From: Acidovorax sp. Leaf191
Lineage (GTDB): Bacteria; Pseudomonadota; Gammaproteobacteria; Burkholderiales; Burkholderiaceae_C
Assembly (NCBI RefSeq): GCF_001424425.1
Contig: NZ_LMPT01000019.1
Span: forward strand, 433,003 to 497,002
DNA length: 64,000 nt
Reading direction: 5' to 3'
The notes beneath the pieces are model-generated. The model saw nothing but the letters and a program-made list of their open reading frames with translations, was not told the DNA's origin and made no database searches. Of this stretch, positions 1-64,000 are shown piece by piece. Position numbers and translations under genes: made by a program. Positions within the stretch are counted from its first letter, which is position 1, and every line of letters starts with the position of its first letter.

Positions 1-99
1 CTTGGGGCGGAATTCACCCTGCTCGTCGAAGTCGGTGATGGGGAACGACAGCAGGCCGGAGCCCATGATGGATTTGAGTTCTTGCGGGTTCATGGTCAT
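1..99 (-). CDS. kdgD: 5-dehydro-4-deoxyglucarate dehydratase, N-terminal fragment (runs off the left edge)
   Basis: Only the first 33 codons are in the window. The minus-strand reading is [20 protein letters not shown] followed by [13 protein letters not shown], which matches the start of 5-dehydro-4-deoxyglucarate dehydratase, a DHDPS-like aldolase-superfamily enzyme that converts 5-keto-4-deoxyglucarate to 2-oxoglutarate semialdehyde, CO2 and water in glucarate/galactarate breakdown. ATG codons at 99 and 93 are both possible; family members usually begin MNPQ, which favours 93, and neither has a strong Shine-Dalgarno sequence. The LacI-type gene at 563 points away from it, and a palindromic operator lies between them at 246-259. 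Identification rests on recalled similarity of a short stretch. Confidence 0.75.
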
Positions 100-245
100 C
101 CAGTCAGATCAGATCGGTGGGTGGGAGATGGCAAAAAAACAGGCATCAGCAGCAGCGTCGTCGGCCGCGGCAGAAGTCATACAACCGCCTTGACGCGTCC
201 GCACGTACCTGGGAGATACGCTCGATTTGCATTTTTCAAGCCAAA

Positions 246-259
246 TGTTAACGTTAACA
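246..259. promoter_or_regulatory. Perfect 14 bp palindrome, probable LacI-family operator
   Basis: TGTTAACGTTAACA is a perfect inverted repeat centred on CG, the usual form of a LacI/GalR-family operator. It lies 147 bp upstream of the kdgD start and about 300 bp upstream of the LacI-type gene at 563. The inferred role is repression of kdgD by that regulator, relieved by a sugar-acid ligand. Confidence 0.7.
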
Positions 260-337
260 AACTCATCCGATACTGAGGTTAACCCTTAGTCATGCGATCT
301 CTTTGGTTATACCGCGAAGCCTCCCAAAAAATGCTTT

Positions 338-393
338 GCTATATTTTTAATAGCTTTACACGCTTGACCATCAAGCGGTAGCAGCCATTTTTA
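338..393. repeat. Dispersed double-hairpin intergenic repeat, copy A
   Basis: Two hairpins occur in tandem: GCTAT/ATAGC (338-342 with 350-354), then CGCTTGA-CCA-TCAAGCG (361-377, perfect 7 bp stem), followed by GGTAGCAGCC and a T-rich tail. The same layout recurs at 42729 and, diverged, at 52645. I recall this element as very common between genes in Acidovorax and relatives. It carries no ORF. Confidence 0.8.
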
Positions 394-562
394 TTCAAAC
401 TCGCAGACAGTCAGGCAGCGGAAATCACCCTGGGGGACGCTTTCTGGACGCTGACCCTCACAGCGGAGGCTACGCCAGCCAATGCCACACTGAGTCGCGC
501 CAGGCTCACCGCCGACCCCGTCCACGAGGCAATTCCACACTGCTTGTCGATAGACTCCGACC

Positions 563-1600
563 ATGCAAGCCCCCTCCACTCCCGCCACAGCATCCCCCGC
601 ACCGCGCGACCGCCCTGCGGTCACGCTGCGGGAGGTGGCCGAGCGCGCGGGCGTGTCGATGATCACCGTCTCGCGCGCCATCAACACACCGCACCAGGTG
701 TCGGAGGCGACGCGGGTGCGCGTGCAGGAGGCCGTCTCCAACATGGGCTACGTGCCCAACCTGGTGGCCGGGGGGTTGCGCTCGGCGCGCAGCCATGTGG
801 TCACCGCGCTGGTGCCCACCCTCACCGGGCCCTTGTTCGGCGAGATGGTGCAGGCGCTGACCGATGCGCTGGAGCTGCGAGGGTTCCAGGTGATGGTGGG
901 CCAGATCGGCTATGCACACTCGCGCGAAGACGAACTGCTGCGCGCCATCGTCGGCCGGCGCCCAGACGGCATCGTGGTCACGGGCGTCATGCATTCGCCC
1001 GAGGGGCGCCGCATGCTCATGGCATCGGGCATCCCCATTGTGGAGACCTGGGACTTCACCGACACCCCCATCGACATGCTGGTGGGCCTGCGGCACGAAG
1101 CCCTGGGTGCGGCCGTGTGCGAGCACCTGTTCGCCAAGGGCCGGCGGCGCCTGGCGCTGCTCAGCGGTGGTGACGAACGCGCCGCCCGCCGCGCCCGCGG
1201 CTTCCAGGCCGCGGCCCTGCGCCTGGGACTGCGCGAGCCGGCGGTGCGGCTGGGCAAATCCCCCACCACGCACGCCGACGGCCGTGACGGCCTGGCCGCA
1301 CTGCTGGCCGATGCGCCGGACATCGACGCGGTGTTCTGCAGCTCCGACATGCTGGCACTGGGCGTGTTGACGGAGGCACGCGTGCGCGGCATTGCCGTGC
1401 CCGGGCCGCTGGCGGTGGTGGGGTTTGGCGATATCGACTTCGCGCAGACGGTGAGCCCCAGCCTGACCACCGTGCGCATCGACGGCACGCGCATGGGGCA
1501 GATGGCGGCCCAGTTGATCGCCGACCGTGCCGACGGCAAGTCCGTGGCGGAGCCGGTGGTGGACATCGGCTTTTCCATCGTGGAGCGGGAAAGCGCATAG
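563..1600 (+). CDS. LacI-family transcriptional regulator
   Basis: A 345-residue DNA-binding repressor. The N-terminal HTH begins near residue 19 (TLREVAERAGVSMITVSRAI) with the family hinge and the typical NMGYVPN segment. Residues from about 75 form a periplasmic-binding-protein-like ligand domain ending in VVGFGDIDFAQTVSPSLTTV, which is highly typical. It resembles the GntR/gluconate branch of LacI regulators. A sugar-acid ligand is likely because the divergent neighbour is kdgD. The start is the ATG at 563. The palindrome at 246-259 is the best candidate operator. A second regulator gene begins 51 bp downstream on the same strand. Confidence 0.9.
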   Translation: MQAPSTPATASPAPRDRPAVTLREVAERAGVSMITVSRAINTPHQVSEATRVRVQEAVSNMGYVPNLVAGGLRSARSHVVTALVPTLTGPLFGEMVQALTDALELRGFQVMVGQIGYAHSREDELLRAIVGRRPDGIVVTGVMHSPEGRRMLMASGIPIVETWDFTDTPIDMLVGLRHEALGAAVCEHLFAKGRRRLALLSGGDERAARRARGFQAAALRLGLREPAVRLGKSPTTHADGRDGLAALLADAPDIDAVFCSSDMLALGVLTEARVRGIAVPGPLAVVGFGDIDFAQTVSPSLTTVRIDGTRMGQMAAQLIADRADGKSVAEPVVDIGFSIVERESA

Positions 1601-1633
1601 CTGCACCCGCCCAGGCGCCACATGCAATTTGTG

Positions 1634-1647
1634 GTGTATTGTATTGA
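1634..1647 (+). promoter_or_regulatory. Putative autoregulatory operator of the GntR/LacI chimera
   Basis: GTGTATTGTATTGA lies 4 nt upstream of the ATG at 1652. Its last 13 bases (TGTATTGTATTGA) recur exactly at 4228-4240, in front of the lyase gene. A protein bound here would overlap the ribosome-binding and start region, consistent with autorepression. Confidence 0.5.
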
Positions 1648-1651
1648 CATC

Positions 1652-2782
1652 ATGCGCAGCACCGCCAGCTCTCCGCCGGACCTCGACCAGTTCCTCGACC
1701 AGTTGGCCCACAAGGCCCAACCCGGCGAGCGCCTTCCCACCATCCGCGAGCTGATGAAGCGCTTTGGCGCCTCACAGATGCTGGTGCAGCGCGCTTTCCA
1801 GGGACTCAAGGACCGGGGCCTGATCGACTCGCAGGTAGGGCGTGGCACCTACTTTCGGGGCACCGGCGCACACCGTGCCGCAGCAGCGCCGGCTGACGGC
1901 GAGCGCCCCCGGACGCCTGCGGTCGGCACCGCCCTCCCCGCCGTGAAATCGGTGCTGCTGCTGCGCCGCTCCATCAGCATTGCGCGCGGCCGGGTACTGG
2001 TGGAAGGGCTGCAGCGACGCCTGGCGGCCGAAGGACACCGGGTGCTGGAGCTGTCGTACAACGACCCGGACCATGCACTCACCGTGCTCAAGGGCCTGCC
2101 GCGCTTCGATGCCTGCGTGGTGCAGTCCACCTTCAAGGCCATTCCCATCGCCCTGCTGGCCGCGCTGCGCGACAAGTGCGAGGTGCTGGCCGTTGACGGC
2201 GCAGCCCTGGTGGGTGCCGACGTCGAGGCCGTCGGCACCGAATGGGGCGAACCGCTGGCCGCCGCCATCGAACAGCTGGTGCAGCAAGGGCACCGGCGCA
2301 TCGCCTATGCCACGACGGCCCACCCCTATCTGGCCACGCAACTCGGGCGGCGCCGCTTTGCCAGCCTGCAGCACACACTGCCCGGCGTGGAGCTGATCGA
2401 GATCACTCTGGACCAGCTCCCACACGAGGACTACGCCACACGGCTGGTGCAGCAGTTGCAGGCCAGCGCCGGTGGCAGCGGCGCCCTGCCCTTCACCGCG
2501 CTGGTGGCCTGGGGCATCGAGGACGGTGCCCTGTTTCAGCGCCTGCTGACCCATGCCGGCATCGCCGTGCCCGCGCAGCTGAGCGTGGTGCTGCTGGGGC
2601 GCACCGACCTGGCCAACGAGCATGCCGATTTCTTCGACGTGGTGGGCTGCAGCGTGGCCGATCAGGTGGAGGCCCTGCACGGCGCCATTACCGCGCGCTG
2701 GGCGGATGCCGGCAGGCCCTACGGCATCCACCTCACGCCTGTGGTGCGTCGCTTGGGCGCATCGGTGGCGGCTTTAGCCTGA
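1652..2782 (+). CDS. GntR-type winged helix fused to a LacI-type sensor domain (AraR-like)
   Basis: A 376-residue chimeric regulator. Residues about 10-75 form a GntR winged helix (LPTIRELMKRFGASQMLVQR, then GLKDRGLIDSQVGRGTYFRG). After a Pro/Ala-rich linker, residues from about 100 form a LacI/periplasmic-binding sensor fold (SVLLLRRSISIARGR, GHRRIAYATT, LSVVLLGRTD). This architecture is known from AraR-type regulators. The frame is also open from an ATG at 1622, but 1652 is preferred because an operator-like motif lies at 1634-1647. The same motif flanks the lyase and porin promoters downstream, so those genes are its probable targets. The ligand is unknown. Confidence 0.82.
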   Translation: MRSTASSPPDLDQFLDQLAHKAQPGERLPTIRELMKRFGASQMLVQRAFQGLKDRGLIDSQVGRGTYFRGTGAHRAAAAPADGERPRTPAVGTALPAVKSVLLLRRSISIARGRVLVEGLQRRLAAEGHRVLELSYNDPDHALTVLKGLPRFDACVVQSTFKAIPIALLAALRDKCEVLAVDGAALVGADVEAVGTEWGEPLAAAIEQLVQQGHRRIAYATTAHPYLATQLGRRRFASLQHTLPGVELIEITLDQLPHEDYATRLVQQLQASAGGSGALPFTALVAWGIEDGALFQRLLTHAGIAVPAQLSVVLLGRTDLANEHADFFDVVGCSVADQVEALHGAITARWADAGRPYGIHLTPVVRRLGASVAALA

Positions 2783-2811
2783 CAACCTGTTCACGAGCTG
2801 CCTGAGGTCGC

Positions 2812-4182
2812 TCATCGGCGAACTGGCTCCAAGCAGCCGGGTGCCACACGCGCCACCGTCTGCACCGTGAGCGCCGCCGACTCGCCCACATAGGTCTTGG
2901 CATCCAGCGCCCGCAGCAGATCGGCCGGCAGCGCACCGCCGTCAAACGGTGGCAGCGCACGGATCGCCTCCACGAAGGACACGCCCTCGGACTGCGCGCG
3001 CTGCGCTGCCGCGTAGAGCAGGCGGTGCGCTTCATGCCGGCCCATGCGCTGGGTCAGCCGCATCATCACGGCTTCGGATGCGATCAGGCCCTGCGTCAGC
3101 CCCAAATTGCGCGCCATCGCCTCTTCGTCCACGACCAGGCCGCGGGCCAGGCGCGCCAGCGTTTCCGTGACCGAGGCGGCGATGATGGCGATCTCGGGCA
3201 GCAGGGCATCCGCCACGTTGGTGGCCGATGAATCGCCCTCGTCCATGCGCACCATCGTGTCCTGCGCGGCCTGCACGCGGGTGCGCAGCATGCGTGCCAG
3301 GCTCACCAGCAGCAGCGCGGTGGAGGGGTTGCGCTTTTGCGCCATGGTGGAGCTGCCCACCTTGCCCAGGTGGAACGCCTCGGCCACCTCGCCGATCTCG
3401 GTGCGCTGCAAAAAGACGATGTCCTGCGCGATCTTCTGCGCCGTGCCAGCGAGCAAGCCCAGCGCAGCCAGGTAATCACCCGCCCGATCGAAGGACGACC
3501 GCAGCGGCAGCGGCGCTGCCAGCAGCCCCAGTTGCGCCGCCAGCCGTGCCTGGACCGCCGGCCCCAGCGGCCCAGTGGCGGCAAAGGTGCCGATGGCGCC
3601 GCCCATGCTGGCCGGGAAGGACGTGGCCAGCCGCTCGGCCAGGCGCTGGCGGCTGCGGTCGAGCTCGTCCACCCACCCCGCGAGCTTGAAGCCCAGCGTC
3701 ATGGGCAGCGCATGCTGGCCATGCGTGCGCCCTGCCATGGGCGTGGCCTGGTGCGTCAGGGCCAGCGTGGCCAGCGCATCGATGGCGCCATCCAGGTGCC
3801 CCGCCAGCAGCGCGTGCGTGCGCTTCATCTGCAACGCGCTGGCGGTGTCGAAGATGTTCTGCGTGGTCGCACCCCAGTGGATGTAGCCGGCTGCCGGCTC
3901 GCCGCACAACTGCTCGAAGCGGTGCAGCACGGGGACCAGTGGGTGCTGGGCAAAAGCGATGGCCTGGGCCAGCTGCGGCAGGTCGAACAGCTCGGCATGG
4001 GCGTTCGCGGCAATCACGGGCGCCGCCTCGGACGGGATCACGCCCAGCTCGGCCTGCGCGCGGGCCAGCGCGGCCTCCACGTCCAGCCAGGCTTGCAGCG
4101 TAGCGCCATCGCTCCAAAAGGCCTTGGCCTCGGCACTGAACCAGTGGCCCGTGATAAAGGATTCGAACATTCCGACCGCCAT
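2812..4182 (-). CDS. Fumarase/aspartase-superfamily lyase (adenylosuccinate lyase / PcaB-like)
   Basis: A 456-residue enzyme of the superfamily that eliminates fumarate or cycloisomerises carboxymuconates. Superfamily landmarks are TTQNIFDTA (near 108), GRTHGQHALPMTLG (near 155) and the signature loop GSSTMAQKRNP, where the usual Pro of GSSxMPxKxNP is Ala. It resembles 3-carboxy-cis,cis-muconate cycloisomerase and class-II lyases outside purine synthesis. Paired with a porin and a Bug receptor divergently, it more likely acts on an imported carboxylate than in housekeeping purine synthesis; this is inference. ATG 4182 is chosen over 4197 because GGAG lies 5 nt upstream of it. It converges on the regulator gene ending at 2782. 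Confidence 0.75.
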   Translation of the reverse strand: MAVGMFESFITGHWFSAEAKAFWSDGATLQAWLDVEAALARAQAELGVIPSEAAPVIAANAHAELFDLPQLAQAIAFAQHPLVPVLHRFEQLCGEPAAGYIHWGATTQNIFDTASALQMKRTHALLAGHLDGAIDALATLALTHQATPMAGRTHGQHALPMTLGFKLAGWVDELDRSRQRLAERLATSFPASMGGAIGTFAATGPLGPAVQARLAAQLGLLAAPLPLRSSFDRAGDYLAALGLLAGTAQKIAQDIVFLQRTEIGEVAEAFHLGKVGSSTMAQKRNPSTALLLVSLARMLRTRVQAAQDTMVRMDEGDSSATNVADALLPEIAIIAASVTETLARLARGLVVDEEAMARNLGLTQGLIASEAVMMRLTQRMGRHEAHRLLYAAAQRAQSEGVSFVEAIRALPPFDGGALPADLLRALDAKTYVGESAALTVQTVARVAPGCLEPVRR

Positions 4183-4226
4183 GTGTGCTCCGTTCATACA
4201 ACCTAGGGTATGTCCCTGGATTGCAC

Positions 4227-4340
4227 TTGTATTGTATTGATTTGATTAGCAAAATCTGAATAAATTCATCATCGAATGACACCAGATACGTCTTCGATTG
4301 AGTTGCATTGTATTGCATTACAAAATATCAATACATACAA
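4227..4340. promoter_or_regulatory. Divergent promoter region with clustered repeats of a TTGTATTGTATTGA-type motif
   Basis: Three motif copies lie between the lyase and porin genes: TTGTATTGTATTGA at 4227-4240, a variant with C substitutions at 4303-4316 (TTGCATTGTATTGC), and an inverted copy one base shorter at 4328-4340 (TTGTATGTATTGA on the minus strand). The first shares 13 identical bases with the site at 1635-1647. The AT-rich composition fits a bidirectional promoter controlled by the GntR/LacI chimera. Confidence 0.6.
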
Positions 4341-4383
4341 TTTGCCTGTCAGCTACAAACCCCATCCCATCGGAGACAAGTCC

Positions 4384-5412
4384 ATGACAAGGTATTCCCC
4401 GGCAGGTGCTCCCGCCTGCTCCACCCCTCTCGCGCTGTTGCTGGCCTGCGCCAGCCTTGGTGCCTGCGGTGCAGCGCAGGCGCAGTCCTCGCTCACCATC
4501 TACGGCATCGTCGACCAGGGCCTGGCCCGCGCCAACGGCGGCACCACGCCAGGCGCGCTGCTGCCCGGCCGCGGCGTGACGCCACTGGTTTGGACGCTCA
4601 AGGCCGGCAACACCTCGCGCCTGGGCTTTGCGGCGCGCGAGGACCTGGGTGGCGGCCTGTACTCGCGCTTTCAGCTGGAGCACCGCTTTGCCGCCGACAC
4701 CGGCGCGCCCAGCAACCCCAATGTGTTCTGGCTGGGCCGCTCGGTGGTGGCCGTGGGCAGCAAGGATTGGGGCGAGGTGTATGCGGGCCGCGAATACTCG
4801 GCCGCCTACACCGTGGCGCTGAACGCCGACCCCACCTACTGGAGCTACGTAAGCCAGCTCGGCTCGGCCTACACCTATGCCAACTACACGCCGGTGGCCG
4901 CCACGGTGGAGGCCTCCAACATCCGCTGGGCCAACACGGTCGGCTACAAGTCGCCCACCATTGCGGGCGTGAGCGCAGAGGTTGCCGCAGCCCTGGGAGA
5001 GGGCACGCGCAGCAACGCCACCTCGGGCAACCTGCAGTACAAGAACGGCCCGGTGTGGCTGGGCGCCGCATTTGACCGGCTCGACTCCAGCACCCACTTG
5101 GCACTGGTGGCGGGCGGATACGATTTCGGCCTGGTGCAGGCCAAGGCCAGCGTCAGCCGCGCCAAGGGCGGCCTCAACGGCGATGCCACTGCCTACAGCG
5201 TCTCGGCCCTGGTGCCGCTGAGCTTTGGCCGCACCTACGTGATGTACGGCAAGCTCAACCCAGCGACGAACCTCGATTCGCAGATGATCGGCGTGGGCCT
5301 GCAGTACGACCTGAGCAAGCGCACATTGCTCTACACCAACCTGGGTACCGCCCAGCGCGACGGGCTCACACGCACCACGGCGATCGATTTCGGCGTGAAG
5401 CACACGTTCTGA
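4384..5412 (+). CDS. Gram-negative trimeric porin (OmpC/Omp32-type)
   Basis: A 342-residue outer-membrane general porin. A signal peptide ends at AQAQ near residue 34, and the mature chain opens SSLTIYGIVDQGLARANGG, the usual betaproteobacterial porin start. Alternating beta-strand segments follow, and the chain ends VKHTF with the terminal Phe needed for outer-membrane assembly. The frame is open upstream to 4276, but ATG 4384 has GGAGAC just before it and begins the signal peptide. The Bug receptor starts 14 bp after its stop, so the two are probably co-transcribed as an uptake pair. Confidence 0.9.
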   Translation: MTRYSPAGAPACSTPLALLLACASLGACGAAQAQSSLTIYGIVDQGLARANGGTTPGALLPGRGVTPLVWTLKAGNTSRLGFAAREDLGGGLYSRFQLEHRFAADTGAPSNPNVFWLGRSVVAVGSKDWGEVYAGREYSAAYTVALNADPTYWSYVSQLGSAYTYANYTPVAATVEASNIRWANTVGYKSPTIAGVSAEVAAALGEGTRSNATSGNLQYKNGPVWLGAAFDRLDSSTHLALVAGGYDFGLVQAKASVSRAKGGLNGDATAYSVSALVPLSFGRTYVMYGKLNPATNLDSQMIGVGLQYDLSKRTLLYTNLGTAQRDGLTRTTAIDFGVKHTF

Positions 5413-5426
5413 ACAGGAGGCATGCC

Positions 5427-6407
5427 ATGCAACGCAGAGAACTCCTGAATCAAGCTGCCGCCATCGCAGCAGGCGCACTGGCACCCAGCCTCGCGGCCCA
5501 CGCCCAGAGCGACAGCAAACCCACCTCGCTCATCGTGGGTTACTCGGCCGGCGGCAGCGCCGACCTGGTGGCGCGCGTCGTGGGCACAGAGCTGGGCAAA
5601 CGCCTGTCACGCACCGTCATCGTCGAGAACGTGGCCGGCGCCAGCGGCATGCTGGCCGCTCAACGCGTGCTCAACGGGCCCACCGACGGCAGCCTGCTCT
5701 ACATGGGCGGCACCGACACGGTCGTGGTGCCCATGGTCAACGCCAAGGTCAAGCTCGACTGGGAGAACGACCTGGTGCCCGTGGGCCGCATGAGCACGGT
5801 GCCCATGATCTTCGCCGTGCCCAAGGCGGCCCCCTATGCCAGCCTGGCCGACCTGGTGGCGGCACTGCGCAAGGGCGGCAAGGACAGCATCAACTTCGCC
5901 ACGCCGGGCATCGGCACCATGCAGCACCTGTACGGCGCGCTCATCAACAAGCAGGCCAAGGTCGCCATGCTGCACGTGCCCTACCGCGGCGGCACGCACA
6001 TCACCAACGACCTGGTGGGCGGCCAGGTCGACAGCGCCATGCTGGTGCTCTCCACCGCGATGCCATTCCTCAAGGACGGCAAGATCAAGGCCCTGTCGGT
6101 CTCCGACACCGTGCGCGTACCCCAGCTTCCCGACGTCAAGCGCATCGGTGAGGAAGACGGCTTCGCCGGTATGGCTTTGCCGCTGTGGCAGGGGTTGTTC
6201 CTCAAGGCTGGCACACCCGCCACCACCGTGGCCGCGTACGACAAGGCCCTGAAGGAGACGCTGGCCCAGCCCGAGCTGCGCCAGAAGCTGCTGGACGCAG
6301 GCATCACCGTGGCACCCATGGGTGGGTCCGAGTTCAAGGCCTTCATCAAGCCCCAGGCTGCGCTGTACCGCGACATCGTGACCAACTCCAAAATCACGAT
6401 GGAGTGA
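5427..6407 (+). CDS. Bug-family (TctC/TTT) periplasmic solute-binding receptor
   Basis: A 326-residue periplasmic receptor of the Bug family, which binds carboxylates for tripartite tricarboxylate transporters. A signal peptide ends AAHAQS near residue 28. The family segment GYSAGGSADLVARVVGTELG and the VENVAGASG motif follow, with the typical GTMQHLYG and VPYRGG elements in the ligand-binding half. A clear AGGAGG lies before the ATG. It sits 14 bp after the porin. No TctA/TctB membrane genes are near, as is usual for expanded Bug families. The lyase divergent from the porin may process its ligand. Confidence 0.88.
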   Translation: MQRRELLNQAAAIAAGALAPSLAAHAQSDSKPTSLIVGYSAGGSADLVARVVGTELGKRLSRTVIVENVAGASGMLAAQRVLNGPTDGSLLYMGGTDTVVVPMVNAKVKLDWENDLVPVGRMSTVPMIFAVPKAAPYASLADLVAALRKGGKDSINFATPGIGTMQHLYGALINKQAKVAMLHVPYRGGTHITNDLVGGQVDSAMLVLSTAMPFLKDGKIKALSVSDTVRVPQLPDVKRIGEEDGFAGMALPLWQGLFLKAGTPATTVAAYDKALKETLAQPELRQKLLDAGITVAPMGGSEFKAFIKPQAALYRDIVTNSKITME

Positions 6408-6711
6408 CGGCAGACAGCAAGGCCGCCGACTGTTTGCGCAAGGCACCGCACCCTCCTGGTGGCGCTGGCGGTGCCTCCTTCGCCATGGCGGGTGGGACGA
6501 CGGGGCGGACTCAGTTGCGCACCGCGCCCGCCAGTTTTTTCACCACCGGCGCCATAGGCTCTTGTATATCGGTCACTGCGCTTGGCGCAGCCGAATGCGG
6601 TGAGAAGGCCTGGTGCCTGTCGTCGAAGCGGCACGCTGATGCTGCAGGCACAACGCCCGGTCACATTAACCGTCCAACACCGAGCGGCCGTCGGTTTTGG
6701 CGCGCAGCGCC
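6408..6711. other. Gene-free spacer between the Bug receptor and ispF, with one hairpin
   Basis: About 300 bp with no credible ORF. The only structure seen is an 8 bp perfect inverted repeat, GGCACCGC at 6442-6449 and GCGGTGCC at 6468-6475, 35 bp after the receptor stop. It lacks a U-tract, so a termination role is only possible. Confidence 0.5.
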
Positions 6712-7191
6712 TCAGGCTTTGTAGATCAGCGCCGCGGCCCGCGCTTCCATCGCCAGCCCCTGACCCACGGGCCCCAGGCGTTCGGCGGTCTTGGCTTTCA
6801 CATTCACCTGGCCCGGCTCGATGGCCAGCGCCTTGGCAATGCACTCGCGCATGCCGGGAATGTGCGCAGCCAGGCGCGGGGCCTGGGCCACCACGGTGCT
6901 GTCCACATTGCCGATGGTGTAGCCCGCAGCGCGCACGCGGCGCGCGGCTTCCGCCAGCAGCACGGCAGAGTCTGCCCCGCGGAACTGCGCGTCGGTGTCC
7001 GGGAAATGGGTACCGATGTCACCCAGGCCCGCCGCGCCCAGAATGGCGTCGGTGATCGCATGCAGCAACACGTCGGCATCCGAATGGCCCAGCAGACCCA
7101 TGGTGTGGGGGATGGTCACCCCGCCGATCACCAGCGCGCGGCCTGGCACCAGCGCATGCACGTCCCAACCTTCTCCAATCCTGAAATTCAT
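6712..7191 (-). CDS. ispF: 2-C-methyl-D-erythritol 2,4-cyclodiphosphate synthase
   Basis: A 159-residue MEP-pathway enzyme that cyclises CDP-methylerythritol 2-phosphate, releasing CMP. Length is normal. The metal-binding residues are visible: Asp10 and His12 in GWDVHAL and His44 in [14 protein letters not shown]. The family segments [10 protein letters not shown] and the C-terminal [19 protein letters not shown] are present. The usual GHGFDVH start reads GEGWDVH here. It follows ispD on the same strand after a 182 bp gap, and both serve isoprenoid precursor synthesis. Confidence 0.97.
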
Positions 7192-7373
7192 GTGTGCCTT
7201 TTGTTAGCGACTTACCCAGCTCTTGTGGCGTCGTTGCCCCGCCGTGTCGTACGTGCGTACTGCCTGCGGCCAAGCGCGTCGCCAGAACCGCAGGGCTGAG
7301 CTGGTGAGCCGCTCCTGTTCCGCTGAGTTGATAAATCCGAGTCTCGCACCAGCGAATCCGCGGGCGATGTGCT

Positions 7374-8282
7374 TCAAAAAATAGTCTTGCGCCCCGTCTC
7401 GGTGGCGCCCTGCCCGCGCTCGCCGCCGAAGCGCGCCAGCGTTGTGCCGTGGCCGCGCTGGGCCAGCACGGCTTCGGCCAGTGCAAAGTCGTCGGGGTAG
7501 GTCACCTTGAAGTTCTGCGCGCCGCCAGGCACCAGGCGCGGGTGCAGGCCCATCGCCTCCATTGCGCTGGCTTCGTCGGTCACGTTCGTTCCCACCTTCG
7601 CCAGGGCATCCTGCAACGGGCCGATGCGGAACATCTGCGGCGTCTGCGCCAGCCACTTGTTGCTGCGGTCCACGGTGGAGGCCACGCGCACGCCGCCCGG
7701 GCCGTCGGTCGATGTCTTGAGCGTGTCCGCCAGCTGGTGCGCCAGCAGGCCGCCCACGCTGTCTTGCGCGCACACGTCGATGAGCCGGTCGATCTGCTCG
7801 GCCGTGACCAGGCAGCGCGCTGCATCGTGCACCAGCACCCAGTCGTCGCGCTGGGCGCCCCGCGCCTCAAGCGCTGCCAGCCCGCCCTGCACCGTGGCGG
7901 CGCGGGTGGGACCGCCGCAGTCGACGACAAAGAACGAGGGATGCGCGTGGGCCTGCAGAAAATGATCCCCAGGCGCCACGGCGACCAAGGTGCCGGCCAG
8001 GCGGCCCACACCCGCAAATGCCGCCAGCGTGTGCATGACCATCGGGTAGCCCGCCACCAGGTGGTACTGCTTGGGCAGGGGTGGCGGCGCGGCTGGCTCG
8101 CCCGCCGCGGCAGCCAGCGCGCCGAAGGCCGACACGGTGGAGCCCGCCGGCGCGGCAGGCGGTGCTGCCACCGCCCGCGACCCGCTGCCCGCGCAGGGCA
8201 CCAGCGCCCAGAACCGCCCCGGCGCCACTGGAGGGGCGTGGGACGTGGCGAGCGAGGATTGCAGCAGCGGATCGATGGTCAT
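7374..8282 (-). CDS. ispD: 2-C-methyl-D-erythritol 4-phosphate cytidylyltransferase with an unusual insertion
   Basis: A 302-residue MEP-pathway enzyme that transfers CMP from CTP to methylerythritol phosphate. It is much longer than the roughly 230 residues usual for IspD. The nucleotide-binding element starts normally (ALVPCAGSGSRA, residues 26-37), but an Ala/Pro-rich insert separates it from PLPKQY (residues 68-73); E. coli IspD has only about five residues there. The VLVHDAARCLV, QTPQMFR and TDEASAMEAMG segments are intact. Extra low-complexity residues also lie at both ends. Start is the ATG at 8282, and ispF follows on the same strand. Confidence 0.93.
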   Translation of the reverse strand: MTIDPLLQSSLATSHAPPVAPGRFWALVPCAGSGSRAVAAPPAAPAGSTVSAFGALAAAAGEPAAPPPLPKQYHLVAGYPMVMHTLAAFAGVGRLAGTLVAVAPGDHFLQAHAHPSFFVVDCGGPTRAATVQGGLAALEARGAQRDDWVLVHDAARCLVTAEQIDRLIDVCAQDSVGGLLAHQLADTLKTSTDGPGGVRVASTVDRSNKWLAQTPQMFRIGPLQDALAKVGTNVTDEASAMEAMGLHPRLVPGGAQNFKVTYPDDFALAEAVLAQRGHGTTLARFGGERGQGATETGRKTIF

Positions 8283-8485
8283 GAGGGGGCCATTTTAGGA
8301 GGGGCGGGATGGTGCACCGTCCACTGCGTCCTGGGCGCTGCCGCAGGCGGCGGCGGGCAAGCGCGTGCGCGGGCCCGGCAGAGTTCATGCGCAGGTCCTA
8401 GAATGCTCCGTTGCCCCCGAAACAGCCCGTGCGCTTTCTGCGCCCAACGGGTGCGGCGGGCCCACCGACGACACGTACCGTCCGC

Positions 8486-11400
8486 ATGGAACTGCCCAAA
8501 CTCTCCCCCGGAAAACGCTTCACCCTGCCCCGCCCCGTGGGCAGCGCCGATTCGCTGCTGCTGGCCCGCCTGGCGGAACGTGACAAGGCCGCCGGCCGCA
8601 CCACCGCCATCGTCACGGCCGACGCCACCGATGCGCAGCGCCTCATCGAGGAAATGGCGTTCTTCGCGCCCGGGCTGCGCTGCGCGCTGTTCCCGGACTG
8701 GGAGACGCTGCCCTACGACACGTTCTCGCCGCACCAGGATCTGATCAGCGAGCGGCTGGCCACCCTGTGGCGCATCAGCCAAAAGGACAAGGACACCGGC
8801 GCCGACGTGGTGCTGGTGCCCGCCACTACGGCGCTGTACCGGCTGGCGCCGCCGTCCTTCCTGGCGGGCTACACCTTCCACTTCAAGGTCAAGCAAAAGC
8901 TCGACGAGGGCAAGTTCAAGGCCCAGCTCACGCTGGCGGGCTACAGCCACGTGTCGCAGGTGGTCAGCCCCGGCGAATACGCGGTGCGCGGCGGGCTGAT
9001 CGACCTGTTCCCCATGGGCTCGCTGGTGCCGTACCGGGTGGACCTGTTCGACGACGAAATCGACAGCATCCGCACGTTCGACCCCGACAGCCAGCGCAGC
9101 CTGTACCCCGTGCCCGAGGTGCGCCTGCTACCCGGCCGCGAATTCCCCATGGACGACGAGGCACGCGCCAAGTTCAGGAGCCGCTGGCGCGAGATGCTGG
9201 AGGGCGACCCGACCAAGAGCCGCATCTACAAGGACATGGGCGCGGGCGTGGCCACGGCCGGCATCGAGTACTACCTGCCGCTGTTCTTCGATGACACAGC
9301 GACGGTGTTCGACTACCTCGGGTCAGAGGCCACGGTGGTGCTGCACGGCGACCTGGAGCCGGCCTTCCAGCGCTTCTGGCAAGACACGAAAGACCGCTTT
9401 CGTCTGGTGCAGGGCGACCCCGAGCGTCCGGTGCTGCCGCCCGAGGAGCTGTTCCTCTCGGCCGACCAGTTCTACACGCGCGCCAAGGAGCATGCCCAGC
9501 TGTCCATCCGCCCTGGCGTGGAGGACATTGCCGACAACCCGCACTTCCAGAAGCTGGGCGACCTGTCGGTAGTGCGTGGTGCCGAAGACCCGCTGGCCCG
9601 CCTGCACGCCCACATCCGCAACACCCAGCACCGCGTGCTGCTGCTGGCCGAAAGCGCGGGCCGGCGTGAGAGCCTGCTCGACTTTCTGCGCGCGAGCGGG
9701 GTGAACCCGCCGGCCTTCGACTCGCTGGCCGAGTTCCAGGGAACGGCCGACGAAAAGGTGGGCATCGCCACCGCCGGCCTCACCGTGGGCTTCAGTTGGA
9801 TCGAGGACGGCATCGACTTCGTCACCGAGACCGAGCTGTTTGCCGCCGGCCCCACCACGCGCCGGCGCAAGAAGCAGGAGCAGGTGAGCGACGTCGAGGC
9901 GCTGATCAAGGACCTGGCCGAGCTGAACGTCGGCGACCCCGTGGTGCACAGCGCCCACGGTATCGGCCGCTACCGCGGTCTGGTCAACATGGACGTGGGC
10001 AACAAGAACCCCGATGGCACGCCCGCCATGCAGGAGTTCTTGCACCTCGAATACGCCGACAAGGCCGTGCTCTATGTGCCCGTGAGCCAGCTGCAGCTGA
10101 TCAGCCGCTACACCGGCGTGAGCGCCGACGAGGCGCCGCTGCACAAGCTCGGTAGCGGCCAGTGGGAAAAGGCCAAGCGCAAGGCCGCCGAGCAGGTGCG
10201 CGACAGCGCGGCCGAGCTGCTCAACATCTATGCCCGCCGCGCGGCGCGCGAAGGCCACGCCTTCCGCTACAGCCCGCAGGACTACGAGACCTTTGCCAAC
10301 GACTTCGGCTTCGAAGAAACGGCCGATCAGAACGCTGCCATCCACGCGGTGATCCAGGACATGATCAGCCCCCGCCCCATGGACCGCCTGGTCTGCGGCG
10401 ACGTGGGCTTCGGCAAGACCGAGGTGGCCCTGCGCGCGGCCTTCGTGGCCGTCACCGGCGGCAAGCAAGTGGCTTTTCTTGCGCCCACCACGCTGCTGGC
10501 CGAGCAGCACTACCAGACCCTGGTGGACCGCTTCAGCAAGTGGCCGGTGAAGGTGGCCGAGGTGTCGCGCTTTCGTTCGGGCAAGGAGATCACTGCCGCC
10601 ATCAAGGGCATCGGCGACGGCACGGTGGACATCGTGGTCGGCACGCACAAGCTATTGAGCGAATCCACCAAATTCCACAACCTGGGTCTGCTCATCATCG
10701 ACGAGGAACACCGTTTCGGCGTGCGCCACAAGGAGCAGATGAAGGCCCTGCGCGCCGAGGTGGACGTGCTGACGCTGACGGCCACGCCCATCCCGCGCAC
10801 GCTGGGCATGGCGCTCGAAGGCCTGCGCGACCTGTCGGTCATCGCCACCGCGCCGCAGCGGCGCCTGGCGATCAAGACCTTCGTGCGCAACGAGGGCACG
10901 GGTGTGATCCGCGAGGCGGTGCTGCGCGAATTGAAGCGGGGCGGGCAGGTGTACTTCCTGCACAACGAGGTGGAGACCATCGAGAACCGCCGCCAGAAGC
11001 TCGAAGAGATACTGCCCGAGGCCCGTATCGCCGTGGCCCATGGCCAGATGCCCGAGCGCGAACTGGAGCGCGTGATGCGCGACTTCGTGGCCCAGCGCTA
11101 CAACATCCTGCTGTGCTCGACCATCATCGAGACCGGCATCGACGTGCCCACGGCCAACACCATCATCATGAGCCGCGCCGACAAGTTCGGCCTGGCGCAG
11201 CTGCACCAGCTGCGCGGCCGCGTGGGCCGCAGCCACCACCAGGCGTACGCCTACCTCATGGTGCCCGACACCGAGGGCCTGACCAAGCATGCCGCGCAGC
11301 GCCTGGATGCGATCCAGCAGATGGAGGAACTGGGCAGCGGCTTCTACCTGGCCATGCACGACCTGGAGATCCGCGGCGCCGGCGAGGTGCTGGGCGAGAA

Positions 11401-11965
11401 CCAGAGCGGCAACATGCTGGAGGTGGGATTCCAGCTGTACAACGAGATGCTCAACGAAGCCGTCAAGGCACTCAAGGCCGGCAAGGAGCCGGACCTGCTC
11501 AGCCCGCTGAGCGTCACCACCGACATCAACCTGCACGCCCCCGCCCTGCTGCCCGACGACTATTGCGGCGACGTGCACCTGCGCCTGTCGTTCTACAAGA
11601 AGCTGGCCACCGCCAAGACGCCCGACCAGATCGACGGCCTGCTCGAAGAGATCGTGGACCGCTTCGGCAAACTGCCGCCGCAGGCCCAGACCCTCATCGA
11701 CGTGCACCGCCTGCGCGTGCTGAGCCAGCCCTACGGCGTGGTGAAGGTCGATGCCGCCCCGGGCGTGATCAACATCACCTTCAAACCCCAGCCGCCCATC
11801 GACCCGATGCGCATCATCGAGCTCATCCAGAAGAACAAGCACATCAAGCTGGCGGGCAACGAGAAGCTGCGCATCGAGCGTGAGTTGAAGGACCCCAAGG
11901 ACCGCGCGCAGATGGTGCGGGATATCTTGCGCTCGCTGGGGAAGCCGCAGACTGCTGCTGCCTGA
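8486..11965 (+). CDS. mfd: Transcription-repair coupling factor
   Basis: A 1159-residue ATP-dependent translocase that removes stalled RNA polymerase from DNA lesions and recruits UvrA. The N-terminal UvrB-like module carries DWETLPYDTFSPHQDLISER. A CarD-like RNA-polymerase interaction domain follows (GDPVVHSAHGIGRYRGL). The RecG-like motor has Walker A GDVGFGKTE near residue 638, the DEEH box near 739, and the motif VI region QLHQLRGRVGRS. A C-terminal TRCF domain ends the protein. ATG 8486 (MELPKLSPG) is preferred over an upstream in-frame start at 8411 because conservation begins there. It diverges from ispD across about 200 bp. Confidence 0.97.
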   Translation: MELPKLSPGKRFTLPRPVGSADSLLLARLAERDKAAGRTTAIVTADATDAQRLIEEMAFFAPGLRCALFPDWETLPYDTFSPHQDLISERLATLWRISQKDKDTGADVVLVPATTALYRLAPPSFLAGYTFHFKVKQKLDEGKFKAQLTLAGYSHVSQVVSPGEYAVRGGLIDLFPMGSLVPYRVDLFDDEIDSIRTFDPDSQRSLYPVPEVRLLPGREFPMDDEARAKFRSRWREMLEGDPTKSRIYKDMGAGVATAGIEYYLPLFFDDTATVFDYLGSEATVVLHGDLEPAFQRFWQDTKDRFRLVQGDPERPVLPPEELFLSADQFYTRAKEHAQLSIRPGVEDIADNPHFQKLGDLSVVRGAEDPLARLHAHIRNTQHRVLLLAESAGRRESLLDFLRASGVNPPAFDSLAEFQGTADEKVGIATAGLTVGFSWIEDGIDFVTETELFAAGPTTRRRKKQEQVSDVEALIKDLAELNVGDPVVHSAHGIGRYRGLVNMDVGNKNPDGTPAMQEFLHLEYADKAVLYVPVSQLQLISRYTGVSADEAPLHKLGSGQWEKAKRKAAEQVRDSAAELLNIYARRAAREGHAFRYSPQDYETFANDFGFEETADQNAAIHAVIQDMISPRPMDRLVCGDVGFGKTEVALRAAFVAVTGGKQVAFLAPTTLLAEQHYQTLVDRFSKWPVKVAEVSRFRSGKEITAAIKGIGDGTVDIVVGTHKLLSESTKFHNLGLLIIDEEHRFGVRHKEQMKALRAEVDVLTLTATPIPRTLGMALEGLRDLSVIATAPQRRLAIKTFVRNEGTGVIREAVLRELKRGGQVYFLHNEVETIENRRQKLEEILPEARIAVAHGQMPERELERVMRDFVAQRYNILLCSTIIETGIDVPTANTIIMSRADKFGLAQLHQLRGRVGRSHHQAYAYLMVPDTEGLTKHAAQRLDAIQQMEELGSGFYLAMHDLEIRGAGEVLGENQSGNMLEVGFQLYNEMLNEAVKALKAGKEPDLLSPLSVTTDINLHAPALLPDDYCGDVHLRLSFYKKLATAKTPDQIDGLLEEIVDRFGKLPPQAQTLIDVHRLRVLSQPYGVVKVDAAPGVINITFKPQPPIDPMRIIELIQKNKHIKLAGNEKLRIERELKDPKDRAQMVRDILRSLGKPQTAAA

Positions 11966-12091
11966 GACTCGAAGCGAGCCCTTGGGAATCGTTGCTGCGT
12001 CCTGTCGCAATTTGCGGCAGAGCGCGTTCGATCGTGAAGCCATGTCGAAGCACGTGCTGTACGGCGACGTCCCACGCGTTCTGGAACGCGA

Positions 12092-14467
12092 TCACCGGCG
12101 CCACCCTTTCTCTTTCTCGATCATGGCCTCGAACTCGTGTATCGGTAGCGGGCGGCCGTACAGGTAGCCCTGGTAGCTGGTGCATCCGTAGCCCGCCAGC
12201 ATGTCGCGCTGCTCCACGGTTTCCACACCTTCGGCAATGACCTGCAGCCCCAGGCCCTGGCCCAGGGCGATGACCGCCCGCACAATCGATGCATCGCTGG
12301 CGTTCAAAACGACGTCGCGCACGAACGACTGGTCGATCTTGAGTTGGTCCAGCGGCATGCGCTTGAGATAACCCAGCGACGAAAAGCCCGTGCCGAAGTC
12401 GTCCAGCGAGAAGCTGATGCCCAGGGCCTTCAGCCGCTGCATCTTGACCACGATCTCGTCCACATCCTCAGCCAGCACGCTTTCGGTCAGCTCGAGCTTC
12501 AGGCGCTGCGGGTTGGCCCCGGTGGTCTCCAGCAGGCTGCGTACCCCCTGCACATACCCCGGCTCGCGAAACTCCTTGGCGCTGACGTTCACGGCCAGTA
12601 CCAGATGGCATCGGGTCGGCTCGTCCGCCCAGGCTCGCAACTGCAGGCAGGCCGTCTCCAGCACCCAGCGGCCCAACGGGTGTATGAGGCCCGTTTCTTC
12701 GGCTAAGGGAATGAATAGGTCCGGGGACACCATGCCCATTTCAGGGTGCTTCCAGCGCACCAACAGCTCGGCCCCCACCAGCCCCGTGACGAGGTCGGCC
12801 TGCGGTTGGTAGTAAGCAACGAGCTGCCCTGGAACTGCCACGCGCAGGGCGTTTTCGAACTGCACCCGCAGGTGCAGCGCATCACGCATGCTCTGGTCGA
12901 ACATGGCGGCCTGAGCCTTGCCCCGCTTCTTGGCCTCCAGCATCGCCAGTTCGGCTCGTTGCAACACCTCGTCGGCGGTTGCGTCGTCGTTGCCGACGAG
13001 CGCAATGCCGATCGACGCACGGCCTTCACAAGCAACGCCACCCAGCATGAAAGGGCCGCGCAACTGCGCCAGCGCGTCGGCCGCCATCGCGCTCGCCCTG
13101 TCATGCACATGTCGAAGGTCGCTTCCCAGGTTTTCGGCCAGGACCAGAAACTCGTCCCCGCCGATCCTTGCCAGGACGGCACCGGATCGCTCCAGTTGCC
13201 GAAGGTGTTCCGCCGCGGCAATGAGCATCTGATCACCGGCCTCGTGACCCCGCGTGTTGTTGAGCACGCTGAAGTTGTCCAGGTTGACCAACAACAGCGC
13301 TCCAGCGGTGTGCCTGACGGCTGCACGCTCGATCGCCTGGTTCAGCTGATGGATCAGTTCGCCCCGATTGAACAGCCCGGTCAGCCGGTCGTGGTGAGCC
13401 AGCCGGTCCATGGCGGCTCCCAACACCAAGGTCTCGTCCAAGGCCTTGCGCCGGCGGTGGCCCGCCGCGGCACCTGCTTGCTGCGTGTGGGACTTCGCGG
13501 CATCGGCCAGTTCCACGATGGGCCGCACCAGGCGGCCTGCCACGAGCCACGAGACGAGTGCGAACAGCACTGCCACCAGGGCAGTGAAGGCCAGCATCAA
13601 CTTGCGGACCTGGTACACCGGTGCATGGGCGCTGGCGGCATCCTCCCGCACCACCACGGTCCAACCCAGCCCACCGGACGGAATCGCGGTGACCACCTGC
13701 TGCGTGGCGACAAGATATTCCGGATCCAGCCGCACAGCCTCCAGCGATGCTTTGGCGGATGTGTCATGGGTATTGAACAACAGCAGCCACTCGCCGGTGC
13801 TGCTGGCAATCAACACTTCGATATGGGCCTTCTTGAGGCGTTTGTCCACCGCTTCGGCAACCACCTGGTGCACCCAGTCCCAGTGCAGATGCGCGGCAAG
13901 CACGCCGATGACCGCGCCCCGCCCGTTCTTGACAGGCGAGGCCACATCCAGAAAACGCAACGGCTCGCCATCAGGCGGAGCAGGCAGCGACCTGGCGAGC
14001 AAAACCGCATCATGGGGATCGCCAACCACCGGGCCACGCAGGCCGGCCGCGTACCACGGCCGTGCAGAGACATCCACGCCCCTGAGGATTCCGCCCGTGG
14101 CGGCGCCGACCCTACCGCGCAGGTCAGCAAGGCCTATCCACGCGTAAGCGCCTTCACGGCGCTTGAGGCCATCCATGACGTCCTGGATGGAGTCAGGATC
14201 CAGCGCATGCTGTGGCCCGACCATGGCCGCCATCAGTGACACTTCGCGCTGCCTGTTGGCGAGGTCTTCTTTCAGTTCATGGGAGATCTCGTCTGCCACG
14301 GCGTTGAGCGCGTCCCGGGCCGAGTTGCTCAGACCTTCTTCCAGATGCCACTGCATGAAAAAGGTCAGGGCCAGGCCCAGAACGATGCCCGAGCCCCCCA
14401 TCACCGCCGAAAAACGCGCCCGAACACTTCGAAACGGCGAAACCCGGTTCAAAAACCTGTTGATCAT
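12092..14467 (-). CDS. Membrane sensor with GGDEF and EAL domains (c-di-GMP turnover)
   Basis: A 791-residue protein. A TM helix at about 24-40 and another at about 291-311 bracket a periplasmic dCache-like sensor (SARPWYAAGLRGPVVGDPHD). A HAMP-like linker follows. The GGDEF domain has an intact GGDEF at 436-440, but the upstream inhibitory RxxD is RSGA, so product feedback is probably lost. The EAL domain keeps ELLVR (Glu567), the LTES, DDFGTGFSS and KIDQSFV motifs and EGVET, so phosphodiesterase activity is likely. Whether it makes or degrades c-di-GMP cannot be told from sequence. It diverges from the REC-GGDEF gene at 14771. Confidence 0.9.
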   Translation of the reverse strand: MINRFLNRVSPFRSVRARFSAVMGGSGIVLGLALTFFMQWHLEEGLSNSARDALNAVADEISHELKEDLANRQREVSLMAAMVGPQHALDPDSIQDVMDGLKRREGAYAWIGLADLRGRVGAATGGILRGVDVSARPWYAAGLRGPVVGDPHDAVLLARSLPAPPDGEPLRFLDVASPVKNGRGAVIGVLAAHLHWDWVHQVVAEAVDKRLKKAHIEVLIASSTGEWLLLFNTHDTSAKASLEAVRLDPEYLVATQQVVTAIPSGGLGWTVVVREDAASAHAPVYQVRKLMLAFTALVAVLFALVSWLVAGRLVRPIVELADAAKSHTQQAGAAAGHRRRKALDETLVLGAAMDRLAHHDRLTGLFNRGELIHQLNQAIERAAVRHTAGALLLVNLDNFSVLNNTRGHEAGDQMLIAAAEHLRQLERSGAVLARIGGDEFLVLAENLGSDLRHVHDRASAMAADALAQLRGPFMLGGVACEGRASIGIALVGNDDATADEVLQRAELAMLEAKKRGKAQAAMFDQSMRDALHLRVQFENALRVAVPGQLVAYYQPQADLVTGLVGAELLVRWKHPEMGMVSPDLFIPLAEETGLIHPLGRWVLETACLQLRAWADEPTRCHLVLAVNVSAKEFREPGYVQGVRSLLETTGANPQRLKLELTESVLAEDVDEIVVKMQRLKALGISFSLDDFGTGFSSLGYLKRMPLDQLKIDQSFVRDVVLNASDASIVRAVIALGQGLGLQVIAEGVETVEQRDMLAGYGCTSYQGYLYGRPLPIHEFEAMIEKEKGWRR

Positions 14468-14770
14468 GGCGCCCCTCCAGGAGAACCATTGTCAGTCGCG
14501 ACGGCCAAATCGCTAAGCGTTTTGTTACACGCGCGACGTGCGCCCGAAAGACTTGACGCAAGTCAAGGAAAAATCCCGCCACCGTCCGCACACTCGCCGC
14601 CTGGCACGACCAGGCCGCGATGCGCGGAGTTCCACGTCAGGACGACGTCAGAGGCTGGCCGTAGGATGCGCGCTTTTTGGAGCCTGGATGGCGCCGCGCA
14701 CAGCGCCGCAGCAGGCAGTACGCAGATTGCACTTGCCGGTGCCTACAACGAAACCCAGAATGGGCAGTGC
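14468..14770. other. Divergent promoter region of the c-di-GMP/phosphorelay locus
   Basis: 303 bp between two divergent signalling genes, with no supported ORF. The upstream in-frame extension of the REC-GGDEF reading frame has no recognisable protein sequence and is not counted as coding. The region contains an FNR/Dnr-like palindrome at 14553-14566. Confidence 0.6.
14553..14566. promoter_or_regulatory. FNR/Dnr-type (CRP-family) binding-site candidate
   Basis: TTGACGCAAGTCAA has the TTGAy-N4-rTCAA form bound by FNR, Anr and Dnr regulators; the flanking bases extend the arms to CTTGAC/GTCAAG. It lies 86 bp upstream of the GGDEF-EAL start and 205 bp upstream of the REC-GGDEF start. It suggests oxygen- or nitric-oxide-linked control, which is inference. 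Confidence 0.5.
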
Positions 14771-15700
14771 ATGAACACGAGCATCCTCATCGTTGATGAC
14801 AATTCCGCCATGATCCAGGTGATGGCGGGCATGCTCAAAGGGGTTGCCCAACTGCGGTTTGCCACGCGTGGCCGCGACGCGATGGAACAGATGGCACGCA
14901 GCATTCCCGACCTGGTGCTGCTGGACGCCGAGATGCCCGGCATGAGCGGCTATGAGGTCTGCGCGGCCATGAAGGGGGATGCCCGGCTGGCGAATGTGCC
15001 CGTGATTTTCGTGACCGGCCACGGTGAGACGGAGTCCGAGGTCCGGGGCCTGGAGGCCGGTGCCGTCGACTTCATTACCAAGCCCGTGAACGCGGCCTTG
15101 CTGCTGGCGCGCGTACGCACGCAGTTGCGCATCAAGAGCCTGACCGACGAACTGCGCAACCTGGCCACGACCGACGGGTTGACCGGCGTGAGCAACCGCC
15201 GCCATTTCGATGAACTGCTGCTGCGGGAATGGCAGCGGTGCGCGCGCAGTGCCGCGCCCTTGTCGCTCCTGATGGTGGACGTGGACCATTTCAAGCGCTA
15301 CAACGACCACTATGGACACCCTGCGGGTGACAGTTGCCTGAAGGCCCTTGTGAAAGTCCTGCTGTCCGCGGGCCAGCGACCCGGGGATCTGGTCGGCCGC
15401 CTGGGCGGTGAAGAGTTCGCCATCATGCTGCCCGAAACGGATGCGGCGGGTGCGCAGGAGGTGGCAGAGCGCACCGTACAGGCGGTGCGCATGCTGGGAC
15501 TGCCGCACGCAGCATCCCTTCATGCAGACCATGTGACGGTCAGCGTGGGCGTGGCGACACGCTCGGCGCACGCACAGTCCCAGGCCGAGCCCGTGGATGA
15601 CGAAGACCTGTGGGGGCTGGTGGGCCGCGCCGACAAAGCGCTCTACGCCGCCAAGAACGATGGGAGAGACTGCTGGCGCGCGTGGCGCCCAGGGTACTGA
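14771..15700 (+). CDS. Response regulator diguanylate cyclase (REC-GGDEF, PleD/WspR-like)
   Basis: A 309-residue protein. The receiver domain (1-120) starts ILIVDDNSAM with phospho-acceptor Asp52 in VLLDAEMPG and the conserved Lys in ITKPVN. The GGDEF domain (about 135-305) carries an active GGEEF at 212-216 and an intact inhibitory I-site RPGD five residues upstream. It should make c-di-GMP when phosphorylated and be product-inhibited. ATG 14771 begins MNTSILIVDD exactly at the receiver; the long upstream open frame is rejected. The hybrid kinase begins 4 nt after its stop, so it is the likely phosphodonor. Confidence 0.93.
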   Translation: MNTSILIVDDNSAMIQVMAGMLKGVAQLRFATRGRDAMEQMARSIPDLVLLDAEMPGMSGYEVCAAMKGDARLANVPVIFVTGHGETESEVRGLEAGAVDFITKPVNAALLLARVRTQLRIKSLTDELRNLATTDGLTGVSNRRHFDELLLREWQRCARSAAPLSLLMVDVDHFKRYNDHYGHPAGDSCLKALVKVLLSAGQRPGDLVGRLGGEEFAIMLPETDAAGAQEVAERTVQAVRMLGLPHAASLHADHVTVSVGVATRSAHAQSQAEPVDDEDLWGLVGRADKALYAAKNDGRDCWRAWRPGY

Positions 15701-15704
15701 ACCG

Positions 15705-18700
15705 ATGGCTGCCGACCCGCGCCAGTCCAGCCAGAATGCCACCAACGTGGCGAGGATGTCGATCCTCGTGGCGTTGGTGGTGATGTGCATCACCCTGGTT
15801 GCAGCCGTGGTGGCCTACGACCAGCAGGTGCAGCAAAACCGGGAGGCCCTGGACAAGCGCTTCGACGGGCTCAAAGGCCGGGTCATGGAAGAGATCGCCG
15901 TGCGCATGCGGCAGTATGAGTACGGCCTGCGCGGCACCCGGGGGGCCGTGGCGGCGGCGGGCGACGACCTCGACCACAAGGCCTTCATGCGCTACAGCCA
16001 GAGCCGGGACTTCGCGCGCGAGTTCCCGGGGGCCCGCGGCTTCGGGTACATCCACAGGGTCGCCAGACAGGACGAGGCCGCCTTCGTGCGCAAGGTGCGG
16101 GCAGAAGACTGGATCGATTTCAGCGTGCACCAGTTCGAGCAGCATGCTGGCGATCTCTACGTCATCCAGTACATCGAACCCCTGGAACGCAACAATCCGG
16201 TGGTGGGGCTGGACATCGCTTCAGAGCCCTTGCGCCTGGCCACCGCTGTGACGGCCATGCGCTCCGGACAGGCCACGTTGAGCGGCCCCATCACGCTGCT
16301 GCAGGACGCGGGCACACCCTCCCGAGGCCTGCTGCTCATGCTGCCGGTCTACCGGTTTGGTGCCGCAACGGACACGACCGAAAGCCGTGAGCAGGCCCTG
16401 CGGGGTTGGGTGTATGCGCCGCTGCAGATGGACGAGGTACTGCGCGGGCTCGATGTGGAGTCGGGGCATTTCATGCTGCGCATCCGCGACCGCCTCGCAC
16501 CCGAGGGCCAGTGGCTGTACAGCAGCCATGCCGAGATGCCGGCCGAGCCAGGCATTGGAAGGCTGACCGCCCTGCCCCTGTTCGGCCGCGAGTGGGAGGT
16601 CGACATGCGCCCCACTCCCGCATTCGTTGCATCGCTCAACCTCGCACCGCCGCAACGCGAAGCGGTCATGGTCGTGCTATTGGGCCTGGCCGCGACGGCG
16701 CTGGCCATCGCCGTGCTGCACCTGGTGCACCGCTCGCGCAGCCAGTTGCTGGAACAGGCCAGGCGCGCGGCCATCGTGCAGGGGTCCGACGATGCCATCA
16801 TCGTGCAGACCTTGCAGGGCATCATCACCGACTGGAACGACGGGGCCAGACGGCTCTTCGGGTACGAGCCTGACGAGGTGCTGGGCCACACCGCGCAGGA
16901 GCTGCTGGTACCCGCAGGGCGCGAGGGCGAAGACGAGTCCATGCTGGCCATGGTGGCCAAGGGGCAGCGGGTCAAGGCGTACGAGACATCGCGGCGCCAT
17001 CGAGACGGCACGCTGATCGATGTCTCGGTCTCCGCCAGCCCCATCGAGGACAGCCATGGCCGCATCGTGGGCCTGGCCAAGACCTTGCGCGACGTGCGTG
17101 AAGTGCGGGCTGCGGCACTGCGGGTCATTGAACTGAACGCCACCCTGGAAGACCAGGTGCGCGAGCGCACCAGCGACCTGGAATCCGCAAGGCACGCCCT
17201 GCAAACCGTGCTGGACGCCATGCCATCCCAGATCGGCTACTGGGGCCCGGACCAGCGCAACCGGGTGGCCAACCGGGCGTATGGCGAGTGGTTCGACATG
17301 GACCCCGCCCTGGTGCCGGGCATGCACCTGCGCGAGCTGATCGGCGAGAGCATGTACGAGATGTCTGCGCCCCACGTCCAGGCGGCGCTGCGGGGCGAGG
17401 CCCGCATGTTCGAGCAGACGCGTCGCGGCAACGAAGGCGAACGCCAGCGGCACTCTCTCGTGCACTATCTGCCGGACATTGCCGAGGGCCAGGTCAAGGG
17501 CTTCTATGCCTTCGTGCACGACGTGACGGAACTCACCGAGAGCCGCCTGCAGCTCGCCGCCGTCCAGCGGGACAATGCGGCGCTGCTGGAAACCCTCAAC
17601 AAGCACACCATCGTGTCTGTCGCCGACCGCTGGGGCCGCATTGTGGATGTGAACGATGCGTTTTGCCGCATTTCCGGGTTCGAGCGGGACGAGCTCATGG
17701 GGCGCAACCACCGCATCGTCAACTCCGGTACGCACGCGGCGTCTTTCTGGGTGGACATGTGGCGCACCATCAGCGCGGGCCACAGTTGGCGGGCAGAGGT
17801 GTGCAACCGCTCGAAAAGCGGCGCTCTGTACTGGGTGGACAGCGTCGTGGCGCCGTTTCTGGATGCCCAGGGCCGGGTCGAAAAATACGTGTCCATCCGC
17901 ACCGACATCACGGACCGCAAGCGCACCGAGATGCAGTTGCAAAGCACCCTCACGCTGCTGCGCACCGTCCTGGAGGCGTCCACACAGGTCGCGATTGTGG
18001 CCACCGATGCGCAGGGCGTGGTGACGGTGTTCAATCGCGGAGCCGAACTGCTGCTGGGGGAGCCAGCGCAGCAGATCATCGGACACCGCAATGCCTCGGA
18101 TTTCGTCGAGAACGGCGATCAGGCCTCGGACCCAGGACCTGCGCCGATGCGGCAAGACCCCATGGACAGCATTGCTCCCGAAGTGAGAATGGCCCTGATC
18201 CACACCGCCAGCCAAGACCCCTTGCGCCAGTGGCGCCTGGCGCGGGCCGACGGAGGCAGGGTGCCGGTATCGCTGGCGGTGACGCGCATGGCCGATGCGA
18301 CGGGCTCGTTCGTCGGGTATCTGGGCATCGCCCATGATGTGAGTACGCGCCTGGAGCAAGAGAAATCTCTGCGCATTGCCATGCAACAGGCCCGGGAGGC
18401 AAGCGACGCCAAGAGCCGCTTTCTGGCGAACATGAGCCACGAGATCCGCACCCCGATGAACGCGGTGATCGGACTGTCCTACCTGCTGGCACGCACCGCG
18501 CTCGACGGCGAGCAGCAACGCATGCTGCAGCAGGTGCAGGTGGCAGGCAAAGCCCTGCTGGCCGTCATCAACGACGTGCTCGATCTGTCCAAGATCGAAG
18601 CGGGCGAAGTGACGCTGGAGACGCTTGCGCTGGACATGGGCCAGGTGGTGCGCGATGTGTCCGCATTGATCGAGCCCCAGGCCCAAGCCAAGGGCATTGC

Positions 18701-20213
18701 CTATGTGGTGGATGGCGCAGGGCCGCCCGACATCGCGCTGGAGGGCGACAGCACACGCCTGCGCCAGGTCCTGATCAACCTGTTGAGCAATGCGGTGAAG
18801 TTCACCGACCAGGGTGAAGTGCGGCTCGAGGTGCGCTTTCAAGAACTGACTGCCGACACGGTGGAAGTCCGCTTTGTGGTGAGCGATACCGGCATCGGGA
18901 TCTCCGAGGAATCCAGGCAGCGGCTGTTCGCGCCTTTTGTGCAGGCGGACACATCCACCACACGCCGGTTCGGCGGCACCGGCCTGGGCCTGTCCATCGT
19001 CAAGCAGTTGGTAGAGCTCATGGACGGGCACATCGAACTGCACAGCCAGATCGGCCAGGGCAGCCAATTCATGGTGGCGCTGCCGCTGCACCGCGCGGCA
19101 GGCAGCCAGCCCGCAACGGCACCGGACGCCCCTGTGCCTGAGGGGCAAGGACTGCGCGGCATGTCACTGCTGGTCGTGGACGACAATGAGGTGAACCAGG
19201 AGGTGGCTGCCCGCATCCTGACCAGCGAGGGTGCCCAGGTGTCTGTCGCCCGGCATGGGCAGGCGGCGCTCGACCTGCTGGCACAGCATCCGGACCGCTT
19301 CGATGCAGTGCTGATGGATGTGCACATGCCGGTGCTCGACGGCCTTGATGCCACCCGCCGGATCAGGACCTCCCTGGGCCTGCTGCAACTGCCGGTCATC
19401 GGACTGACGGCCGGAGTCTCGTCGGCCGAGCGCGAAGAGGCCCTGGTCGCGGGCATGAACGCGATTGTGGGCAAGCCGTTCGATCCGCCCATGCTGGTGA
19501 GGACCATTCGCCGCCATCTGCCGGGCCACGATGACCTGGCCGTCCAGCACGCACTGCCACCTGCCGCTGAGCCCCCCGCCGACTGGCCGCGCGTGGAGGG
19601 GGTGTCCGCGCAGCTGTCCTTTTCTCGGCTTCAAGGCTCCAGCGAGCTTCTGTGGCAAATGCTGCAACGCATTTCCGCCACGCTGGACAACCTCGCCGGG
19701 GCGCTGAACACAGCCATGCCGGAGTCCGCCACCGACGCCCGTCTGGCGGCTTCCCGGAATGCGGCCGCAGTGCTGCACGACCTCAAGGGCATGTCCGGAA
19801 CGGTAGGTGCCGAGCAGATGCATGCCTTGGCCTCGCAAGCGCAAGCGTCGGCGCGCCGTGGCGACACCACAGGCATTGCTGTGCTGACGGCGCAGATGCA
19901 GGACATGGCCCGGCAGTGGGCGCTGGACCCCACGATCAGCGTGCAGCGAGATTCCACAGCTGCGCACGGCCAGGCGGCGGCGCTGTCGCCTGGCACCTGG
20001 GAGCAGATCGTGCACCTGCAGCATCTCCTGGCCACCCAGGATCTCGACGCTCTTGACTGGACGCGCAAGCTCGAACCCGTGCTCACCGCGCAACTGGGAA
20101 CGGCGTCGCTGGCCAGCCTGCAACGCCACATGGCCGACCTCGATTTCGCCAGTGCCAGCGCCTTGCTGGCTCGCGTGGCGCCACCATCCGCAGCACCGGA
20201 GCGGGGGGCTTGA
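15705..20213 (+). CDS. Hybrid sensor histidine kinase: CHASE, multiple PAS, HisKA, HATPase, REC, HPt
   Basis: A very large (1502-residue) inner-membrane kinase. TM1 lies near 17-37, then a CHASE sensor (ARGFGYIHRVARQDEAAFVR and related segments), and TM2 near 320-340. A PAS near 350-470 (SDDAIIVQTLQGIITDWNDG) is followed by coiled coil and at least three more PAS domains to about 880. HisKA carries His912 in NMSHEIRTPMNAVIGLSYLL. An HATPase domain with DTGIGI and GTGLGLSI follows. A receiver has Asp1205 (LMDVHMPVLDG), and a C-terminal HPt has His1358 (LHDLKGMSG). A full internal phosphorelay is therefore present. The REC-GGDEF protein 4 nt upstream is the expected output. ATG 15705 is chosen because the TM segment follows at once. 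Confidence 0.93.
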   Translation: MAADPRQSSQNATNVARMSILVALVVMCITLVAAVVAYDQQVQQNREALDKRFDGLKGRVMEEIAVRMRQYEYGLRGTRGAVAAAGDDLDHKAFMRYSQSRDFAREFPGARGFGYIHRVARQDEAAFVRKVRAEDWIDFSVHQFEQHAGDLYVIQYIEPLERNNPVVGLDIASEPLRLATAVTAMRSGQATLSGPITLLQDAGTPSRGLLLMLPVYRFGAATDTTESREQALRGWVYAPLQMDEVLRGLDVESGHFMLRIRDRLAPEGQWLYSSHAEMPAEPGIGRLTALPLFGREWEVDMRPTPAFVASLNLAPPQREAVMVVLLGLAATALAIAVLHLVHRSRSQLLEQARRAAIVQGSDDAIIVQTLQGIITDWNDGARRLFGYEPDEVLGHTAQELLVPAGREGEDESMLAMVAKGQRVKAYETSRRHRDGTLIDVSVSASPIEDSHGRIVGLAKTLRDVREVRAAALRVIELNATLEDQVRERTSDLESARHALQTVLDAMPSQIGYWGPDQRNRVANRAYGEWFDMDPALVPGMHLRELIGESMYEMSAPHVQAALRGEARMFEQTRRGNEGERQRHSLVHYLPDIAEGQVKGFYAFVHDVTELTESRLQLAAVQRDNAALLETLNKHTIVSVADRWGRIVDVNDAFCRISGFERDELMGRNHRIVNSGTHAASFWVDMWRTISAGHSWRAEVCNRSKSGALYWVDSVVAPFLDAQGRVEKYVSIRTDITDRKRTEMQLQSTLTLLRTVLEASTQVAIVATDAQGVVTVFNRGAELLLGEPAQQIIGHRNASDFVENGDQASDPGPAPMRQDPMDSIAPEVRMALIHTASQDPLRQWRLARADGGRVPVSLAVTRMADATGSFVGYLGIAHDVSTRLEQEKSLRIAMQQAREASDAKSRFLANMSHEIRTPMNAVIGLSYLLARTALDGEQQRMLQQVQVAGKALLAVINDVLDLSKIEAGEVTLETLALDMGQVVRDVSALIEPQAQAKGIAYVVDGAGPPDIALEGDSTRLRQVLINLLSNAVKFTDQGEVRLEVRFQELTADTVEVRFVVSDTGIGISEESRQRLFAPFVQADTSTTRRFGGTGLGLSIVKQLVELMDGHIELHSQIGQGSQFMVALPLHRAAGSQPATAPDAPVPEGQGLRGMSLLVVDDNEVNQEVAARILTSEGAQVSVARHGQAALDLLAQHPDRFDAVLMDVHMPVLDGLDATRRIRTSLGLLQLPVIGLTAGVSSAEREEALVAGMNAIVGKPFDPPMLVRTIRRHLPGHDDLAVQHALPPAAEPPADWPRVEGVSAQLSFSRLQGSSELLWQMLQRISATLDNLAGALNTAMPESATDARLAASRNAAAVLHDLKGMSGTVGAEQMHALASQAQASARRGDTTGIAVLTAQMQDMARQWALDPTISVQRDSTAAHGQAAALSPGTWEQIVHLQHLLATQDLDALDWTRKLEPVLTAQLGTASLASLQRHMADLDFASASALLARVAPPSAAPERGA

Positions 20214-20518
20214 GCTGTCGGCCAAATGACCCACAACCGGCCGCACCGACATCACCCCTGCATGCTGATCGAGCCCTCTCGGCGGGACCGAGCGCTCAAA
20301 GCACTGTGAGCGCGCCCCTGGAAAGCGCTGAATGCTATAAAAACAGAAGCAACTGAAGCGTGAACAGGTCGGCGACCGACGCAATGCCAGCCTCTGGTGC
20401 AGGAATTGCTTGGGAAGAAAACCCGCGGCAAGCCCGCAAGCAGCAAAGGCTTACCTGCCCAGCAGCGGCTTCACCTACTTCCCTACCGCCTCTTTGGTTC
20501 ATCTTCTGGGAGTTGTTC
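20214..20518. other. Spacer after the hybrid kinase, with a hairpin and a repeat remnant
   Basis: 305 bp without a gene. A 7 bp hairpin, GCGCTCA (20292-20298) and TGAGCGC (20307-20313), lies about 80 bp after the kinase stop and may mark the transcript end, though no U-tract follows. From 20334 the sequence GCTATAAAAACAGAAGCAAC resembles the first half of the dispersed repeat at 42729, without its second hairpin. Promoter elements for the receptor gene downstream were not identified. Confidence 0.5.
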
Positions 20519-21502
20519 ATGCAATTTCGGCGTCTCATTCCGGCCCTGGCCTGCACCTTCCTTGCGGCCCTGTGCACCACCGCACCTGCCATCGCGCAGG
20601 GCGCCTACCCCGACCGCCCGGTCAAGGTCATCGTGGCCCTGCCCGCCGGCGGCAGCGCCGACATGATCGCGCGCGTGGTCACGCAGAAGATGGCGGCCGA
20701 TCTGGGCCAGCCATTCGTGGTGGACAACAAGGCCGGGGCATCCGGCCAGATCGGCACGCCGCTGGTCTCGCGCGCCGCGCCCGACGGCTACACGCTGATG
20801 GTCTCGCCCGCGTCCTTCCTCACCACCAACAAGAGCATCTTCAAGACCCTGCCCTACGACCCCGAGGCGGACTTCGTCCCCATCACCAAGTTCGTGAACC
20901 AGCCCATGGTGCTGGTGGTCAAGGACAAGCAGAAATTCCCCACCGTCGCCGCGGTGATCGCTGCGGCCAAGGCGGCGCCCGGCAAGCTCACCTACGCCTC
21001 GTCCGGCGACGGCAGCCCGCAGCACCTGGCGGGGCTGATGTTCACCACCCGCACCGGCACCGACCTGCTGCACGTGCCCTACAAGGGCGGCGCCCCGGCC
21101 ATCAACGACGCCCTGGCGGGCACGGTGGACATGTTGTTTGCAGTGCTGCCCGAGGCCTTGCCGCACATCCAGTCCGGCAAGCTGCATGCACTGGGCCTGA
21201 TGGCCGCGCAGCGCACCGGCACGCTGCCGCAGACCCCCACCATGGCCGAGGCGGGCGCGCCCGAGATGAACCTCTCGGCCTGGGTCGGCCTGCTGGCCCC
21301 GGCCAAAACGCCCCAGCCCGTCATCGACCGCCTGCAGCGCGCTGCGCATGCGGCCCTGGCCGACCCCGACACCCGTGCCAAGCTGGCTGCCAGCGGCATG
21401 GAAGTGGCGCCGGGCAGCAGCCAGCAGCTCAAGGACGCGATCTCGCACGAGATCAAGGTCCATGCAGATCTGGTGAAGGCGGCTGGGCTGGTGCCACAGT
21501 GA
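20519..21502 (+). CDS. Bug-family (TctC/TTT) periplasmic solute-binding receptor
   Basis: A 327-residue receptor. A signal peptide (MQFRRLIPALACTFLAALCT onward) ends at AIAQG near residue 27, and the mature start is AYPDRPVKVIVALPAGGSAD, typical of the family. VVDNKAGASGQIG, ASSGDGSPQHLAG and VPYKGGAPAINDALAG are all standard Bug segments. The start is ATG 20519, where the signal peptide begins; the frame is open further upstream without meaning. It stands alone, with a LysR gene convergent downstream, so its ligand cannot be inferred. Confidence 0.9.
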   Translation: MQFRRLIPALACTFLAALCTTAPAIAQGAYPDRPVKVIVALPAGGSADMIARVVTQKMAADLGQPFVVDNKAGASGQIGTPLVSRAAPDGYTLMVSPASFLTTNKSIFKTLPYDPEADFVPITKFVNQPMVLVVKDKQKFPTVAAVIAAAKAAPGKLTYASSGDGSPQHLAGLMFTTRTGTDLLHVPYKGGAPAINDALAGTVDMLFAVLPEALPHIQSGKLHALGLMAAQRTGTLPQTPTMAEAGAPEMNLSAWVGLLAPAKTPQPVIDRLQRAAHAALADPDTRAKLAASGMEVAPGSSQQLKDAISHEIKVHADLVKAAGLVPQ

Positions 21503-21642
21503 GCGATATTGCTGGTCGGTGGCACCACCGCGTAATCGTGATCGAAGGCACCGCTGCACGCCACGCGCCCACAGGCTGCCCCGCTCAGCGTCAGCGTCCG
21601 GGCCTCTGACGCAGACCACTCAGCAGCCTTCAGCCCACCATT

Positions 21643-22512
21643 TCAACTGCCACCGAAGGCCTCCGACAAAAACTCTGCAGTCGCCCGCACCCGGGCCGTG
21701 CGCTGCAGGTCGGGGTGCATGACCTGCCAGACCTCGTGGTCGCTGGCGCGGCGGCGCTGCGGCCATACCCGCACCAGGCCTTCGCGTTCTCCCAGGTGCA
21801 CGGGCATCTCGCCCAGGCCGATGCCCGCCGCCACTGCCTTGCGCAGCAGCAGGCTGGAATTGACGGCCATGGCAATCCTGGCCTGGCGGGCCGGCACCTC
21901 CACCACCGTGGGAAACGGGCTCTGGTCCAGGTACGGGCGGTAGGCCACCAGCTGGTGGCCGCGCAGCTCGTCATCGGGCACGGGCTCGCCGAAGCGCGCC
22001 AGGTAGGCGGCGCTGGCAAACAGGCCCACCGGCCAGGCGGCGACCCGGCGCACCACCAGGTCCGGCGACTCAGGGCGGACGTTGCGAAACGCGATATCGG
22101 CCTGCCGTCGCGTCAGGCTGAGCACCTGGGTCGAAATCTCCAGGTCCACGCGGATGGTGGGCCAGCGCTGCTGCAGCCGCTCCACCGCCGGCAGCAGGAA
22201 TTCGATGGCGATCGAATCGGAACTGGTGACGCGCACCAGCCCGCCGGGGTTGTCGTCCTGGCCTTCGATCTTGGTGCGCAGGTCGAGCGCCGCGCTTTCC
22301 ATGCGCCGCGCTGCGGCCAAAGCGGTCTCGCCCGCGGCCGTCAGCAGGTAGCCGTCTTTGGCACGCAAGAACAGCTTGGCGCCCAACTCGGCCTCCAGCG
22401 CGTTCAGTCGCCGCCCCACGGTGGCCTGGTCGATGCCCAGGCCGCGGGCCGCGGCGCGCAACGAGGGTGCGCGGGTCAGCGCCAGAAAGATGCGGGTGTC
22501 ATCCCAGTTCAT
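21643..22512 (-). CDS. LysR-family transcriptional regulator
   Basis: A 289-residue regulator. The N-terminal winged HTH spans about 1-60 (NWDDTRIFLALTRAPSLRAAARGLG, then IDQATVGRRLNALEAELGAKLF) and is followed by a periplasmic-binding-type effector domain. The start MNWDD at 22512 is standard for this subgroup; the reading frame runs to 22659 but the extra residues have no family match. It is divergent from the quinone oxidoreductase at 22629, a common LysR-target arrangement. A 20 bp perfect palindrome lies 10 bp upstream of its start codon. Confidence 0.9.
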   Translation of the reverse strand: MNWDDTRIFLALTRAPSLRAAARGLGIDQATVGRRLNALEAELGAKLFLRAKDGYLLTAAGETALAAARRMESAALDLRTKIEGQDDNPGGLVRVTSSDSIAIEFLLPAVERLQQRWPTIRVDLEISTQVLSLTRRQADIAFRNVRPESPDLVVRRVAAWPVGLFASAAYLARFGEPVPDDELRGHQLVAYRPYLDQSPFPTVVEVPARQARIAMAVNSSLLLRKAVAAGIGLGEMPVHLGEREGLVRVWPQRRRASDHEVWQVMHPDLQRTARVRATAEFLSEAFGGS

Positions 22513-22522
22513 GGTGGTTTTG

Positions 22523-22542
22523 GTGATGCAAATTTGCATCAC
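22523..22542. promoter_or_regulatory. Perfect 20 bp palindrome, probable LysR operator
   Basis: GTGATGCAAATTTGCATCAC is a perfect inverted repeat 10 bp upstream of the LysR start and 86 bp upstream of the oxidoreductase start. It contains the T-N11-A layout (TGCAAATTTGCA core) expected of LysR-type operators. Autoregulation plus control of the divergent gene is the simplest reading. Confidence 0.7.
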
Positions 22543-22628
22543 TGTAGAGCGAAATCGCTGCATTTCAAAGGTGTCGTGGCGACTTAACCTTGAGGCATCG
22601 ACATCCATCCAACGCAAGGAGCCTCCAT

Positions 22629-23666
22629 ATGCCAGCACCCACCCTGCCCCCTGCAGCAAGCCAGCCCACCATGCAGGCCATCGTGTTCGACGACTTCGGC
22701 GGGCCCGAGGTGCTGGTGGCCCGCCAGATCACAGCCCCCGAGGTGCGCCCCCACGACCTGCTAGTGCGCAACGCCGCCATCGGCGTCAACCGCGCCGACC
22801 TGTCGCACCGCAAGGGCGCCTATGGCCGCGCCTACTTCGGCGATGCGGACACCATGGGCCTGGAGATCGCCGGCACGGTGGTCGAGGTCGGGCCGCAAGT
22901 GCGCGGCTTCAGCGTGGGCGACCGGGTGATGGGCATCGTGGGCGGCGGCGCCTACGCCGAGCTCTCGCGCATCGACCACCGCATGGCGATGCACGTGCCC
23001 GCGGGCCTGGATCTGATCGCTGCGGGCGCGGTGGCCGAGGTCTTTGTGACCGCGCACGAAGCACTGTTCCACCTGGCCCGCCTGCAGCCCGGCGAGTCGG
23101 TGCTGATCCACGCCGCCGCCGGTGGCGTCGGCTCGGCGGCGGTGCAGTTGGCCCACGCAGCCGGTGCCCGCGTGTTCGCCACGGCCGGGGGCGACAAGCG
23201 CGGCGCGGTCGAAGGCTTCGGGGCGGATGTCTGCATCGACTACCGCAGCGAGGACTTCGCGGCCGTGGTTGCCGAGACAACGGGTGGCCAAGGCGTCGAT
23301 GTGGTGATCGACTTCATCGGCGCGCCGTACCTGGAGCGCAACGTGCGCTCGCTGGCCGTGGGCGGGCGCCTGGTGGCCGTGGGCCTGCTGGGCGGCGCGC
23401 AAGGGGCCGCACTGCCGATGGACGCGGTGCTGTACCGCCACCTGCAGATTTTTGGCACGGTGATGAAGTCGCGCCCGCCCGAGGTCAAGCAGGCCATGGT
23501 CCAGCGCTTTGCCCAGGGGTGGCTGCCGGCGCTGGCGGACGGCAGGATCCGGCCCGTGATCGACAGCACCTACCCGCTGGCGGAGGCCGCGCAGGCGCAC
23601 CGGCGCATGGAGTCGGGCCTCAGCGTGGGCAAGATCCTGTTGCTGCCGGGTGGCACCGGCCCATGA
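22629..23666 (+). CDS. NADPH:quinone oxidoreductase / zinc-less MDR-family dehydrogenase
   Basis: A 345-residue medium-chain dehydrogenase/reductase. It opens MQAIVFDDFGGPEVL after a 14-residue leader and contains NRADLSHRKGAYGRA, then the NADPH-binding Rossmann motif HAAAGGVGSAAVQLA near 155. No zinc-binding cysteine cluster is seen, which fits the quinone oxidoreductase (QOR/PIG3) branch that reduces quinones or enals. AAGGAG lies 7 nt before ATG 22629. The divergent LysR gene and the palindrome between them suggest inducible expression. The substrate is not predictable. Confidence 0.88.
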   Translation: MPAPTLPPAASQPTMQAIVFDDFGGPEVLVARQITAPEVRPHDLLVRNAAIGVNRADLSHRKGAYGRAYFGDADTMGLEIAGTVVEVGPQVRGFSVGDRVMGIVGGGAYAELSRIDHRMAMHVPAGLDLIAAGAVAEVFVTAHEALFHLARLQPGESVLIHAAAGGVGSAAVQLAHAAGARVFATAGGDKRGAVEGFGADVCIDYRSEDFAAVVAETTGGQGVDVVIDFIGAPYLERNVRSLAVGGRLVAVGLLGGAQGAALPMDAVLYRHLQIFGTVMKSRPPEVKQAMVQRFAQGWLPALADGRIRPVIDSTYPLAEAAQAHRRMESGLSVGKILLLPGGTGP

Positions 23667-23693
23667 CATGCACCCAGGCCTGCATTGCGCGCC

Positions 23694-23912
23694 CTAGCTC
23701 AGGGCCAGGCTGTCGGCATCGAAGGACGGGGGACGCAACAGGTCCTCGTCGATGCCCATCACCTTGCTGGCGCGCTCCAGCGCCTGCCACAGGGGCGCAG
23801 GCATCTGCAGGATGTCGTCGGGAGAGGCGGAACGCGCAATCCACGCGCTGATGTCCACGTGCTGCTCGGCGGTGAGCAAGTCCAGGTGCAGCATTTCGTC
23901 AATGGTCTTCAT
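23694..23912 (-). CDS. Small acidic hypothetical protein
   Basis: A 72-residue protein beginning MKTIDEMLHLDLLTAEQHVD and ending FDADSLALS. It is acidic, probably helical, with no signal peptide or TM segment and no domain I recognise. The open frame extends upstream to 24050, but the residues before Met 23912 look non-coding. It follows the carotenoid oxygenase by 115 bp on the same strand and converges on the oxidoreductase. Coding status is supported by amino-acid composition only. Confidence 0.6.
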   Translation of the reverse strand: MKTIDEMLHLDLLTAEQHVDISAWIARSASPDDILQMPAPLWQALERASKVMGIDEDLLRPPSFDADSLALS

Positions 23913-24027
23913 CTGTGGCCTATCGGTGGAGGGTCTTGCCGGCGAATGCCCAAGGCTACCTGACAAACCTCCACATGCGGCCAAAACCGCCCATGTCAAC
24001 CGCAGGCCACGTGAGCTGCACCGGTGC

Positions 24028-25518
24028 TCATCCGCGTTTCCACGCCGCATGAAAGCCGAACGGCACCACCTGCGGCAGGTGCAGCGTCGCCAGGCACTGC
24101 ATGCTGGCCGGGTCGATCACGCCGATCACCGTGCCCGCGTCCCCCTCGGCCAGGGTCGGCACCAGCAGCACGCCATCGTCCTCGGCGGTCGAGCCGGGGC
24201 GGTCCACGAACAGGGGCTCCAGCTGCACGGCCGCGTGGCGCTGCCAGGTGCCGGCAATGCGCCCGGCATCCAGGTCCAGCTTCACCGTGCGGTCGAACAG
24301 GGGTGCCTGGCCGTCAGGGTCGAAACCTGCGAACCACGCGTGGCGCGACCGCTGGCGCCCCCAGTACGCGCCGTGCACCGAGGGCAGCTCCACGCTGGCC
24401 CCGTCCACCAGCGTTTGCGGCTGCGCGCCGCTGTGGCCGGGTTGCAGCCGGTAGCGCTGCACGCGGTGTGTCACACCCACGGGCTCGCCGGCACGCAGGC
24501 GCGCCAGGCCCAGAGCGCTGAAGATCTCGGGGCCATCGGTGGTGCACAGGTCCAGCACCAGCGTCGCGGGTGAGCGCCCGCCGGGGCTGGGCTCCTCCCA
24601 GGCCTGCACCGCGTGGAAGCTGGCCATCGCGGGTACCGCCCAGCTGCGCACGCTGCCATCCACCAGCGAGATGGCATCGATGCGCGAGCCTGCGGCAGCG
24701 TTCCACTTGAAGTTGTCGATGAAGCCCTTGCCCGACAGCGCCAGCTGGATGGCATGGACCCGCAGGGCCGGCTGCCACACCAGCGCGTGCGTGGGCGTCA
24801 TCGCAAATGCGTGCAGGTAGCCGGCCTGGCGCACGGCCCAGCGCGCAATCACCTCGCGCGTGCGGCTGCCCGCCACGATCTTGAACAGCTTGTAGGTGCA
24901 CTGGGGGCCCATCTCCACACCCACGTTCCAGTAGGTGCCTTGCGCATCCGTCAAGCCATGGGCCGACATCACGTGGATCACCTCGGCGTCGTCGTACTCG
25001 ATGCGCCCGGTGGTCCTGAGCGTGTCGGGGTCGAAGCTGGTCAGCAGCGGCGTCTCGGTCTGCGCCACCCACTGCGAGCCGATACGCGCCATCACCACCG
25101 CGCCGTTGTCGGTGACCACGGGGTGCCGCAGATGACGCAGCCGCTGGAAGAAGCCCCTTGGGTCCGGGGTGCCAAAGGCTGCGCGCGCCGGCTTGCGCGC
25201 GGCCAGGCTCTCGCGCAGGTCATCGGTCTGCAGATAGCGGCTGCGGTAGGTTGCACTGGCACCGCCCATGTCGCCCGGCGCGAACCGGATGCGGTGCAGC
25301 ATGGCCAGCCCGTCGAACCAATGCTGGTAGCTGCCGTGCGGCAGGTCCCACAGCGCAGGGCCGTTGAGCAGCAGGCTGCCGCCCAGCAGCCAGGGCGGTA
25401 TGTGCCCGCGGATTTCCACGGGGGCGTCGGTGAGTTCGCGGGCATCGGACTGCAGGCCGCGCAGGCGGGTGGCAAACCCCGCGGGCGCAGCGCGAACAGC
25501 CGTGGAGGCAGTGGTCAT
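24028..25518 (-). CDS. Carotenoid cleavage oxygenase family protein (RPE65/CCD)
   Basis: A 496-residue non-heme iron enzyme of the family that cleaves carotenoids, stilbenes or related alkenes with O2. The four iron-ligand histidines are visible in their family contexts: His187 (VMSAHGL), His236 (GYLHAFAMTPTHALVW), His302 (SFHAVQAWEE) and His490 (VPFGFHAAW). The early family segment HWFDGLAMLHRIRF is also present. ATG 25518 is chosen; a TTG at 25530 is in frame. No carotenoid biosynthesis gene lies nearby, so the substrate may be an environmental apocarotenoid or lignin-type stilbene. A small hypothetical gene follows on the same strand. Confidence 0.87.
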   Translation of the reverse strand: MTTASTAVRAAPAGFATRLRGLQSDARELTDAPVEIRGHIPPWLLGGSLLLNGPALWDLPHGSYQHWFDGLAMLHRIRFAPGDMGGASATYRSRYLQTDDLRESLAARKPARAAFGTPDPRGFFQRLRHLRHPVVTDNGAVVMARIGSQWVAQTETPLLTSFDPDTLRTTGRIEYDDAEVIHVMSAHGLTDAQGTYWNVGVEMGPQCTYKLFKIVAGSRTREVIARWAVRQAGYLHAFAMTPTHALVWQPALRVHAIQLALSGKGFIDNFKWNAAAGSRIDAISLVDGSVRSWAVPAMASFHAVQAWEEPSPGGRSPATLVLDLCTTDGPEIFSALGLARLRAGEPVGVTHRVQRYRLQPGHSGAQPQTLVDGASVELPSVHGAYWGRQRSRHAWFAGFDPDGQAPLFDRTVKLDLDAGRIAGTWQRHAAVQLEPLFVDRPGSTAEDDGVLLVPTLAEGDAGTVIGVIDPASMQCLATLHLPQVVPFGFHAAWKRG

Positions 25519-25926
25519 GGGGCGTTTCAAGCAACAGGCAGACGGCCTCCATCATGACCCAGGTCCCGCCATCGCCCCAGCCCTGTTTGGCCACTGACAA
25601 CGGCCAAGGATGACCGCGCCGCGCCGCAAAGCAGTTCAAACAACCCTGTGGGCGCGTCTCCATGACGACCCGCCATGCAATCCGGCAGCGGGTGTTCATT
25701 ATTTGCAGAATCAACTGCACAGGGTATTAACACCCACCATTATTGAAAGCCAAACGAAAGTCAATTGAAAGGTTTCTCAATTCCCAGGGTTCTTACCGAT
25801 CTTCACCTGCAAAATCACGACAAACATATTCCATCCAATGCATTAACCTTGCACCCACCGAATACTTCCAGGCGAATCAGCCTGCAAAGCATTCCGGTTT
25901 GCAAAAATAATGACAGGAGATATTGA
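25519..25926. other. AT-rich divergent intergenic region
   Basis: 408 bp between the carotenoid oxygenase and the PhnD-like gene. From about 25680 to 25926 the GC content drops sharply compared with flanking genes, suggesting promoters or horizontally acquired DNA. A 7 bp inverted repeat, GGGTGTT (25690-25696) and AACACCC (25729-25735), is present. No ORF or confident promoter is seen. Confidence 0.6.
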
Positions 25927-26973
25927 ATGGTGAATATGAACGCTGCGCACAGCCGCCGGCAGTGGCTGGCCGCCGGCGGCCTGCTGCTGGCACAAGCCCA
26001 TGGCCTGGCCGCACCGCCTGCTGCCCAGGCGCAGGGCGGCACCCGCAAATCGCCGCTGGTCTTTGCCGTGATCACGCCGCGCGGGGCCGATGCCGCGGTG
26101 GCTTCGTGGAGTTCATTCATCCAGCGGATTGCGCAGGAACTGGGGCAGCCGATCACCCTGCGCACGTGGGAATCGCCGGACTCCAGCGCCCTGGCGAGCG
26201 CATTTGCCAGCGGGGAGATCGACCTCGCCTGGGTGGGCAATTCCACCGCGCTGGCCGTGGTCGAGCGCGGAGTCGGCGAGGTCTTCGCGCAGATGGTGAC
26301 CGACACCGGCAGCACCGGCTACCACGCCATCATCGTCACCCACAAGGACAGCGGCCTGAAGACTCTGGACGCTGCCCAGCAGCCCGGCAAGGGCCTGATC
26401 TTCGCCGACGGCGAAACCAAGAGCTTCTCGGGCCACCTGGTGCCGCTGTACTACGCGTTCGTCAAGCGGGGCATCAACGACCCGGCCAGCCTGTTCAGGG
26501 AAGTGCGCCGTGGCAGCCATGTCGAGAACCTCACCCTGGCGGCGCAGCGCAAGGTGGATATCGCCACGGCCAACGACGAAGAGCTGGCCATGTTCAAAGC
26601 AAAGAATCCCGCACTGGCCGGCCAGCTCAGCATCTTGTGGACATCGCCGCTGATACCGCAGTCTCCGCTGGTATGGTCCACCGCCCTCCCCCTGGACCTG
26701 CGCCGCAGGCTCCAACACATCGTCACCTCGTTCGGCAAGGACAACGCCCTGGACGGGCAGATTCTCAAACAGGTCAACAACCTCTCGGCGTTCAGAAAGT
26801 CCAGAAACTCGCAGCTGATCACCGCCGGAGACATCGACATGTTCGTGGCCTGGCAGCAGGTCAACCGCAGCAAGGACCTGTCGGACGCAGACAAGGCGCA
26901 GCGCATACGGGCCATCAGCGAGCGGGCCTCGCGGCTGGAACTGCGACTGAAGCTGCCGCCGAGCGTGTCATAG
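25927..26973 (+). CDS. PhnD-like ABC phosphonate/phosphite-type substrate-binding protein (orphan)
   Basis: A 348-residue periplasmic binding protein with a Tat-like signal (SRRQWLAAGGLLLAQAHGLA). PhnD-family features include the early FAVITPRGADAA strand, the WVGNSTALAVVER segment and TDTGSTGYHAIIVTHKDSG. Relatives bind phosphonate, phosphite or similar oxyanions for ABC import. No ABC permease or ATPase is adjacent, so it is an orphan or works with a remote transporter. AGGAGA lies 6 nt before ATG 25927. The upstream DNA is AT-rich. serB begins 125 bp downstream and is probably unrelated. Confidence 0.82.
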   Translation: MVNMNAAHSRRQWLAAGGLLLAQAHGLAAPPAAQAQGGTRKSPLVFAVITPRGADAAVASWSSFIQRIAQELGQPITLRTWESPDSSALASAFASGEIDLAWVGNSTALAVVERGVGEVFAQMVTDTGSTGYHAIIVTHKDSGLKTLDAAQQPGKGLIFADGETKSFSGHLVPLYYAFVKRGINDPASLFREVRRGSHVENLTLAAQRKVDIATANDEELAMFKAKNPALAGQLSILWTSPLIPQSPLVWSTALPLDLRRRLQHIVTSFGKDNALDGQILKQVNNLSAFRKSRNSQLITAGDIDMFVAWQQVNRSKDLSDADKAQRIRAISERASRLELRLKLPPSVS

Positions 26974-27011
26974 GCACATCGGGGCAACGTGCGCGTGAAG
27001 CGCAGGGGTGC

Positions 27012-27046
27012 GGGGGCGTGGGGGCTTGGGGGCTTGGGGGCGTGGG
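27012..27046 (+). repeat. Four 8 bp tandem G-tract repeats, potential G-quadruplex in the serB leader
   Basis: Units GGGGGCGT, GGGGGCTT, GGGGGCTT and GGGGGCGT run in tandem (27012-27043), followed by GGG. This gives four G5 tracts with 3 nt loops, a strong G-quadruplex-forming pattern on the coding strand, 52 bp before the serB start. Confidence 0.75.
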
Positions 27047-27098
27047 CGATACCATTGCGGGTTTGCGGCCACGCCCAGCACCTTCTTTCTTCCAAGCC

Positions 27099-27812
27099 AT
27101 GACCCACGCCACCGAATTCGCCCCCGGCCTTGTTGTCCAGGGCATCGAGCCCCCGCTGTCCCTGTCGAGCTACAAGCTCATCGCCTTCGACATGGACTCC
27201 ACCCTCATCAACATCGAATGCGTGGACGAGATCGCCGACGCCGCGGGCCGCAAGGCTGAAGTGGCCGCCATCACCGAAGCCGCGATGCAGGGCGTGATCA
27301 CCGACTACAAGGAAAGCCTGCGCCAGCGCGTGGCCCTGCTCAAGGGCGTGACGGTGCAGCACATGGAGCAGGTGTTCACCGAGCGCCTGCGCTTCAACCC
27401 CGGCGCCAAAGAACTCATCACCGCCGCCAAGGCAGCGGGCCTGACCACGCTGCTGGTCTCCGGCGGCTTCACCTTTTTTGCCGACCGCGTGAAGGCGGGG
27501 CTCGGCATCGACTTCGCCCGCTCCAACATGCTGGAAGTGGACGCCGGCCTGCTCACCGGCCGCATGGTGGACCAGCCCTGGGGCGACATCTGCGACGGTG
27601 CCGAAAAGCGCCGCACCTTGCTGGAAGTGGCGTCGCTCATGGGCATTGCCCCATCGCAGGCCATTGCCGTGGGTGATGGCGCCAACGACCTGCCCATGAT
27701 GGGCGCCGCCGGCCTGTCCGTGGCCTACCACGCCAAGCCCGCCGTGCGCGCGCAGGCCAAGGTGGCCATCAACGAGGGCGGGCTCGACCGGCTGCTGGAA
27801 GTGCTGCGCTGA
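27099..27812 (+). CDS. serB: Phosphoserine phosphatase
   Basis: A 237-residue HAD-superfamily enzyme that dephosphorylates phosphoserine in the last step of serine synthesis. The nucleophile motif FDMDSTLINIECVDEIAD lies near residue 30, motif II is LLVSGGFTFFADR, and motif III is AVGDGANDLPMMGAAGLSVA with the following YHAKP typical of SerB. The N-terminal ACT-like domain of longer SerB proteins is absent, normal for this group. Start ATG 27099 gives MTHATEFAPGLVVQ; the frame is open far upstream through the preceding gene and is ignored. The leader carries the G-rich tandem repeat. Confidence 0.95.
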   Translation: MTHATEFAPGLVVQGIEPPLSLSSYKLIAFDMDSTLINIECVDEIADAAGRKAEVAAITEAAMQGVITDYKESLRQRVALLKGVTVQHMEQVFTERLRFNPGAKELITAAKAAGLTTLLVSGGFTFFADRVKAGLGIDFARSNMLEVDAGLLTGRMVDQPWGDICDGAEKRRTLLEVASLMGIAPSQAIAVGDGANDLPMMGAAGLSVAYHAKPAVRAQAKVAINEGGLDRLLEVLR

Positions 27813-27953
27813 GCAACGCCTGCTGAAGGCCCTGGATGGGGGTATGCGACAGCCTGCCGCGGGTGTTTGCAGGGCACCGAAAATACGCTGCAGCCAGGAG
27901 CGCCAAACCGCCCCGGTCGCGCTGACGCTGCTGCAGCCTGCCGCTGTGCGCGG

Positions 27954-28130
27954 CTACTTGTCCTTCTTGGTGCCGGGCGTGAAGAACAGCGCCACGCCCA
28001 CCGCAATCAGCGCCACCGGCCACCACACCCGCAGCAGCTCGCGCAGGCTGATGCTGATGAGCCCCAGGTTGGTCAGCAGAAAAAACACGCCCAGCACGAC
28101 CAGAACGATCGCAGCGATATTGCCCTTCAT
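27954..28130 (-). CDS. Small LiaI/LiaF-like transmembrane protein
   Basis: A 58-residue membrane protein: MKGNIAAIVLVVLGVFFLLT, then a polar turn, then VWWPVALIAVGVALFFTPG and a lysine-rich tail. The two-helix pattern with GLISISLRELLRVWWPVALI between matches the LiaI-LiaF-like TM region (DUF5668-type). ATG 28130 is favoured over 28136 because GAGGG lies about 7 nt upstream of it. It converges on serB and has no operon partner. Confidence 0.78.
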   Translation of the reverse strand: MKGNIAAIVLVVLGVFFLLTNLGLISISLRELLRVWWPVALIAVGVALFFTPGTKKDK

Positions 28131-28196
28131 GTGCATTCCCTCGGAGTTGTTGGTGTGGTCTGAGCGCGATTATGGCGGGACTGGAACGCGCAGGGC

Positions 28197-28439
28197 CTAC
28201 GGTGCAGGCCGACCTGCGGCGCCGGCGCGCAGCGGCGTGAGCAGATCGGACAGGCCGTTGTGGTCGATCTCGCGCATCAGCGCCAGCAACTGCCCGAGCT
28301 CACCCTTGGGAAAGCCCTCGCGCGCAAACCAGTGCAGGTAGTTGCCGGGCAGGTCGGCCAGCAGCGTGCCTTTGTACTTGCCGTAGGGCATCTGCACGGT
28401 GACCAGGCGGTGCAGCTTGTCGGGGTCAATGGCCTGCAT
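28197..28439 (-). CDS. DUF3820 family protein
   Basis: An 80-residue soluble protein whose core reads MPYGKYKGTLLADLPGNYLH, then WFAREGFPKGELGQLLALM. This is the conserved DUF3820 pattern (putative quorum-sensing-regulated family of unknown function). The domain covers residues about 10-65, with a low-complexity Ala/Gly tail. It lies upstream of the LiaI-like gene on the same strand after a 66 bp gap. No biochemical role is known to me. Confidence 0.85.
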   Translation of the reverse strand: MQAIDPDKLHRLVTVQMPYGKYKGTLLADLPGNYLHWFAREGFPKGELGQLLALMREIDHNGLSDLLTPLRAGAAGRPAP

Positions 28440-28730
28440 CGCTCACCTCGTGGGGTTGTTGTGCACGTGTTGCTGCAATCGGCCTCGCGCATTCTGCGCG
28501 CCGTGCCAGGAGATATGGGTAGCTTGCCATGAGGGAAGTGAGGCGTTGGTCAGCTTTCAAGATTAACGCCCGCAGGCGAGGAATCTCGCACTTTTGTCGA
28601 GAGCGGCAAGGCGGCGCGCGCAAAGAGCTGGCCGCAACGCGTGTGATCAAATAGGCATGGGCTGGAAAATGCTACAAGAAATTCCCCGCCGGTCTATTGC
28701 AGCCGACCCTCCGCGTTCTCAGATCTCGCC
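28440..28730. other. Promoter region of the phytochrome operon
   Basis: 291 bp between the DUF3820 gene and the phytochrome gene. No ORF is supported. The last 60 bp are comparatively AT-rich and probably hold the bphP promoter, but no clear -35/-10 pair stands out. Confidence 0.5.
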
Positions 28731-30947
28731 ATGAATACTCCTTCGGACCTCACGCTCTGTGACCAAGAGCCCATTCGCATCCCCGGCGCCATCCAGCCGC
28801 ATGGCCGTATGCTGGTTCTTGACGGTGAAACGCTGACCCTGCAAGCCTGGAGCGCCAACTGGTTCGATGCAGCTGCCGATGCCCTGACTGCCATGGACCA
28901 TCAGGCCCTGCATGCCACACCACCCGGCGGCGTGTCCATGCAGGTGGGCGTGCTCCACATCGATGCCCAGATGCACTCCTGCTGGGCGCATCGCAACGCC
29001 ACACAGCTGATTCTGGAGTGCGAGCCCACCCCTCCACAACAGCGGCCGGAGGAGCCCATCTATGGCGTGGCTCGCGATTTCCTGCCCCGTCTTCAAGAGG
29101 CCGACACGGTCCAGGCACTGGCCCAGCTGGCCGCGAAAGAATTGCAGCGCCTGACGGGATTCGGTCGCGCCCTCGTCTACCGGTTCGACGCAGACGGCCA
29201 TGGCGAGGTGCTGGGTGAGGCCGTAGCGCCGGGGTACGACAGCTATCTGGGGCTGCACTTCCCCGCGACGGACATTCCGCAGCAGGCCCGAGCCCTCTAT
29301 CTGTCCAACCGGTTCCGGCTGATTCCGGACGCCAACTACCAGGCGGTCCCCCTGCTGGCCGTGCCCGGTGGGCCGACGGCACCCGACATCGATCTGTCCC
29401 AAGCGTTCCTTCGCAGCGTGTCGCCCGTGCACCTGGAGTACATGCGCAACATGGGCACCCTGGCGTCGATGTCGGTGTCCATCGTGGTCGACGGCAAGTT
29501 GTGGGGCCTGGCCTCGTGCCACGACCACGCGCCCCGGTATCTGGACTCCGGCATGCGCGCGGCCTGCTCGCTGCTCGGCCAGTTTCTGTCGATGCAGATC
29601 GATGCGAAACAGGCCACCGCAGAAGTGGCGGCACGGCTGGAGCTGCGCAAGCTGACCCTGCAGCTGGTGGCGCACCTGTCGGACAGCGACGCCAGCCTGC
29701 GCCGCATCGTGGACGAGCCGTCGCTCCTGCTGCGCCTGGCCCGTGCCACGGGTGCGGCCGTGGTGCTGGACGACCAGGCCTGGACCGCGGGCGAGACGCC
29801 GCCCACCGATGCGTTGCTGGAGCTGGCGAACTGGGTCGCGGGCATGGGCCATGAGGTCTATGAAAGTTCGCAGCTCACCGCCCACTACCCGCAGGCAGCC
29901 GAATGGCAGACCACCGCTTCAGGCGTCTTGGCCATTTCCATTTCGCAGGTGCATCGCCACGTCATCTTGTGGTTCAGGCCCGAGCTGGTTCAGACGGTGA
30001 CGTGGGCGGGCGATCCGCGCAAGAGTCGCCAGCCCGATGCGACAGGGCGGATCCACCCCCGCCACAGCTTTGCAAGCTGGGTGGAGCAAATCGGCGGCCA
30101 TTGCCTCCCCTGGTCCGCGGCAGAGATCGGCACGGCCGGTGAACTGCGCCAGGCGCTGATCGGGGTCGTGCTGCGCCGCGCAGAGGAGTTGGCCGCCATC
30201 GCCAGCGAGCTGGGCCGCGTGAACAAGGAGCTGGAGGCTTTTTCGTACACCGTATCGCACGACCTGCGGGCGCCCATGCGCCATATCGCTGGCTATGTGG
30301 ACCTGGTGATGGAAACCGAAGGCACGGCGCTCACCGCCCGTGCGCACCGCTACATGGGCCATGTCAAGGATGCGGCGGCATTCGCCGGCCAGTTGGTGGA
30401 TGCCTTGCTGGATTTTTCCCGCATGGGCCGCACGGCGCTCAAAATCAAGCGGGTGGACTGCAACAGCCTGGTGGAAGGGTTGGTGCGCGAAATCTCCCGG
30501 CACGAACGCGATCGGACCATCGAATGGCGTGTGGACCCGCACCTTCCCGTGCTGATGGCCGACCAGCTGCTGCTGCAAGTGGCGGTGCGCAACCTCATGG
30601 GCAACGCCGTCAAATACAGCCGCGACAGCAAGCCCTGCGTGGTCACGGTGCGGGCCGTTCGCAACGCCGAAGGACAGGGCCTGGAGGTGCAGGACAACGG
30701 CGTCGGCTTTCAGATGCAATATGCAGCCAAACTGTTCCAGGTATTCCAGCGCCTGCACCAGGCCGAAGAGTTCGAGGGCACGGGCATCGGGCTGGCCAAC
30801 GTGAAACGCATTGTGGAGCGGCACGGGGGCCGCGTGTGGGCCCACAGCGACGTAGGACATGGCGCCACTTTTGGGTTCGAGATCCCCGAGCCCGGGCACA
30901 ATGCTGCCAATTTTCAATCTGTCGGGAACGAGTCCGATCATGCTTAA
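28731..30947 (+). CDS. bphP: Bacteriophytochrome sensor histidine kinase
   Basis: A 738-residue red/far-red photoreceptor kinase. The N-terminal PAS starts LCDQEPIRIPGAIQPHG, placing Cys10 at the biliverdin-attachment position of bacterial phytochromes. The GAF domain has FPATDIPQQARALYLSNRFR and SPVHLEYMRNMG, with the chromophore-contacting Asp and His. The PHY domain carries WAGDP and the tongue motif PRHSF. The kinase core has His510 in YTVSHDLRAPM and an HATPase domain ending EGTGIGLANVKRIVERHGG. The CheY-like gene overlaps its stop by 8 bp. No heme oxygenase gene, the source of biliverdin, lies in the window. Confidence 0.95.
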   Translation: MNTPSDLTLCDQEPIRIPGAIQPHGRMLVLDGETLTLQAWSANWFDAAADALTAMDHQALHATPPGGVSMQVGVLHIDAQMHSCWAHRNATQLILECEPTPPQQRPEEPIYGVARDFLPRLQEADTVQALAQLAAKELQRLTGFGRALVYRFDADGHGEVLGEAVAPGYDSYLGLHFPATDIPQQARALYLSNRFRLIPDANYQAVPLLAVPGGPTAPDIDLSQAFLRSVSPVHLEYMRNMGTLASMSVSIVVDGKLWGLASCHDHAPRYLDSGMRAACSLLGQFLSMQIDAKQATAEVAARLELRKLTLQLVAHLSDSDASLRRIVDEPSLLLRLARATGAAVVLDDQAWTAGETPPTDALLELANWVAGMGHEVYESSQLTAHYPQAAEWQTTASGVLAISISQVHRHVILWFRPELVQTVTWAGDPRKSRQPDATGRIHPRHSFASWVEQIGGHCLPWSAAEIGTAGELRQALIGVVLRRAEELAAIASELGRVNKELEAFSYTVSHDLRAPMRHIAGYVDLVMETEGTALTARAHRYMGHVKDAAAFAGQLVDALLDFSRMGRTALKIKRVDCNSLVEGLVREISRHERDRTIEWRVDPHLPVLMADQLLLQVAVRNLMGNAVKYSRDSKPCVVTVRAVRNAEGQGLEVQDNGVGFQMQYAAKLFQVFQRLHQAEEFEGTGIGLANVKRIVERHGGRVWAHSDVGHGATFGFEIPEPGHNAANFQSVGNESDHA

Positions 30948-31398
30948 GCCGATTCTTCTGGTCGAGGACGACCTGCGCGACCAGGAACTGACGCTCCTGG
31001 CCCTGGAGCGAAGCCAGCTGGCCAACGACGTCGTGGTGCTGCGCGATGGCGCCGCAGCGCTCGACTACCTGCGCCGCGAAGGCGAATATGCCGACCGCGC
31101 CGAAGGCAACCCGGCGGTGATCCTGCTCGATCTGAAGCTGCCCAAGGTCAACGGACTGGAGGTGCTGGAAGCGGTCCGCCAGAGTCCGGCACTGCGCAGT
31201 GTTCCGGTGGTGATGTTGACCTCTTCGCAGGAAGAAAGCGACCTGTTGCGCAGCTACGAACTGGGTGTCAACGCGTACGTGGTCAAGCCTGTCGAATTCA
31301 AGCAGTTCGTGTCTGCCATCGCCGATCTGGGCGTGTTTTGGGCAGTGCTCAATGAGCCGCCCCCAGGGTCCCTGCGCACCAACCGCAGGTACGAGTAG
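30940..31398 (+). CDS. CheY-like response regulator of the phytochrome (Rcp1-type)
   Basis: A 152-residue single-domain receiver. It opens MLKPILLVEDDLRDQELTLL, with phospho-acceptor Asp64 in ILLDLKLPKVNGLEVL, conserved Thr/Ser in VVMLTSSQEE and Lys in YVVKPVEF. The Rcp1/BphR subfamily, which partners phytochromes, has this insert-bearing form and the C-terminal FVSAIADLGVFWAVLNEPPP. It overlaps the phytochrome gene by 8 bp (ATG 30940), so translation is coupled. It has no output domain and probably passes phosphate or binds a partner protein. Confidence 0.93.
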   Translation: MLKPILLVEDDLRDQELTLLALERSQLANDVVVLRDGAAALDYLRREGEYADRAEGNPAVILLDLKLPKVNGLEVLEAVRQSPALRSVPVVMLTSSQEESDLLRSYELGVNAYVVKPVEFKQFVSAIADLGVFWAVLNEPPPGSLRTNRRYE

Positions 31399-31410
31399 AT
31401 CTTGGGCACC

Positions 31411-33987
31411 ATGGTCCGATCGGAGCACCCGCTGAGGGTCGTGTTGCTGGAGGATTCCGCGTTCGACGCTGAACTGCTCCAGGAATTCTTGCTGGGTATC
31501 TACCCCCGCGCCCACATCGAATGGGTTCGCAATGCCCAGGGCTTTGCGGGCGCGCTGGAGCGCGGCGGTTTCGACGTCATCCTGTCCGACCACGAACTGG
31601 GCGGCTTTACCGGCACCGAGGCGCTGGACCTGGCCCGCGAGCGGATGCCGCTGGTTCCCTTCATTTTTGTATCCGGGGTGATCGGCGAGGACAACGCGGT
31701 AGAACTGCTCAAGCGCGGCGCGACCGACTATGTGAGCAAGTCGAGGTTGCCAAGGCTCGCGTCCGTATTGGGCCGCGCGCTGCGCGAGGTGGCAGAGCGG
31801 TCAGCCCGCATCGCGGCAGTGGCCGAGATGCAGACCGCCAAGGAAGAAGCCGAACGGTTGACGGTGGAGCTGGCCCAGCGCGTGCGCGAAGTGGAAACAG
31901 GGCAGGCGCGGCTGCGGGCCGCCACCGATGCTGGCGAGCTGGGCGTATGGCAACTGGACCTGGCGCGGCAAGAGCTCATGGCCTCAGGCCACTGCAAGGC
32001 CAACTTCGGCCGCGACGAATCCCTGCCGTTCACCTACGCCGAACTGCTGGACGCCGTGCATCCCGATGACCTGGCGCGCATGCAAGCCTCGGTCGCCCAC
32101 ACGATCGCGACCGGCGAGGACTACCGCATCGAGTACCGGATCGTGCGGCCGGATGGCCAGCTGGCGTGGGTGCGGATCATGGGCCGCCTGGAGCGTGATG
32201 CGCAGGGCCAACCCGCCTACATGGCCGGCATCTCGCAGGAGATCACCGACATCGTGCTGGCCGGCCGGCGTGCGCAGCTGATGGAGCTTCTGGAACGCGA
32301 TGTCTATGGCGTCCCGCACGAGCCGCATGAAATCGCCTACCGCGCCGCCGAGGCCCTGGGCCGGGTGCTGGACGTGAGCCGTGCTGGCTACGGCTTGATC
32401 GACCGCGAGGCAGAGACGATCACCATCGACCGCGACTGGAACGCGCCGGGCATTGAGACCTTGGCAGGCACGCTTCATTTTCGGGACTTCGGCAGCTACA
32501 TCGAAGACCTCAAGCGGGGCGAGACGGTGGTATTTGCCGATGCCCGCACCGACCCGCGCACGCGCGATACGGCCGATGCGCTGATCGCCATCAGTGCGCA
32601 GTCGGTCATCAACATGCCGGTGAATGAGGAAGGCGGCTTGGTGGCATTGCTGTACCTGAACCATGCCACCTTGCGGCATTGGACGGCGGACGAAATGAGC
32701 CTCATCCGCGAGGTGGCGCACAGAACCCGCCACGCGGTGGAGCGCCGGCGCGCCGAACAAAACCTGCATGCGCTGGCGAACTCGCTCGAACGCAAGGTCA
32801 AGGAGCGCACCGCTGAACTCATGCGGACCGAAGCCGCACTGCGGCAGTCCCAGAAGATGGAAGCCGTGGGCCAGCTGACCGGCGGCCTGGCGCATGATTT
32901 CAACAACCTGCTCGGTGCGATCTCGGGCAGCCTGGAGCTGCTCAAACGGCAGGCTGGCAAGGAATCTCCGTCCTTGCGCTACATCGAGATGGGCCAGACC
33001 GCGACCAAACGGGCAGCCGCGCTCACGCACCGTCTGTTGGCCTTCTCCCGCCAGCAGACGCTCGAGCCCAAGGTCGTGCAGGTCAATCAATTGATCGGCG
33101 GGTTCGAGGACCTCATTCGCCGCTCCATAGGACCGCAGGTTGCGCTGGAAGTGCTTGCCGGGACCGGCGTGTGGCCGGTGCTCGCCGACCCCGGACAGCT
33201 CGAAAATGCGCTGCTGAACCTGTGCATCAATGCCCGCGATGCCATGCCCGACGGCGGCCGCCTGGTGGTGGAGACCACCAACCGGTCCATCGATGAACGC
33301 ACCGCCAGCGACGAAGGCATGCGGCCGGGCCAGTACGTGTCGATTGCCGTGACCGACGACGGTACCGGCATGCCTGCCGAAGTGATCGCCCGCGCGTTCG
33401 ACCCCTTTTTCACGACGAAACCCCTTGGAATGGGGACCGGCCTGGGTCTTTCCATGGTCTACGGCTTCGCGCGCCAGTCAGGGGGGCAGGCCAGGATCCA
33501 CTCGGAAGTGGGCGCAGGCACCACCGTGTGCATCTTCTTGCCGCGGCACCTGGGTGAAGACACTGTCCGCAATGAGCACACCGCGCAGGCGCCACCGCTC
33601 GGCAACACCGGGCTGGGCGAGACCATTCTGGTGGTCGACGATGAAGCCTCGGTCCGCGCGTTGATGGCGGAGGTCCTGCGTGAGATGGGCTACCGCGTGC
33701 TGGAGGCAGAGGACGGGCTTGGCGCGGTCGAGCTGCTGCAGCACGACCCCTCCGTGACGCTGCTCGTCACCGACGTGGGCTTGCCCGGCGGAATGAATGG
33801 CCGCCAGGTGGCCGATGCGGCCCGCACGACGCATCCGGCGCTCAAGGTGCTGTTCGTGACCGGGTATGCCGAAAATGCGGTGCTCAGCCACGGACACCTG
33901 CCCACCGGCATGCAGGTGCTGACCAAGCCTTTCGAGTTGCATGTGTTCGGCCAGAAGGTGCAGACGCTGGTCAAGGCTGCGTTCTAG
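31411..33987 (+). CDS. Hybrid histidine kinase with receivers at both ends (REC-PAS-GAF-HisKA-HATPase-REC)
   Basis: An 858-residue soluble kinase. REC1 (about 8-125) has Asp60 in VILSDHELGG. Coiled coil leads to a PAS (about 170-280) and a GAF (about 290-440; EALGRVLDVSRAGYGLIDRE). HisKA carries His495 in GGLAHDFNNLLGAISGSLEL, followed by an HATPase domain (PFFTTKPLGMGTGLGLSM). REC2 carries Asp788 in LLVTDVGLPGGMNGRQ. It begins 12 bp after the Rcp1-type gene; ATG 31411 is preferred to TTG 31402. REC1 makes it a candidate to be controlled by the phytochrome. No DNA-binding output is present. Confidence 0.9.
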   Translation: MVRSEHPLRVVLLEDSAFDAELLQEFLLGIYPRAHIEWVRNAQGFAGALERGGFDVILSDHELGGFTGTEALDLARERMPLVPFIFVSGVIGEDNAVELLKRGATDYVSKSRLPRLASVLGRALREVAERSARIAAVAEMQTAKEEAERLTVELAQRVREVETGQARLRAATDAGELGVWQLDLARQELMASGHCKANFGRDESLPFTYAELLDAVHPDDLARMQASVAHTIATGEDYRIEYRIVRPDGQLAWVRIMGRLERDAQGQPAYMAGISQEITDIVLAGRRAQLMELLERDVYGVPHEPHEIAYRAAEALGRVLDVSRAGYGLIDREAETITIDRDWNAPGIETLAGTLHFRDFGSYIEDLKRGETVVFADARTDPRTRDTADALIAISAQSVINMPVNEEGGLVALLYLNHATLRHWTADEMSLIREVAHRTRHAVERRRAEQNLHALANSLERKVKERTAELMRTEAALRQSQKMEAVGQLTGGLAHDFNNLLGAISGSLELLKRQAGKESPSLRYIEMGQTATKRAAALTHRLLAFSRQQTLEPKVVQVNQLIGGFEDLIRRSIGPQVALEVLAGTGVWPVLADPGQLENALLNLCINARDAMPDGGRLVVETTNRSIDERTASDEGMRPGQYVSIAVTDDGTGMPAEVIARAFDPFFTTKPLGMGTGLGLSMVYGFARQSGGQARIHSEVGAGTTVCIFLPRHLGEDTVRNEHTAQAPPLGNTGLGETILVVDDEASVRALMAEVLREMGYRVLEAEDGLGAVELLQHDPSVTLLVTDVGLPGGMNGRQVADAARTTHPALKVLFVTGYAENAVLSHGHLPTGMQVLTKPFELHVFGQKVQTLVKAAF

Positions 33988-34004
33988 TCGCCGCGCCCCG
34001 TCGC

Positions 34005-34030
34005 CCCCGCCGACCCGGCGGTCGGCGGGG
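34005..34030. terminator. Strong hairpin between convergent genes
   Basis: CCCCGCCGACC (34005-34015), loop CGGC, GGTCGGCGGGG (34020-34030) form a perfect 11 bp stem. It sits in the 48 bp gap between the stops of the hybrid kinase and the SUI1-like gene, so it can act on both transcripts. There is no U-tract, so it may be a pause or a 3'-end stabiliser rather than a classical terminator. Confidence 0.6.
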
Positions 34031-34035
34031 CGGCC

Positions 34036-34398
34036 TTAACCGCCCGCGCGCTTGACCTTGTGGCCCAGCTTCTGCAGCGCGGCCATCACGCGGTCCACAT
34101 GGTCGCCCTGCACTTCGATCACGCCGTCCTTCACCGTGCCGCCGCTGCCGCAGGCGGCCTTGAGCTGCTTGCCCAGCTGCTCCAGCGCGGCGTCGTCCAC
34201 CAGCACACCCTTGACCAATGTCACGGCCTTGCCGCCGCGGCCCTTGGTCTCGCGCGACACGCGCACGATGCCGTCGCCCGTAGGCAGCGGCTTGTTCTGG
34301 TGGCAGACGCACTGCGCCACAGGCTGGCGGCAGCCCGGGCACATGCGCCCCGCGTCGGTGGAGTACACCAGCCCGCCCAGGTCCGCGAACGACTTCAT
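34036..34398 (-). CDS. SUI1/eIF1-like translation factor (YciH family)
   Basis: A 120-residue protein related to eukaryotic eIF1. The C-terminal SUI1 domain reads RETKGRGGKAVTLVKGVLVD through GSGGTVKDGVIEVQGDH. The N-terminal part has a CPGCRQPVAQCVC cluster (four Cys) that could bind zinc. Bacterial members influence initiation fidelity in vitro but are dispensable. Its ATG overlaps the stop of the DUF2721 gene as ATGA (34395-34398), so the two are translationally coupled. Confidence 0.93.
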   Translation of the reverse strand: MKSFADLGGLVYSTDAGRMCPGCRQPVAQCVCHQNKPLPTGDGIVRVSRETKGRGGKAVTLVKGVLVDDAALEQLGKQLKAACGSGGTVKDGVIEVQGDHVDRVMAALQKLGHKVKRAGG

Positions 34399-34862
34399 CG
34401 CTTGTGCTCCACTTCGTTCTGCAGCATGTGAAAGTCCAGCAGGCGCGTGGCCAGCAGCGTTTCGGTCAGAAAGCACACGAGCGCGAGCAGGAATGAGGCC
34501 ACCCCTGCCAGGAAGCCCGCCACCGCCAGCCGGTTGGACTGGAAGTTCGTCGTCTCGCCCAGGAACAGCAAGATGATGGTGATGCCGATCAGGAAAGCGC
34601 AGAACGTGAGCAGCCCGATGCAGCCATTGGCCAGCCGCCCGCGCAGCCGCAGGTCGGCCAGTTCCTTGTAGGCACGGGACAGGAATTCGGGCTCGGTGTT
34701 GGCGCGTGCGCGGTCTTCCACCACACGCGCCCGGTCGATGATGCGGGCCAGGCGGCCGGCCACGGCGCCGATCATCCCGGAGACGGCGGTGAGCAGGAAC
34801 ACCGGCGCCACCGCGAGCTGGATGCCATGGGTGATGTTGGACGGATCGAGGGTCAGGGCCAT
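34395..34862 (-). CDS. DUF2721 family membrane protein
   Basis: A 155-residue inner-membrane protein with a TM segment near 17-38 and two more between about 80 and 145 (CIGLLTFCAFLIGITIILLF; LAVAGFLAGVASFLLALVCF). The first helix is followed by RLARIIDRARVVEDRAR, the conserved cytoplasmic stretch of DUF2721. Function is unknown. It is the first gene of a two-gene unit with the SUI1-like gene and is divergent from rhlE at 35046. Confidence 0.87.
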   Translation of the reverse strand: MALTLDPSNITHGIQLAVAPVFLLTAVSGMIGAVAGRLARIIDRARVVEDRARANTEPEFLSRAYKELADLRLRGRLANGCIGLLTFCAFLIGITIILLFLGETTNFQSNRLAVAGFLAGVASFLLALVCFLTETLLATRLLDFHMLQNEVEHKR

Positions 34863-35045
34863 GGTTGCGAAGAAGAAATGACGAAAAAGCAGGCGGCCTG
34901 ATTATCGGTGCCACCGCCCGCAGCCGGGCAGCCCCTGTGCCGCCGCCGCAACTGCGGCGACAATGGCGCCTTCCCTTCCTCCACGCGCAGCGCCCTTCGG
35001 CCCCTTCCGGATGTGCCTTGAGTGCGCCCGCCCTGCCCCCTGCCC

Positions 35046-36332
35046 ATGCCCTTTGCTTCCCTCGGCCTGTCCCCGGCCCTCGTCCATGCCGCCACCCAGC
35101 TGGGGTTCACTGCGCCCACGCCCATCCAGGCCGAGGCCATACCGGCCATTTTGCAAGGCTCGGACGTGCTGGGCGCCGCGCAGACCGGCTCGGGCAAGAC
35201 CGCCGCCTTTGCCCTGCCTCTGCTGCAGCTGCTGCCCCTGAGCGCCACCTCCGGGCCGCGCCGCGTGCGCGCCCTGGTGCTGGTGCCCACGCGCGAGCTG
35301 GCCGCGCAGGTGGGCGAGGTGCTGCGCAGCCTGGCCCAGCACCTGCAGCAGCCGCTGAAGGTGGCGATCGTGTTCGGCGGGGTGTCGATCAACCCCCAGA
35401 TGCTGGGCCTGCGCGGCGGCGCCGACATCGTGGTGGCCACGCCCGGGCGCCTGCTGGACCTGGTGGAGCACAACGCGCTGCGCCTGTCCGCCGTGGCGCA
35501 CCTGGTGCTGGACGAAGCCGACCGCCTGCTGGACCTGGGCTTTGCCGAAGAACTGCAACGCGTGCTGGCGCTGCTGCCCGGGCAGCGGCAGAACCTGTTT
35601 TTCTCGGCCACCTTCCCGGCCGCGGTCCAGGCGCTGGCCGATGCACTGCTCAAGAGCCCCGTGCGGGTCGAAGTACCCCACACGCCGGGCAACGAGCCTT
35701 CCATCGAGCAGCGCGCCATTGCGGTGGATGCTGCCCGCCGCACCCAGCTGCTGCGCCACCTGGTCAAGGAGCACGGCTGGTCGCGCGTGCTGGTGTTCGT
35801 GGCCACGCAGTACGCGGCCGAGCATGTGGCTGAAAAGCTCTACAAGGCCGGCATCTTCGCCTCGCCGTTCCATGGCGGGCTGAGCCAGGGCGCCCGCAAC
35901 CAAGTGCTGCAGGAGTTCAAGGATGAACGCTGGCAGGTAGTGGTGACCACCGACCTGGCCGCACGCGGCATCGATATTGCGCAACTGCCCGCGGTGGTCA
36001 ACTACGACCTGCCGCGCTCGGCCGTGGACTATGTGCACCGCATCGGCCGCACGGGCCGCGCGGGCGAAAGCGGCGTGGCCGTGAGCTTTGTGACGGCCGA
36101 GGCCGAGGCGCACTTCCGGCTGATCGAAAAGCGCCAGCACCTGGCCCTGCCGCTGGAGCAGATCGCAGGCTTCGAGCGCACCGAAACGGCCCCGGCGGCT
36201 GCGCCCGATGCGCAGTCACCCGCCGGCACGGGCGGCATCAAGGGCAGGCGCCCGAGCAAGAAGGACAAGCTGCGGGCCGCTGCAGCAACGGCCGCAGCCG
36301 CTGGCGCAGAACCAGAGCCCGGAAAGGGATAG
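35046..36332 (+). CDS. rhlE: DEAD-box ATP-dependent RNA helicase, RhlE type
   Basis: A 428-residue RNA helicase. The Q motif reads FASLGLSPALVHAATQLGFT then PTPIQ; Walker A is AQTGSGKT near 45; the DEAD box lies in VLDEADRLLDLGF near 156; SAT is in FFSATFP. The helicase C domain has TTDLAARGIDIAQLPAVVNY and HRIGRTGRAG. A basic Ala/Lys-rich tail (GRRPSKKDKLRAAA) is typical of the RhlE branch. ATG 35046 begins MPFASLGLSP. RhlE proteins assist RNA turnover and ribosome maturation, often in cold or stress conditions. Confidence 0.93.
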   Translation: MPFASLGLSPALVHAATQLGFTAPTPIQAEAIPAILQGSDVLGAAQTGSGKTAAFALPLLQLLPLSATSGPRRVRALVLVPTRELAAQVGEVLRSLAQHLQQPLKVAIVFGGVSINPQMLGLRGGADIVVATPGRLLDLVEHNALRLSAVAHLVLDEADRLLDLGFAEELQRVLALLPGQRQNLFFSATFPAAVQALADALLKSPVRVEVPHTPGNEPSIEQRAIAVDAARRTQLLRHLVKEHGWSRVLVFVATQYAAEHVAEKLYKAGIFASPFHGGLSQGARNQVLQEFKDERWQVVVTTDLAARGIDIAQLPAVVNYDLPRSAVDYVHRIGRTGRAGESGVAVSFVTAEAEAHFRLIEKRQHLALPLEQIAGFERTETAPAAAPDAQSPAGTGGIKGRRPSKKDKLRAAAATAAAAGAEPEPGKG

Positions 36333-36346
36333 ACCCCGGCAGCAAC

Positions 36347-36377
36347 AAAAAAGCGCCGGGGCATGCCTCCAGCGCTT
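36347..36377 (-). terminator. Rho-independent terminator for the DUF6172-like gene
   Basis: On the minus strand AAGCGCTGG pairs with CCGGCGCTT (9 bp, one G-U) and is followed by a six-T run, at 36347-36377. It lies 60 bp after the stop of the gene ending at 36437 and is a textbook intrinsic terminator. Confidence 0.75.
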
Positions 36378-36436
36378 CATGGTCTGACCTCGTCACCCAG
36401 CGACCGGGCCGCCCCGCTGTCACCGGGCCGGCTGGG

Positions 36437-36778
36437 TCAGGCCTCTTCGTCGTCCATCCCCTCATCGCCCTCGCCGTGAGGCTCTGCGCCTGCGGGCCGC
36501 GCCTTGCGCTGGCCGGGCTTGGCGAAGATCTCGACGTAGAACTGCGGGCCACCCTCGGCCGCCACCGCATTGATGCGCTCGGTCAGCGCGGACAGGTGCA
36601 CCACCTCGGCCGCGTCCTGGGTGCTGCCGAAGCGGCAATCGAAGTCCCAGTAGTCGGCGCCTGGGGGCAGATCGCGGCGGCGTTCGCGCTTGATGTACTT
36701 GCGGATTTCGTGTTTGACGGCGTCCAGGATGCGGTCCGGATGCTTGCCTTCGGCGTGGAGTTGGAAAGTTTTTCTCAT
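36437..36778 (-). CDS. DUF6172-like hypothetical protein
   Basis: A 113-residue soluble protein: MRKTFQLHAEGKHPDRILDA, then VKHEIRKYIKRERRRDLPPG and ADYWDFDCRFG. This pattern matches small proteins I know as DUF6172, of unknown function. The C-terminal tail is strongly acidic (GEGDEGMDDEEA). ATG 36778 is chosen because family members start MKKTF or MRKTF. It is divergent from the PAS-GGDEF gene and has its own intrinsic terminator. Confidence 0.78.
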   Translation of the reverse strand: MRKTFQLHAEGKHPDRILDAVKHEIRKYIKRERRRDLPPGADYWDFDCRFGSTQDAAEVVHLSALTERINAVAAEGGPQFYVEIFAKPGQRKARPAGAEPHGEGDEGMDDEEA

Positions 36779-36869
36779 GGGTGATGGTAGCGCCCCTGAC
36801 ATTCACCCCATTCCCACACCAAAAAGCAGGTGCCACAATGGGGCACAACCTCCGGTGACAACCACACCC

Positions 36870-38153
36870 ATGCACCACCCCATCGATCTGCTGCAAGCGC
36901 TTCCGGCGGCGGTACTGGTCACCCAGGACGGGGCCGTCCGTTTTGCCAATGCGGCGGGTGCGCAGCTGCTGGGGTTCGACAGCCCGGAGCTGCTGGTCGG
37001 CCGGGTGCTCGCCGAGTTCGTGCACCCGCTGGACCAGCGCCGCTCCAACCGGCGCGTGCGGCAGGTGGCGGGGGCCGAGCAGGCCCGCCGGCCCAACAAA
37101 TCCTCCGAATTCCGCGTGCGCACGCAGCAGGGCCAGCTGCGCATGGTGCTGGTGAGCAGCGTCGCCATCGACTGGGAGGGCGCGCCCGCCGTGCTGATGA
37201 CCGGCCTGGACATGACGCACCAGAGCGAGATCGAGGCCGAGCTGCGCGAGAGCGAGCAGAGCTATCGCCGCCTGTTCGAGAACATGCAGGACGTGTACTA
37301 CCGCACCAATGCGCAGGGCGTGGTGCAGCACGTGGGCCCGGCCGTGCGGCGCGTGCTGGGCTACGAGCCGCACGAGATCGAGGGCCGCACGGCCGAGTCG
37401 TACTACCCGCAAAGCTCCGACCGCGATGCGTTCAAGGCGGCCATCCTCGCGCAGGGCGAGGTCTCGGACTTCCCCGGCCAGATGGTGCGCCGCGACGGCC
37501 AGGTGATCGACATCTCCATCAGCAGCCACGCGCTGTACGACCACGCCGGCCATTTTGCGGGTGTGGAGGGCATCTACCGCGACGTGACGCAGCGCAAGAA
37601 CCTGGAGCGCGAGCTGCAGCGCCTGGCCACCACCGACATGCTGACCGGCATGGCCAACCGGCGCGCGTTCCTGGAATGCGCCGAGTCGGTGTACGCGCAT
37701 TCGCTGCGCAATGGCGAGCCCATCACCCTGCTGATGCTGGACCTGGACCACTTCAAGTCCATCAACGACCGCTTCGGCCACCTGGAGGGCGACCGCGCCC
37801 TGGCGGCGTTTGCCCAGGCCGTCAAAAGCCAGCTGCGCGCGAGCGACGTCGTGGGCCGCCTGGGCGGCGAGGAATTCGGCGTGCTGTTGCCGCTCACCGC
37901 CATCGACGAGGGGCTGGAGGTGGCCACGCGCATCCTCGCCAGCATCCGGGCGCTGCAACTGAGCGACGATGCAGGCCAGCCCTACGGCATCACCGCCAGC
38001 ATGGGCCTGGGGGCCTTTCGGCAGACCGACCGCAGCCTGCGCGATGCGCTCGACCGTGCGGACCAGGCGCTGTACCTGGCCAAGCACCGGGGGCGCAACC
38101 AGATCGCATCGCTGGAGCCCACCGGTCCGCAGCCAGAAACGCCGGGCCACTGA
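36870..38153 (+). CDS. Diguanylate cyclase with two PAS domains
   Basis: A 427-residue soluble protein. Two PAS domains cover about 8-120 (LPAAVLVTQDGAVRFANAAG) and 130-250 (YRRLFENMQDVYYRTNAQGV), ending YRDVTQRKNLERELQRLA. The GGDEF domain starts TTDMLTGMANRRAF, with an active GGEEF at 332-336 and an intact inhibitory I-site (RASD) five residues before. It should synthesise c-di-GMP in response to a cytoplasmic cue sensed by PAS. Start ATG 36870 gives MHHPIDLLQALP. It stands as a single gene, divergent from the DUF6172-like gene. Confidence 0.92.
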   Translation: MHHPIDLLQALPAAVLVTQDGAVRFANAAGAQLLGFDSPELLVGRVLAEFVHPLDQRRSNRRVRQVAGAEQARRPNKSSEFRVRTQQGQLRMVLVSSVAIDWEGAPAVLMTGLDMTHQSEIEAELRESEQSYRRLFENMQDVYYRTNAQGVVQHVGPAVRRVLGYEPHEIEGRTAESYYPQSSDRDAFKAAILAQGEVSDFPGQMVRRDGQVIDISISSHALYDHAGHFAGVEGIYRDVTQRKNLERELQRLATTDMLTGMANRRAFLECAESVYAHSLRNGEPITLLMLDLDHFKSINDRFGHLEGDRALAAFAQAVKSQLRASDVVGRLGGEEFGVLLPLTAIDEGLEVATRILASIRALQLSDDAGQPYGITASMGLGAFRQTDRSLRDALDRADQALYLAKHRGRNQIASLEPTGPQPETPGH

Positions 38154-38204
38154 CCGCCCCCCCTGCCCGCGCGGCCATCGCCGCCGGGCCACGGCGGGCC
38201 CCGG

Positions 38205-38444
38205 TCAGATCCGCATCCGCTCCTGCTGCAGGTTCCACAGGCAGGCCGCGATGCGCAGCAGCATCTCCATCACGTGCTCGGCGCCGCCGTGCGACAGCTC
38301 CAGGTCGTCGATGATCATGGCCAGTTGCGCGATGGCGTCTTCGGGCGTGGCCGCGCCGCCCGTGTGGGCGATCTCTGCAATGGCGATGAGGACGTCCGTC
38401 CGGTTCATGGGGATGGGCACGGGGTGGTCGGCGCGGGAGCTCAC
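38205..38444 (-). CDS. Small hypothetical protein coupled to the chemoreceptor gene
   Basis: A 79-residue frame starting at GTG 38444, which overlaps the chemoreceptor stop as GTGA; an internal ATG at 38408 would give 67 residues ([20 protein letters not shown]). The product is acidic and helical, with regular hydrophobic spacing ([20 protein letters not shown]). No TM, signal or known domain is seen. Coupling to the chemoreceptor is the main support for its being a gene; a chance frame cannot be excluded. Confidence 0.5.
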
Positions 38445-40069
38445 CGGGGCGCCATGGACAGCCGGGGCTGTACTGCGGTGTCCGCGCCGGCCAGGCGCAG
38501 CGGCTCGTCGCCGGCCGCCGCGGCCTGCGGGCCCAGCTGAAACTGGCGGATCACATCCAGCAGGCGCCGGGCCTGGTTCTTCATGCCGGTGGAGGCCGAC
38601 GAGCTGTCGTCCACCAGCGCCGCATTCTGCTGCGTGGCCACATCGAGCTGGCGCACGGCCTCGCCGATCTGCGCGATGCCGCGCGCCTGCTCCTGGCCCG
38701 CGCCCTGGATCTCGCTGATCAGCTCCACCACCTGGTCCACATGGCGCACGGTGTTGGCCACGCGCTCGCCCGCCTGGCCGACCAGGGTGGAGCCGCGCTC
38801 CACACCCCGCACGCTGGCGGTGATGAGGCCGCGGATCTCACGCGCCGCGGTGCTGCTGCGCTGCGACAGACCCCGCACCTCGCCCGCCACCACCGCAAAG
38901 CCGCGCCCCTGCTCGCCCGCCCGGGCCGCCTCCACCGCGGCATTCAGCGCCAGCAGGTTGGTCTGGAAGGCGATGTCGTCGATGACCTTGATGATGTCGT
39001 TGATCTTGCGCGACTGGGCGTTGATCTCCTGCATGGTGGCGATGACGTCCTGCATCACGCTGCCGCCTTCGTTGGCGACCTTGCTGGCCTCTTGCGCCAA
39101 GCGCGTGGCGCGGCCTGCGTTGTCGGTGTTGTGCTGCACGGTGGCGGTCAGCTGTTCCATCGATGCGGCCGTCTCCTGCAGGCTCGATGCCTGCACCTCG
39201 GTGCGGCGGGCCAGGTCTTCGGCACCGCCCGCGATCTGCACCGCGTCGCGCGCCACGGTCTCGGTGCTGTCGCGCACCTCGGTGATCACGCGCACCAGCT
39301 GGCCGTTCATCTCGCGCAGGGCGCCCAGCAGCTCGGCGGTCTCGTCGGTGCCGCGCACCTCGATGCGCGCGCTCAGGTCGCCCCCGGCCACCGTGCGCGC
39401 CACGGCCACGGCCTGCTGCAGCGGCCGCGAGATGGACCGGGTGATGACCACCGCCATCGCCGCACCTGCCAGCAGCGCCAGCGCGGTGGCCGCCAGCATC
39501 CACACATGGATGGTCTCGCTCATGGCGCGTGCGGCGCCGAATTCATCGGCCGCCACGCGCACCTGCAGTTCCACCAGCCGCTGCACGGCGTCCTGCACCT
39601 TGGCGGCGTGGGGCCGGATCTGGTTGATGTACAGCTCGGAGCCGTCGTCGTACTTGCCGCCCACCAGCGCGGCGGCGGCGGGGATCAGCCCCTGGTCGAG
39701 GTAGGTGGCATTGGCCTGTGCGAACGCGCGGGCCAGTGCGTCTTCTTCGGCACCGAGCGGCTGGGCGGTGTAGGTCTTCCACAGCGTGCGGATGCGCTCC
39801 ACGTTCGCCGTGAGCGCCGCGTGGGTGGCCTGGTTGGCAGTGCCCGGGTCCATGAGCATGTCCATCACCAGCACGCGGTTGCGCTGCGTGAGGTGGCTGA
39901 TATCCGCCAGCACGCCCAGCGGCACCGTGCGGTCGCCATACAGCGCCGCGCTGCGCTCGGTCAGGCGCTTGGCGCCGCTGATGCCGCCTGCGGCCAGTGC
40001 CGATAGCAAGAGCAAAAGCACCGCGAACGCCAAGGCCAGGCGGGTGCCGATTTTCATGGTCTGGAGCAT
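38441..40069 (-). CDS. Methyl-accepting chemotaxis protein (Tar/Tsr-like)
   Basis: A 542-residue chemoreceptor. TM1 lies near 9-30 ([20 protein letters not shown]), then a four-helix-bundle periplasmic sensor (4HB_MCP-like), TM2 near 190-210 and a HAMP domain ([20 protein letters not shown]). The signalling hairpin tip reads [20 protein letters not shown] then [17 protein letters not shown], invariant in MCPs. There is no C-terminal NWETF-type pentapeptide. ATG 40069 ([11 protein letters not shown]) is chosen; Met 40057 is also possible. It probably signals through CheA encoded elsewhere. The ligand is not predictable. Confidence 0.92.
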
Positions 40070-40376
40070 GTGAACTTTCTGGTCGACCCGGCGGAGTGGC
40101 AGCCTTGGGAAGCGGCTACCTGTGCGACATATCCGCCGGTGTTCAGATACTATTTGTTTCAAGTGACAAAATCATGACTTGGTATTCATTCGTTCCTTGA
40201 TAATACATTCACGATCATTTCATTATCTTGAAATTGATTATCTGCAACAAAGCAATGCACCGTACCTGGCATCTACGTCCAAATCGCATGACTGCACAGG
40301 CAGCGGTTCCATCGCCAACGCACGGCCAGCACCGCACTCCACGATAATTCGCACTCACTGAAAATACCCGGGCACC
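40070..40376. other. AT-rich divergent promoter region
   Basis: 307 bp between the chemoreceptor and CYTH-CHAD genes. From about 40140 to 40260 it is much more AT-rich than the window average and probably holds both promoters. No gene, and no convincing sigma-28 or sigma-70 element, can be named. Confidence 0.5.
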
Positions 40377-41957
40377 ATGGAAATCGAATTCAAGTTCTGC
40401 ATTCCCCCAGCGCAATTGGCCGCCGTCACCGCCGCCGTTCGCCGCAGCCGGCACACGCCCATTCGCATGGAGGCGCGCTATTTCGACACGCCCGATGCCG
40501 CCCTGTCGTCCCGCGGCATCGCGCTGCGCCTGCGGCGGGAAGGCGACCGCTGGGTGCAGACCGTGAAGGCCCTGGGCGAGGGCCCGCTGGACCGCCACGA
40601 GCACAACGTGGAGCGCGGCGCGGCCAGCCCGGCTGGCGCACCCGCGCTGCAGCCCGACCTGCATGCGGGATCGCCGGCCGGAGACATCCTGATGCGCGCG
40701 CTGCAGGGTGCGGCCGGCCCCCTGGCAGAGACCTACGGCACCGAGATGGACCGCATCACCCGCGACATCCGCTTTGCCGGGGGCATGGCCGAGCTGGCGC
40801 TCGACACCGGCCGCGTGGTGGCCCGCCGCGGCACCCCGCAGCAGCAGGAGGCCCGCATCTGCGAGCTGGAGCTCGAACTCAAAAGCGGCCCCGTGGCCGG
40901 CCTGGCCCGGCTGGCCGACACCTGGGCACGCCAGCACGGCCTGGTGCTGAGCACCATTTCCAAGGCTGAACGCGGGGAGCGGCTGCTGGCCCCGCAGTGG
41001 GTGCGCCCGGCGGTGTCGGCCCGCCCGCTGCGCGCGGCCAGCGCCGCGCCGTTGTTTCTGGATGCGGCCCACCTGCAGCGCACCGTGCTGTCCCACTGCC
41101 TGGTGCAGATCCTGGCCAATGCCAGCGAAATCGTCGAAACCACGCTGCCCACCACCGACCTGGCCGAGCATGTCCACCAGCTGCGCATCGGCATCCGCCG
41201 CCTGCGCACCGCGCTGCGCGAGCTGGACGCCCTGGCCCCCGGGCGCTTCGCCCCGCACTGGGAGCCTGCGCTGCGGGACGTTTTTCAGCGCCTGGGCAGC
41301 CTGCGCGACCGCGAGCAAATCCTGCGCGCCATCAACGCAGAACTGCGCGATGCGGGCGCACCGGCCTCGCTGCTGATGCCGCTGGGCGACGCCCCAGGCC
41401 ATGCCGCGGCGGACATTGTGCGCACGCCGGCCTTTCAGTCCGCGCTGGTCGAGCTCATGGGCTTCACCGCCGACAAGGCGGAGCCCACCGACGGCGCACA
41501 GGCCCTGCCCCCGAAGGACGTGCGCCGCACACTCCAGAAGAAGCTGCAATCGCTGCGCACCCAGGTGCTCGCCGACGGGCGCCGCATCGACACGCTGGCC
41601 GCGCCCGCGCAGCACCGCCTGCGCAAACGCTTGAAGCGCCTGCGCTACCTGGCGGAGTTTCTGGAGCCCGCCTTCGATGGCGACGAGGGCGATGCCTTTC
41701 TGCAGAGCTTGCGCCCCGCCCTGGCCGCGCTGGGCCGGCTGCACGATGAACGCGTGGCCAGCGACCTGTACACCGAGATCGCCACCCGGGACGCCCGCGC
41801 CTGGTTCGGCGTGGGCTGGCTGGCCGCCCGCCTCCCGCGCACCACCACGGCCAGCCGCAAGGCGCTGGCGCGTATTGGCGAGGTGCCGCGCCTGCACAAG
41901 CCCAAGGCCCCTAAGGTCCCGAAGGCAGCAAAGGCAGCAAAGGCGCGCAGGCCCTGA
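40377..41957 (+). CDS. CYTH-CHAD protein, probable inorganic triphosphatase / polyphosphate-associated
   Basis: A 526-residue protein. The N-terminal CYTH domain opens MEIEFKF, the charged strand of triphosphate-tunnel enzymes, and contains RYFDTPDAALSSRGIALRLR. The second half is a CHAD domain (HQLRIGIRRLRTALRELDAL and RLRKRLKRLRYLAEFLEPAF), helical and rich in conserved His/Arg that bind polyphosphate. The layout equals E. coli YgiF, an inorganic triphosphatase. The C-terminus is a Lys/Ala/Pro tail. The exonuclease gene begins 33 bp downstream, a probable co-transcript. Confidence 0.92.
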   Translation: MEIEFKFCIPPAQLAAVTAAVRRSRHTPIRMEARYFDTPDAALSSRGIALRLRREGDRWVQTVKALGEGPLDRHEHNVERGAASPAGAPALQPDLHAGSPAGDILMRALQGAAGPLAETYGTEMDRITRDIRFAGGMAELALDTGRVVARRGTPQQQEARICELELELKSGPVAGLARLADTWARQHGLVLSTISKAERGERLLAPQWVRPAVSARPLRAASAAPLFLDAAHLQRTVLSHCLVQILANASEIVETTLPTTDLAEHVHQLRIGIRRLRTALRELDALAPGRFAPHWEPALRDVFQRLGSLRDREQILRAINAELRDAGAPASLLMPLGDAPGHAAADIVRTPAFQSALVELMGFTADKAEPTDGAQALPPKDVRRTLQKKLQSLRTQVLADGRRIDTLAAPAQHRLRKRLKRLRYLAEFLEPAFDGDEGDAFLQSLRPALAALGRLHDERVASDLYTEIATRDARAWFGVGWLAARLPRTTTASRKALARIGEVPRLHKPKAPKVPKAAKAAKARRP

Positions 41958-41990
41958 CCCCGCCGCCGGGCACCGGGCACAATCCCCAGC

Positions 41991-42710
41991 ATGACGGCCC
42001 CCACCCCACCCCGGCGCGCAGTCGCGCACGGGCAGACCCAGACCCCTTCCCCCAACACCCCCACCACCGCCGACACCGCCCCCCACGGCCGCGCGCACCC
42101 ATCGCACCACCAGGCCATCCCCGGCAAGGAGCAGATCGCCCTGCTCGACGCCTTCGAGCGGCTGGGCATGGACAGCATCACGCTGGTGCGCACGCCGGAG
42201 CAGGCCGACCGCGCGCGCGACGCGCTGTGCGCCGCCACGGCCTGGGGGTTCGACACCGAATCCAAGCCCACCTTCGTGCAGGGGGAGGCGTCGGACGGCC
42301 CGCACATCGTGCAGCTGGCCACGCTGGACCACGCCTGGGTGTTTCAGTTGCAGGATGCCGGATGCCGCGCGCGCGTGGCCGAACTGCTGGCCCTGCGCGG
42401 CGTGACCAAGGCAGGCTTCGGGCTGGGGGACGACACCAAGCGCATCAAGGCCAAGCTGGGCGTGGAGCCCGCCGATGTGCTGGAGCTCAACACCGTGTTC
42501 CGCCAACGCGGCTACCGCAAGGACATGGGCGTGAAGGCCGCCGTGGCCGTGCTGTTCAACCGGCGCTTTCTCAAATCCAAGAAGGCCGCGACGTCCAACT
42601 GGGCCAACGACCGGCTGACCGAAGCGCAGGTGCTCTACGCCGCCAACGACGCCTGGGCAGCGCTGCGGGTGTTCCATGCGCTGCAGGTGCCTGCCGCACC
42701 TGCTGCGTAA
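41991..42710 (+). CDS. 3'-5' exonuclease of the DEDDy (RNase D-like) family
   Basis: A 239-residue exonuclease. The catalytic motifs are visible: Exo I GFDTES, Exo II FGLGDDTKRIK and Exo III YAANDAWAALRVF, whose Tyr defines the DEDDy class. The first 45 residues are Pro/Thr-rich and low-complexity. There is no HRDC domain, so this is a small stand-alone nuclease rather than full RNase D. It follows the CYTH-CHAD gene closely. A dispersed hairpin repeat with a T-tract begins 18 bp after its stop and likely ends the transcript. Confidence 0.88.
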   Translation: MTAPTPPRRAVAHGQTQTPSPNTPTTADTAPHGRAHPSHHQAIPGKEQIALLDAFERLGMDSITLVRTPEQADRARDALCAATAWGFDTESKPTFVQGEASDGPHIVQLATLDHAWVFQLQDAGCRARVAELLALRGVTKAGFGLGDDTKRIKAKLGVEPADVLELNTVFRQRGYRKDMGVKAAVAVLFNRRFLKSKKAATSNWANDRLTEAQVLYAANDAWAALRVFHALQVPAAPAA

Positions 42711-42728
42711 GGCGCGGTCGATTCAATT

Positions 42729-42785
42729 GCTATAAAAACAATAGCTTCTAGCGCTTGACTATCAAGCGGTAGGGCCTTTTTTATA
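42729..42785. repeat. Dispersed double-hairpin intergenic repeat, copy B (terminator-like)
   Basis: GCTAT/ATAGC (42729-42733 with 42741-42745), then CGCTTGA-CTA-TCAAGCG (42752-42768), then GGTAGGGCC and a run of six T. The layout matches copy A at 338-393. Placed 18 bp after the exonuclease stop, the second hairpin plus T-run could terminate transcription. Confidence 0.85.
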
Positions 42786-42856
42786 TCAAATCCGCTGCCT
42801 GAATCGCTCGCGGCGTCACCTACTGGTGCAGCGTGGTGTGGTGTGTGCCGCGCCCA

Positions 42857-44986
<2,130 letters not shown>

Positions 44987-45019
44987 CTAGAAATATTTTC
45001 TAGAACTTTATTCTAGAAT
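44987..45019. promoter_or_regulatory. Clustered CTAGAA palindromes, probable TetR operator for fadH/tetR
   Basis: CTAGAAA-TAT-TTTCTAG (44987-45003) is a perfect 7 bp inverted repeat; ATTCTAGAAT (45010-45019) is a second palindrome, and TTCTAGAA also occurs at 44998-45005. The cluster fills the 47 bp between the fadH and tetR start codons, so a bound repressor would block both promoters. Confidence 0.75.
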
Positions 45020-45027
45020 TACATGCC

Positions 45028-45660
45028 ATGGCAAGCCGCACTTCCCCCAACCCGCCCGCCCCTCCGACCGAAGCCACCGCAGACCGCCGCCAGGACATCC
45101 TGAACGCCGCCCTCGCCTGCGCGGCCGAAGGCGGCGTGGACGCCGTCACCATCGACGGCGTGCGGGCCCGCTGCGGGGCCAGCGTGGGCAGCATTTATCA
45201 CCACTTCGGCAACCGCGACGGCATCGTGGCGGCGCTGTTCTTCGACATCTTTCACGACCAGTCGCGCAGCGTGCAGGCGCAGCTCGATGCCTCGCGCGGC
45301 GTGGAAGCTGGCGTGCGCGCCCTGGTCACCGGGTACCTCGACTGGGTGGTGGCGCAGCCCGAGCGGGCGCGCTTCTTGTTCCAGGCCCGGGGCGCCGTGG
45401 CGGCGGGCCCGCGCTCGCCCGACCTGGCCGAGGCGGCCCGCCGCCGCAACCAGGCGCTGGTGGCCTGGTTCGAGCCGCAGCGCCGCGCCGGTGCGGTGCT
45501 GGACTTGCCGTGCGAGCTGATGCCCTCGCTGGTGATGGGGCCGGTGCAGAGCTATTGCCGGGCCTGGCTCTCGGACCGCGCCGGGCCGGGCACGCTGCCG
45601 TCGCCCGAAACCTACCGCAGCGAGCTGGCCGCGGCAGCGTGGCGCTCGGTCAAGGCGTGA
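45028..45660 (+). CDS. TetR-family transcriptional regulator
   Basis: A 210-residue repressor. The N-terminal HTH (about 20-65) reads RRQDILNAALACAAEGGVDA then VTIDGVRARCGASVGSIYHH, followed by F(G)NRDGIV, the standard TetR pattern. The remaining helices form a ligand domain. Divergence from fadH suggests it responds to an acyl-CoA or fatty-acid signal, as other fatty-acid TetR regulators do; that is inference. ATG 45028 directly follows the operator-like cluster. Confidence 0.9.
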   Translation: MASRTSPNPPAPPTEATADRRQDILNAALACAAEGGVDAVTIDGVRARCGASVGSIYHHFGNRDGIVAALFFDIFHDQSRSVQAQLDASRGVEAGVRALVTGYLDWVVAQPERARFLFQARGAVAAGPRSPDLAEAARRRNQALVAWFEPQRRAGAVLDLPCELMPSLVMGPVQSYCRAWLSDRAGPGTLPSPETYRSELAAAAWRSVKA

Positions 45661-45693
45661 CAGCGCGGCCCTCGCGGCTGTTGCGACTGCCGG

Positions 45694-46095
45694 TCAGCCC
45701 GCTGCGCCCGCCTTGCGGCGCCAGGCCCAATGCACAGCCCCGGCCAGCAATGCTCCCGCCGGGCCGATGATGACAAGGTTCCACAGCGGCATGAACAGCA
45801 GGCCGAGCGCGGCGGTGGAGCCCGCCGGGGCCACGAAGACGCTGTAGTGCATGTACAGGTCTGCCACCAGGCACGCGGCAGCCGCCCCCAGGGCCCACGC
45901 CGCCCAGCGGCCCCGTGCCAGCCAGGCAGAGATGGCGTACGGCGCGCACGAGAAGACCCACAGGCCGATGAGAAATGCGCTGGCACCCGCGCCCTCCTCG
46001 CCGCCCGCTGCCTTGAACACTACCGTGTAGAGGTGCAGCGCGGCGCCTGCGCCGCACAGGGCCAGGGCCGATTGGGTGAGCGTGGAGGATGGCAT
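45694..46095 (-). CDS. Small integral membrane protein of unknown function
   Basis: A 133-residue protein with about four predicted TM helices (LALCGAGAALHLYTVVFKAA; FLIGLWVFSCAPYAISAWLA; WALGAAAACLVADLYMHYSV; LLFMPLWNLVIIGPAGALLA) and a basic C-terminus. I do not recognise the family. ATG 46095 (MPSSTLTQSAL) is preferred; the upstream frame is Arg-rich and looks non-coding. It lies downstream of slyX on the same strand after a 52 bp gap and converges on the TetR gene. Confidence 0.7.
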   Translation of the reverse strand: MPSSTLTQSALALCGAGAALHLYTVVFKAAGGEEGAGASAFLIGLWVFSCAPYAISAWLARGRWAAWALGAAAACLVADLYMHYSVFVAPAGSTAALGLLFMPLWNLVIIGPAGALLAGAVHWAWRRKAGAAG

Positions 46096-46147
46096 GGGCA
46101 GCCTTTCGACGCGGAGCGCGGTGTACGGCGGGGTGGGCCTTTTATCG

Positions 46148-46390
46148 TCAATAGTGCGGCGGCAGCTCGTCGCGCGGGTTGCGCGGCGCCGCGGCGCCAC
46201 CGCCCTCCGGCGCTTGCTGGCGCAGCTGGATCACCTCGCGCGCCAGCCGGTCGATCAGCTCTTGCTGGCGGTAGATGGTCATGTTGAGCTGGTCCAGCAG
46301 GTCTTCGGTGAAGCTGGCCTTGATCTCCAGGCTCTCCAGCCGCTCGATGATTCGCCGCTGCTCAGGACTGGGCTCAGAGGTAGATTCCAT
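46148..46390 (-). CDS. slyX: SlyX family coiled-coil protein
   Basis: An 80-residue protein: RIIERLESLEIKASFTEDLL, then DQLNMTIYRQQELIDRLARE and the terminal DELPPHY, which is the SlyX signature ending. It is almost entirely coiled coil. SlyX function is unknown; in enterobacteria it is encoded beside slyD. ATG 46390 (MESTSEPSPEQ) is chosen; the open frame continues upstream into a dispersed repeat and is not coding there. Confidence 0.92.
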   Translation of the reverse strand: MESTSEPSPEQRRIIERLESLEIKASFTEDLLDQLNMTIYRQQELIDRLAREVIQLRQQAPEGGGAAAPRNPRDELPPHY

Positions 46391-46448
46391 AGGTTTCCAA
46401 TACAACCGTGAACTTATTGGTGGGCACTGCCCTGCCAGCAACCGCCGC

Positions 46449-46541
46449 GCAAGGGCCGCCCCGCCGCGCTGGCGGTGTCCCCCTTCCCGAATTGCAAAGC
46501 AATTCGAGAGAAGGGGGAAGGCGCGAAGCGACTCAGGGGGT
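46449..46541 (-). repeat. 93 bp dispersed palindromic repeat, copy 1 (overlaps a stop codon)
   Basis: It contains the hairpin CGAATTGC-AAA-GCAATTCG (46488-46506) inside an outer stem CCCCCTTC (46479-46486) and GAAGGGGG (46510-46517). It aligns over its whole length with 56246-56337. The element edge supplies the last codons and TGA of the aminotransferase gene (ACCCCCTGA on the minus strand). Confidence 0.9.
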
Positions 46542-47732
46542 TGTCACTGCTTGCCCCAGGCGGGCGACGCCTTCGCGGATCTTCTCCACATCGGCGGTCG
46601 CGAACGACAGGCGCAGCGTGGCGTGGTCGGGGTTGGCGCAGAAGAACGGCGTGCCGGGCACGAAGGCCACGCCCTTTTCGATGGCGCGCTTGGCCAGCAC
46701 ATTGCCGTCGGCCACCTTGCCGCCCGCGCCGGTCAGGCGCGCCCACACGAACAGGCCGCCCTGGGGCTGCACGAACTCGATGGCGTCGCCCAGGTCCTTG
46801 CGCAGCGCATCGCCCATGGCCTGAGCACGCTCGGCGTACACCTTGCGCACGTTGGCCAGCGTGGCAGGCATGCGGCCGGCCTTGAGGTACTGGGCGGCCG
46901 TGGCCTGGGCGAAGGTGCTGGTGTGCGCATCGCTGAACTGCTTGCACATGGTGGCTTTGGCCAGCAGCTCGGCCGGGGCGATCATCCAGCCCACGCGCAG
47001 GCCGGGCGACAGCACCTTGCTCAAACTGCCGCAGTGCACCAGCAGCTCGCGGCTGCCGGGCACGCTGGCCGACAGGTTGAGCAGGCTGGGGGGTGGCGCG
47101 TCGCCAAAATACAGGTCGCCGTAGGGGTCGTCCTCGACGATCAGGGTGTTGTGCTTCACGGCCATCTCCAGCACGGCCTTGCGGCGCTCGGCGCTCAGCA
47201 TCACGCCGCTGGGGTTGCCGAAGGTGGGGATGAGGTAGACGAACTTGGGCTTGTGCTCGGCGATCAGCTTTTCCAGCTCGTCGGTCTTCACGCCGTTGGC
47301 GTCGATGGGTGCGCTGATGAGTTCGGCGCCGTACAGGCGAAAGCACTGGATGGTGGCCAGGAAGGTCGGGCCTTCCACGATGACCTTGTCGCCGGGGCTG
47401 ATGAGCGTCTTGCCCAGCAGGTCCAGCGCCTGCTGGCTGCCGGTGGTGACGATGAGGTTGTCGGCCGCGACCGCCGTGGCACCCTTGGATGCCATGAAGG
47501 CGGCCAGTTGCTCGCGCAGCGGGTTGTAGCCCTCGGTGGCGCCGTACTGCAGCGCGGCGCCGGGTTCTTCGGCCAGCGCGGCGTTGCTGGCAGCGCGGAT
47601 GCCATCCACGTCGAACATCGCGCTGTCCGGGAAGCCACCCGCAAAGCTGATGATGCCGGGCTTGCCCAGCAGCTTGAAAAGCTCGCGGATGGCGGAGGTT
47701 TCTACATTGTTCAGGCGGTCGGCGAATTGCAT
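46533..47732 (-). CDS. PLP-dependent class I/II aminotransferase (2-aminoadipate transaminase-like)
   Basis: A 399-residue fold-type I aminotransferase. The early segment SFAGGFPDSAMFDVDGI and LQYGATEGYNPLREQLAAFM are typical of the LysN/2-aminoadipate and valine-pyruvate aminotransferase group. GSQQALDLLGKTLISPGD, the NPSG region (PTFGNPSGVML) and the PLP-lysine segment GSLSKVLSPGLRVGWM are intact. A MocR-type HTH is absent, so it is an enzyme, not a regulator. The last codons and stop come from the edge of a dispersed repeat. Substrate specificity cannot be set from sequence alone. Confidence 0.9.
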   Translation of the reverse strand: MQFADRLNNVETSAIRELFKLLGKPGIISFAGGFPDSAMFDVDGIRAASNAALAEEPGAALQYGATEGYNPLREQLAAFMASKGATAVAADNLIVTTGSQQALDLLGKTLISPGDKVIVEGPTFLATIQCFRLYGAELISAPIDANGVKTDELEKLIAEHKPKFVYLIPTFGNPSGVMLSAERRKAVLEMAVKHNTLIVEDDPYGDLYFGDAPPPSLLNLSASVPGSRELLVHCGSLSKVLSPGLRVGWMIAPAELLAKATMCKQFSDAHTSTFAQATAAQYLKAGRMPATLANVRKVYAERAQAMGDALRKDLGDAIEFVQPQGGLFVWARLTGAGGKVADGNVLAKRAIEKGVAFVPGTPFFCANPDHATLRLSFATADVEKIREGVARLGQAVTTP

Positions 47733-47864
47733 GGCGTCAACAAGGTGGGTGGCGAAGAATCTGCCATTGTCGCCAATTGCCGAGCAGGTTTCCTGCGACG
47801 GGCAAGGTGTTTACGATGCAAGGCGCCGCGTTGTCGGCCATCACCCGACTGAAAGACCTGCCCC

Positions 47865-48341
47865 ATGCCCCTCGAAATCCGCCAATTGCCCCGCATGCGC
47901 CTGGCCTACATGCGCCAGACCGGCCCCTACGGCCCGTCGCTCACGCACCTGTGGGACCGCTTTGGCCGGTGGTGCCAGGCCCATGGCCTGGCCGAGCCGC
48001 GCCCCAAGTACTACGGGATCAGCCTGGACAACCCCGCCTGCACCCCGCCCGAGCAGTGCCGCTACGACGCCTGCGTGCAGGTGGGCGTGGGCTTGCGCAC
48101 GGGCACCGAGGCGATGGTGCAGGACTTTGCGGGCGGCGACTACGCCTGCCTGCAGTTCGTGGGCACCGGGCCCGAGATCGGCGCGGCCTGGGCGGGCATG
48201 ATGGCGCCGGGGCAGATCCCCGCGGGCTGGGAGGTGGCCGCGCGGCCCGCCGTCGAGGTGTATGACGAGCACTTTGCCGTCAACCCCGCCACCGGTGCGT
48301 TTCCGTGCTGGCTGTGTCTGGCGGTGCAGCGCACGGCCTGA
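47865..48341 (+). CDS. GyrI-like small-molecule-binding domain protein
   Basis: A 158-residue stand-alone GyrI-like/AraC effector-binding domain: EIRQLPRMRLAYMRQTGPYG, then WDRFGRWCQAHGL, PKYYGISLDNP and the C-terminal PAVEVYDEHFAVNPATGAFP. In this family the fold binds small molecules or acts as a gyrase inhibitor or hydrolase; no DNA-binding domain is present. It is divergent from the aminotransferase (132 bp gap) and ends 24 bp from the convergent Bug receptor. Confidence 0.87.
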   Translation: MPLEIRQLPRMRLAYMRQTGPYGPSLTHLWDRFGRWCQAHGLAEPRPKYYGISLDNPACTPPEQCRYDACVQVGVGLRTGTEAMVQDFAGGDYACLQFVGTGPEIGAAWAGMMAPGQIPAGWEVAARPAVEVYDEHFAVNPATGAFPCWLCLAVQRTA

Positions 48342-48365
48342 GCGCCCCCCGCATCGCCTTCTTGA

Positions 48366-49352
48366 TCAATCGACGCGGATGTCCGCCCGCGCCGCCACGG
48401 CGCGCATCAGCGGCAGTTCGCGCTCGATGCGGGCGCGCAGCGCGTCGCCGTTGCCCCAGGCCGGGGTCATGCCGATGTCCACCAGCTTCTTCTTGAATTC
48501 GGCGGACGCCATGGTGTCCGCCAGGGCCTTCTCCAGCTTTTTCTGCACCGGTGCGGGCAGGCCGGCGGGCGCGACGAACGCGAACCACGAGCCCATGTCG
48601 AAGCCCGGGTAGCCGCTCTCGGCCACCGTGGGCACGTTGGGCAGCAATGCCAGGCGCTGCGGGCTCAGCACGGCGATGGGCTTGATCTTGCCGGCCTTGA
48701 TGAGCGGTGTGGAGGCCACCACCGTGTCCACCGCCAGCTGCACCTGCCCGCCCATCAGCGCAGTCAGGTTGGGCGAGCTGCCGTTGAAGGGCACGTGCAG
48801 CATCGGAAAGCCCGCGGTGGCCTTGAGCATCTCGGCGCCGAAGTGCACCGACGAGCCCGTGCCGTAGGACCCGTACGAGAACTTGTCCGGCGCGGCCTTG
48901 GCCTGCGCCACGATGTCCTTGAGCGTGCTGCCCTGCACATCGTTGTGGGCCACCAGCAGCAGCCCCATGTCGGCCACCAGGCCGATGGGCGTGAAGCTGC
49001 GCACCGGGTCGTACGGCAGGTTGGTGCGGATGGCGGGGTTCATGGTGAGCGTGGTGTTGGCGCCCAGCAGCAGGGTGTAGCCGTCGGCCGGTGCCTTGGC
49101 CACCAGCGACGCAGCCACCACCGTGCCCGCGCCCGGCCTGTTTTCGACCACCATCGGCTGGCCCAGCCGCTCGCCCATCGCCGTGGCCAGCAGGCGCCCC
49201 AGGATGTCCGTGGCGCCGCCTGGCGCGAACGGGACGACCAGCTTCACGGGCCGGTCGGGATAGGTCTGCTGCGCCCAGGACACGGCGGGCGCCGCCAGCA
49301 CGAAGGCGCTGGCCAGGAGACACGATACGAAGCGGGAGCGCGGCAGGGACAT
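48366..49352 (-). CDS. Bug-family (TctC/TTT) periplasmic solute-binding receptor
   Basis: A 328-residue receptor. The signal peptide runs to SWAQQ near residue 28, followed by TYPDRPVKLVVPFAPGGATD, the family hallmark, and VVENRPGAGTVVAASLVAKA. VPFNGSSPNLTALMGGQVQL matches the ligand-binding region. It is the third such receptor in the window and lies 83 bp downstream of the amidase on the same strand, so it may import that enzyme's amide substrate or product; this is inference. ATG 49352 starts the signal peptide. Confidence 0.9.
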   Translation of the reverse strand: MSLPRSRFVSCLLASAFVLAAPAVSWAQQTYPDRPVKLVVPFAPGGATDILGRLLATAMGERLGQPMVVENRPGAGTVVAASLVAKAPADGYTLLLGANTTLTMNPAIRTNLPYDPVRSFTPIGLVADMGLLLVAHNDVQGSTLKDIVAQAKAAPDKFSYGSYGTGSSVHFGAEMLKATAGFPMLHVPFNGSSPNLTALMGGQVQLAVDTVVASTPLIKAGKIKPIAVLSPQRLALLPNVPTVAESGYPGFDMGSWFAFVAPAGLPAPVQKKLEKALADTMASAEFKKKLVDIGMTPAWGNGDALRARIERELPLMRAVAARADIRVD

Positions 49353-49435
49353 GGTGGGTTCTCCGGTCAAAAAAGCGGCAAGGGCAGGATGGCGGTAAGG
49401 GCGGGATGGCGAAACGATGGAAAAAATAGCGCGCA

Positions 49436-50941
49436 TCAACCCAGCAACGGGCTCGGCACCCGGGCATGGCCGCTGGCCTGGTCGTACGCATGGCCGATCT
49501 GCAGCACGGCCGCATCGGACTGCGCCGGGCCGATGATCTGCAGCCCCGCCGGCAAGCCCCCGGACCCGAAGCCCGCAGGCGCAGCCAAGGCAGGCAGGCC
49601 GGCCATGGTGGCGGGCACCACGGCCTCCATCCAGCGGTGGTAGGTGTCCATGGTGCGCCCGCCGACCTCGTGCGGCCAGTCCAGGTCGGCATTGAACGGG
49701 AAGACTTGCGCGGCCGGCAGCACCAGAAAGTCGAACTGCTCGAACAGGCCGCGCAGCACCTGGTACCAGGCACTGCGCACACGGGCGGCGTCGTACACCT
49801 GCAGGGCCGACAGGCGCATGCCGCGCTCGATCTCCCACACCGCCTCGGCCTTGAGCAGTGCGTGCGTGGCCGGGTTGCGGTACAGGGCCGCGTTGGCCCC
49901 CGCCACGCTGAAGCTGCGCAGGTCGATCCAGGCGTTCCACAGCTGGGCCATGTCGAACGCAGGCACCACGGATTCCACCGCGCAGCCCACCGTGCGAAAG
50001 TGCGCGAGCGCCTGCTCGCAAGTGGCCAGCACGCCGGGCTCGGTGGGCAGGTGCCCGCCCAGGTCGCCCAGCCAGCCGATGCGTGCACCGCGGAAGTCGC
50101 GCTCCAGCGGCCGCCCCAGCAAGGCAATGTCCTCGTGCCGGCGGGTGAGCGGCAGCCGCGCATCGAAGCCCGCCTGCACCGACAGCAGCAGCGCCAGGTC
50201 CGGGATGTTGCGCGCCATGGGCCCGGTCACGCTGAACTGCTGGAAGAACACCTCTTCCGTCGGGCCGTGCGGCACCAGGCCGAACGAGGTGCGCAGCCCG
50301 TACACGTTGTTGAACGCCGCCGGCGTGCGCAGCGACCCCATCATGTCCGATCCGTCGGCCACCGGCAGCATGTGCAGCGCCACGGCCACCGCCGCCCCGC
50401 CGCTGCTGCCGCCCGCCGACACGCCCGGGTCGAACGCATTGCGCGTGGTGCCGTACACCGGGTTGTAGGTGTGCCCGCCCAGGCCGAACTCGGGCGAGTT
50501 GCTGCGGCCGATGAACAGTGCGCCGCCCGCGCGCATGCGCTCGAACACCACGGCGTCGGTGGTGGACACCTGCCCCGCAAAGATGGGTGAGCCGCGCGTG
50601 GTGACCATGCCGGCCGCGGGCATGATGTCCTTGGGTGCCTGCGGAAAGCCGTGCAGCGGACCCAGGCTCTCGCCGCGCGCCAGCTGCGCATCGCGCTCGG
50701 CGGCCTGCGTGCGCAGCGCGTCGCGGTCTGCCAGCGCCACGAGCGCATTGACCACGGGGTTCAGGCGGTCGACCTGGGCCAGGTAGGCGTCGAGCACCTC
50801 GGCGCACGACACATCGCGGGCGTGGATGGCGCGCGACAGGCTGGTGGCCGTGTGGCCGACGATGCCGCCCGGTGCCCTGCCCTGGGCAGGCTGCGCGGGT
50901 GTGGCCGATGTGGCTGTGCTGGAGGATTGTGTCATTTGCAA
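49436..50941 (-). CDS. Amidase signature family hydrolase
   Basis: A 501-residue amidase of the Ser-cisSer-Lys type. Catalytic Lys104 lies in APKDI, the cis-Ser in AGGSSGGAAVAVAL (Ser179/Ser180), and the nucleophile Ser203 in GSDMMGSLRTPAAFN. Length and order of motifs are normal; there is no signal peptide, so it is cytosolic. Relatives hydrolyse short amides or form glutamyl-tRNA amidotransferase subunit A, but no gatB/gatC is adjacent. The Bug receptor follows on the same strand and a LysR gene is divergent (90 bp gap), a typical catabolic unit. Confidence 0.9.
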   Translation of the reverse strand: MQMTQSSSTATSATPAQPAQGRAPGGIVGHTATSLSRAIHARDVSCAEVLDAYLAQVDRLNPVVNALVALADRDALRTQAAERDAQLARGESLGPLHGFPQAPKDIMPAAGMVTTRGSPIFAGQVSTTDAVVFERMRAGGALFIGRSNSPEFGLGGHTYNPVYGTTRNAFDPGVSAGGSSGGAAVAVALHMLPVADGSDMMGSLRTPAAFNNVYGLRTSFGLVPHGPTEEVFFQQFSVTGPMARNIPDLALLLSVQAGFDARLPLTRRHEDIALLGRPLERDFRGARIGWLGDLGGHLPTEPGVLATCEQALAHFRTVGCAVESVVPAFDMAQLWNAWIDLRSFSVAGANAALYRNPATHALLKAEAVWEIERGMRLSALQVYDAARVRSAWYQVLRGLFEQFDFLVLPAAQVFPFNADLDWPHEVGGRTMDTYHRWMEAVVPATMAGLPALAAPAGFGSGGLPAGLQIIGPAQSDAAVLQIGHAYDQASGHARVPSPLLG

Positions 50942-51031
50942 GTCAGCATAAGCAGCGCCTTGCGTTTCGACAATCGACGATTTCTGAGGTTATCGTTGCG
51001 TTTTATGCAACCCACACCCCAAGGCGGCCCC

Positions 51032-51994
51032 ATGCTTTCGACCCGGCTTCAGGACACGGCACTGCGCTACTTTCTGGAGGTCGTGCGCAGCGGCTCGGTC
51101 AGCGAGGCCGCCACGCGCCTGAACGTGTCGCCCTCGGCCGTCAGCCGGCAGGTGGCCGCGCTCGAAGACCTGCTATCCGTGCCGCTGTTCGAGCGGCGCC
51201 CGCGCGGCATGGCGCCCAGCGCCGCCGGCGAGCTGCTGGCGGCCTACGCCCGGCGCGGCGCGCTGGAGGCGGACCGTGTGGTGTCAGACATTGCGGCGCT
51301 GCAGGGCCTGCACACCGGGCTGGTGCGCGTGTGCAGCTCGGCCGGCTTTGCCATCGAATTCCTGCCCCGGGTGATGGCGCAGTTCCGCACGCAATACCCC
51401 GGCATCCAGTTCCACCTGCGGGTGGTCAGCCCCGCGGCCGTGACCACCGCCGTGCTCAACGGCGATGCCGACATCGGCCTGACCTACAGCCGCTCGGCCG
51501 AGCGCGACATCACCGTGCAGCACCGGCAGGCATCCCCCGTCATCGCCATCATGCGCAAGGACCACACGCTCGCGCGCTTCGCGTCGGTCACGCTGGCGCA
51601 GATGCATGGCTACCCCATCGCCCTGCCCGAGCGCGACAACACCGTGCGCCAGCTGTTCGACATCGGCTGCAGCCAGCGCGGCCTGGTGTTCGAGCCCGCG
51701 CTGGTGTGCAACCACTTCGAGACCCTGATGCACTTCGTGCTGCACGGCGGGGGGCTGTCGATCTCGGGCGAGGTCACAGTGCGCGACCGCGTGCAGCGCG
51801 GCGAGCTGCACGCCGCACAGATCCGCGAGCCCGGCATGGGCGCGCGCCATACCGAACTGCAGACCCTGCACGGCCGCACCCTGCCGGCCGCCGTGCGCAT
51901 GTTCCTGGAATTCCTGCGCGGCCAGCTGCGGGACAATGCAGCGGCACCACCCGTGCCTTCCAGAAAAAAGACATCCCCACCCAAGTCCAGATGA
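51032..51994 (+). CDS. LysR-family transcriptional regulator
   Basis: A 320-residue regulator. The HTH is in TALRYFLEVVRSGSVSEAAT then RLNVSPSAVSRQVAALEDLL, followed by the effector-binding fold. ATG 51032 (MLSTRLQDTAL) is preferred because AAGGCGG lies about 7 nt upstream; ATG 51005 is in frame nine codons earlier without a good ribosome site. It is divergent from the amidase and is the likely regulator of the amidase-receptor unit. Its stop overlaps the nth start as ATGA. Confidence 0.88.
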   Translation: MLSTRLQDTALRYFLEVVRSGSVSEAATRLNVSPSAVSRQVAALEDLLSVPLFERRPRGMAPSAAGELLAAYARRGALEADRVVSDIAALQGLHTGLVRVCSSAGFAIEFLPRVMAQFRTQYPGIQFHLRVVSPAAVTTAVLNGDADIGLTYSRSAERDITVQHRQASPVIAIMRKDHTLARFASVTLAQMHGYPIALPERDNTVRQLFDIGCSQRGLVFEPALVCNHFETLMHFVLHGGGLSISGEVTVRDRVQRGELHAAQIREPGMGARHTELQTLHGRTLPAAVRMFLEFLRGQLRDNAAAPPVPSRKKTSPPKSR

Positions 51995-52629
51995 AGACCT
52001 CCGACATCGAGCCCTTCTTCGCCACCCTCAAGGCGGCGAACCCCATGCCCAACACGGAGCTGGAGTACACCACCCCGTTCGAACTGCTGGCCGCCGTGCT
52101 GCTATCGGCCCAGGCCACCGACGTGGGCGTGAACAAGGCCACGCGCAAGCTGTTTCCGGTGGCGGGCACGCCCCAGGCCATCTGGGACCTGGGGTTGGAG
52201 GGCCTGGAGGGCTACATCAAGACCATCGGCCTATACAAGAGCAAGGCCCGCCATCTGCTGCAGACCTGCCAGATCCTGGTGGAGCAGCACGGCGGCCAGG
52301 TCCCCCGCACCCGCGAAGCCCTGGAGGCCCTGCCCGGCGTGGGCCGCAAGACGGCCAACGTGGTGCTCAACGTGGCGTTCGGTCAACCGACCATGGCGGT
52401 GGACACCCACATCTTCCGCGTGAGCAACCGCACCGGCCTGGCCCCGGGCAAAAACCCGCTGGCCGTGGAGCTGCAGCTGATGAAGCGCGTGCCCGATGCA
52501 TACGCCGTGGACTCGCACCACTGGCTCATCCTGCACGGCCGCTACGTGTGCCAGGCGCGCAAGCCGCACTGCTGGGAGTGCGTGGTGGCACGGTATTGCG
52601 ATTTCGAGCCGAAGGTAATGGCGCCTTGA
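51991..52629 (+). CDS. nth: Endonuclease III (DNA glycosylase/AP lyase)
   Basis: A 212-residue base-excision repair enzyme that removes oxidised pyrimidines and nicks AP sites. The helix-hairpin-helix LPGVGRKTANVVLNVAFGQP carries the catalytic Lys, the catalytic Asp is in VDTHIFRVSNR, and the 4Fe-4S ligands follow C-x6-C-x2-C-x5-C in CQARKPHCWECVVARYC. Start and stop codons of nth and the upstream LysR gene overlap as ATGA at 51991-51994. A dispersed repeat begins 15 bp after its stop. Confidence 0.97.
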   Translation: MKTSDIEPFFATLKAANPMPNTELEYTTPFELLAAVLLSAQATDVGVNKATRKLFPVAGTPQAIWDLGLEGLEGYIKTIGLYKSKARHLLQTCQILVEQHGGQVPRTREALEALPGVGRKTANVVLNVAFGQPTMAVDTHIFRVSNRTGLAPGKNPLAVELQLMKRVPDAYAVDSHHWLILHGRYVCQARKPHCWECVVARYCDFEPKVMAP

Positions 52630-52644
52630 ACCATAGGGCCCGCC

Positions 52645-52700
52645 GCTACAGATTCGATAGCTACTGGCACTTACCAGTCAAGCGGTAGAGGCCAAAAACT
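52645..52700. repeat. Dispersed double-hairpin intergenic repeat, copy C (diverged)
   Basis: GCTAC followed by GATAGC (52645-52661) and ACTTACCAGTCAAGCGGTAG then AGGCC keep the layout and the 3' CAAGCGGTAG block of copies A and B, but the second hairpin is imperfect. It fills the gap between nth and the convergent racemase-like gene. Confidence 0.7.
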
Positions 52701-52733
52701 CTTGAAGCCCCGGCGCGCAAGCACCGAACATGG

Positions 52734-53483
52734 TCAAGCCGCCGCAGCCAATGCCGCCATGTCCGCCGAGACTCCGCTCCACGCGACATCGAACCCCGCC
52801 ACCCGCCGCTCCGGCGGCACCGGGTGCACCCGCAGTGCCCAGGTCGCGCCCGCCACCACGCTGTCGATCACCGGTACGCCCACTTGCGGCTGCACGGCGG
52901 CGGCCATGCCGGCCAGGCCTGCACCGCCCAGGATGACGGCCTGCACACCCATCTGGCGCACCACGTCGCGGCAGGCCTGGGCCAGCAGGGCGCGGGCGGC
53001 GTCCGGGTCGGCGGCCAGTTGGGCACCCGTGGGCGCAACAGTGTGGATGCCTGCCAGCCCGTGCGCATGCCCCAGGGCCTGCGCCAGGCGCTGCAGCATG
53101 GGGCCCCAGCGCTCGCCACCGGTGACGATGGCAAAGCGGCCGTGGCGGGCGGCTTCGATGAAGGACGCTTCGGCCAGGCCGGTCACGGGCACGGGGCTGC
53201 TTTCACGCAGCGCCATCAGGCCCGGGTCGCCGAAGCAGCCGATCAGCACGGCATCGGGCGGCTGCTGCCTGCCCTGTGGCTGGGCCAGGTCATGGGCCCA
53301 GGCGTCGAGCGCGGCGTGCGCGGCCACGGCGTAGCTGGCCTCGCAGGCGATGTAGGGCGCACCGAAACGCGCCGTGGCGGTGCGCACCGCCACGTGCGAG
53401 CCCGCAGCGGCCTGCACGTGGTGCTGCAGCAGCGCGCTCACGCCGGCAGAGGTGTTGGGATTGATGACCAGCAGTTGGCGCAC
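52734..53483 (-). CDS. Asp/Glu/hydantoin racemase-family protein lacking the second catalytic Cys
   Basis: A 249-residue protein that starts RQLLVINPNTSAGVSALLQH, the classic hydantoin-racemase opening. Cys83 in LIGCFGDPGL is the first catalytic position, but the second, normally LGCAGM, reads LGGAGLAG (Gly187). Two-base racemisation therefore looks impossible, and another reaction or a decarboxylase-like role is open. It is the last gene of a minus-strand set with a GntR regulator and a spermidine/putrescine-type ABC importer, which suggests breakdown of a nitrogen compound such as a hydantoin or ureide. Start ATG 53483. Confidence 0.8.
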   Translation of the reverse strand: MRQLLVINPNTSAGVSALLQHHVQAAAGSHVAVRTATARFGAPYIACEASYAVAAHAALDAWAHDLAQPQGRQQPPDAVLIGCFGDPGLMALRESSPVPVTGLAEASFIEAARHGRFAIVTGGERWGPMLQRLAQALGHAHGLAGIHTVAPTGAQLAADPDAARALLAQACRDVVRQMGVQAVILGGAGLAGMAAAVQPQVGVPVIDSVVAGATWALRVHPVPPERRVAGFDVAWSGVSADMAALAAAA

Positions 53484-53519
53484 GGTGTGGAGAAGGTCGT
53501 GGAAGGCGGGTCCATGCGC

Positions 53520-54347
53520 TCAGGCCGCCCGGCCCAGCAGCAGGCCGATGAGGTCGGGCGCATCGCTGGCGGGCGGCGTGAACTCCAACTGGGACTCGAT
53601 GCGTTTCAAATGGTCCAGCATCAGCCGCGCCGCCTCGCGCGCGTCGCGCAGGCGGATGGCGTCGATCAGCGCGCGGTGCTCACGGCAGCCGCAGGCGGTG
53701 GCCTCCTCGCGCTCGCGGGCATGGCTCGGGCTGTAGGTCATGAGGATGAGCGAAGTGCGCGAGACCAGTTCGCGCAGGATGCGCCCCAGCGTCTGGTGGC
53801 CCGCGGCCTGGGCGATGTGCAGGTGAAAGTCGCCCGACAGGCGGATGGCCCGGCGCATGTCGCCACCGGCGCGCGCAGCCTCTTCGTCGTCGATGCAGGT
53901 GCGCAGCGCGGCGATGTCGGCGTCGGTGGCGTTGGCGATGAAAAGCTCTACCAGGCGCGGCTCCAGCAGGCGGCGGACCTCGAACACCTCGAGCGCCTCT
54001 TGCGGTGTCGGCTGGGCGATGGACGCGCCCCGGTTGGGCGTGAGCGTGACCACCTGCTCGTTGGCCAGCCGCACCAGCAGCGGCCGCACGCGCGTGCGCG
54101 ACACGCCGAAGGCCGCTGCCAGCTTGTCTTCGACCAGCTTGGTGCCGGGCGGCAGGCGGTGGTCCAGGATGGCCGACACCATGCGGTCGTACATGTCGTT
54201 GTCGCTCAGTTGGCCCGGGACGTCGGCCATGGGCGACGGAACAGGCGCCGGGACGGTCGACTGAACGGGCGATTCAGCGGGCGCGGAGGCGGGGACAGAA
54301 GCGGCAGCCTGGGCTGCGCGCCGGGGTTTCTTGGCAGTCGTGGTCAT
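53520..54347 (-). CDS. GntR-family regulator of the FadR/FCD subgroup
   Basis: A 275-residue regulator. The first 45 residues are Ala/Pro/Ser-rich and basic. The winged HTH covers about 50-115 (LSDNDMYDRMVSAILDHRLP then PGTKLVEDKLAAAFGVSRTR). The helical FCD domain contains FEVRRLLEPRLVELFIANAT and metal-ligand candidates in SGDFHLHIAQAAGHQTLG and CREHRALIDAIRLRD. It lies 13 bp after the ABC permease gene, within the operon, and probably controls it. A TTGTACACAA-type inverted repeat upstream of the first ABC gene is the best operator candidate. Confidence 0.9.
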   Translation of the reverse strand: MTTTAKKPRRAAQAAASVPASAPAESPVQSTVPAPVPSPMADVPGQLSDNDMYDRMVSAILDHRLPPGTKLVEDKLAAAFGVSRTRVRPLLVRLANEQVVTLTPNRGASIAQPTPQEALEVFEVRRLLEPRLVELFIANATDADIAALRTCIDDEEAARAGGDMRRAIRLSGDFHLHIAQAAGHQTLGRILRELVSRTSLILMTYSPSHAREREEATACGCREHRALIDAIRLRDAREAARLMLDHLKRIESQLEFTPPASDAPDLIGLLLGRAA

Positions 54348-54360
54348 AGATGTGCCGTTT

Positions 54361-55254
54361 TTACCCCGAACGGCCCTTGCGCCCGCGGCCCAATGCCCAC
54401 ACCAGGGCGAGCGTGATGCCCATCACCACGAACGACACCACCGTGGTCAGGGTGCCCAGCGCGTAGATCGACGGCGTGGTGACCGTGCTGGTCAGGCCCT
54501 GCAGTTCCAGCGGCAGCGTGTTCACATCACCGATGGCCTGCGAGGTGCGGGCGATCTCGTCCCAGCTGAGCGTGAAGCCGAACATGCCGATGCCCACGAC
54601 CGAGGGCGCGATCAGCGGCAGCACCACATGGGCAAAGCCCTGCCAGGGCGTGGCGCCCAGGTCGCGCGCGGCCTCTTCGTACGCCGGGTTGAAGCGGTTG
54701 AACACCGCGAACATGATCAGCAGGCCGAACGGCAGCGTCCAGGTCAGGTGCGCGCCCAGGGCCGAGGTGAACAGGCCGAGCGACGTGCCGTAGCCCTCGA
54801 GCGCGCTCTCCATGCCCAGCCATTCGAGCGCGGCCTTGATGCCGTTGTCGATGAGCCGGAACTCCAGGCCTATGCCCAGCGACACGATGATGGACGGCAT
54901 GATCAGGCTGGCCACGACGATGAAGAACAGCGTATTGCCGCCCGCCAGCCGCTTGCGAAAGGCCAGGCCCGCCAGCACCGACAGCACCACCGTGCACAGC
55001 ATCACCGCCACACCCAGGCCCAGCGAGCGCCACAGCGCCGCGCCGATATCCACCACGCCCAGGCCTTCGGCCAGCTTGTGGAACCAGTGCAGCGACACGC
55101 CGCGCATGGGAAAGGTCAGCCCGCCTTCGGGGCCCTGGAAGCTCAGGATGAAGATGACGAACATGGGCCCGTACATGAACAGCACGAACAGGCTGAACAC
55201 GATGGCCAGCAGCCAGAAGCTGGCGGGGCGGGATTCGCGGATGCGGTTTGCCAT
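54361..55254 (-). CDS. ABC transporter permease, PotC-like
   Basis: A 297-residue inner-membrane permease with about six TM helices and the EAA loop EAARDLGATPWQGFAHVVLP that contacts the ATPase. PotC-type spermidine/putrescine permeases show the same opening (ASFWLLAIVFSLFVLFMYGP). The ATG at 55254 overlaps the last base of the upstream permease stop (TGATG), and GTG 55257 is an alternative. It is second of the permease pair and forms the importer with genes at 55254, 56345 and 57724. The ligand may be a polyamine or another small cation or nitrogen compound. Confidence 0.9.
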   Translation of the reverse strand: MANRIRESRPASFWLLAIVFSLFVLFMYGPMFVIFILSFQGPEGGLTFPMRGVSLHWFHKLAEGLGVVDIGAALWRSLGLGVAVMLCTVVLSVLAGLAFRKRLAGGNTLFFIVVASLIMPSIIVSLGIGLEFRLIDNGIKAALEWLGMESALEGYGTSLGLFTSALGAHLTWTLPFGLLIMFAVFNRFNPAYEEAARDLGATPWQGFAHVVLPLIAPSVVGIGMFGFTLSWDEIARTSQAIGDVNTLPLELQGLTSTVTTPSIYALGTLTTVVSFVVMGITLALVWALGRGRKGRSG

Positions 55255-56168
55255 CACAGTTCCTTACGGATGTCCACGAGGCGCGTGAGGCCCCAGATGA
55301 TCATGAGCACCACCGCGAGCAGGATCACGGCATTGGCCGCCGCCAGTGGGAACTGCAGGTACGACGTCTGCACCTGGATGATCTTGCCGATGGAGGCGAT
55401 CTGCTGGCCGCCCATCACGCCGATGGTGACGAAGTCGCCCATGACGATGGTGATCACGAAGATGGACCCGATGATGATGCCGGTGCGCGACAGCGGCACG
55501 ATCACGTTCCACAGCGTCTGCCAGCCGCTGGCCCCGCTGTCGCTGGCGGCCTCGATGAGGCTGCGGTCGATGCGCATCATGCTGTTGAAGATGGGCACGA
55601 TCATGAACATGGTGTACAGGTGCACGAAGGCCAGCACCACCGAGAAGTCCGAGAACAGCAGCCATTCGACGGGCTGATCGACCAGCCCCGCCCCCACCAG
55701 GGTCTGGTTCACCAGCCCATTGCGCCCCAGCAGCGGCACCCACGAGATCATGCGGATCACGTTCGACGTCCAGAACGGAATGGTGCACAGCACGAACAGC
55801 AGCGTCTGCATGCCTGACGAGCGCACATGAAAGGCCAGGAAATAGGCCACCGTGAAGCCGATCACCAGCGTGATCAGCCACACCAGAAAACTGAACTTGA
55901 GCGTGGACCAGTACGTCTTGAGCGTGACGCACAGGCCGTCTGACGCATCGCCACAGCCCGCAAAGATCGACACGTAGTTCTTGAACGTGAAGCCGGGCAG
56001 CAATTCGTACTCGTTGAAGTCCCAGAAGCTGACCATCACGATCAGCGCGAGCGGCACCAGGAAGAACAGCACGAACACCAGCGTGAACGGCGCGGCCTGC
56101 CACCAGGCGGCAATGCCGCGCCCGGGAGTGGCAGCTGCAGGCATGGTCGGAGTGTGGGTAGTGCTCAT
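55254..56168 (-). CDS. ABC transporter permease, PotB-like
   Basis: A 304-residue permease with six TM helices. It opens with a cytoplasmic stretch and AAPFTLVFVLFFLVPLALIV, and carries the EAA-like loop EAASDSGASGWQTLWNVIVP. A periplasmic loop after TM1 has two Cys (AGCGDASDGLCVTLKTYW) that could form a disulfide. It is followed without a gap by the PotC-like permease. Upstream, 177 bp separate it from the binding-protein gene, and that gap holds a 92 bp dispersed repeat. Confidence 0.9.
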   Translation of the reverse strand: MSTTHTPTMPAAATPGRGIAAWWQAAPFTLVFVLFFLVPLALIVMVSFWDFNEYELLPGFTFKNYVSIFAGCGDASDGLCVTLKTYWSTLKFSFLVWLITLVIGFTVAYFLAFHVRSSGMQTLLFVLCTIPFWTSNVIRMISWVPLLGRNGLVNQTLVGAGLVDQPVEWLLFSDFSVVLAFVHLYTMFMIVPIFNSMMRIDRSLIEAASDSGASGWQTLWNVIVPLSRTGIIIGSIFVITIVMGDFVTIGVMGGQQIASIGKIIQVQTSYLQFPLAAANAVILLAVVLMIIWGLTRLVDIRKEL

Positions 56169-56245
56169 GGTGTTTTCAAATCAAATATCCATCGCATCGG
56201 GCAACGGTCGCCGAAACTGGCGCTGCCAGAGGCCAGTGCCCCCGT

Positions 56246-56337
56246 GCAAGGGCCGCCCCGCCGCACCGGGGGCGTCCCCCTCCCGAACCGCGCAGCGGTT
56301 CGAGAGAGGGGTGAAGGCGCGCAGCGCCTCAGGGGGT
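56246..56337 (-). repeat. 92 bp dispersed palindromic repeat, copy 2 (inside the ABC operon)
   Basis: The hairpin CGAACCGC-GCA-GCGGTTCG (56284-56302) sits in an outer stem CCCCTC (56277-56282) and GAGGGG (56306-56311). It aligns with copy 1 at 46449-46541 in the same orientation, also just 3' of a minus-strand gene. Stem differences from copy 1 are compensatory. It separates the binding-protein gene from the permeases. Confidence 0.9.
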
Positions 56338-56344
56338 GAAACCT

Positions 56345-57652
56345 CTACGCCGCGACGAATTCATTCCACTTCTGAACCATATAGTTGTTCTCGTCCATCA
56401 GCGCGTTCCAGCAGGCGATGCCACCCATGCGCGACTCATAGCTGCCGCCGTCGCGCACCGCGCCGGTCTTGGCCAGCACGTCGCCATTGGGGCTCTTGAT
56501 GTCCTGCGTGGCGGGCTTGCCTTCCATCCAGTAGGCCCACTCGTAGGCTTCCATCTTGGACTTGGCGGTTTCCAGCACGGCGCTGTAGTAGCCCTGGCGG
56601 TTCAGGTACGCGCCGGCCCAGCCGTCCAGGAACCAGTTGATGAACTCGTACGCGCCGTCGAGCTTGCGGCCGCTCAATGTGGCCGGCAGGCCGAAGCCGG
56701 CGGCCCAGGCGCGGTAGCCTTCCTTGAGCGGCTGGAAGTTGCAGGCGATGCCCTTGGTGCGCACGGCGGTGACGGCCGGGCTCCACATCGACTGGATCAC
56801 CACCTCGCCCGATGCCATCAGGTTGACCGACTCGTTGAAGTCCTTCCACAGCGCGCGGAACTGGCCCTGCTTCTTGGCTTCGATCAGGGTCTTGATCGTG
56901 AGGTCGATCTCCTTCTTGGTCATGTTGCCCTTGTCGGGGTACTTGTAGATGCCCATGGCCTCGACCACCATGGCGGCGTCCATGATGCCGATCGAAGGAA
57001 TGTTCAGGATCGCGGTCTTGCCCTTGAACTCGGGGTTCAGAAGCTCGGCCCAGGAGCTGATGGGGCGCTTGATCAAATCGGGGCGGATGCCCAGCGTGTC
57101 GGCGTTGTACACGGTGGGGATCAGCGACATGAACTGCGTGGGCGCGGTTGCGAATTTCTTAGACTTTTCGCCTTCCAGATAGATCACCTTCTTGGGCGCC
57201 GTGCCCTGGTCGCCCACGGCCTTGCCGGCCACCATGCCGGTGGTGAACAGCGTGGTGATCTTGTCGGCGTTCTTGATGCGCTTGGTGTCGATGCCCTTCA
57301 AGTTGCCCGTGGGCACGATCTTTTTCAGCGAGAAGTACTCGGTGTCGATCAGGTCGAAACTGTTGGGCGCGGTCACGGCGCGCTTGGTCACGTCGTCCGT
57401 GGTCACGGCCACGTACTGGATCTCGATGCCGGTGTCGGCCTTGAACTTCTCGGCAATCGCCTTGTCCTGGTTCACCGCCGTGCCCAGGTAGCGCAGCACG
57501 ATCTTTTCCTGCGAATGGACGGCCGGGAACACGCCAGCGGCCAGGATGCCCGCCGTGCCCTTGAGCAGCGAGCGGCGCTGCATGCCGCCGGTGGTGTCGG
57601 AGGCGGCGGCAGCAACAACAGCGGGGGAATCAGCACGAGAGTCGTCGGACAT
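56345..57652 (-). CDS. ABC transporter periplasmic binding protein, PotD-like
   Basis: A 435-residue binding protein with a Tat-type signal (MQRRSLLKGTAGILAAGVFP, after a 23-residue leader). The mature protein is of the PotD/PotF group (IVLRYLGTAVNQDKAIAEKF; YNADTLGIRPDLIKRPISSW; QSMWSPAVTAVRTKGIACNF). It lies 71 bp after the ATPase gene and 8 bp before the dispersed repeat. Twin-arginine export is not typical for E. coli PotD but is common in this family branch. Ligand unknown. Confidence 0.9.
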   Translation of the reverse strand: MSDDSRADSPAVVAAAASDTTGGMQRRSLLKGTAGILAAGVFPAVHSQEKIVLRYLGTAVNQDKAIAEKFKADTGIEIQYVAVTTDDVTKRAVTAPNSFDLIDTEYFSLKKIVPTGNLKGIDTKRIKNADKITTLFTTGMVAGKAVGDQGTAPKKVIYLEGEKSKKFATAPTQFMSLIPTVYNADTLGIRPDLIKRPISSWAELLNPEFKGKTAILNIPSIGIMDAAMVVEAMGIYKYPDKGNMTKKEIDLTIKTLIEAKKQGQFRALWKDFNESVNLMASGEVVIQSMWSPAVTAVRTKGIACNFQPLKEGYRAWAAGFGLPATLSGRKLDGAYEFINWFLDGWAGAYLNRQGYYSAVLETAKSKMEAYEWAYWMEGKPATQDIKSPNGDVLAKTGAVRDGGSYESRMGGIACWNALMDENNYMVQKWNEFVAA

Positions 57653-57723
57653 GGGAAAGCTCCTTGGTTGGCGAAGTGGCAGGGGGTTGGAAACGAGAGG
57701 ACGAACGATCAAACGAAAAAGGG

Positions 57724-58830
57724 TCAGGCCGGCACGGCCTGCGCAGTGGCCGCAGCAGCAGCAGCAGGCGCGGATACCGGCACCGTGCGGGGCGACAGCG
57801 GGTGGGCCTGCTCCGGCGTCCAGTGCAGCTGCACGCCCTGGCCCACCGCATACGGCTGGGTGGCAAAGGCGGCCTCGGACACCATCACCGAATACGCCGC
57901 CGTGGCGTTGGCCGACAGGGCCACGCCCTGCTTTTGCAGGCCCAGCAGCACATAGGTGCCCTGGTACTCCACGTCGGTCACCACGGCCTGCATGCGCTGG
58001 GCGCCCCAGGGCAGCTCGGCACTGGCAGGGGCGATCTGCAGGTGGTCGGTGCGCACGCCGACCTTGCCGTCCAGCGTATCGATCACGTTGTGGCCGCCCA
58101 TGAAGCGCGCCACGAACTCGCTGGCCGGGCGGTTGTAGACCTCGTGCGGGCTGCCCACCTGCTCGATCACGCCGTGGTTCATCACCACCATGGTGTCGGC
58201 CAGGGCCATGGCCTCTTCCTGCGAATGGGTCACGTGGATGAAGGTCAGGCCCAGCTCCTTTTGCCAGCGGCGCAGCTCGGCGCGCATCTGGATGCGCAGG
58301 AAAGGGTCCAGCGCGGAAAGCGGTTCGTCCAGCAGCAGCACGCGCGGCTGGGTGATGAGCGCGCGCGCCAGCGCCACGCGCTGCTGCTGCCCGCCCGACA
58401 GCTCGGCCGGCTTGCGATCGGCCAGGTGGCCCATGGCCACGCGCTCGAGCAGGTCGCGCGCCTTGGCCTGCCGCTCGGCCCGGGCCACGCCCTTCATCTT
58501 CAAACTGAAGGCCACGTTGTCCAGCGCCGACAGGTGCGGGAACAGCGCAAAGCTCTGGAACATCATGGCCGTGCCGCGCGCCGCGGCGGGCAGGTCGGTG
58601 ATGTTGCGGTTCTCCAGCAGGATGTCGCCGCTGGTGACCGACTCGTGCCCGGCGATCATGCGCAGCGTGGTGCTTTTGCCGCAGCCCGAGGGGCCCAGCA
58701 GGCAGCAATAGCTGCCGCTCGCAATGCGCAGGTTGATCGCATCCACCGCGGGTTTGCCGTGGGCATACCGCTTGGTGAGTGCGACGATTTCGATGGCGGC
58801 CGGGGCCTTGGCAGGGGCTGGGACTTGCAT
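57724..58830 (-). CDS. ABC transporter ATPase, PotA-like
   Basis: A 368-residue ATPase. Walker A is GPSGCGKST at 46-54, the signature is LSGGQQQRVALARAL, Walker B is RVLLLDEPLSALD, and the switch His lies in THSQEEAMALADTMVVM. A C-terminal TOBE domain follows (about 280-350). It is first in the minus-strand operon ATPase, binding protein, two permeases, GntR regulator, racemase-like protein. ATG 58830 gives MQVPAPAKAPAAIEIVALTK. An inverted repeat lies just upstream at 58859-58895. Confidence 0.93.
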   Translation of the reverse strand: MQVPAPAKAPAAIEIVALTKRYAHGKPAVDAINLRIASGSYCCLLGPSGCGKSTTLRMIAGHESVTSGDILLENRNITDLPAAARGTAMMFQSFALFPHLSALDNVAFSLKMKGVARAERQAKARDLLERVAMGHLADRKPAELSGGQQQRVALARALITQPRVLLLDEPLSALDPFLRIQMRAELRRWQKELGLTFIHVTHSQEEAMALADTMVVMNHGVIEQVGSPHEVYNRPASEFVARFMGGHNVIDTLDGKVGVRTDHLQIAPASAELPWGAQRMQAVVTDVEYQGTYVLLGLQKQGVALSANATAAYSVMVSEAAFATQPYAVGQGVQLHWTPEQAHPLSPRTVPVSAPAAAAAATAQAVPA

Positions 58831-58858
58831 GCACTGACTATTGCAAGCGCCGTGCCAG

Positions 58859-58895
58859 TTTTGTACACAATCTTTTATTCACTTTGAGTACAAAA
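58859..58895. promoter_or_regulatory. Inverted repeat upstream of the ABC operon, probable GntR/FCD operator
   Basis: TTTTGTAC (58859-58866) and GTACAAAA (58888-58895) are perfect inverted copies 21 bp apart, and TTGTACACAA (58861-58870) is itself nearly palindromic. FCD-type GntR regulators often bind TTGT-N2-ACAA-type sites. It lies 29 bp upstream of the ATPase start. Confidence 0.55.
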
Positions 58896-59091
58896 TGCAC
58901 CAGCATCGTGCGCACAGCGCACCAGTTGCACGAACCGCCGGCACCTCGCCCGCACGGTGCAGCCTTTTATTGGTGCGAAAACGTTTGCGCGGCGCGCCTT
59001 GCTGGTGAGCCGCTTGGCGCATGGCTATACTGAAACCGAGGCAGACACAAATACTTACCTTTACAAGAGGCGCCACCTCCCCCCACGCCGG

Positions 59092-60225
59092 ATGACGCAC
59101 CTCGACCCGCGCTCCATGATCGCCATGGCGGGCTTCATGTCCGCGGTCATGGCCATCGTGCTCCTGTTCATGCGGCGGCACTACCCGCCATCGATCCGTG
59201 GCGTGGGCGCCTGGGCGGTGGCCCCGCTGCTGTGGCTGGCCTCCACCGTGCTCTTCAGCGTGCGCGGTTTCGTACCCGACTGGCTGAGCCTGGTGCTCGC
59301 CAACGAACTGCTGGTGCTGGGCACCGTCACCTACTACATGGGCACGCGCAGCTTCATGGGGGCGCCCAGCACCTGGCGCGTGTGGGCCTGGGTCATGGCC
59401 GCCAGCACGCTGGTGTTCATCGTGCTCACCTACTGGGTCCCGCACTACGCGCTGCGGGTGGCCTTCTTCTCGGCCATGATGGGTTTCATCTACGCCGCGC
59501 AGCTGCGCTTCATGCTGCGCCATGGCGAGCAGACCTTTCCGGTGCGCCTGGTGGAGGCGGTGCTGGCCCTGCACATGGCCGTGCTCGCCCTGCGGCTCGT
59601 CTCCATCGCCATCGGGCATGCGGGCGCCAACCTGATGGAGCCCTCGATGTTCCAGACCTTCTACATCGGCGCCTACGTGCTGACGGTGCTCATGCTGTCC
59701 ATCGGCGCGGTGCTGATGGCCACCGACCGGCTGCGCACCGAGCTGGAACACCTGGCCACGCACGACTCGCTGACCAACACGCTCAACCGCCGCGCGTTGC
59801 TGCAGCGCTGCGAGGACGAACTGGAGCGCGCCCACCGCTACGCCCAGGGCCCGTCCATCATGATGCTGGACCTGGACAACTTCAAGGCGGTGAACGACAC
59901 CCACGGCCACCAGCACGGCGATGCGGTGCTGGTGCACTTTGCCGACAGCACACGGCAGGTGCTGCGCCGGCAAGACCGCCTGGGCCGCTACGGCGGGGAG
60001 GAATTCATGGTGCTGCTGCCCGGTGCCGATGCCGCAGCCGCCGCGCAGGTGGCCCAGCGCATCCACGCCGCCCTGGCCGCGGGCCACGCCCTCGACTGCC
60101 AGGTCAGCATCGGCGTGACCAGCTGGCAGGGGCCGGACGAGACGCTGGACGCGATGCTCTCGCGCGCCGATGCGGCGCTGTACCGCGCCAAGGAACAGGG
60201 GCGCAACCGCACCGTGGCGGCCTGA
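59092..60225 (+). CDS. Membrane-bound diguanylate cyclase
   Basis: A 377-residue protein. About six TM helices occupy residues 8-205 (MIAMAGFMSAVMAIVLLFMR; VWAWVMAASTLVFIVLTYWV; FYIGAYVLTVLMLSIGAVLM) with no large periplasmic domain. The GGDEF domain starts ATHDSLTNTLNRRAL, with active GGEEF at 301-305 and an intact I-site RRQD before it. It should make c-di-GMP and be feedback-inhibited. ATG 59092 (MTHLDPRSM) is chosen since the TM region follows immediately; the frame is open upstream without meaning. Convergent with cobT. Confidence 0.9.
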   Translation: MTHLDPRSMIAMAGFMSAVMAIVLLFMRRHYPPSIRGVGAWAVAPLLWLASTVLFSVRGFVPDWLSLVLANELLVLGTVTYYMGTRSFMGAPSTWRVWAWVMAASTLVFIVLTYWVPHYALRVAFFSAMMGFIYAAQLRFMLRHGEQTFPVRLVEAVLALHMAVLALRLVSIAIGHAGANLMEPSMFQTFYIGAYVLTVLMLSIGAVLMATDRLRTELEHLATHDSLTNTLNRRALLQRCEDELERAHRYAQGPSIMMLDLDNFKAVNDTHGHQHGDAVLVHFADSTRQVLRRQDRLGRYGGEEFMVLLPGADAAAAAQVAQRIHAALAAGHALDCQVSIGVTSWQGPDETLDAMLSRADAALYRAKEQGRNRTVAA

Positions 60226-60238
60226 CGCAGGCAGCCCG

Positions 60239-61303
60239 TCAGGCCGTCTGCGTGGCCACGCCGGCCGACTCGAAGCTCGCCATCTCACCCAGCACCGCGC
60301 AGGCCGACTGCAGCAGCGGCCAGGCCAGCGCCGCGCCCGAGCCCTCGCCCAGGCGCAGGCCCAGGTCCAGCAGCGGCTCGGCCTGCATCTGCGCCAGCAT
60401 GAGGCTGTGGCCCAGTTCGCCCGAGCGGTGGGCGAACACGCAGCGCTGCAGCACATGCGGCTGCAGGCGGCTGGCCACCAGCACAGCAGCACTGGTGATG
60501 AAGCCGTCCACCACGATCACGCGGCGCTCGGCCGCCGCCTGCAGCACCGCGCCGACCAGCGTGGCCACCTCGAAGCCGCCCAGGGCCGCCAGTGCATCGA
60601 GCGCACTGGTGGCCTCGGCGTTCACATCCAGCGCCTGCTGCAGCACGGCGCGCTTGCGCTCGATGCCGGCGGCGTCGAGCCCGGTGCCCGCACCCGTCAC
60701 CTCGGCCAGCGGCAGGCCGGCCAGGCGCGCCAGCAGCAGCGACGCCACCGATGTGTTGCCGATGCCCATCTCGCCCAGCAGCAGCGCATTGCCGGGCAGG
60801 TCGCGCACCACCTCTGCGCCATTCGCCAGGGCCTCGCTGCACTGCGCTGCGGTCATCGCAGGGCCCACGGACGCATCTTGCGTGCCCAGCGCCACCTTGC
60901 GCAGCAGCAGTTGCGGCTGGCCCGGCGCGGCATCACGCGCCGCGATGGGCTTGGCCACGCCGCAGTCCACCACCGTGAGGCCCAGGCCGTGCTGGCGCGC
61001 CAGCACGCTCACGGCGGCGCCACCGGCCAGGAAGTTCTCGACCATCTGCCACGTCACGTCGCTCGGAAACGCCGACACCCCCCTTGCGGCCAGCCCGTGG
61101 TCGCCCGCGCACACCAGCATCTGCGGCGCATGCAGTGCAGGCGTCTCGGTGCCCTGGATGACGCCCAGGCGCAGCGCCAGGCGCTCCAGCGCGCCCAATG
61201 AACCGAGCGGCTTGGTCTTGTAATCGATCACATGCTGCAGGCGGGCGGCCAACGCGGCATCATGCAAATCATCAACGGACGGTAGAACGAAAGGTGCAGT
61301 CAT
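60239..61303 (-). CDS. cobT: Nicotinate-nucleotide-dimethylbenzimidazole phosphoribosyltransferase
   Basis: A 354-residue enzyme that forms alpha-ribazole phosphate, the lower-ligand precursor of cobalamin. The family segments KTKPLGSLGALERLALRLG, LVCAGDHGLAARGVSAFP, LLGEMGIGNTSVASLLLARL and VVDGFITSAAVLVA are present, and the catalytic Glu is in LRLGEGSGAAL near the C-terminus. ATG 61303 is preferred to the upstream GTG at 61318. Its start codon overlaps that of the divergent methyltransferase in a shared CATG. Together with cobQ it marks a cobalamin nucleotide-loop assembly cluster. Confidence 0.95.
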   Translation of the reverse strand: MTAPFVLPSVDDLHDAALAARLQHVIDYKTKPLGSLGALERLALRLGVIQGTETPALHAPQMLVCAGDHGLAARGVSAFPSDVTWQMVENFLAGGAAVSVLARQHGLGLTVVDCGVAKPIAARDAAPGQPQLLLRKVALGTQDASVGPAMTAAQCSEALANGAEVVRDLPGNALLLGEMGIGNTSVASLLLARLAGLPLAEVTGAGTGLDAAGIERKRAVLQQALDVNAEATSALDALAALGGFEVATLVGAVLQAAAERRVIVVDGFITSAAVLVASRLQPHVLQRCVFAHRSGELGHSLMLAQMQAEPLLDLGLRLGEGSGAALAWPLLQSACAVLGEMASFESAGVATQTA

Positions 61304-62093
61304 GGTGGTAGTGAACACAAAGAATGACGCTGTGCACGCTGCGGCACAGCAGGGTTACGCGAAAGAGGCCCAGGCCTACGCGCGCGGCCGGCCGGACTAC
61401 CCGGCGGCGCTGTCGGACTGGCTGGCGCACACCCTGGGCCTGGGCCCGGGGCGGCAGGTGGCCGATGTGGGTGCGGGCACGGGCAAGTTCACCGCGCTGC
61501 TGGCGACCACCGGGGCGGATGTGGTGGGCGTGGAGCCGGTGGACGCGATGCGCGCCAAGATCGACGCGCGGCAGTTGCCCACGGTGCGCACGCTGGCAGG
61601 CACGGCGCAGGCCATCCCGCTGCCCGATGCCACGCTCGACGCGGTGGTCTGCGCGCAGTCGTTCCACTGGTTCGCAGGCACCGACGCGCTGGACGAGTTC
61701 CACCGCGTGCTGCGTCCCGGCGGCAAGCTCGGCCTGGTGTGGAATGTGCGCGACGAGTCCGTGGACTGGGTGGCCGAGCTGACCACCATCATCACGCCGT
61801 TCGAAGGCGATGCCCCGCGGTTCTACAAGGGCGACTGGAAGAAGCCGTTCCCCCACCCCGGCTTCAGCGCCCTGGCCGAGACGCGACTGCAGCACGAACA
61901 CGTGGGCCCGCCAGAGCAGGTCATCATCGACCGCTTCATGTCGGTGAGCTTCATCGCCGCGCTGCCCGATGCCGAGCGCCAGCAGGTGCGTGCGCAGATC
62001 GACGAACTCATCGCCCGCCACCCCGCGCTGCGCGGGCAAGACACCGTGCGCTTCCCGTACACCACGCTCGCGTACCACTGCGAGGGGCTCTGA
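61302..62093 (+). CDS. Class I SAM-dependent methyltransferase
   Basis: A 263-residue methyltransferase of the Methyltransf_11 type. The SAM motif I reads VADVGAGTGKFTALL, followed by VVGVEPVDAMRAKI and the motif region DATLDAVVCAQSFHWF, then FHRVLRPGGKLGLVWNVRD. The C-terminal half resembles YcgJ/small-molecule methyltransferases. ATG 61302 shares bases with the divergent cobT start; GTG codons at 61305 and 61311 could serve instead. The substrate is unknown and a role in cobalamin synthesis is not implied by sequence. Confidence 0.87.
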   Translation: MVVVNTKNDAVHAAAQQGYAKEAQAYARGRPDYPAALSDWLAHTLGLGPGRQVADVGAGTGKFTALLATTGADVVGVEPVDAMRAKIDARQLPTVRTLAGTAQAIPLPDATLDAVVCAQSFHWFAGTDALDEFHRVLRPGGKLGLVWNVRDESVDWVAELTTIITPFEGDAPRFYKGDWKKPFPHPGFSALAETRLQHEHVGPPEQVIIDRFMSVSFIAALPDAERQQVRAQIDELIARHPALRGQDTVRFPYTTLAYHCEGL

Positions 62094-62107
62094 GGCGGCG
62101 CGCACCG

Positions 62108-63661
62108 TCATGCCGCAGCAGGCGTAGTGCCGGGCGCCGGGTGCGCGATCAACGCCGCCAGCACGCCGGGCGCAAAGCAGGCCTCGGCGGACCGCGCCAG
62201 GCCGTCGAACACACTGTCGAGCGTGGGGGCGCGCGTGCCGAACAGCGCGTGCAGCACCGCCGTGTCTTCGAACAGGCCGTGCAGGTAGACCCCCAGCACA
62301 TTGCCCGCCGCATTGGTCCAGGCCAGGCCCGGCACCACCTCGCGCGCCACATCCCCCCCGGCGGCCATGGCCGGGTGCTGCGCGGTCTGCCCGTGGTGGA
62401 TCTCGTAGCCTGACACCTCCACCCCTGACAAGGCACTCCATGCGCCCGCCAGCGTGCCCCAACGGGTATGCGTGAGCCGCACCGTCTTGTCGCGCGCAAA
62501 GGCGGTCACCAGCGGCAGCAGGCCCAGGCCCGGCGCGTTGCCGTCGATGCCGTCGGTGTCGATCAGCGCCTCGCCCAGCATCTGCAGGCCGCCGCACACG
62601 CCCAGCACCCGCCCGCCGCGCGCGGCATGGGTGGCGATGGCCCCGTCGAGCCCCTGTGCACGCAGCCAGGCCAGGTCCGACGCGGTGGCCTTGGAGCCGG
62701 GCAGCACCACCCAGTCCGCAGCGCCCAGCGCCGCCAGGTCGGCCGGGCTGCGCACCCACTGCAGGCGCACACCAGGCACGTTCTTGAGCGGCTGGAACTC
62801 ATCCAGGTTGCTGATGCGCGGGTAGGCGATGACGGCCACGGTCGTCTGCACCGCACCCGCTGCGGTGCTGCGGTCGTCGAATACGCCGTCCTCTTCCGGC
62901 AGCCCGTGGTGCCACTGCATTGGGATGGTGGCGACCGTGGGCACGCCGGTCAGGTCCTGCAGCATCTGCGGCGCGGGCGCAAGCAGGCTGGCATCCCCGC
63001 GAAATTTGTTGAGTACAAAGCCGTGGATGAGCGCGCGCTCGTCTTCGGGCAACAGCGCCCAGGTGCCGTACAGGTGCGCAAACGCGCCGCCCCGGTCGAT
63101 GTCGGTCACCAGCAGGCAGCGCGCATCGCTGTGGCGGGCCACGCGCATGTTCACGATGTCGCTGGCGTGCAGGTTGATCTCCGCGGGCGAGCCCGCGCCT
63201 TCGATCACCACCACATCGTTTTCGGCGCGCAGGGCGTCCAGCGCAGCGGCGATCTGCGGCCACACGCGTTCGCTGCGGCCGCGCCAGGGCAGCGCGGTCA
63301 GCTCGGCGCTCACCTGCCCCATCAGCACCACCTGGCTCTTGGTGTCGGCCTCGGGCTTGAGCAGCACCGGGTTCATGCGCACCTCGGGCACGGCGCGGGC
63401 AGCCAGCGCCTGGAAGTACTGCGCGCTGCCGATCTCGCCCCAGGCGCCGAAGCCACCCGCGTCGGTGCCCGTGCCGCCGAGGCCGGGCCCCACGCGTGCG
63501 TTGTTGCTCATGTTCTGCGCCTTGAAGGGCGCCACCTTCAGGCCCTGGTTGCTGTACCAGCGGCACAGGGCGGTGGTGAGCCAGCTTTTGCCGGCGCCGC
63601 TGGTGGTGCCCAGCACCATCACGCAGCGGGCCAGTGGAGGATGTGTCGAAGACTCGGTCAT
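62108..63661 (-). CDS. cobQ: Cobyric acid synthase
   Basis: A 517-residue glutamine-dependent amidotransferase that amidates four side chains of adenosylcobyrinate a,c-diamide. The N-terminal dethiobiotin-synthetase-like domain has VLGTTSGAGKSWLTTALCRW and PFKAQNMSNNARV, with VIEGAGSPAEINLHASDIVN. The C-terminal class-I glutaminase domain has VLPGSKATASDLAWLRAQGL, nucleophile Cys in GVCGGLQMLG and His in SGYEIHHGQT. ATG 63661 (MTESSTHPPLARCVM) is the start. The upstream DUF3037-like gene is 25 bp away on the same strand. Confidence 0.95.
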   Translation of the reverse strand: MTESSTHPPLARCVMVLGTTSGAGKSWLTTALCRWYSNQGLKVAPFKAQNMSNNARVGPGLGGTGTDAGGFGAWGEIGSAQYFQALAARAVPEVRMNPVLLKPEADTKSQVVLMGQVSAELTALPWRGRSERVWPQIAAALDALRAENDVVVIEGAGSPAEINLHASDIVNMRVARHSDARCLLVTDIDRGGAFAHLYGTWALLPEDERALIHGFVLNKFRGDASLLAPAPQMLQDLTGVPTVATIPMQWHHGLPEEDGVFDDRSTAAGAVQTTVAVIAYPRISNLDEFQPLKNVPGVRLQWVRSPADLAALGAADWVVLPGSKATASDLAWLRAQGLDGAIATHAARGGRVLGVCGGLQMLGEALIDTDGIDGNAPGLGLLPLVTAFARDKTVRLTHTRWGTLAGAWSALSGVEVSGYEIHHGQTAQHPAMAAGGDVAREVVPGLAWTNAAGNVLGVYLHGLFEDTAVLHALFGTRAPTLDSVFDGLARSAEACFAPGVLAALIAHPAPGTTPAAA

Positions 63662-63686
63662 GAAAGATGGGGACGGCAGGACGCGT

Positions 63687-64000
63687 TCAGCGCGCACCCA
63701 GGGGCCGCACCATGCGGTCCATGATGTGGTCGAGCGCCGCCGCCGCATCGGTGCAGCGGCCGGTGTGCACCGGTGAGGTCTGGATGATGGCGCTGCGCCG
63801 CGCCGTCAGCCAGTGAAAGCGCGAGCGGAAGGGCAGCTGCGCAATCGGCCCGCAACCGGCCTCGCCCGCGCAGATGGCAACGATGGCCGACAGGTGGCGG
63901 CGCACGGTGTCGATGTCCACCTGCGGGTCCATGGCCAGCAGGCGCGCCTCATCGAGCGCGATCGCCGCCTGCAGGAAGCCGCTGCGATGGCACGACAGGA
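63687..64000 (-). CDS. DUF3037-like protein, C-terminal part (runs off the right edge)
   Basis: The C-terminal 103 codons are in the window and the frame is open to the edge. The sequence includes GPIAQLPFRSRFHWLTARRS then AIIQTSPVHTGRCTDAAAAL and DHIMDRMV, which I associate with DUF3037 proteins (WLTAPRS, SPVHTG and a C-terminal Asp-rich helix). Function unknown. It is upstream of cobQ on the same strand, 25 bp away, so it may be co-transcribed. The Met at 63932 is probably internal. Confidence 0.6.
   Translation of the reverse strand, partial: LSCHRSGFLQAAIALDEARLLAMDPQVDIDTVRRHLSAIVAICAGEAGCGPIAQLPFRSRFHWLTARRSAIIQTSPVHTGRCTDAAAALDHIMDRMVRPLGAR

Follow-up and report, generated by a model that had tools for sequence, protein, structure and literature searches.

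A structured repeat lying directly behind stop codons in Acidovorax: anatomy, turnover and a candidate role at transcript 3′ ends

Two copies in the window and the anatomy of the element

The window, a 64,000-nt stretch of the genome of Acidovorax sp. Leaf191, carries two minus-strand copies of a palindromic element (Table 1). Copy 1 opens with CCCCCTGAG at 46540 and overlaps the end of a class I/II aminotransferase gene that is 99% identical to its counterparts in Acidovorax sp. sic0104 and Leaf78; the small protein encoded downstream is presumably SlyX-like. Copy 2, which starts with the same CCCCCTGAG at 56336, lies between two genes, one for an ABC permease and one for the extracellular solute-binding protein of an ABC importer; the start codon of the latter is uncertain and could instead be at 57643. 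The first-pass annotation had recognized both copies (46449–46541 and 56246–56337) and had placed them in one orientation 3′ of minus-strand genes, as they are, but it drew their low-side ends too short: the conserved unit reaches ~46429 and ~56216, the extension consisting of helix 3 and then a CTGGC...GCCAG hairpin, and in copy 1 a degenerate terminal hairpin may run out to ~46420. Re-reading of the sequence also bore out the stem difference described between the copies (CGAATTGC/GCAATTCG versus CGAACCGC/GCGGTTCG) and the A–T pair missing from both outer-stem arms of one copy.

Both copies were recovered by a covariance model built without them (R1; E = 4e-7 and 3e-6, the next match in the window having E = 0.2) and by one built with both (R2; E = 3e-21 and 1e-20). 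RNA folding z scores on the gene strand are −3.4 for copy 1 and −2.8 for copy 2, and those on the opposite strand are nearly as strong (−3.1 and −2.6). No Rfam family matched the 64-kb window at its gathering score; around copy 1 there are three Rfam matches far under their cut-offs, with E up to 5. A different dispersed repeat, TTGCTATA...ATAGCT...GCTTG...CAAGCGGTAG, occurs in the window at 336–404 and 42727–42795; in a stretch of the related genome G185, 14 of 21 repeats of this kind lie between convergent genes, and the available text of PMC5217627 lists motif pairs from Acidovorax ebreus and Polaromonas to which we link it.

Table 1. Coordinates of the two copies, their helices and neighboring genes in the window, and of one gene elsewhere in the host genome
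Feature	Position	Strand	Remarks
Copy 1, conserved unit	46429..46540	-	5′ end at 46540
TGA within element start CCCCCTGAG, stop codon of aminotransferase gene	46533..46535	-	
Copy 1, helix 1	46520..46532	-	second pair (T against C) unformed
Copy 1, helix 2	46479..46517	-	CCCCCTTCTCTCGAATTGC / GCAATTCGGGAAGGGGG; the inner and outer stem of the first-pass annotation
Copy 1, helix 3	46441..46476	-	ACCGCC...GGCGGT, inner GCGC/GCGC
Class I/II aminotransferase gene, upstream of copy 1	46533..47732	-	
Small-protein gene, downstream of copy 1	46148..46390	-	NCBIfam PRK04325, score below cut-off
Copy 2, whole unit with terminal hairpin	56216..56336	-	
Copy 2, helix 1	56316..56328	-	GGCGC/GCGCC
Copy 2, helix 2	56276..56310	-	CCCTCTCTCGAACCGC / GCGGTTCGGGAGGGGG
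Copy 2, helix 3	56238..56273	-	GCCCCC...GGGGGC with GTGC/GCAC
Copy 2, terminal hairpin	56216..56237	-	ACTGGC...GCCAGT, then two T only
ABC-importer extracellular solute-binding protein gene, upstream of copy 2	56345..57583	-	ends 8 nt before element
ABC permease gene, downstream of copy 2	55254..56168	-	best NCBIfam match PotB, below cut-off
REP-associated tyrosine transposase-like gene (PF01797), single	L096, G000 C12:260704-260985		

The host genome (5.87 Mb in 24 contigs) contains 99 exact matches to the 19-base start of the element, CCCCCTGAGNCGCNNCGCG (51 forward, 48 reverse), and none to the reversed pattern used as a control. A covariance model of class A (defined below) found at least 147 genomic matches at E up to 0.01; this count comes from scoring 150 of 10,233 candidates, and its rows include neither window copy. 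Within the family, 27 of 150 genomes contain the exact 19-mer; it is most frequent in the two Acidovorax genomes of that set (99 and 69), followed by G128 (38) and G147 (29). Among genomes reached via named records it is present in 16 of 24, with 95 matches in sic0104, 103 in Leaf78, 29 in A. delafieldii, 76 in A. facilis, 25 in A. temperans and 18 in P. citrulli DSM 17060; there are none in three Hydrogenophaga, two Curvibacter and two Limnohabitans genomes.

The unit is ~85–130 bases long and has three to four helices, ordered in the copy alignment as leader CCCCCTGA, helix 1, helix 2, GAC, helix 3 and hairpin. Helix 1 has the consensus G N CGC, a three-base loop and GCG N C; helix 2 is formed by CCCCC and GGGGG around an optional stem module (TCTCTCG nnnnGC TGC GCnnnn CGGGA kind); and the unit ends with an (A/G)CTGGC...GCCAGT hairpin with few T, past which no conservation was seen in the alignment. 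Helix 3 distinguishes class A (54 of 99 copies; GCCACC GGTGG CCTGGC AAA GCCAG TTCCAC GGTGGC kind, ~75–85 bp through helix 3) from class B (32 of 99; GCCCCC AGTGC GGCGGGGCGGCCCTT GCAC GGGGGC kind), and 13 of the 99 belong to neither. An extra module of the TCCAAGCCTGCGCAGGCAGGCTTGGA kind stands 3′ of helix 1 in variant copies of the host genome, namely L018, L023, L043, L047, L067, L069, L074 and L087, where the L087 module, TCCAATCC...GGATTGGA, has a matched change. Three head-to-tail units with steps of 83–85 bp form a tandem array at C2:54285-54528 of the host genome (L025 ~5686-5929), possibly a length-variable locus.

Covariation and placement behind stop codons

The paired substitutions that separate the window copies had been taken as strong evidence that a fold is kept; two copies alone are insufficient for this, and it is larger sets that bear it out. 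Three alignments were scored against a stated structure, each versus 500 shuffles, which ignore the relatedness of copies and whose counts are not probabilities. A1 holds 24 copies (23 distinct) from the orthologous binding protein–permease site of window copy 2; A2 comprises 20 of the host genome's 32 class B copies; A3 comprises 41 of 50 class A references, the other nine being set aside because they have an inner stem module; and the 13 copies that fit neither class are in no alignment. The covariation score exceeded that of all 500 shuffles in each set: 0.129 versus 0.081 in A1 (97.3% of cells paired, with two-sided changes in 6 pairs and 29 cells), 0.200 versus 0.077 in A2 (94.1% paired, 10 pairs and 48 cells) and 0.122 versus 0.056 in A3 (94.7% paired, 4 pairs and 54 cells). 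Pairing in A2 fell to 42–59% when the partner was slid by 1–3 columns. The terminal CTGGC...GCCAG hairpin is 100% paired in A1, and the second pair of helix 1 is often unpaired (13 of 20 copies in A2, 18 of 41 in A3). Pair types showed no excess over shuffles in A1 (500/500) or A3 (499/500), nor did the number of A3 pairs with two-sided change (361/500). Paired substitutions in other copies, the genome-wide check proposed in the first pass, are thus present in three sets, and conservation of the fold, rather than of the sequence, is supported. Wobble cells are mixed as to which molecule folds: G–T outnumber A–C by 61 to 4 in A1 (19 to 4 minus columns where G–T is the rule) and by 41 to 7 in A2 (8 to 7 after the same correction), and A3 has 6 versus 11, so that gene-strand RNA is favored in A1, hardly in A2 and not in A3.

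Placement of the element is non-random and bound to stop codons. When genes were called from codon usage, by a caller trained on Acidovorax stretches, 97 of the 99 host copies lay directly 3′ of a co-directional gene end, 95 of them within 15 nt and two at 20 and 29 nt. The median gap between stop codon and CCCCC is 5 nt; no copy falls within a gene, and the element's own TGA serves as stop codon for 5 of the 97 upstream genes. The exceptions are L054, opposed to both neighbors, and L068, between divergent genes. A 1.1-Mb stretch of one relative, G185, was used as a control for site choice: 2.4% of its strand-specific intergenic positions are no more than 14 nt from a stop, whereas all 9 exact pattern matches, and 14 of the 15 loose ones, fall within 15 nt 3′ of a co-directional stop, the fifteenth lying inside a called gene. 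The two covariance models together found 27 copies in that stretch, 25 of them so placed, one 82 nt 3′ of a stop and one behind an opposed gene, and a comparison repeat (TTGCTAT..ATAGC) has this placement in 6 of 21 cases. The enrichment at gene 3′ ends that the first pass had expected is thus found in both genomes. On two annotated plasmids the copy starts coincide with the ends of a thiolase gene (Comamonas odontotermitis) and a RidA-family gene (Diaphorobacter), and in both the gene after the copy is co-directional. The functions of the 97 upstream genes showed no clear enrichment over 97 random control genes and no dominating Pfam family; binding-protein matches (three NMT1, two TctC and two Peripla_BP_6) occur upstream and not in the control's best 25, a comparison that rests on the best 25 of 161 and 25 of 141 families.

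That the element is a terminator cassette, in which the CTGGC...GCCAG hairpin and following T end transcription and the remainder reinforces them, draws on the fully paired hairpin in A1, on a class consensus that ends in this hairpin and then T, and on the 23 of 99 copies that lie between convergent genes. Against it, 74 of 99 copies precede a co-directional gene, some within operons of needed genes, and the T-runs are short: of 77 of the 99 copies that have a hairpin by a loose pattern, some matches being the internal hairpin, 8 have four or more T and 35 have none. A terminator scan of 44000–60000 predicted 8 sites versus 6.4 expected and none on a copy, with one predicted terminator 9 nt past the end of copy 2 (56207–56189). 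We consider this account improbable. An intrinsic terminator in the strict sense, a GC-rich hairpin followed directly by a T run, was rejected, as T-runs are short or absent in most copies.

Gain, loss and exchange among relatives

At the aminotransferase site, a motif scan of 80 orthologous loci from named genomes (56 of them also read by eye) located the element in 2, and full-length matching placed it in 3 of 47 Acidovorax genomes, host included; in most other Acidovorax rows the next gene lies within ~10 nt of the stop codon. Judged from these comparisons, copy 1 is a gain at this site. G185 is 95% identical to the host at the aminotransferase gene, and its stretch holds an upstream match for 24 of the 99 host copies, several of them paralogs and 13 syntenic at ≥80% identity. 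Sites empty in this relative include the operon junctions infB–rbfA (18 nt between genes), response regulator–histidine kinase and aminotransferase–slyX-like, and another at which an etfB-like gene touches the next gene, which we take from its start to be etfA. Several empty sites (~1–18 nt between genes) have no structured replacement, which argues that the element is not needed there. No target duplication was seen by eye at the empty sites, where insertion ends are blurred by short indels. In L064 the element replaces the last codons of the gene.

The site between binding protein and permease is occupied in 24 of 30 genomes, with several tip sequences. The tip of copy 2, CGAACCGC/GCGGTTCG, is found in the host genome and three others, CGACCCGC/GCGGGTCG in five genomes including G185 and G085, CATATTGC/GCAATCTG in six (one minus a base), CGCATTGC/GCAATGCG in one and CGTCCCGC/GCGGGTCG in two, in addition to single variants; three genomes have a half-way tip, CGACCCGC/GCGGTTCG, with one pair broken. 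Mapping of tips on the gene tree, which has 30 rows and is poorly resolved, required 20 changes, where the minimum is 11 and shuffles average 22.1 (11 of 200 shuffles were as low). Tips are thus often exchanged or replaced, and part of the covariation may therefore reflect swapped ready-made stems rather than successive mutations. One tip type, present in 11 of the 47 genomes, occurs 18 times in G163, 6 in G166, 5 in G169, 4 in G192 and one or two times in each of seven more, with four of its low-count genomes having it at the orthologous site; this distribution points to a subfamily burst.

Three of the six element-free genomes carry a different inverted repeat at the binding-protein site: CTTCGACAGGCTCAG...CTGAGCTTGTCGAAG lies directly 3′ of the solute-binding protein gene in L257 and L258, and L234, from a genome 99% identical to the host over the queried gene part, has a variant with CTCCGACAGGCTCAG. 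By a measure that reads the first 110 nt only, 2.4% (L257) and 7.1% (L258) of ordinary gene ends are as stable as this repeat, and 22% are as stable as the L234 variant. In L241 and L244 one GC-rich hairpin replaces the element (4.8% of controls as stable), and L262 has nothing special at the site (30% of ordinary gene ends as structured). For element copies in L242, L247, L253 and L261 the figure is 15–23% of controls. That the binding-protein site always retains some fold is therefore only partly borne out.

Such turnover would fit a selfish hairpin repeat (REPIN- or MITE-like) of no benefit to genes, whose transposase reads the fold as single-stranded DNA and whose post-stop insertions alone survive: of the 13 syntenic sites 8 are empty in G185, 1 has a remnant and 4 are filled (sorted by eye; the differences may reflect gain or loss), the bursting tip type numbers 0–6 in the 46 genomes other than G163, and tips are scattered over the gene tree. 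The host has one REP-associated tyrosine transposase-like gene, whose family is matched in 44 of 47 Acidovorax genomes, in most of them once. The host gene, however, falls slightly short of the NCBIfam cut-off (75.3 versus 80), no element motif occurs in 1.5 kb either side of it (3.3 kb in all), and the element has no GTAG/CGTC tag. Furthermore, a spacing of 0–14 nt and a single orientation would hardly arise from selection alone where ~20% of the stretch is intergenic, and orthologous copies persist at one site across much of the genus. We regard a selfish repeat as rather unlikely. A REP transposase was also considered as the driver in its own right and set aside, since presence of the family in 44 of 47 genomes is undiscriminating and no element adjoins the host gene. 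One Acidovorax genome, G194, has 37 Y1 transposase family matches of mostly equal score, a recent burst that is perhaps of the IS200 type.

Candidate function and relation to known repeats

The reading that we prefer, at about an even chance, is that the element is a dispersing, non-coding, REP-like 3′-end RNA element that shapes decay of the upstream cistron or termination of its translation, with the mechanism inferred. In the transcript, helices 1 to 3 would act as a robust obstacle at the cistron end, blocking 3′-to-5′ exonucleases and perhaps also slowing ribosomes that terminate there; the upstream message would thereby be stabilized or tuned separately from the downstream one. An element between binding protein and permease would then raise the ratio of the former to the latter. 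The REP of malE in E. coli is a precedent for a raised binding protein-to-permease ratio, and window copy 2, by its location, fits it. Spread would be that of a non-autonomous repeat, by a route that places or tolerates copies almost only behind stop codons.

Placement, orientation and operon sites together call for an effect on the transcript, and full termination is unlikely given that operon sites such as infB–rbfA are empty in a relative. Stem-loops at 3′ ends block exonucleases and protect ends, according to the available text of PMC7509114, and REPs in E. coli lower translation only if they are less than 16 nt from a stop codon, as stated in the available part of PMC12306157 (citing its ref. 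17). Several observations count against an RNA element: the first helix starts ~8 nt into the unit, which puts its spacing from the stop codon close to the limit of the E. coli 15-nt zone; the opposite strand folds nearly as well and wobble counts are mixed; no Pfam family dominates upstream; and many orthologous sites are empty. The fold may possibly be kept only for the element's spread and not for the gene.

Two further readings were considered. The element could be a source of stable small RNAs derived from 3′ UTRs, as the ~80-nt BprJ1 transcript of Bordetella comes from a region holding a BRE (Beta-proteobacterial repeat element), a probable relative (available text of PMC3110155), although that relationship is only probable and such a fragment may be a mere decay remnant of a hard fold; we regard this as very improbable. 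More speculative than the preferred reading, and in our view unlikely, is a mobile RNA element aimed at stop codons, in which a process coupled to the end of transcription or translation would insert sense copies behind genes and the genus would continually re-tune cistron ratios in its operons by gain, loss and swap of one 3′-end fold.

Short palindromic repeats 3′ of genes have been known since the 1980s. Whether such repeats serve the gene or themselves is the question for which the Acidovorax element offers a clean test case: its orientation is nearly uniform, its spacing behind stop codons is fixed, one operon may be filled in one species and empty in a related one, and natural variants with matched stems are many.

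Beyond the family, a search of the order with a class A core pattern, whose spacing is wrong for the host genome (1 own match), gave matches in 4 of 250 genomes, 24 of them in G314. A similar element is present in G314 and G450, from another family of the order. The G314 unit, CCACCCCCGAAGCGC TGGC GCGCTTC CCCCTCAAGGGGG CGCGCC TGCGGACCGGCGGAGCCGGATCCGCGG CGC, has the same helix order and forms head-to-tail arrays with steps of 64–112 bp, full-length copies being 83 (L271) and 97 bp (L265) apart. By the gene caller trained on Acidovorax, 9 of 14 listed array starts in G314 lie 3–15 nt 3′ of a co-directional stop, and the one array start of G450 is not behind such a stop.

The tandem arrays in G314 and the host genome make BRE the likely known relative. 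BRE is GC-rich, 75–91 bp at full length, chromosomal, mostly intergenic and tandem in places; it is reported in Acidovorax, Delftia, Polaromonas, Rhodoferax and Bordetella, thus from Comamonadaceae to Alcaligenaceae, and its function was left unexplained in the parts of the description at hand (PMC3110155). The Acidovorax element shares a size of ~75–91 bp, a high GC content, intergenic location and tandem copies in places. It differs in that A. citrulli AAC00-1 is credited with 4 BRE copies, versus 18 exact 19-mers in P. citrulli DSM 17060, and in that no stop-codon rule, fold or covariation is reported for BRE in the same portion of the text (PMC3110155). Compared by description and not by BRE sequence, the two probably constitute one superfamily, in which case the element may supply BRE with a placement rule and a function.

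With the REP and BIME sequences of Enterobacteria the element shares palindromic structure, extragenic location at gene 3′ ends and between operon genes, a copy number of ~100 or more and an expected effect on mRNA ends and the end of translation. Its 85–130 bp and three to four helices, in contrast, exceed the 20–40 bp of a REP; it occurs in nearly a single orientation with 95 of 99 copies within 15 nt of a stop codon, whereas the available text of PMC12306157 gives 260/496 or 446/4,072 for E. coli REPs in the zone under 16 nt; and the alternating orientation of BIMEs is absent, as tandem copies are head to tail and 1 of 99 (L054) is opposed to both neighbors. The REPIN/RAYT systems, as described in the available text of PMC3116915 and PMC2817692, resemble it in their subfamily bursts and single REP-transposase-like gene per genome, but no copy of the element stands beside the transposase-like gene of the host and its link to stop codons is strict. 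The GTAG/CGTC-tagged repeats of PMC3733652, as far as its available text goes, are likewise small, palindromic and extragenic, but the Acidovorax element has no such tag. No description of this placement in Comamonadaceae was found in the available parts of the open-licence literature searched. The element probably belongs to, or varies little from, a kind of repeat that is already known and still unexplained.
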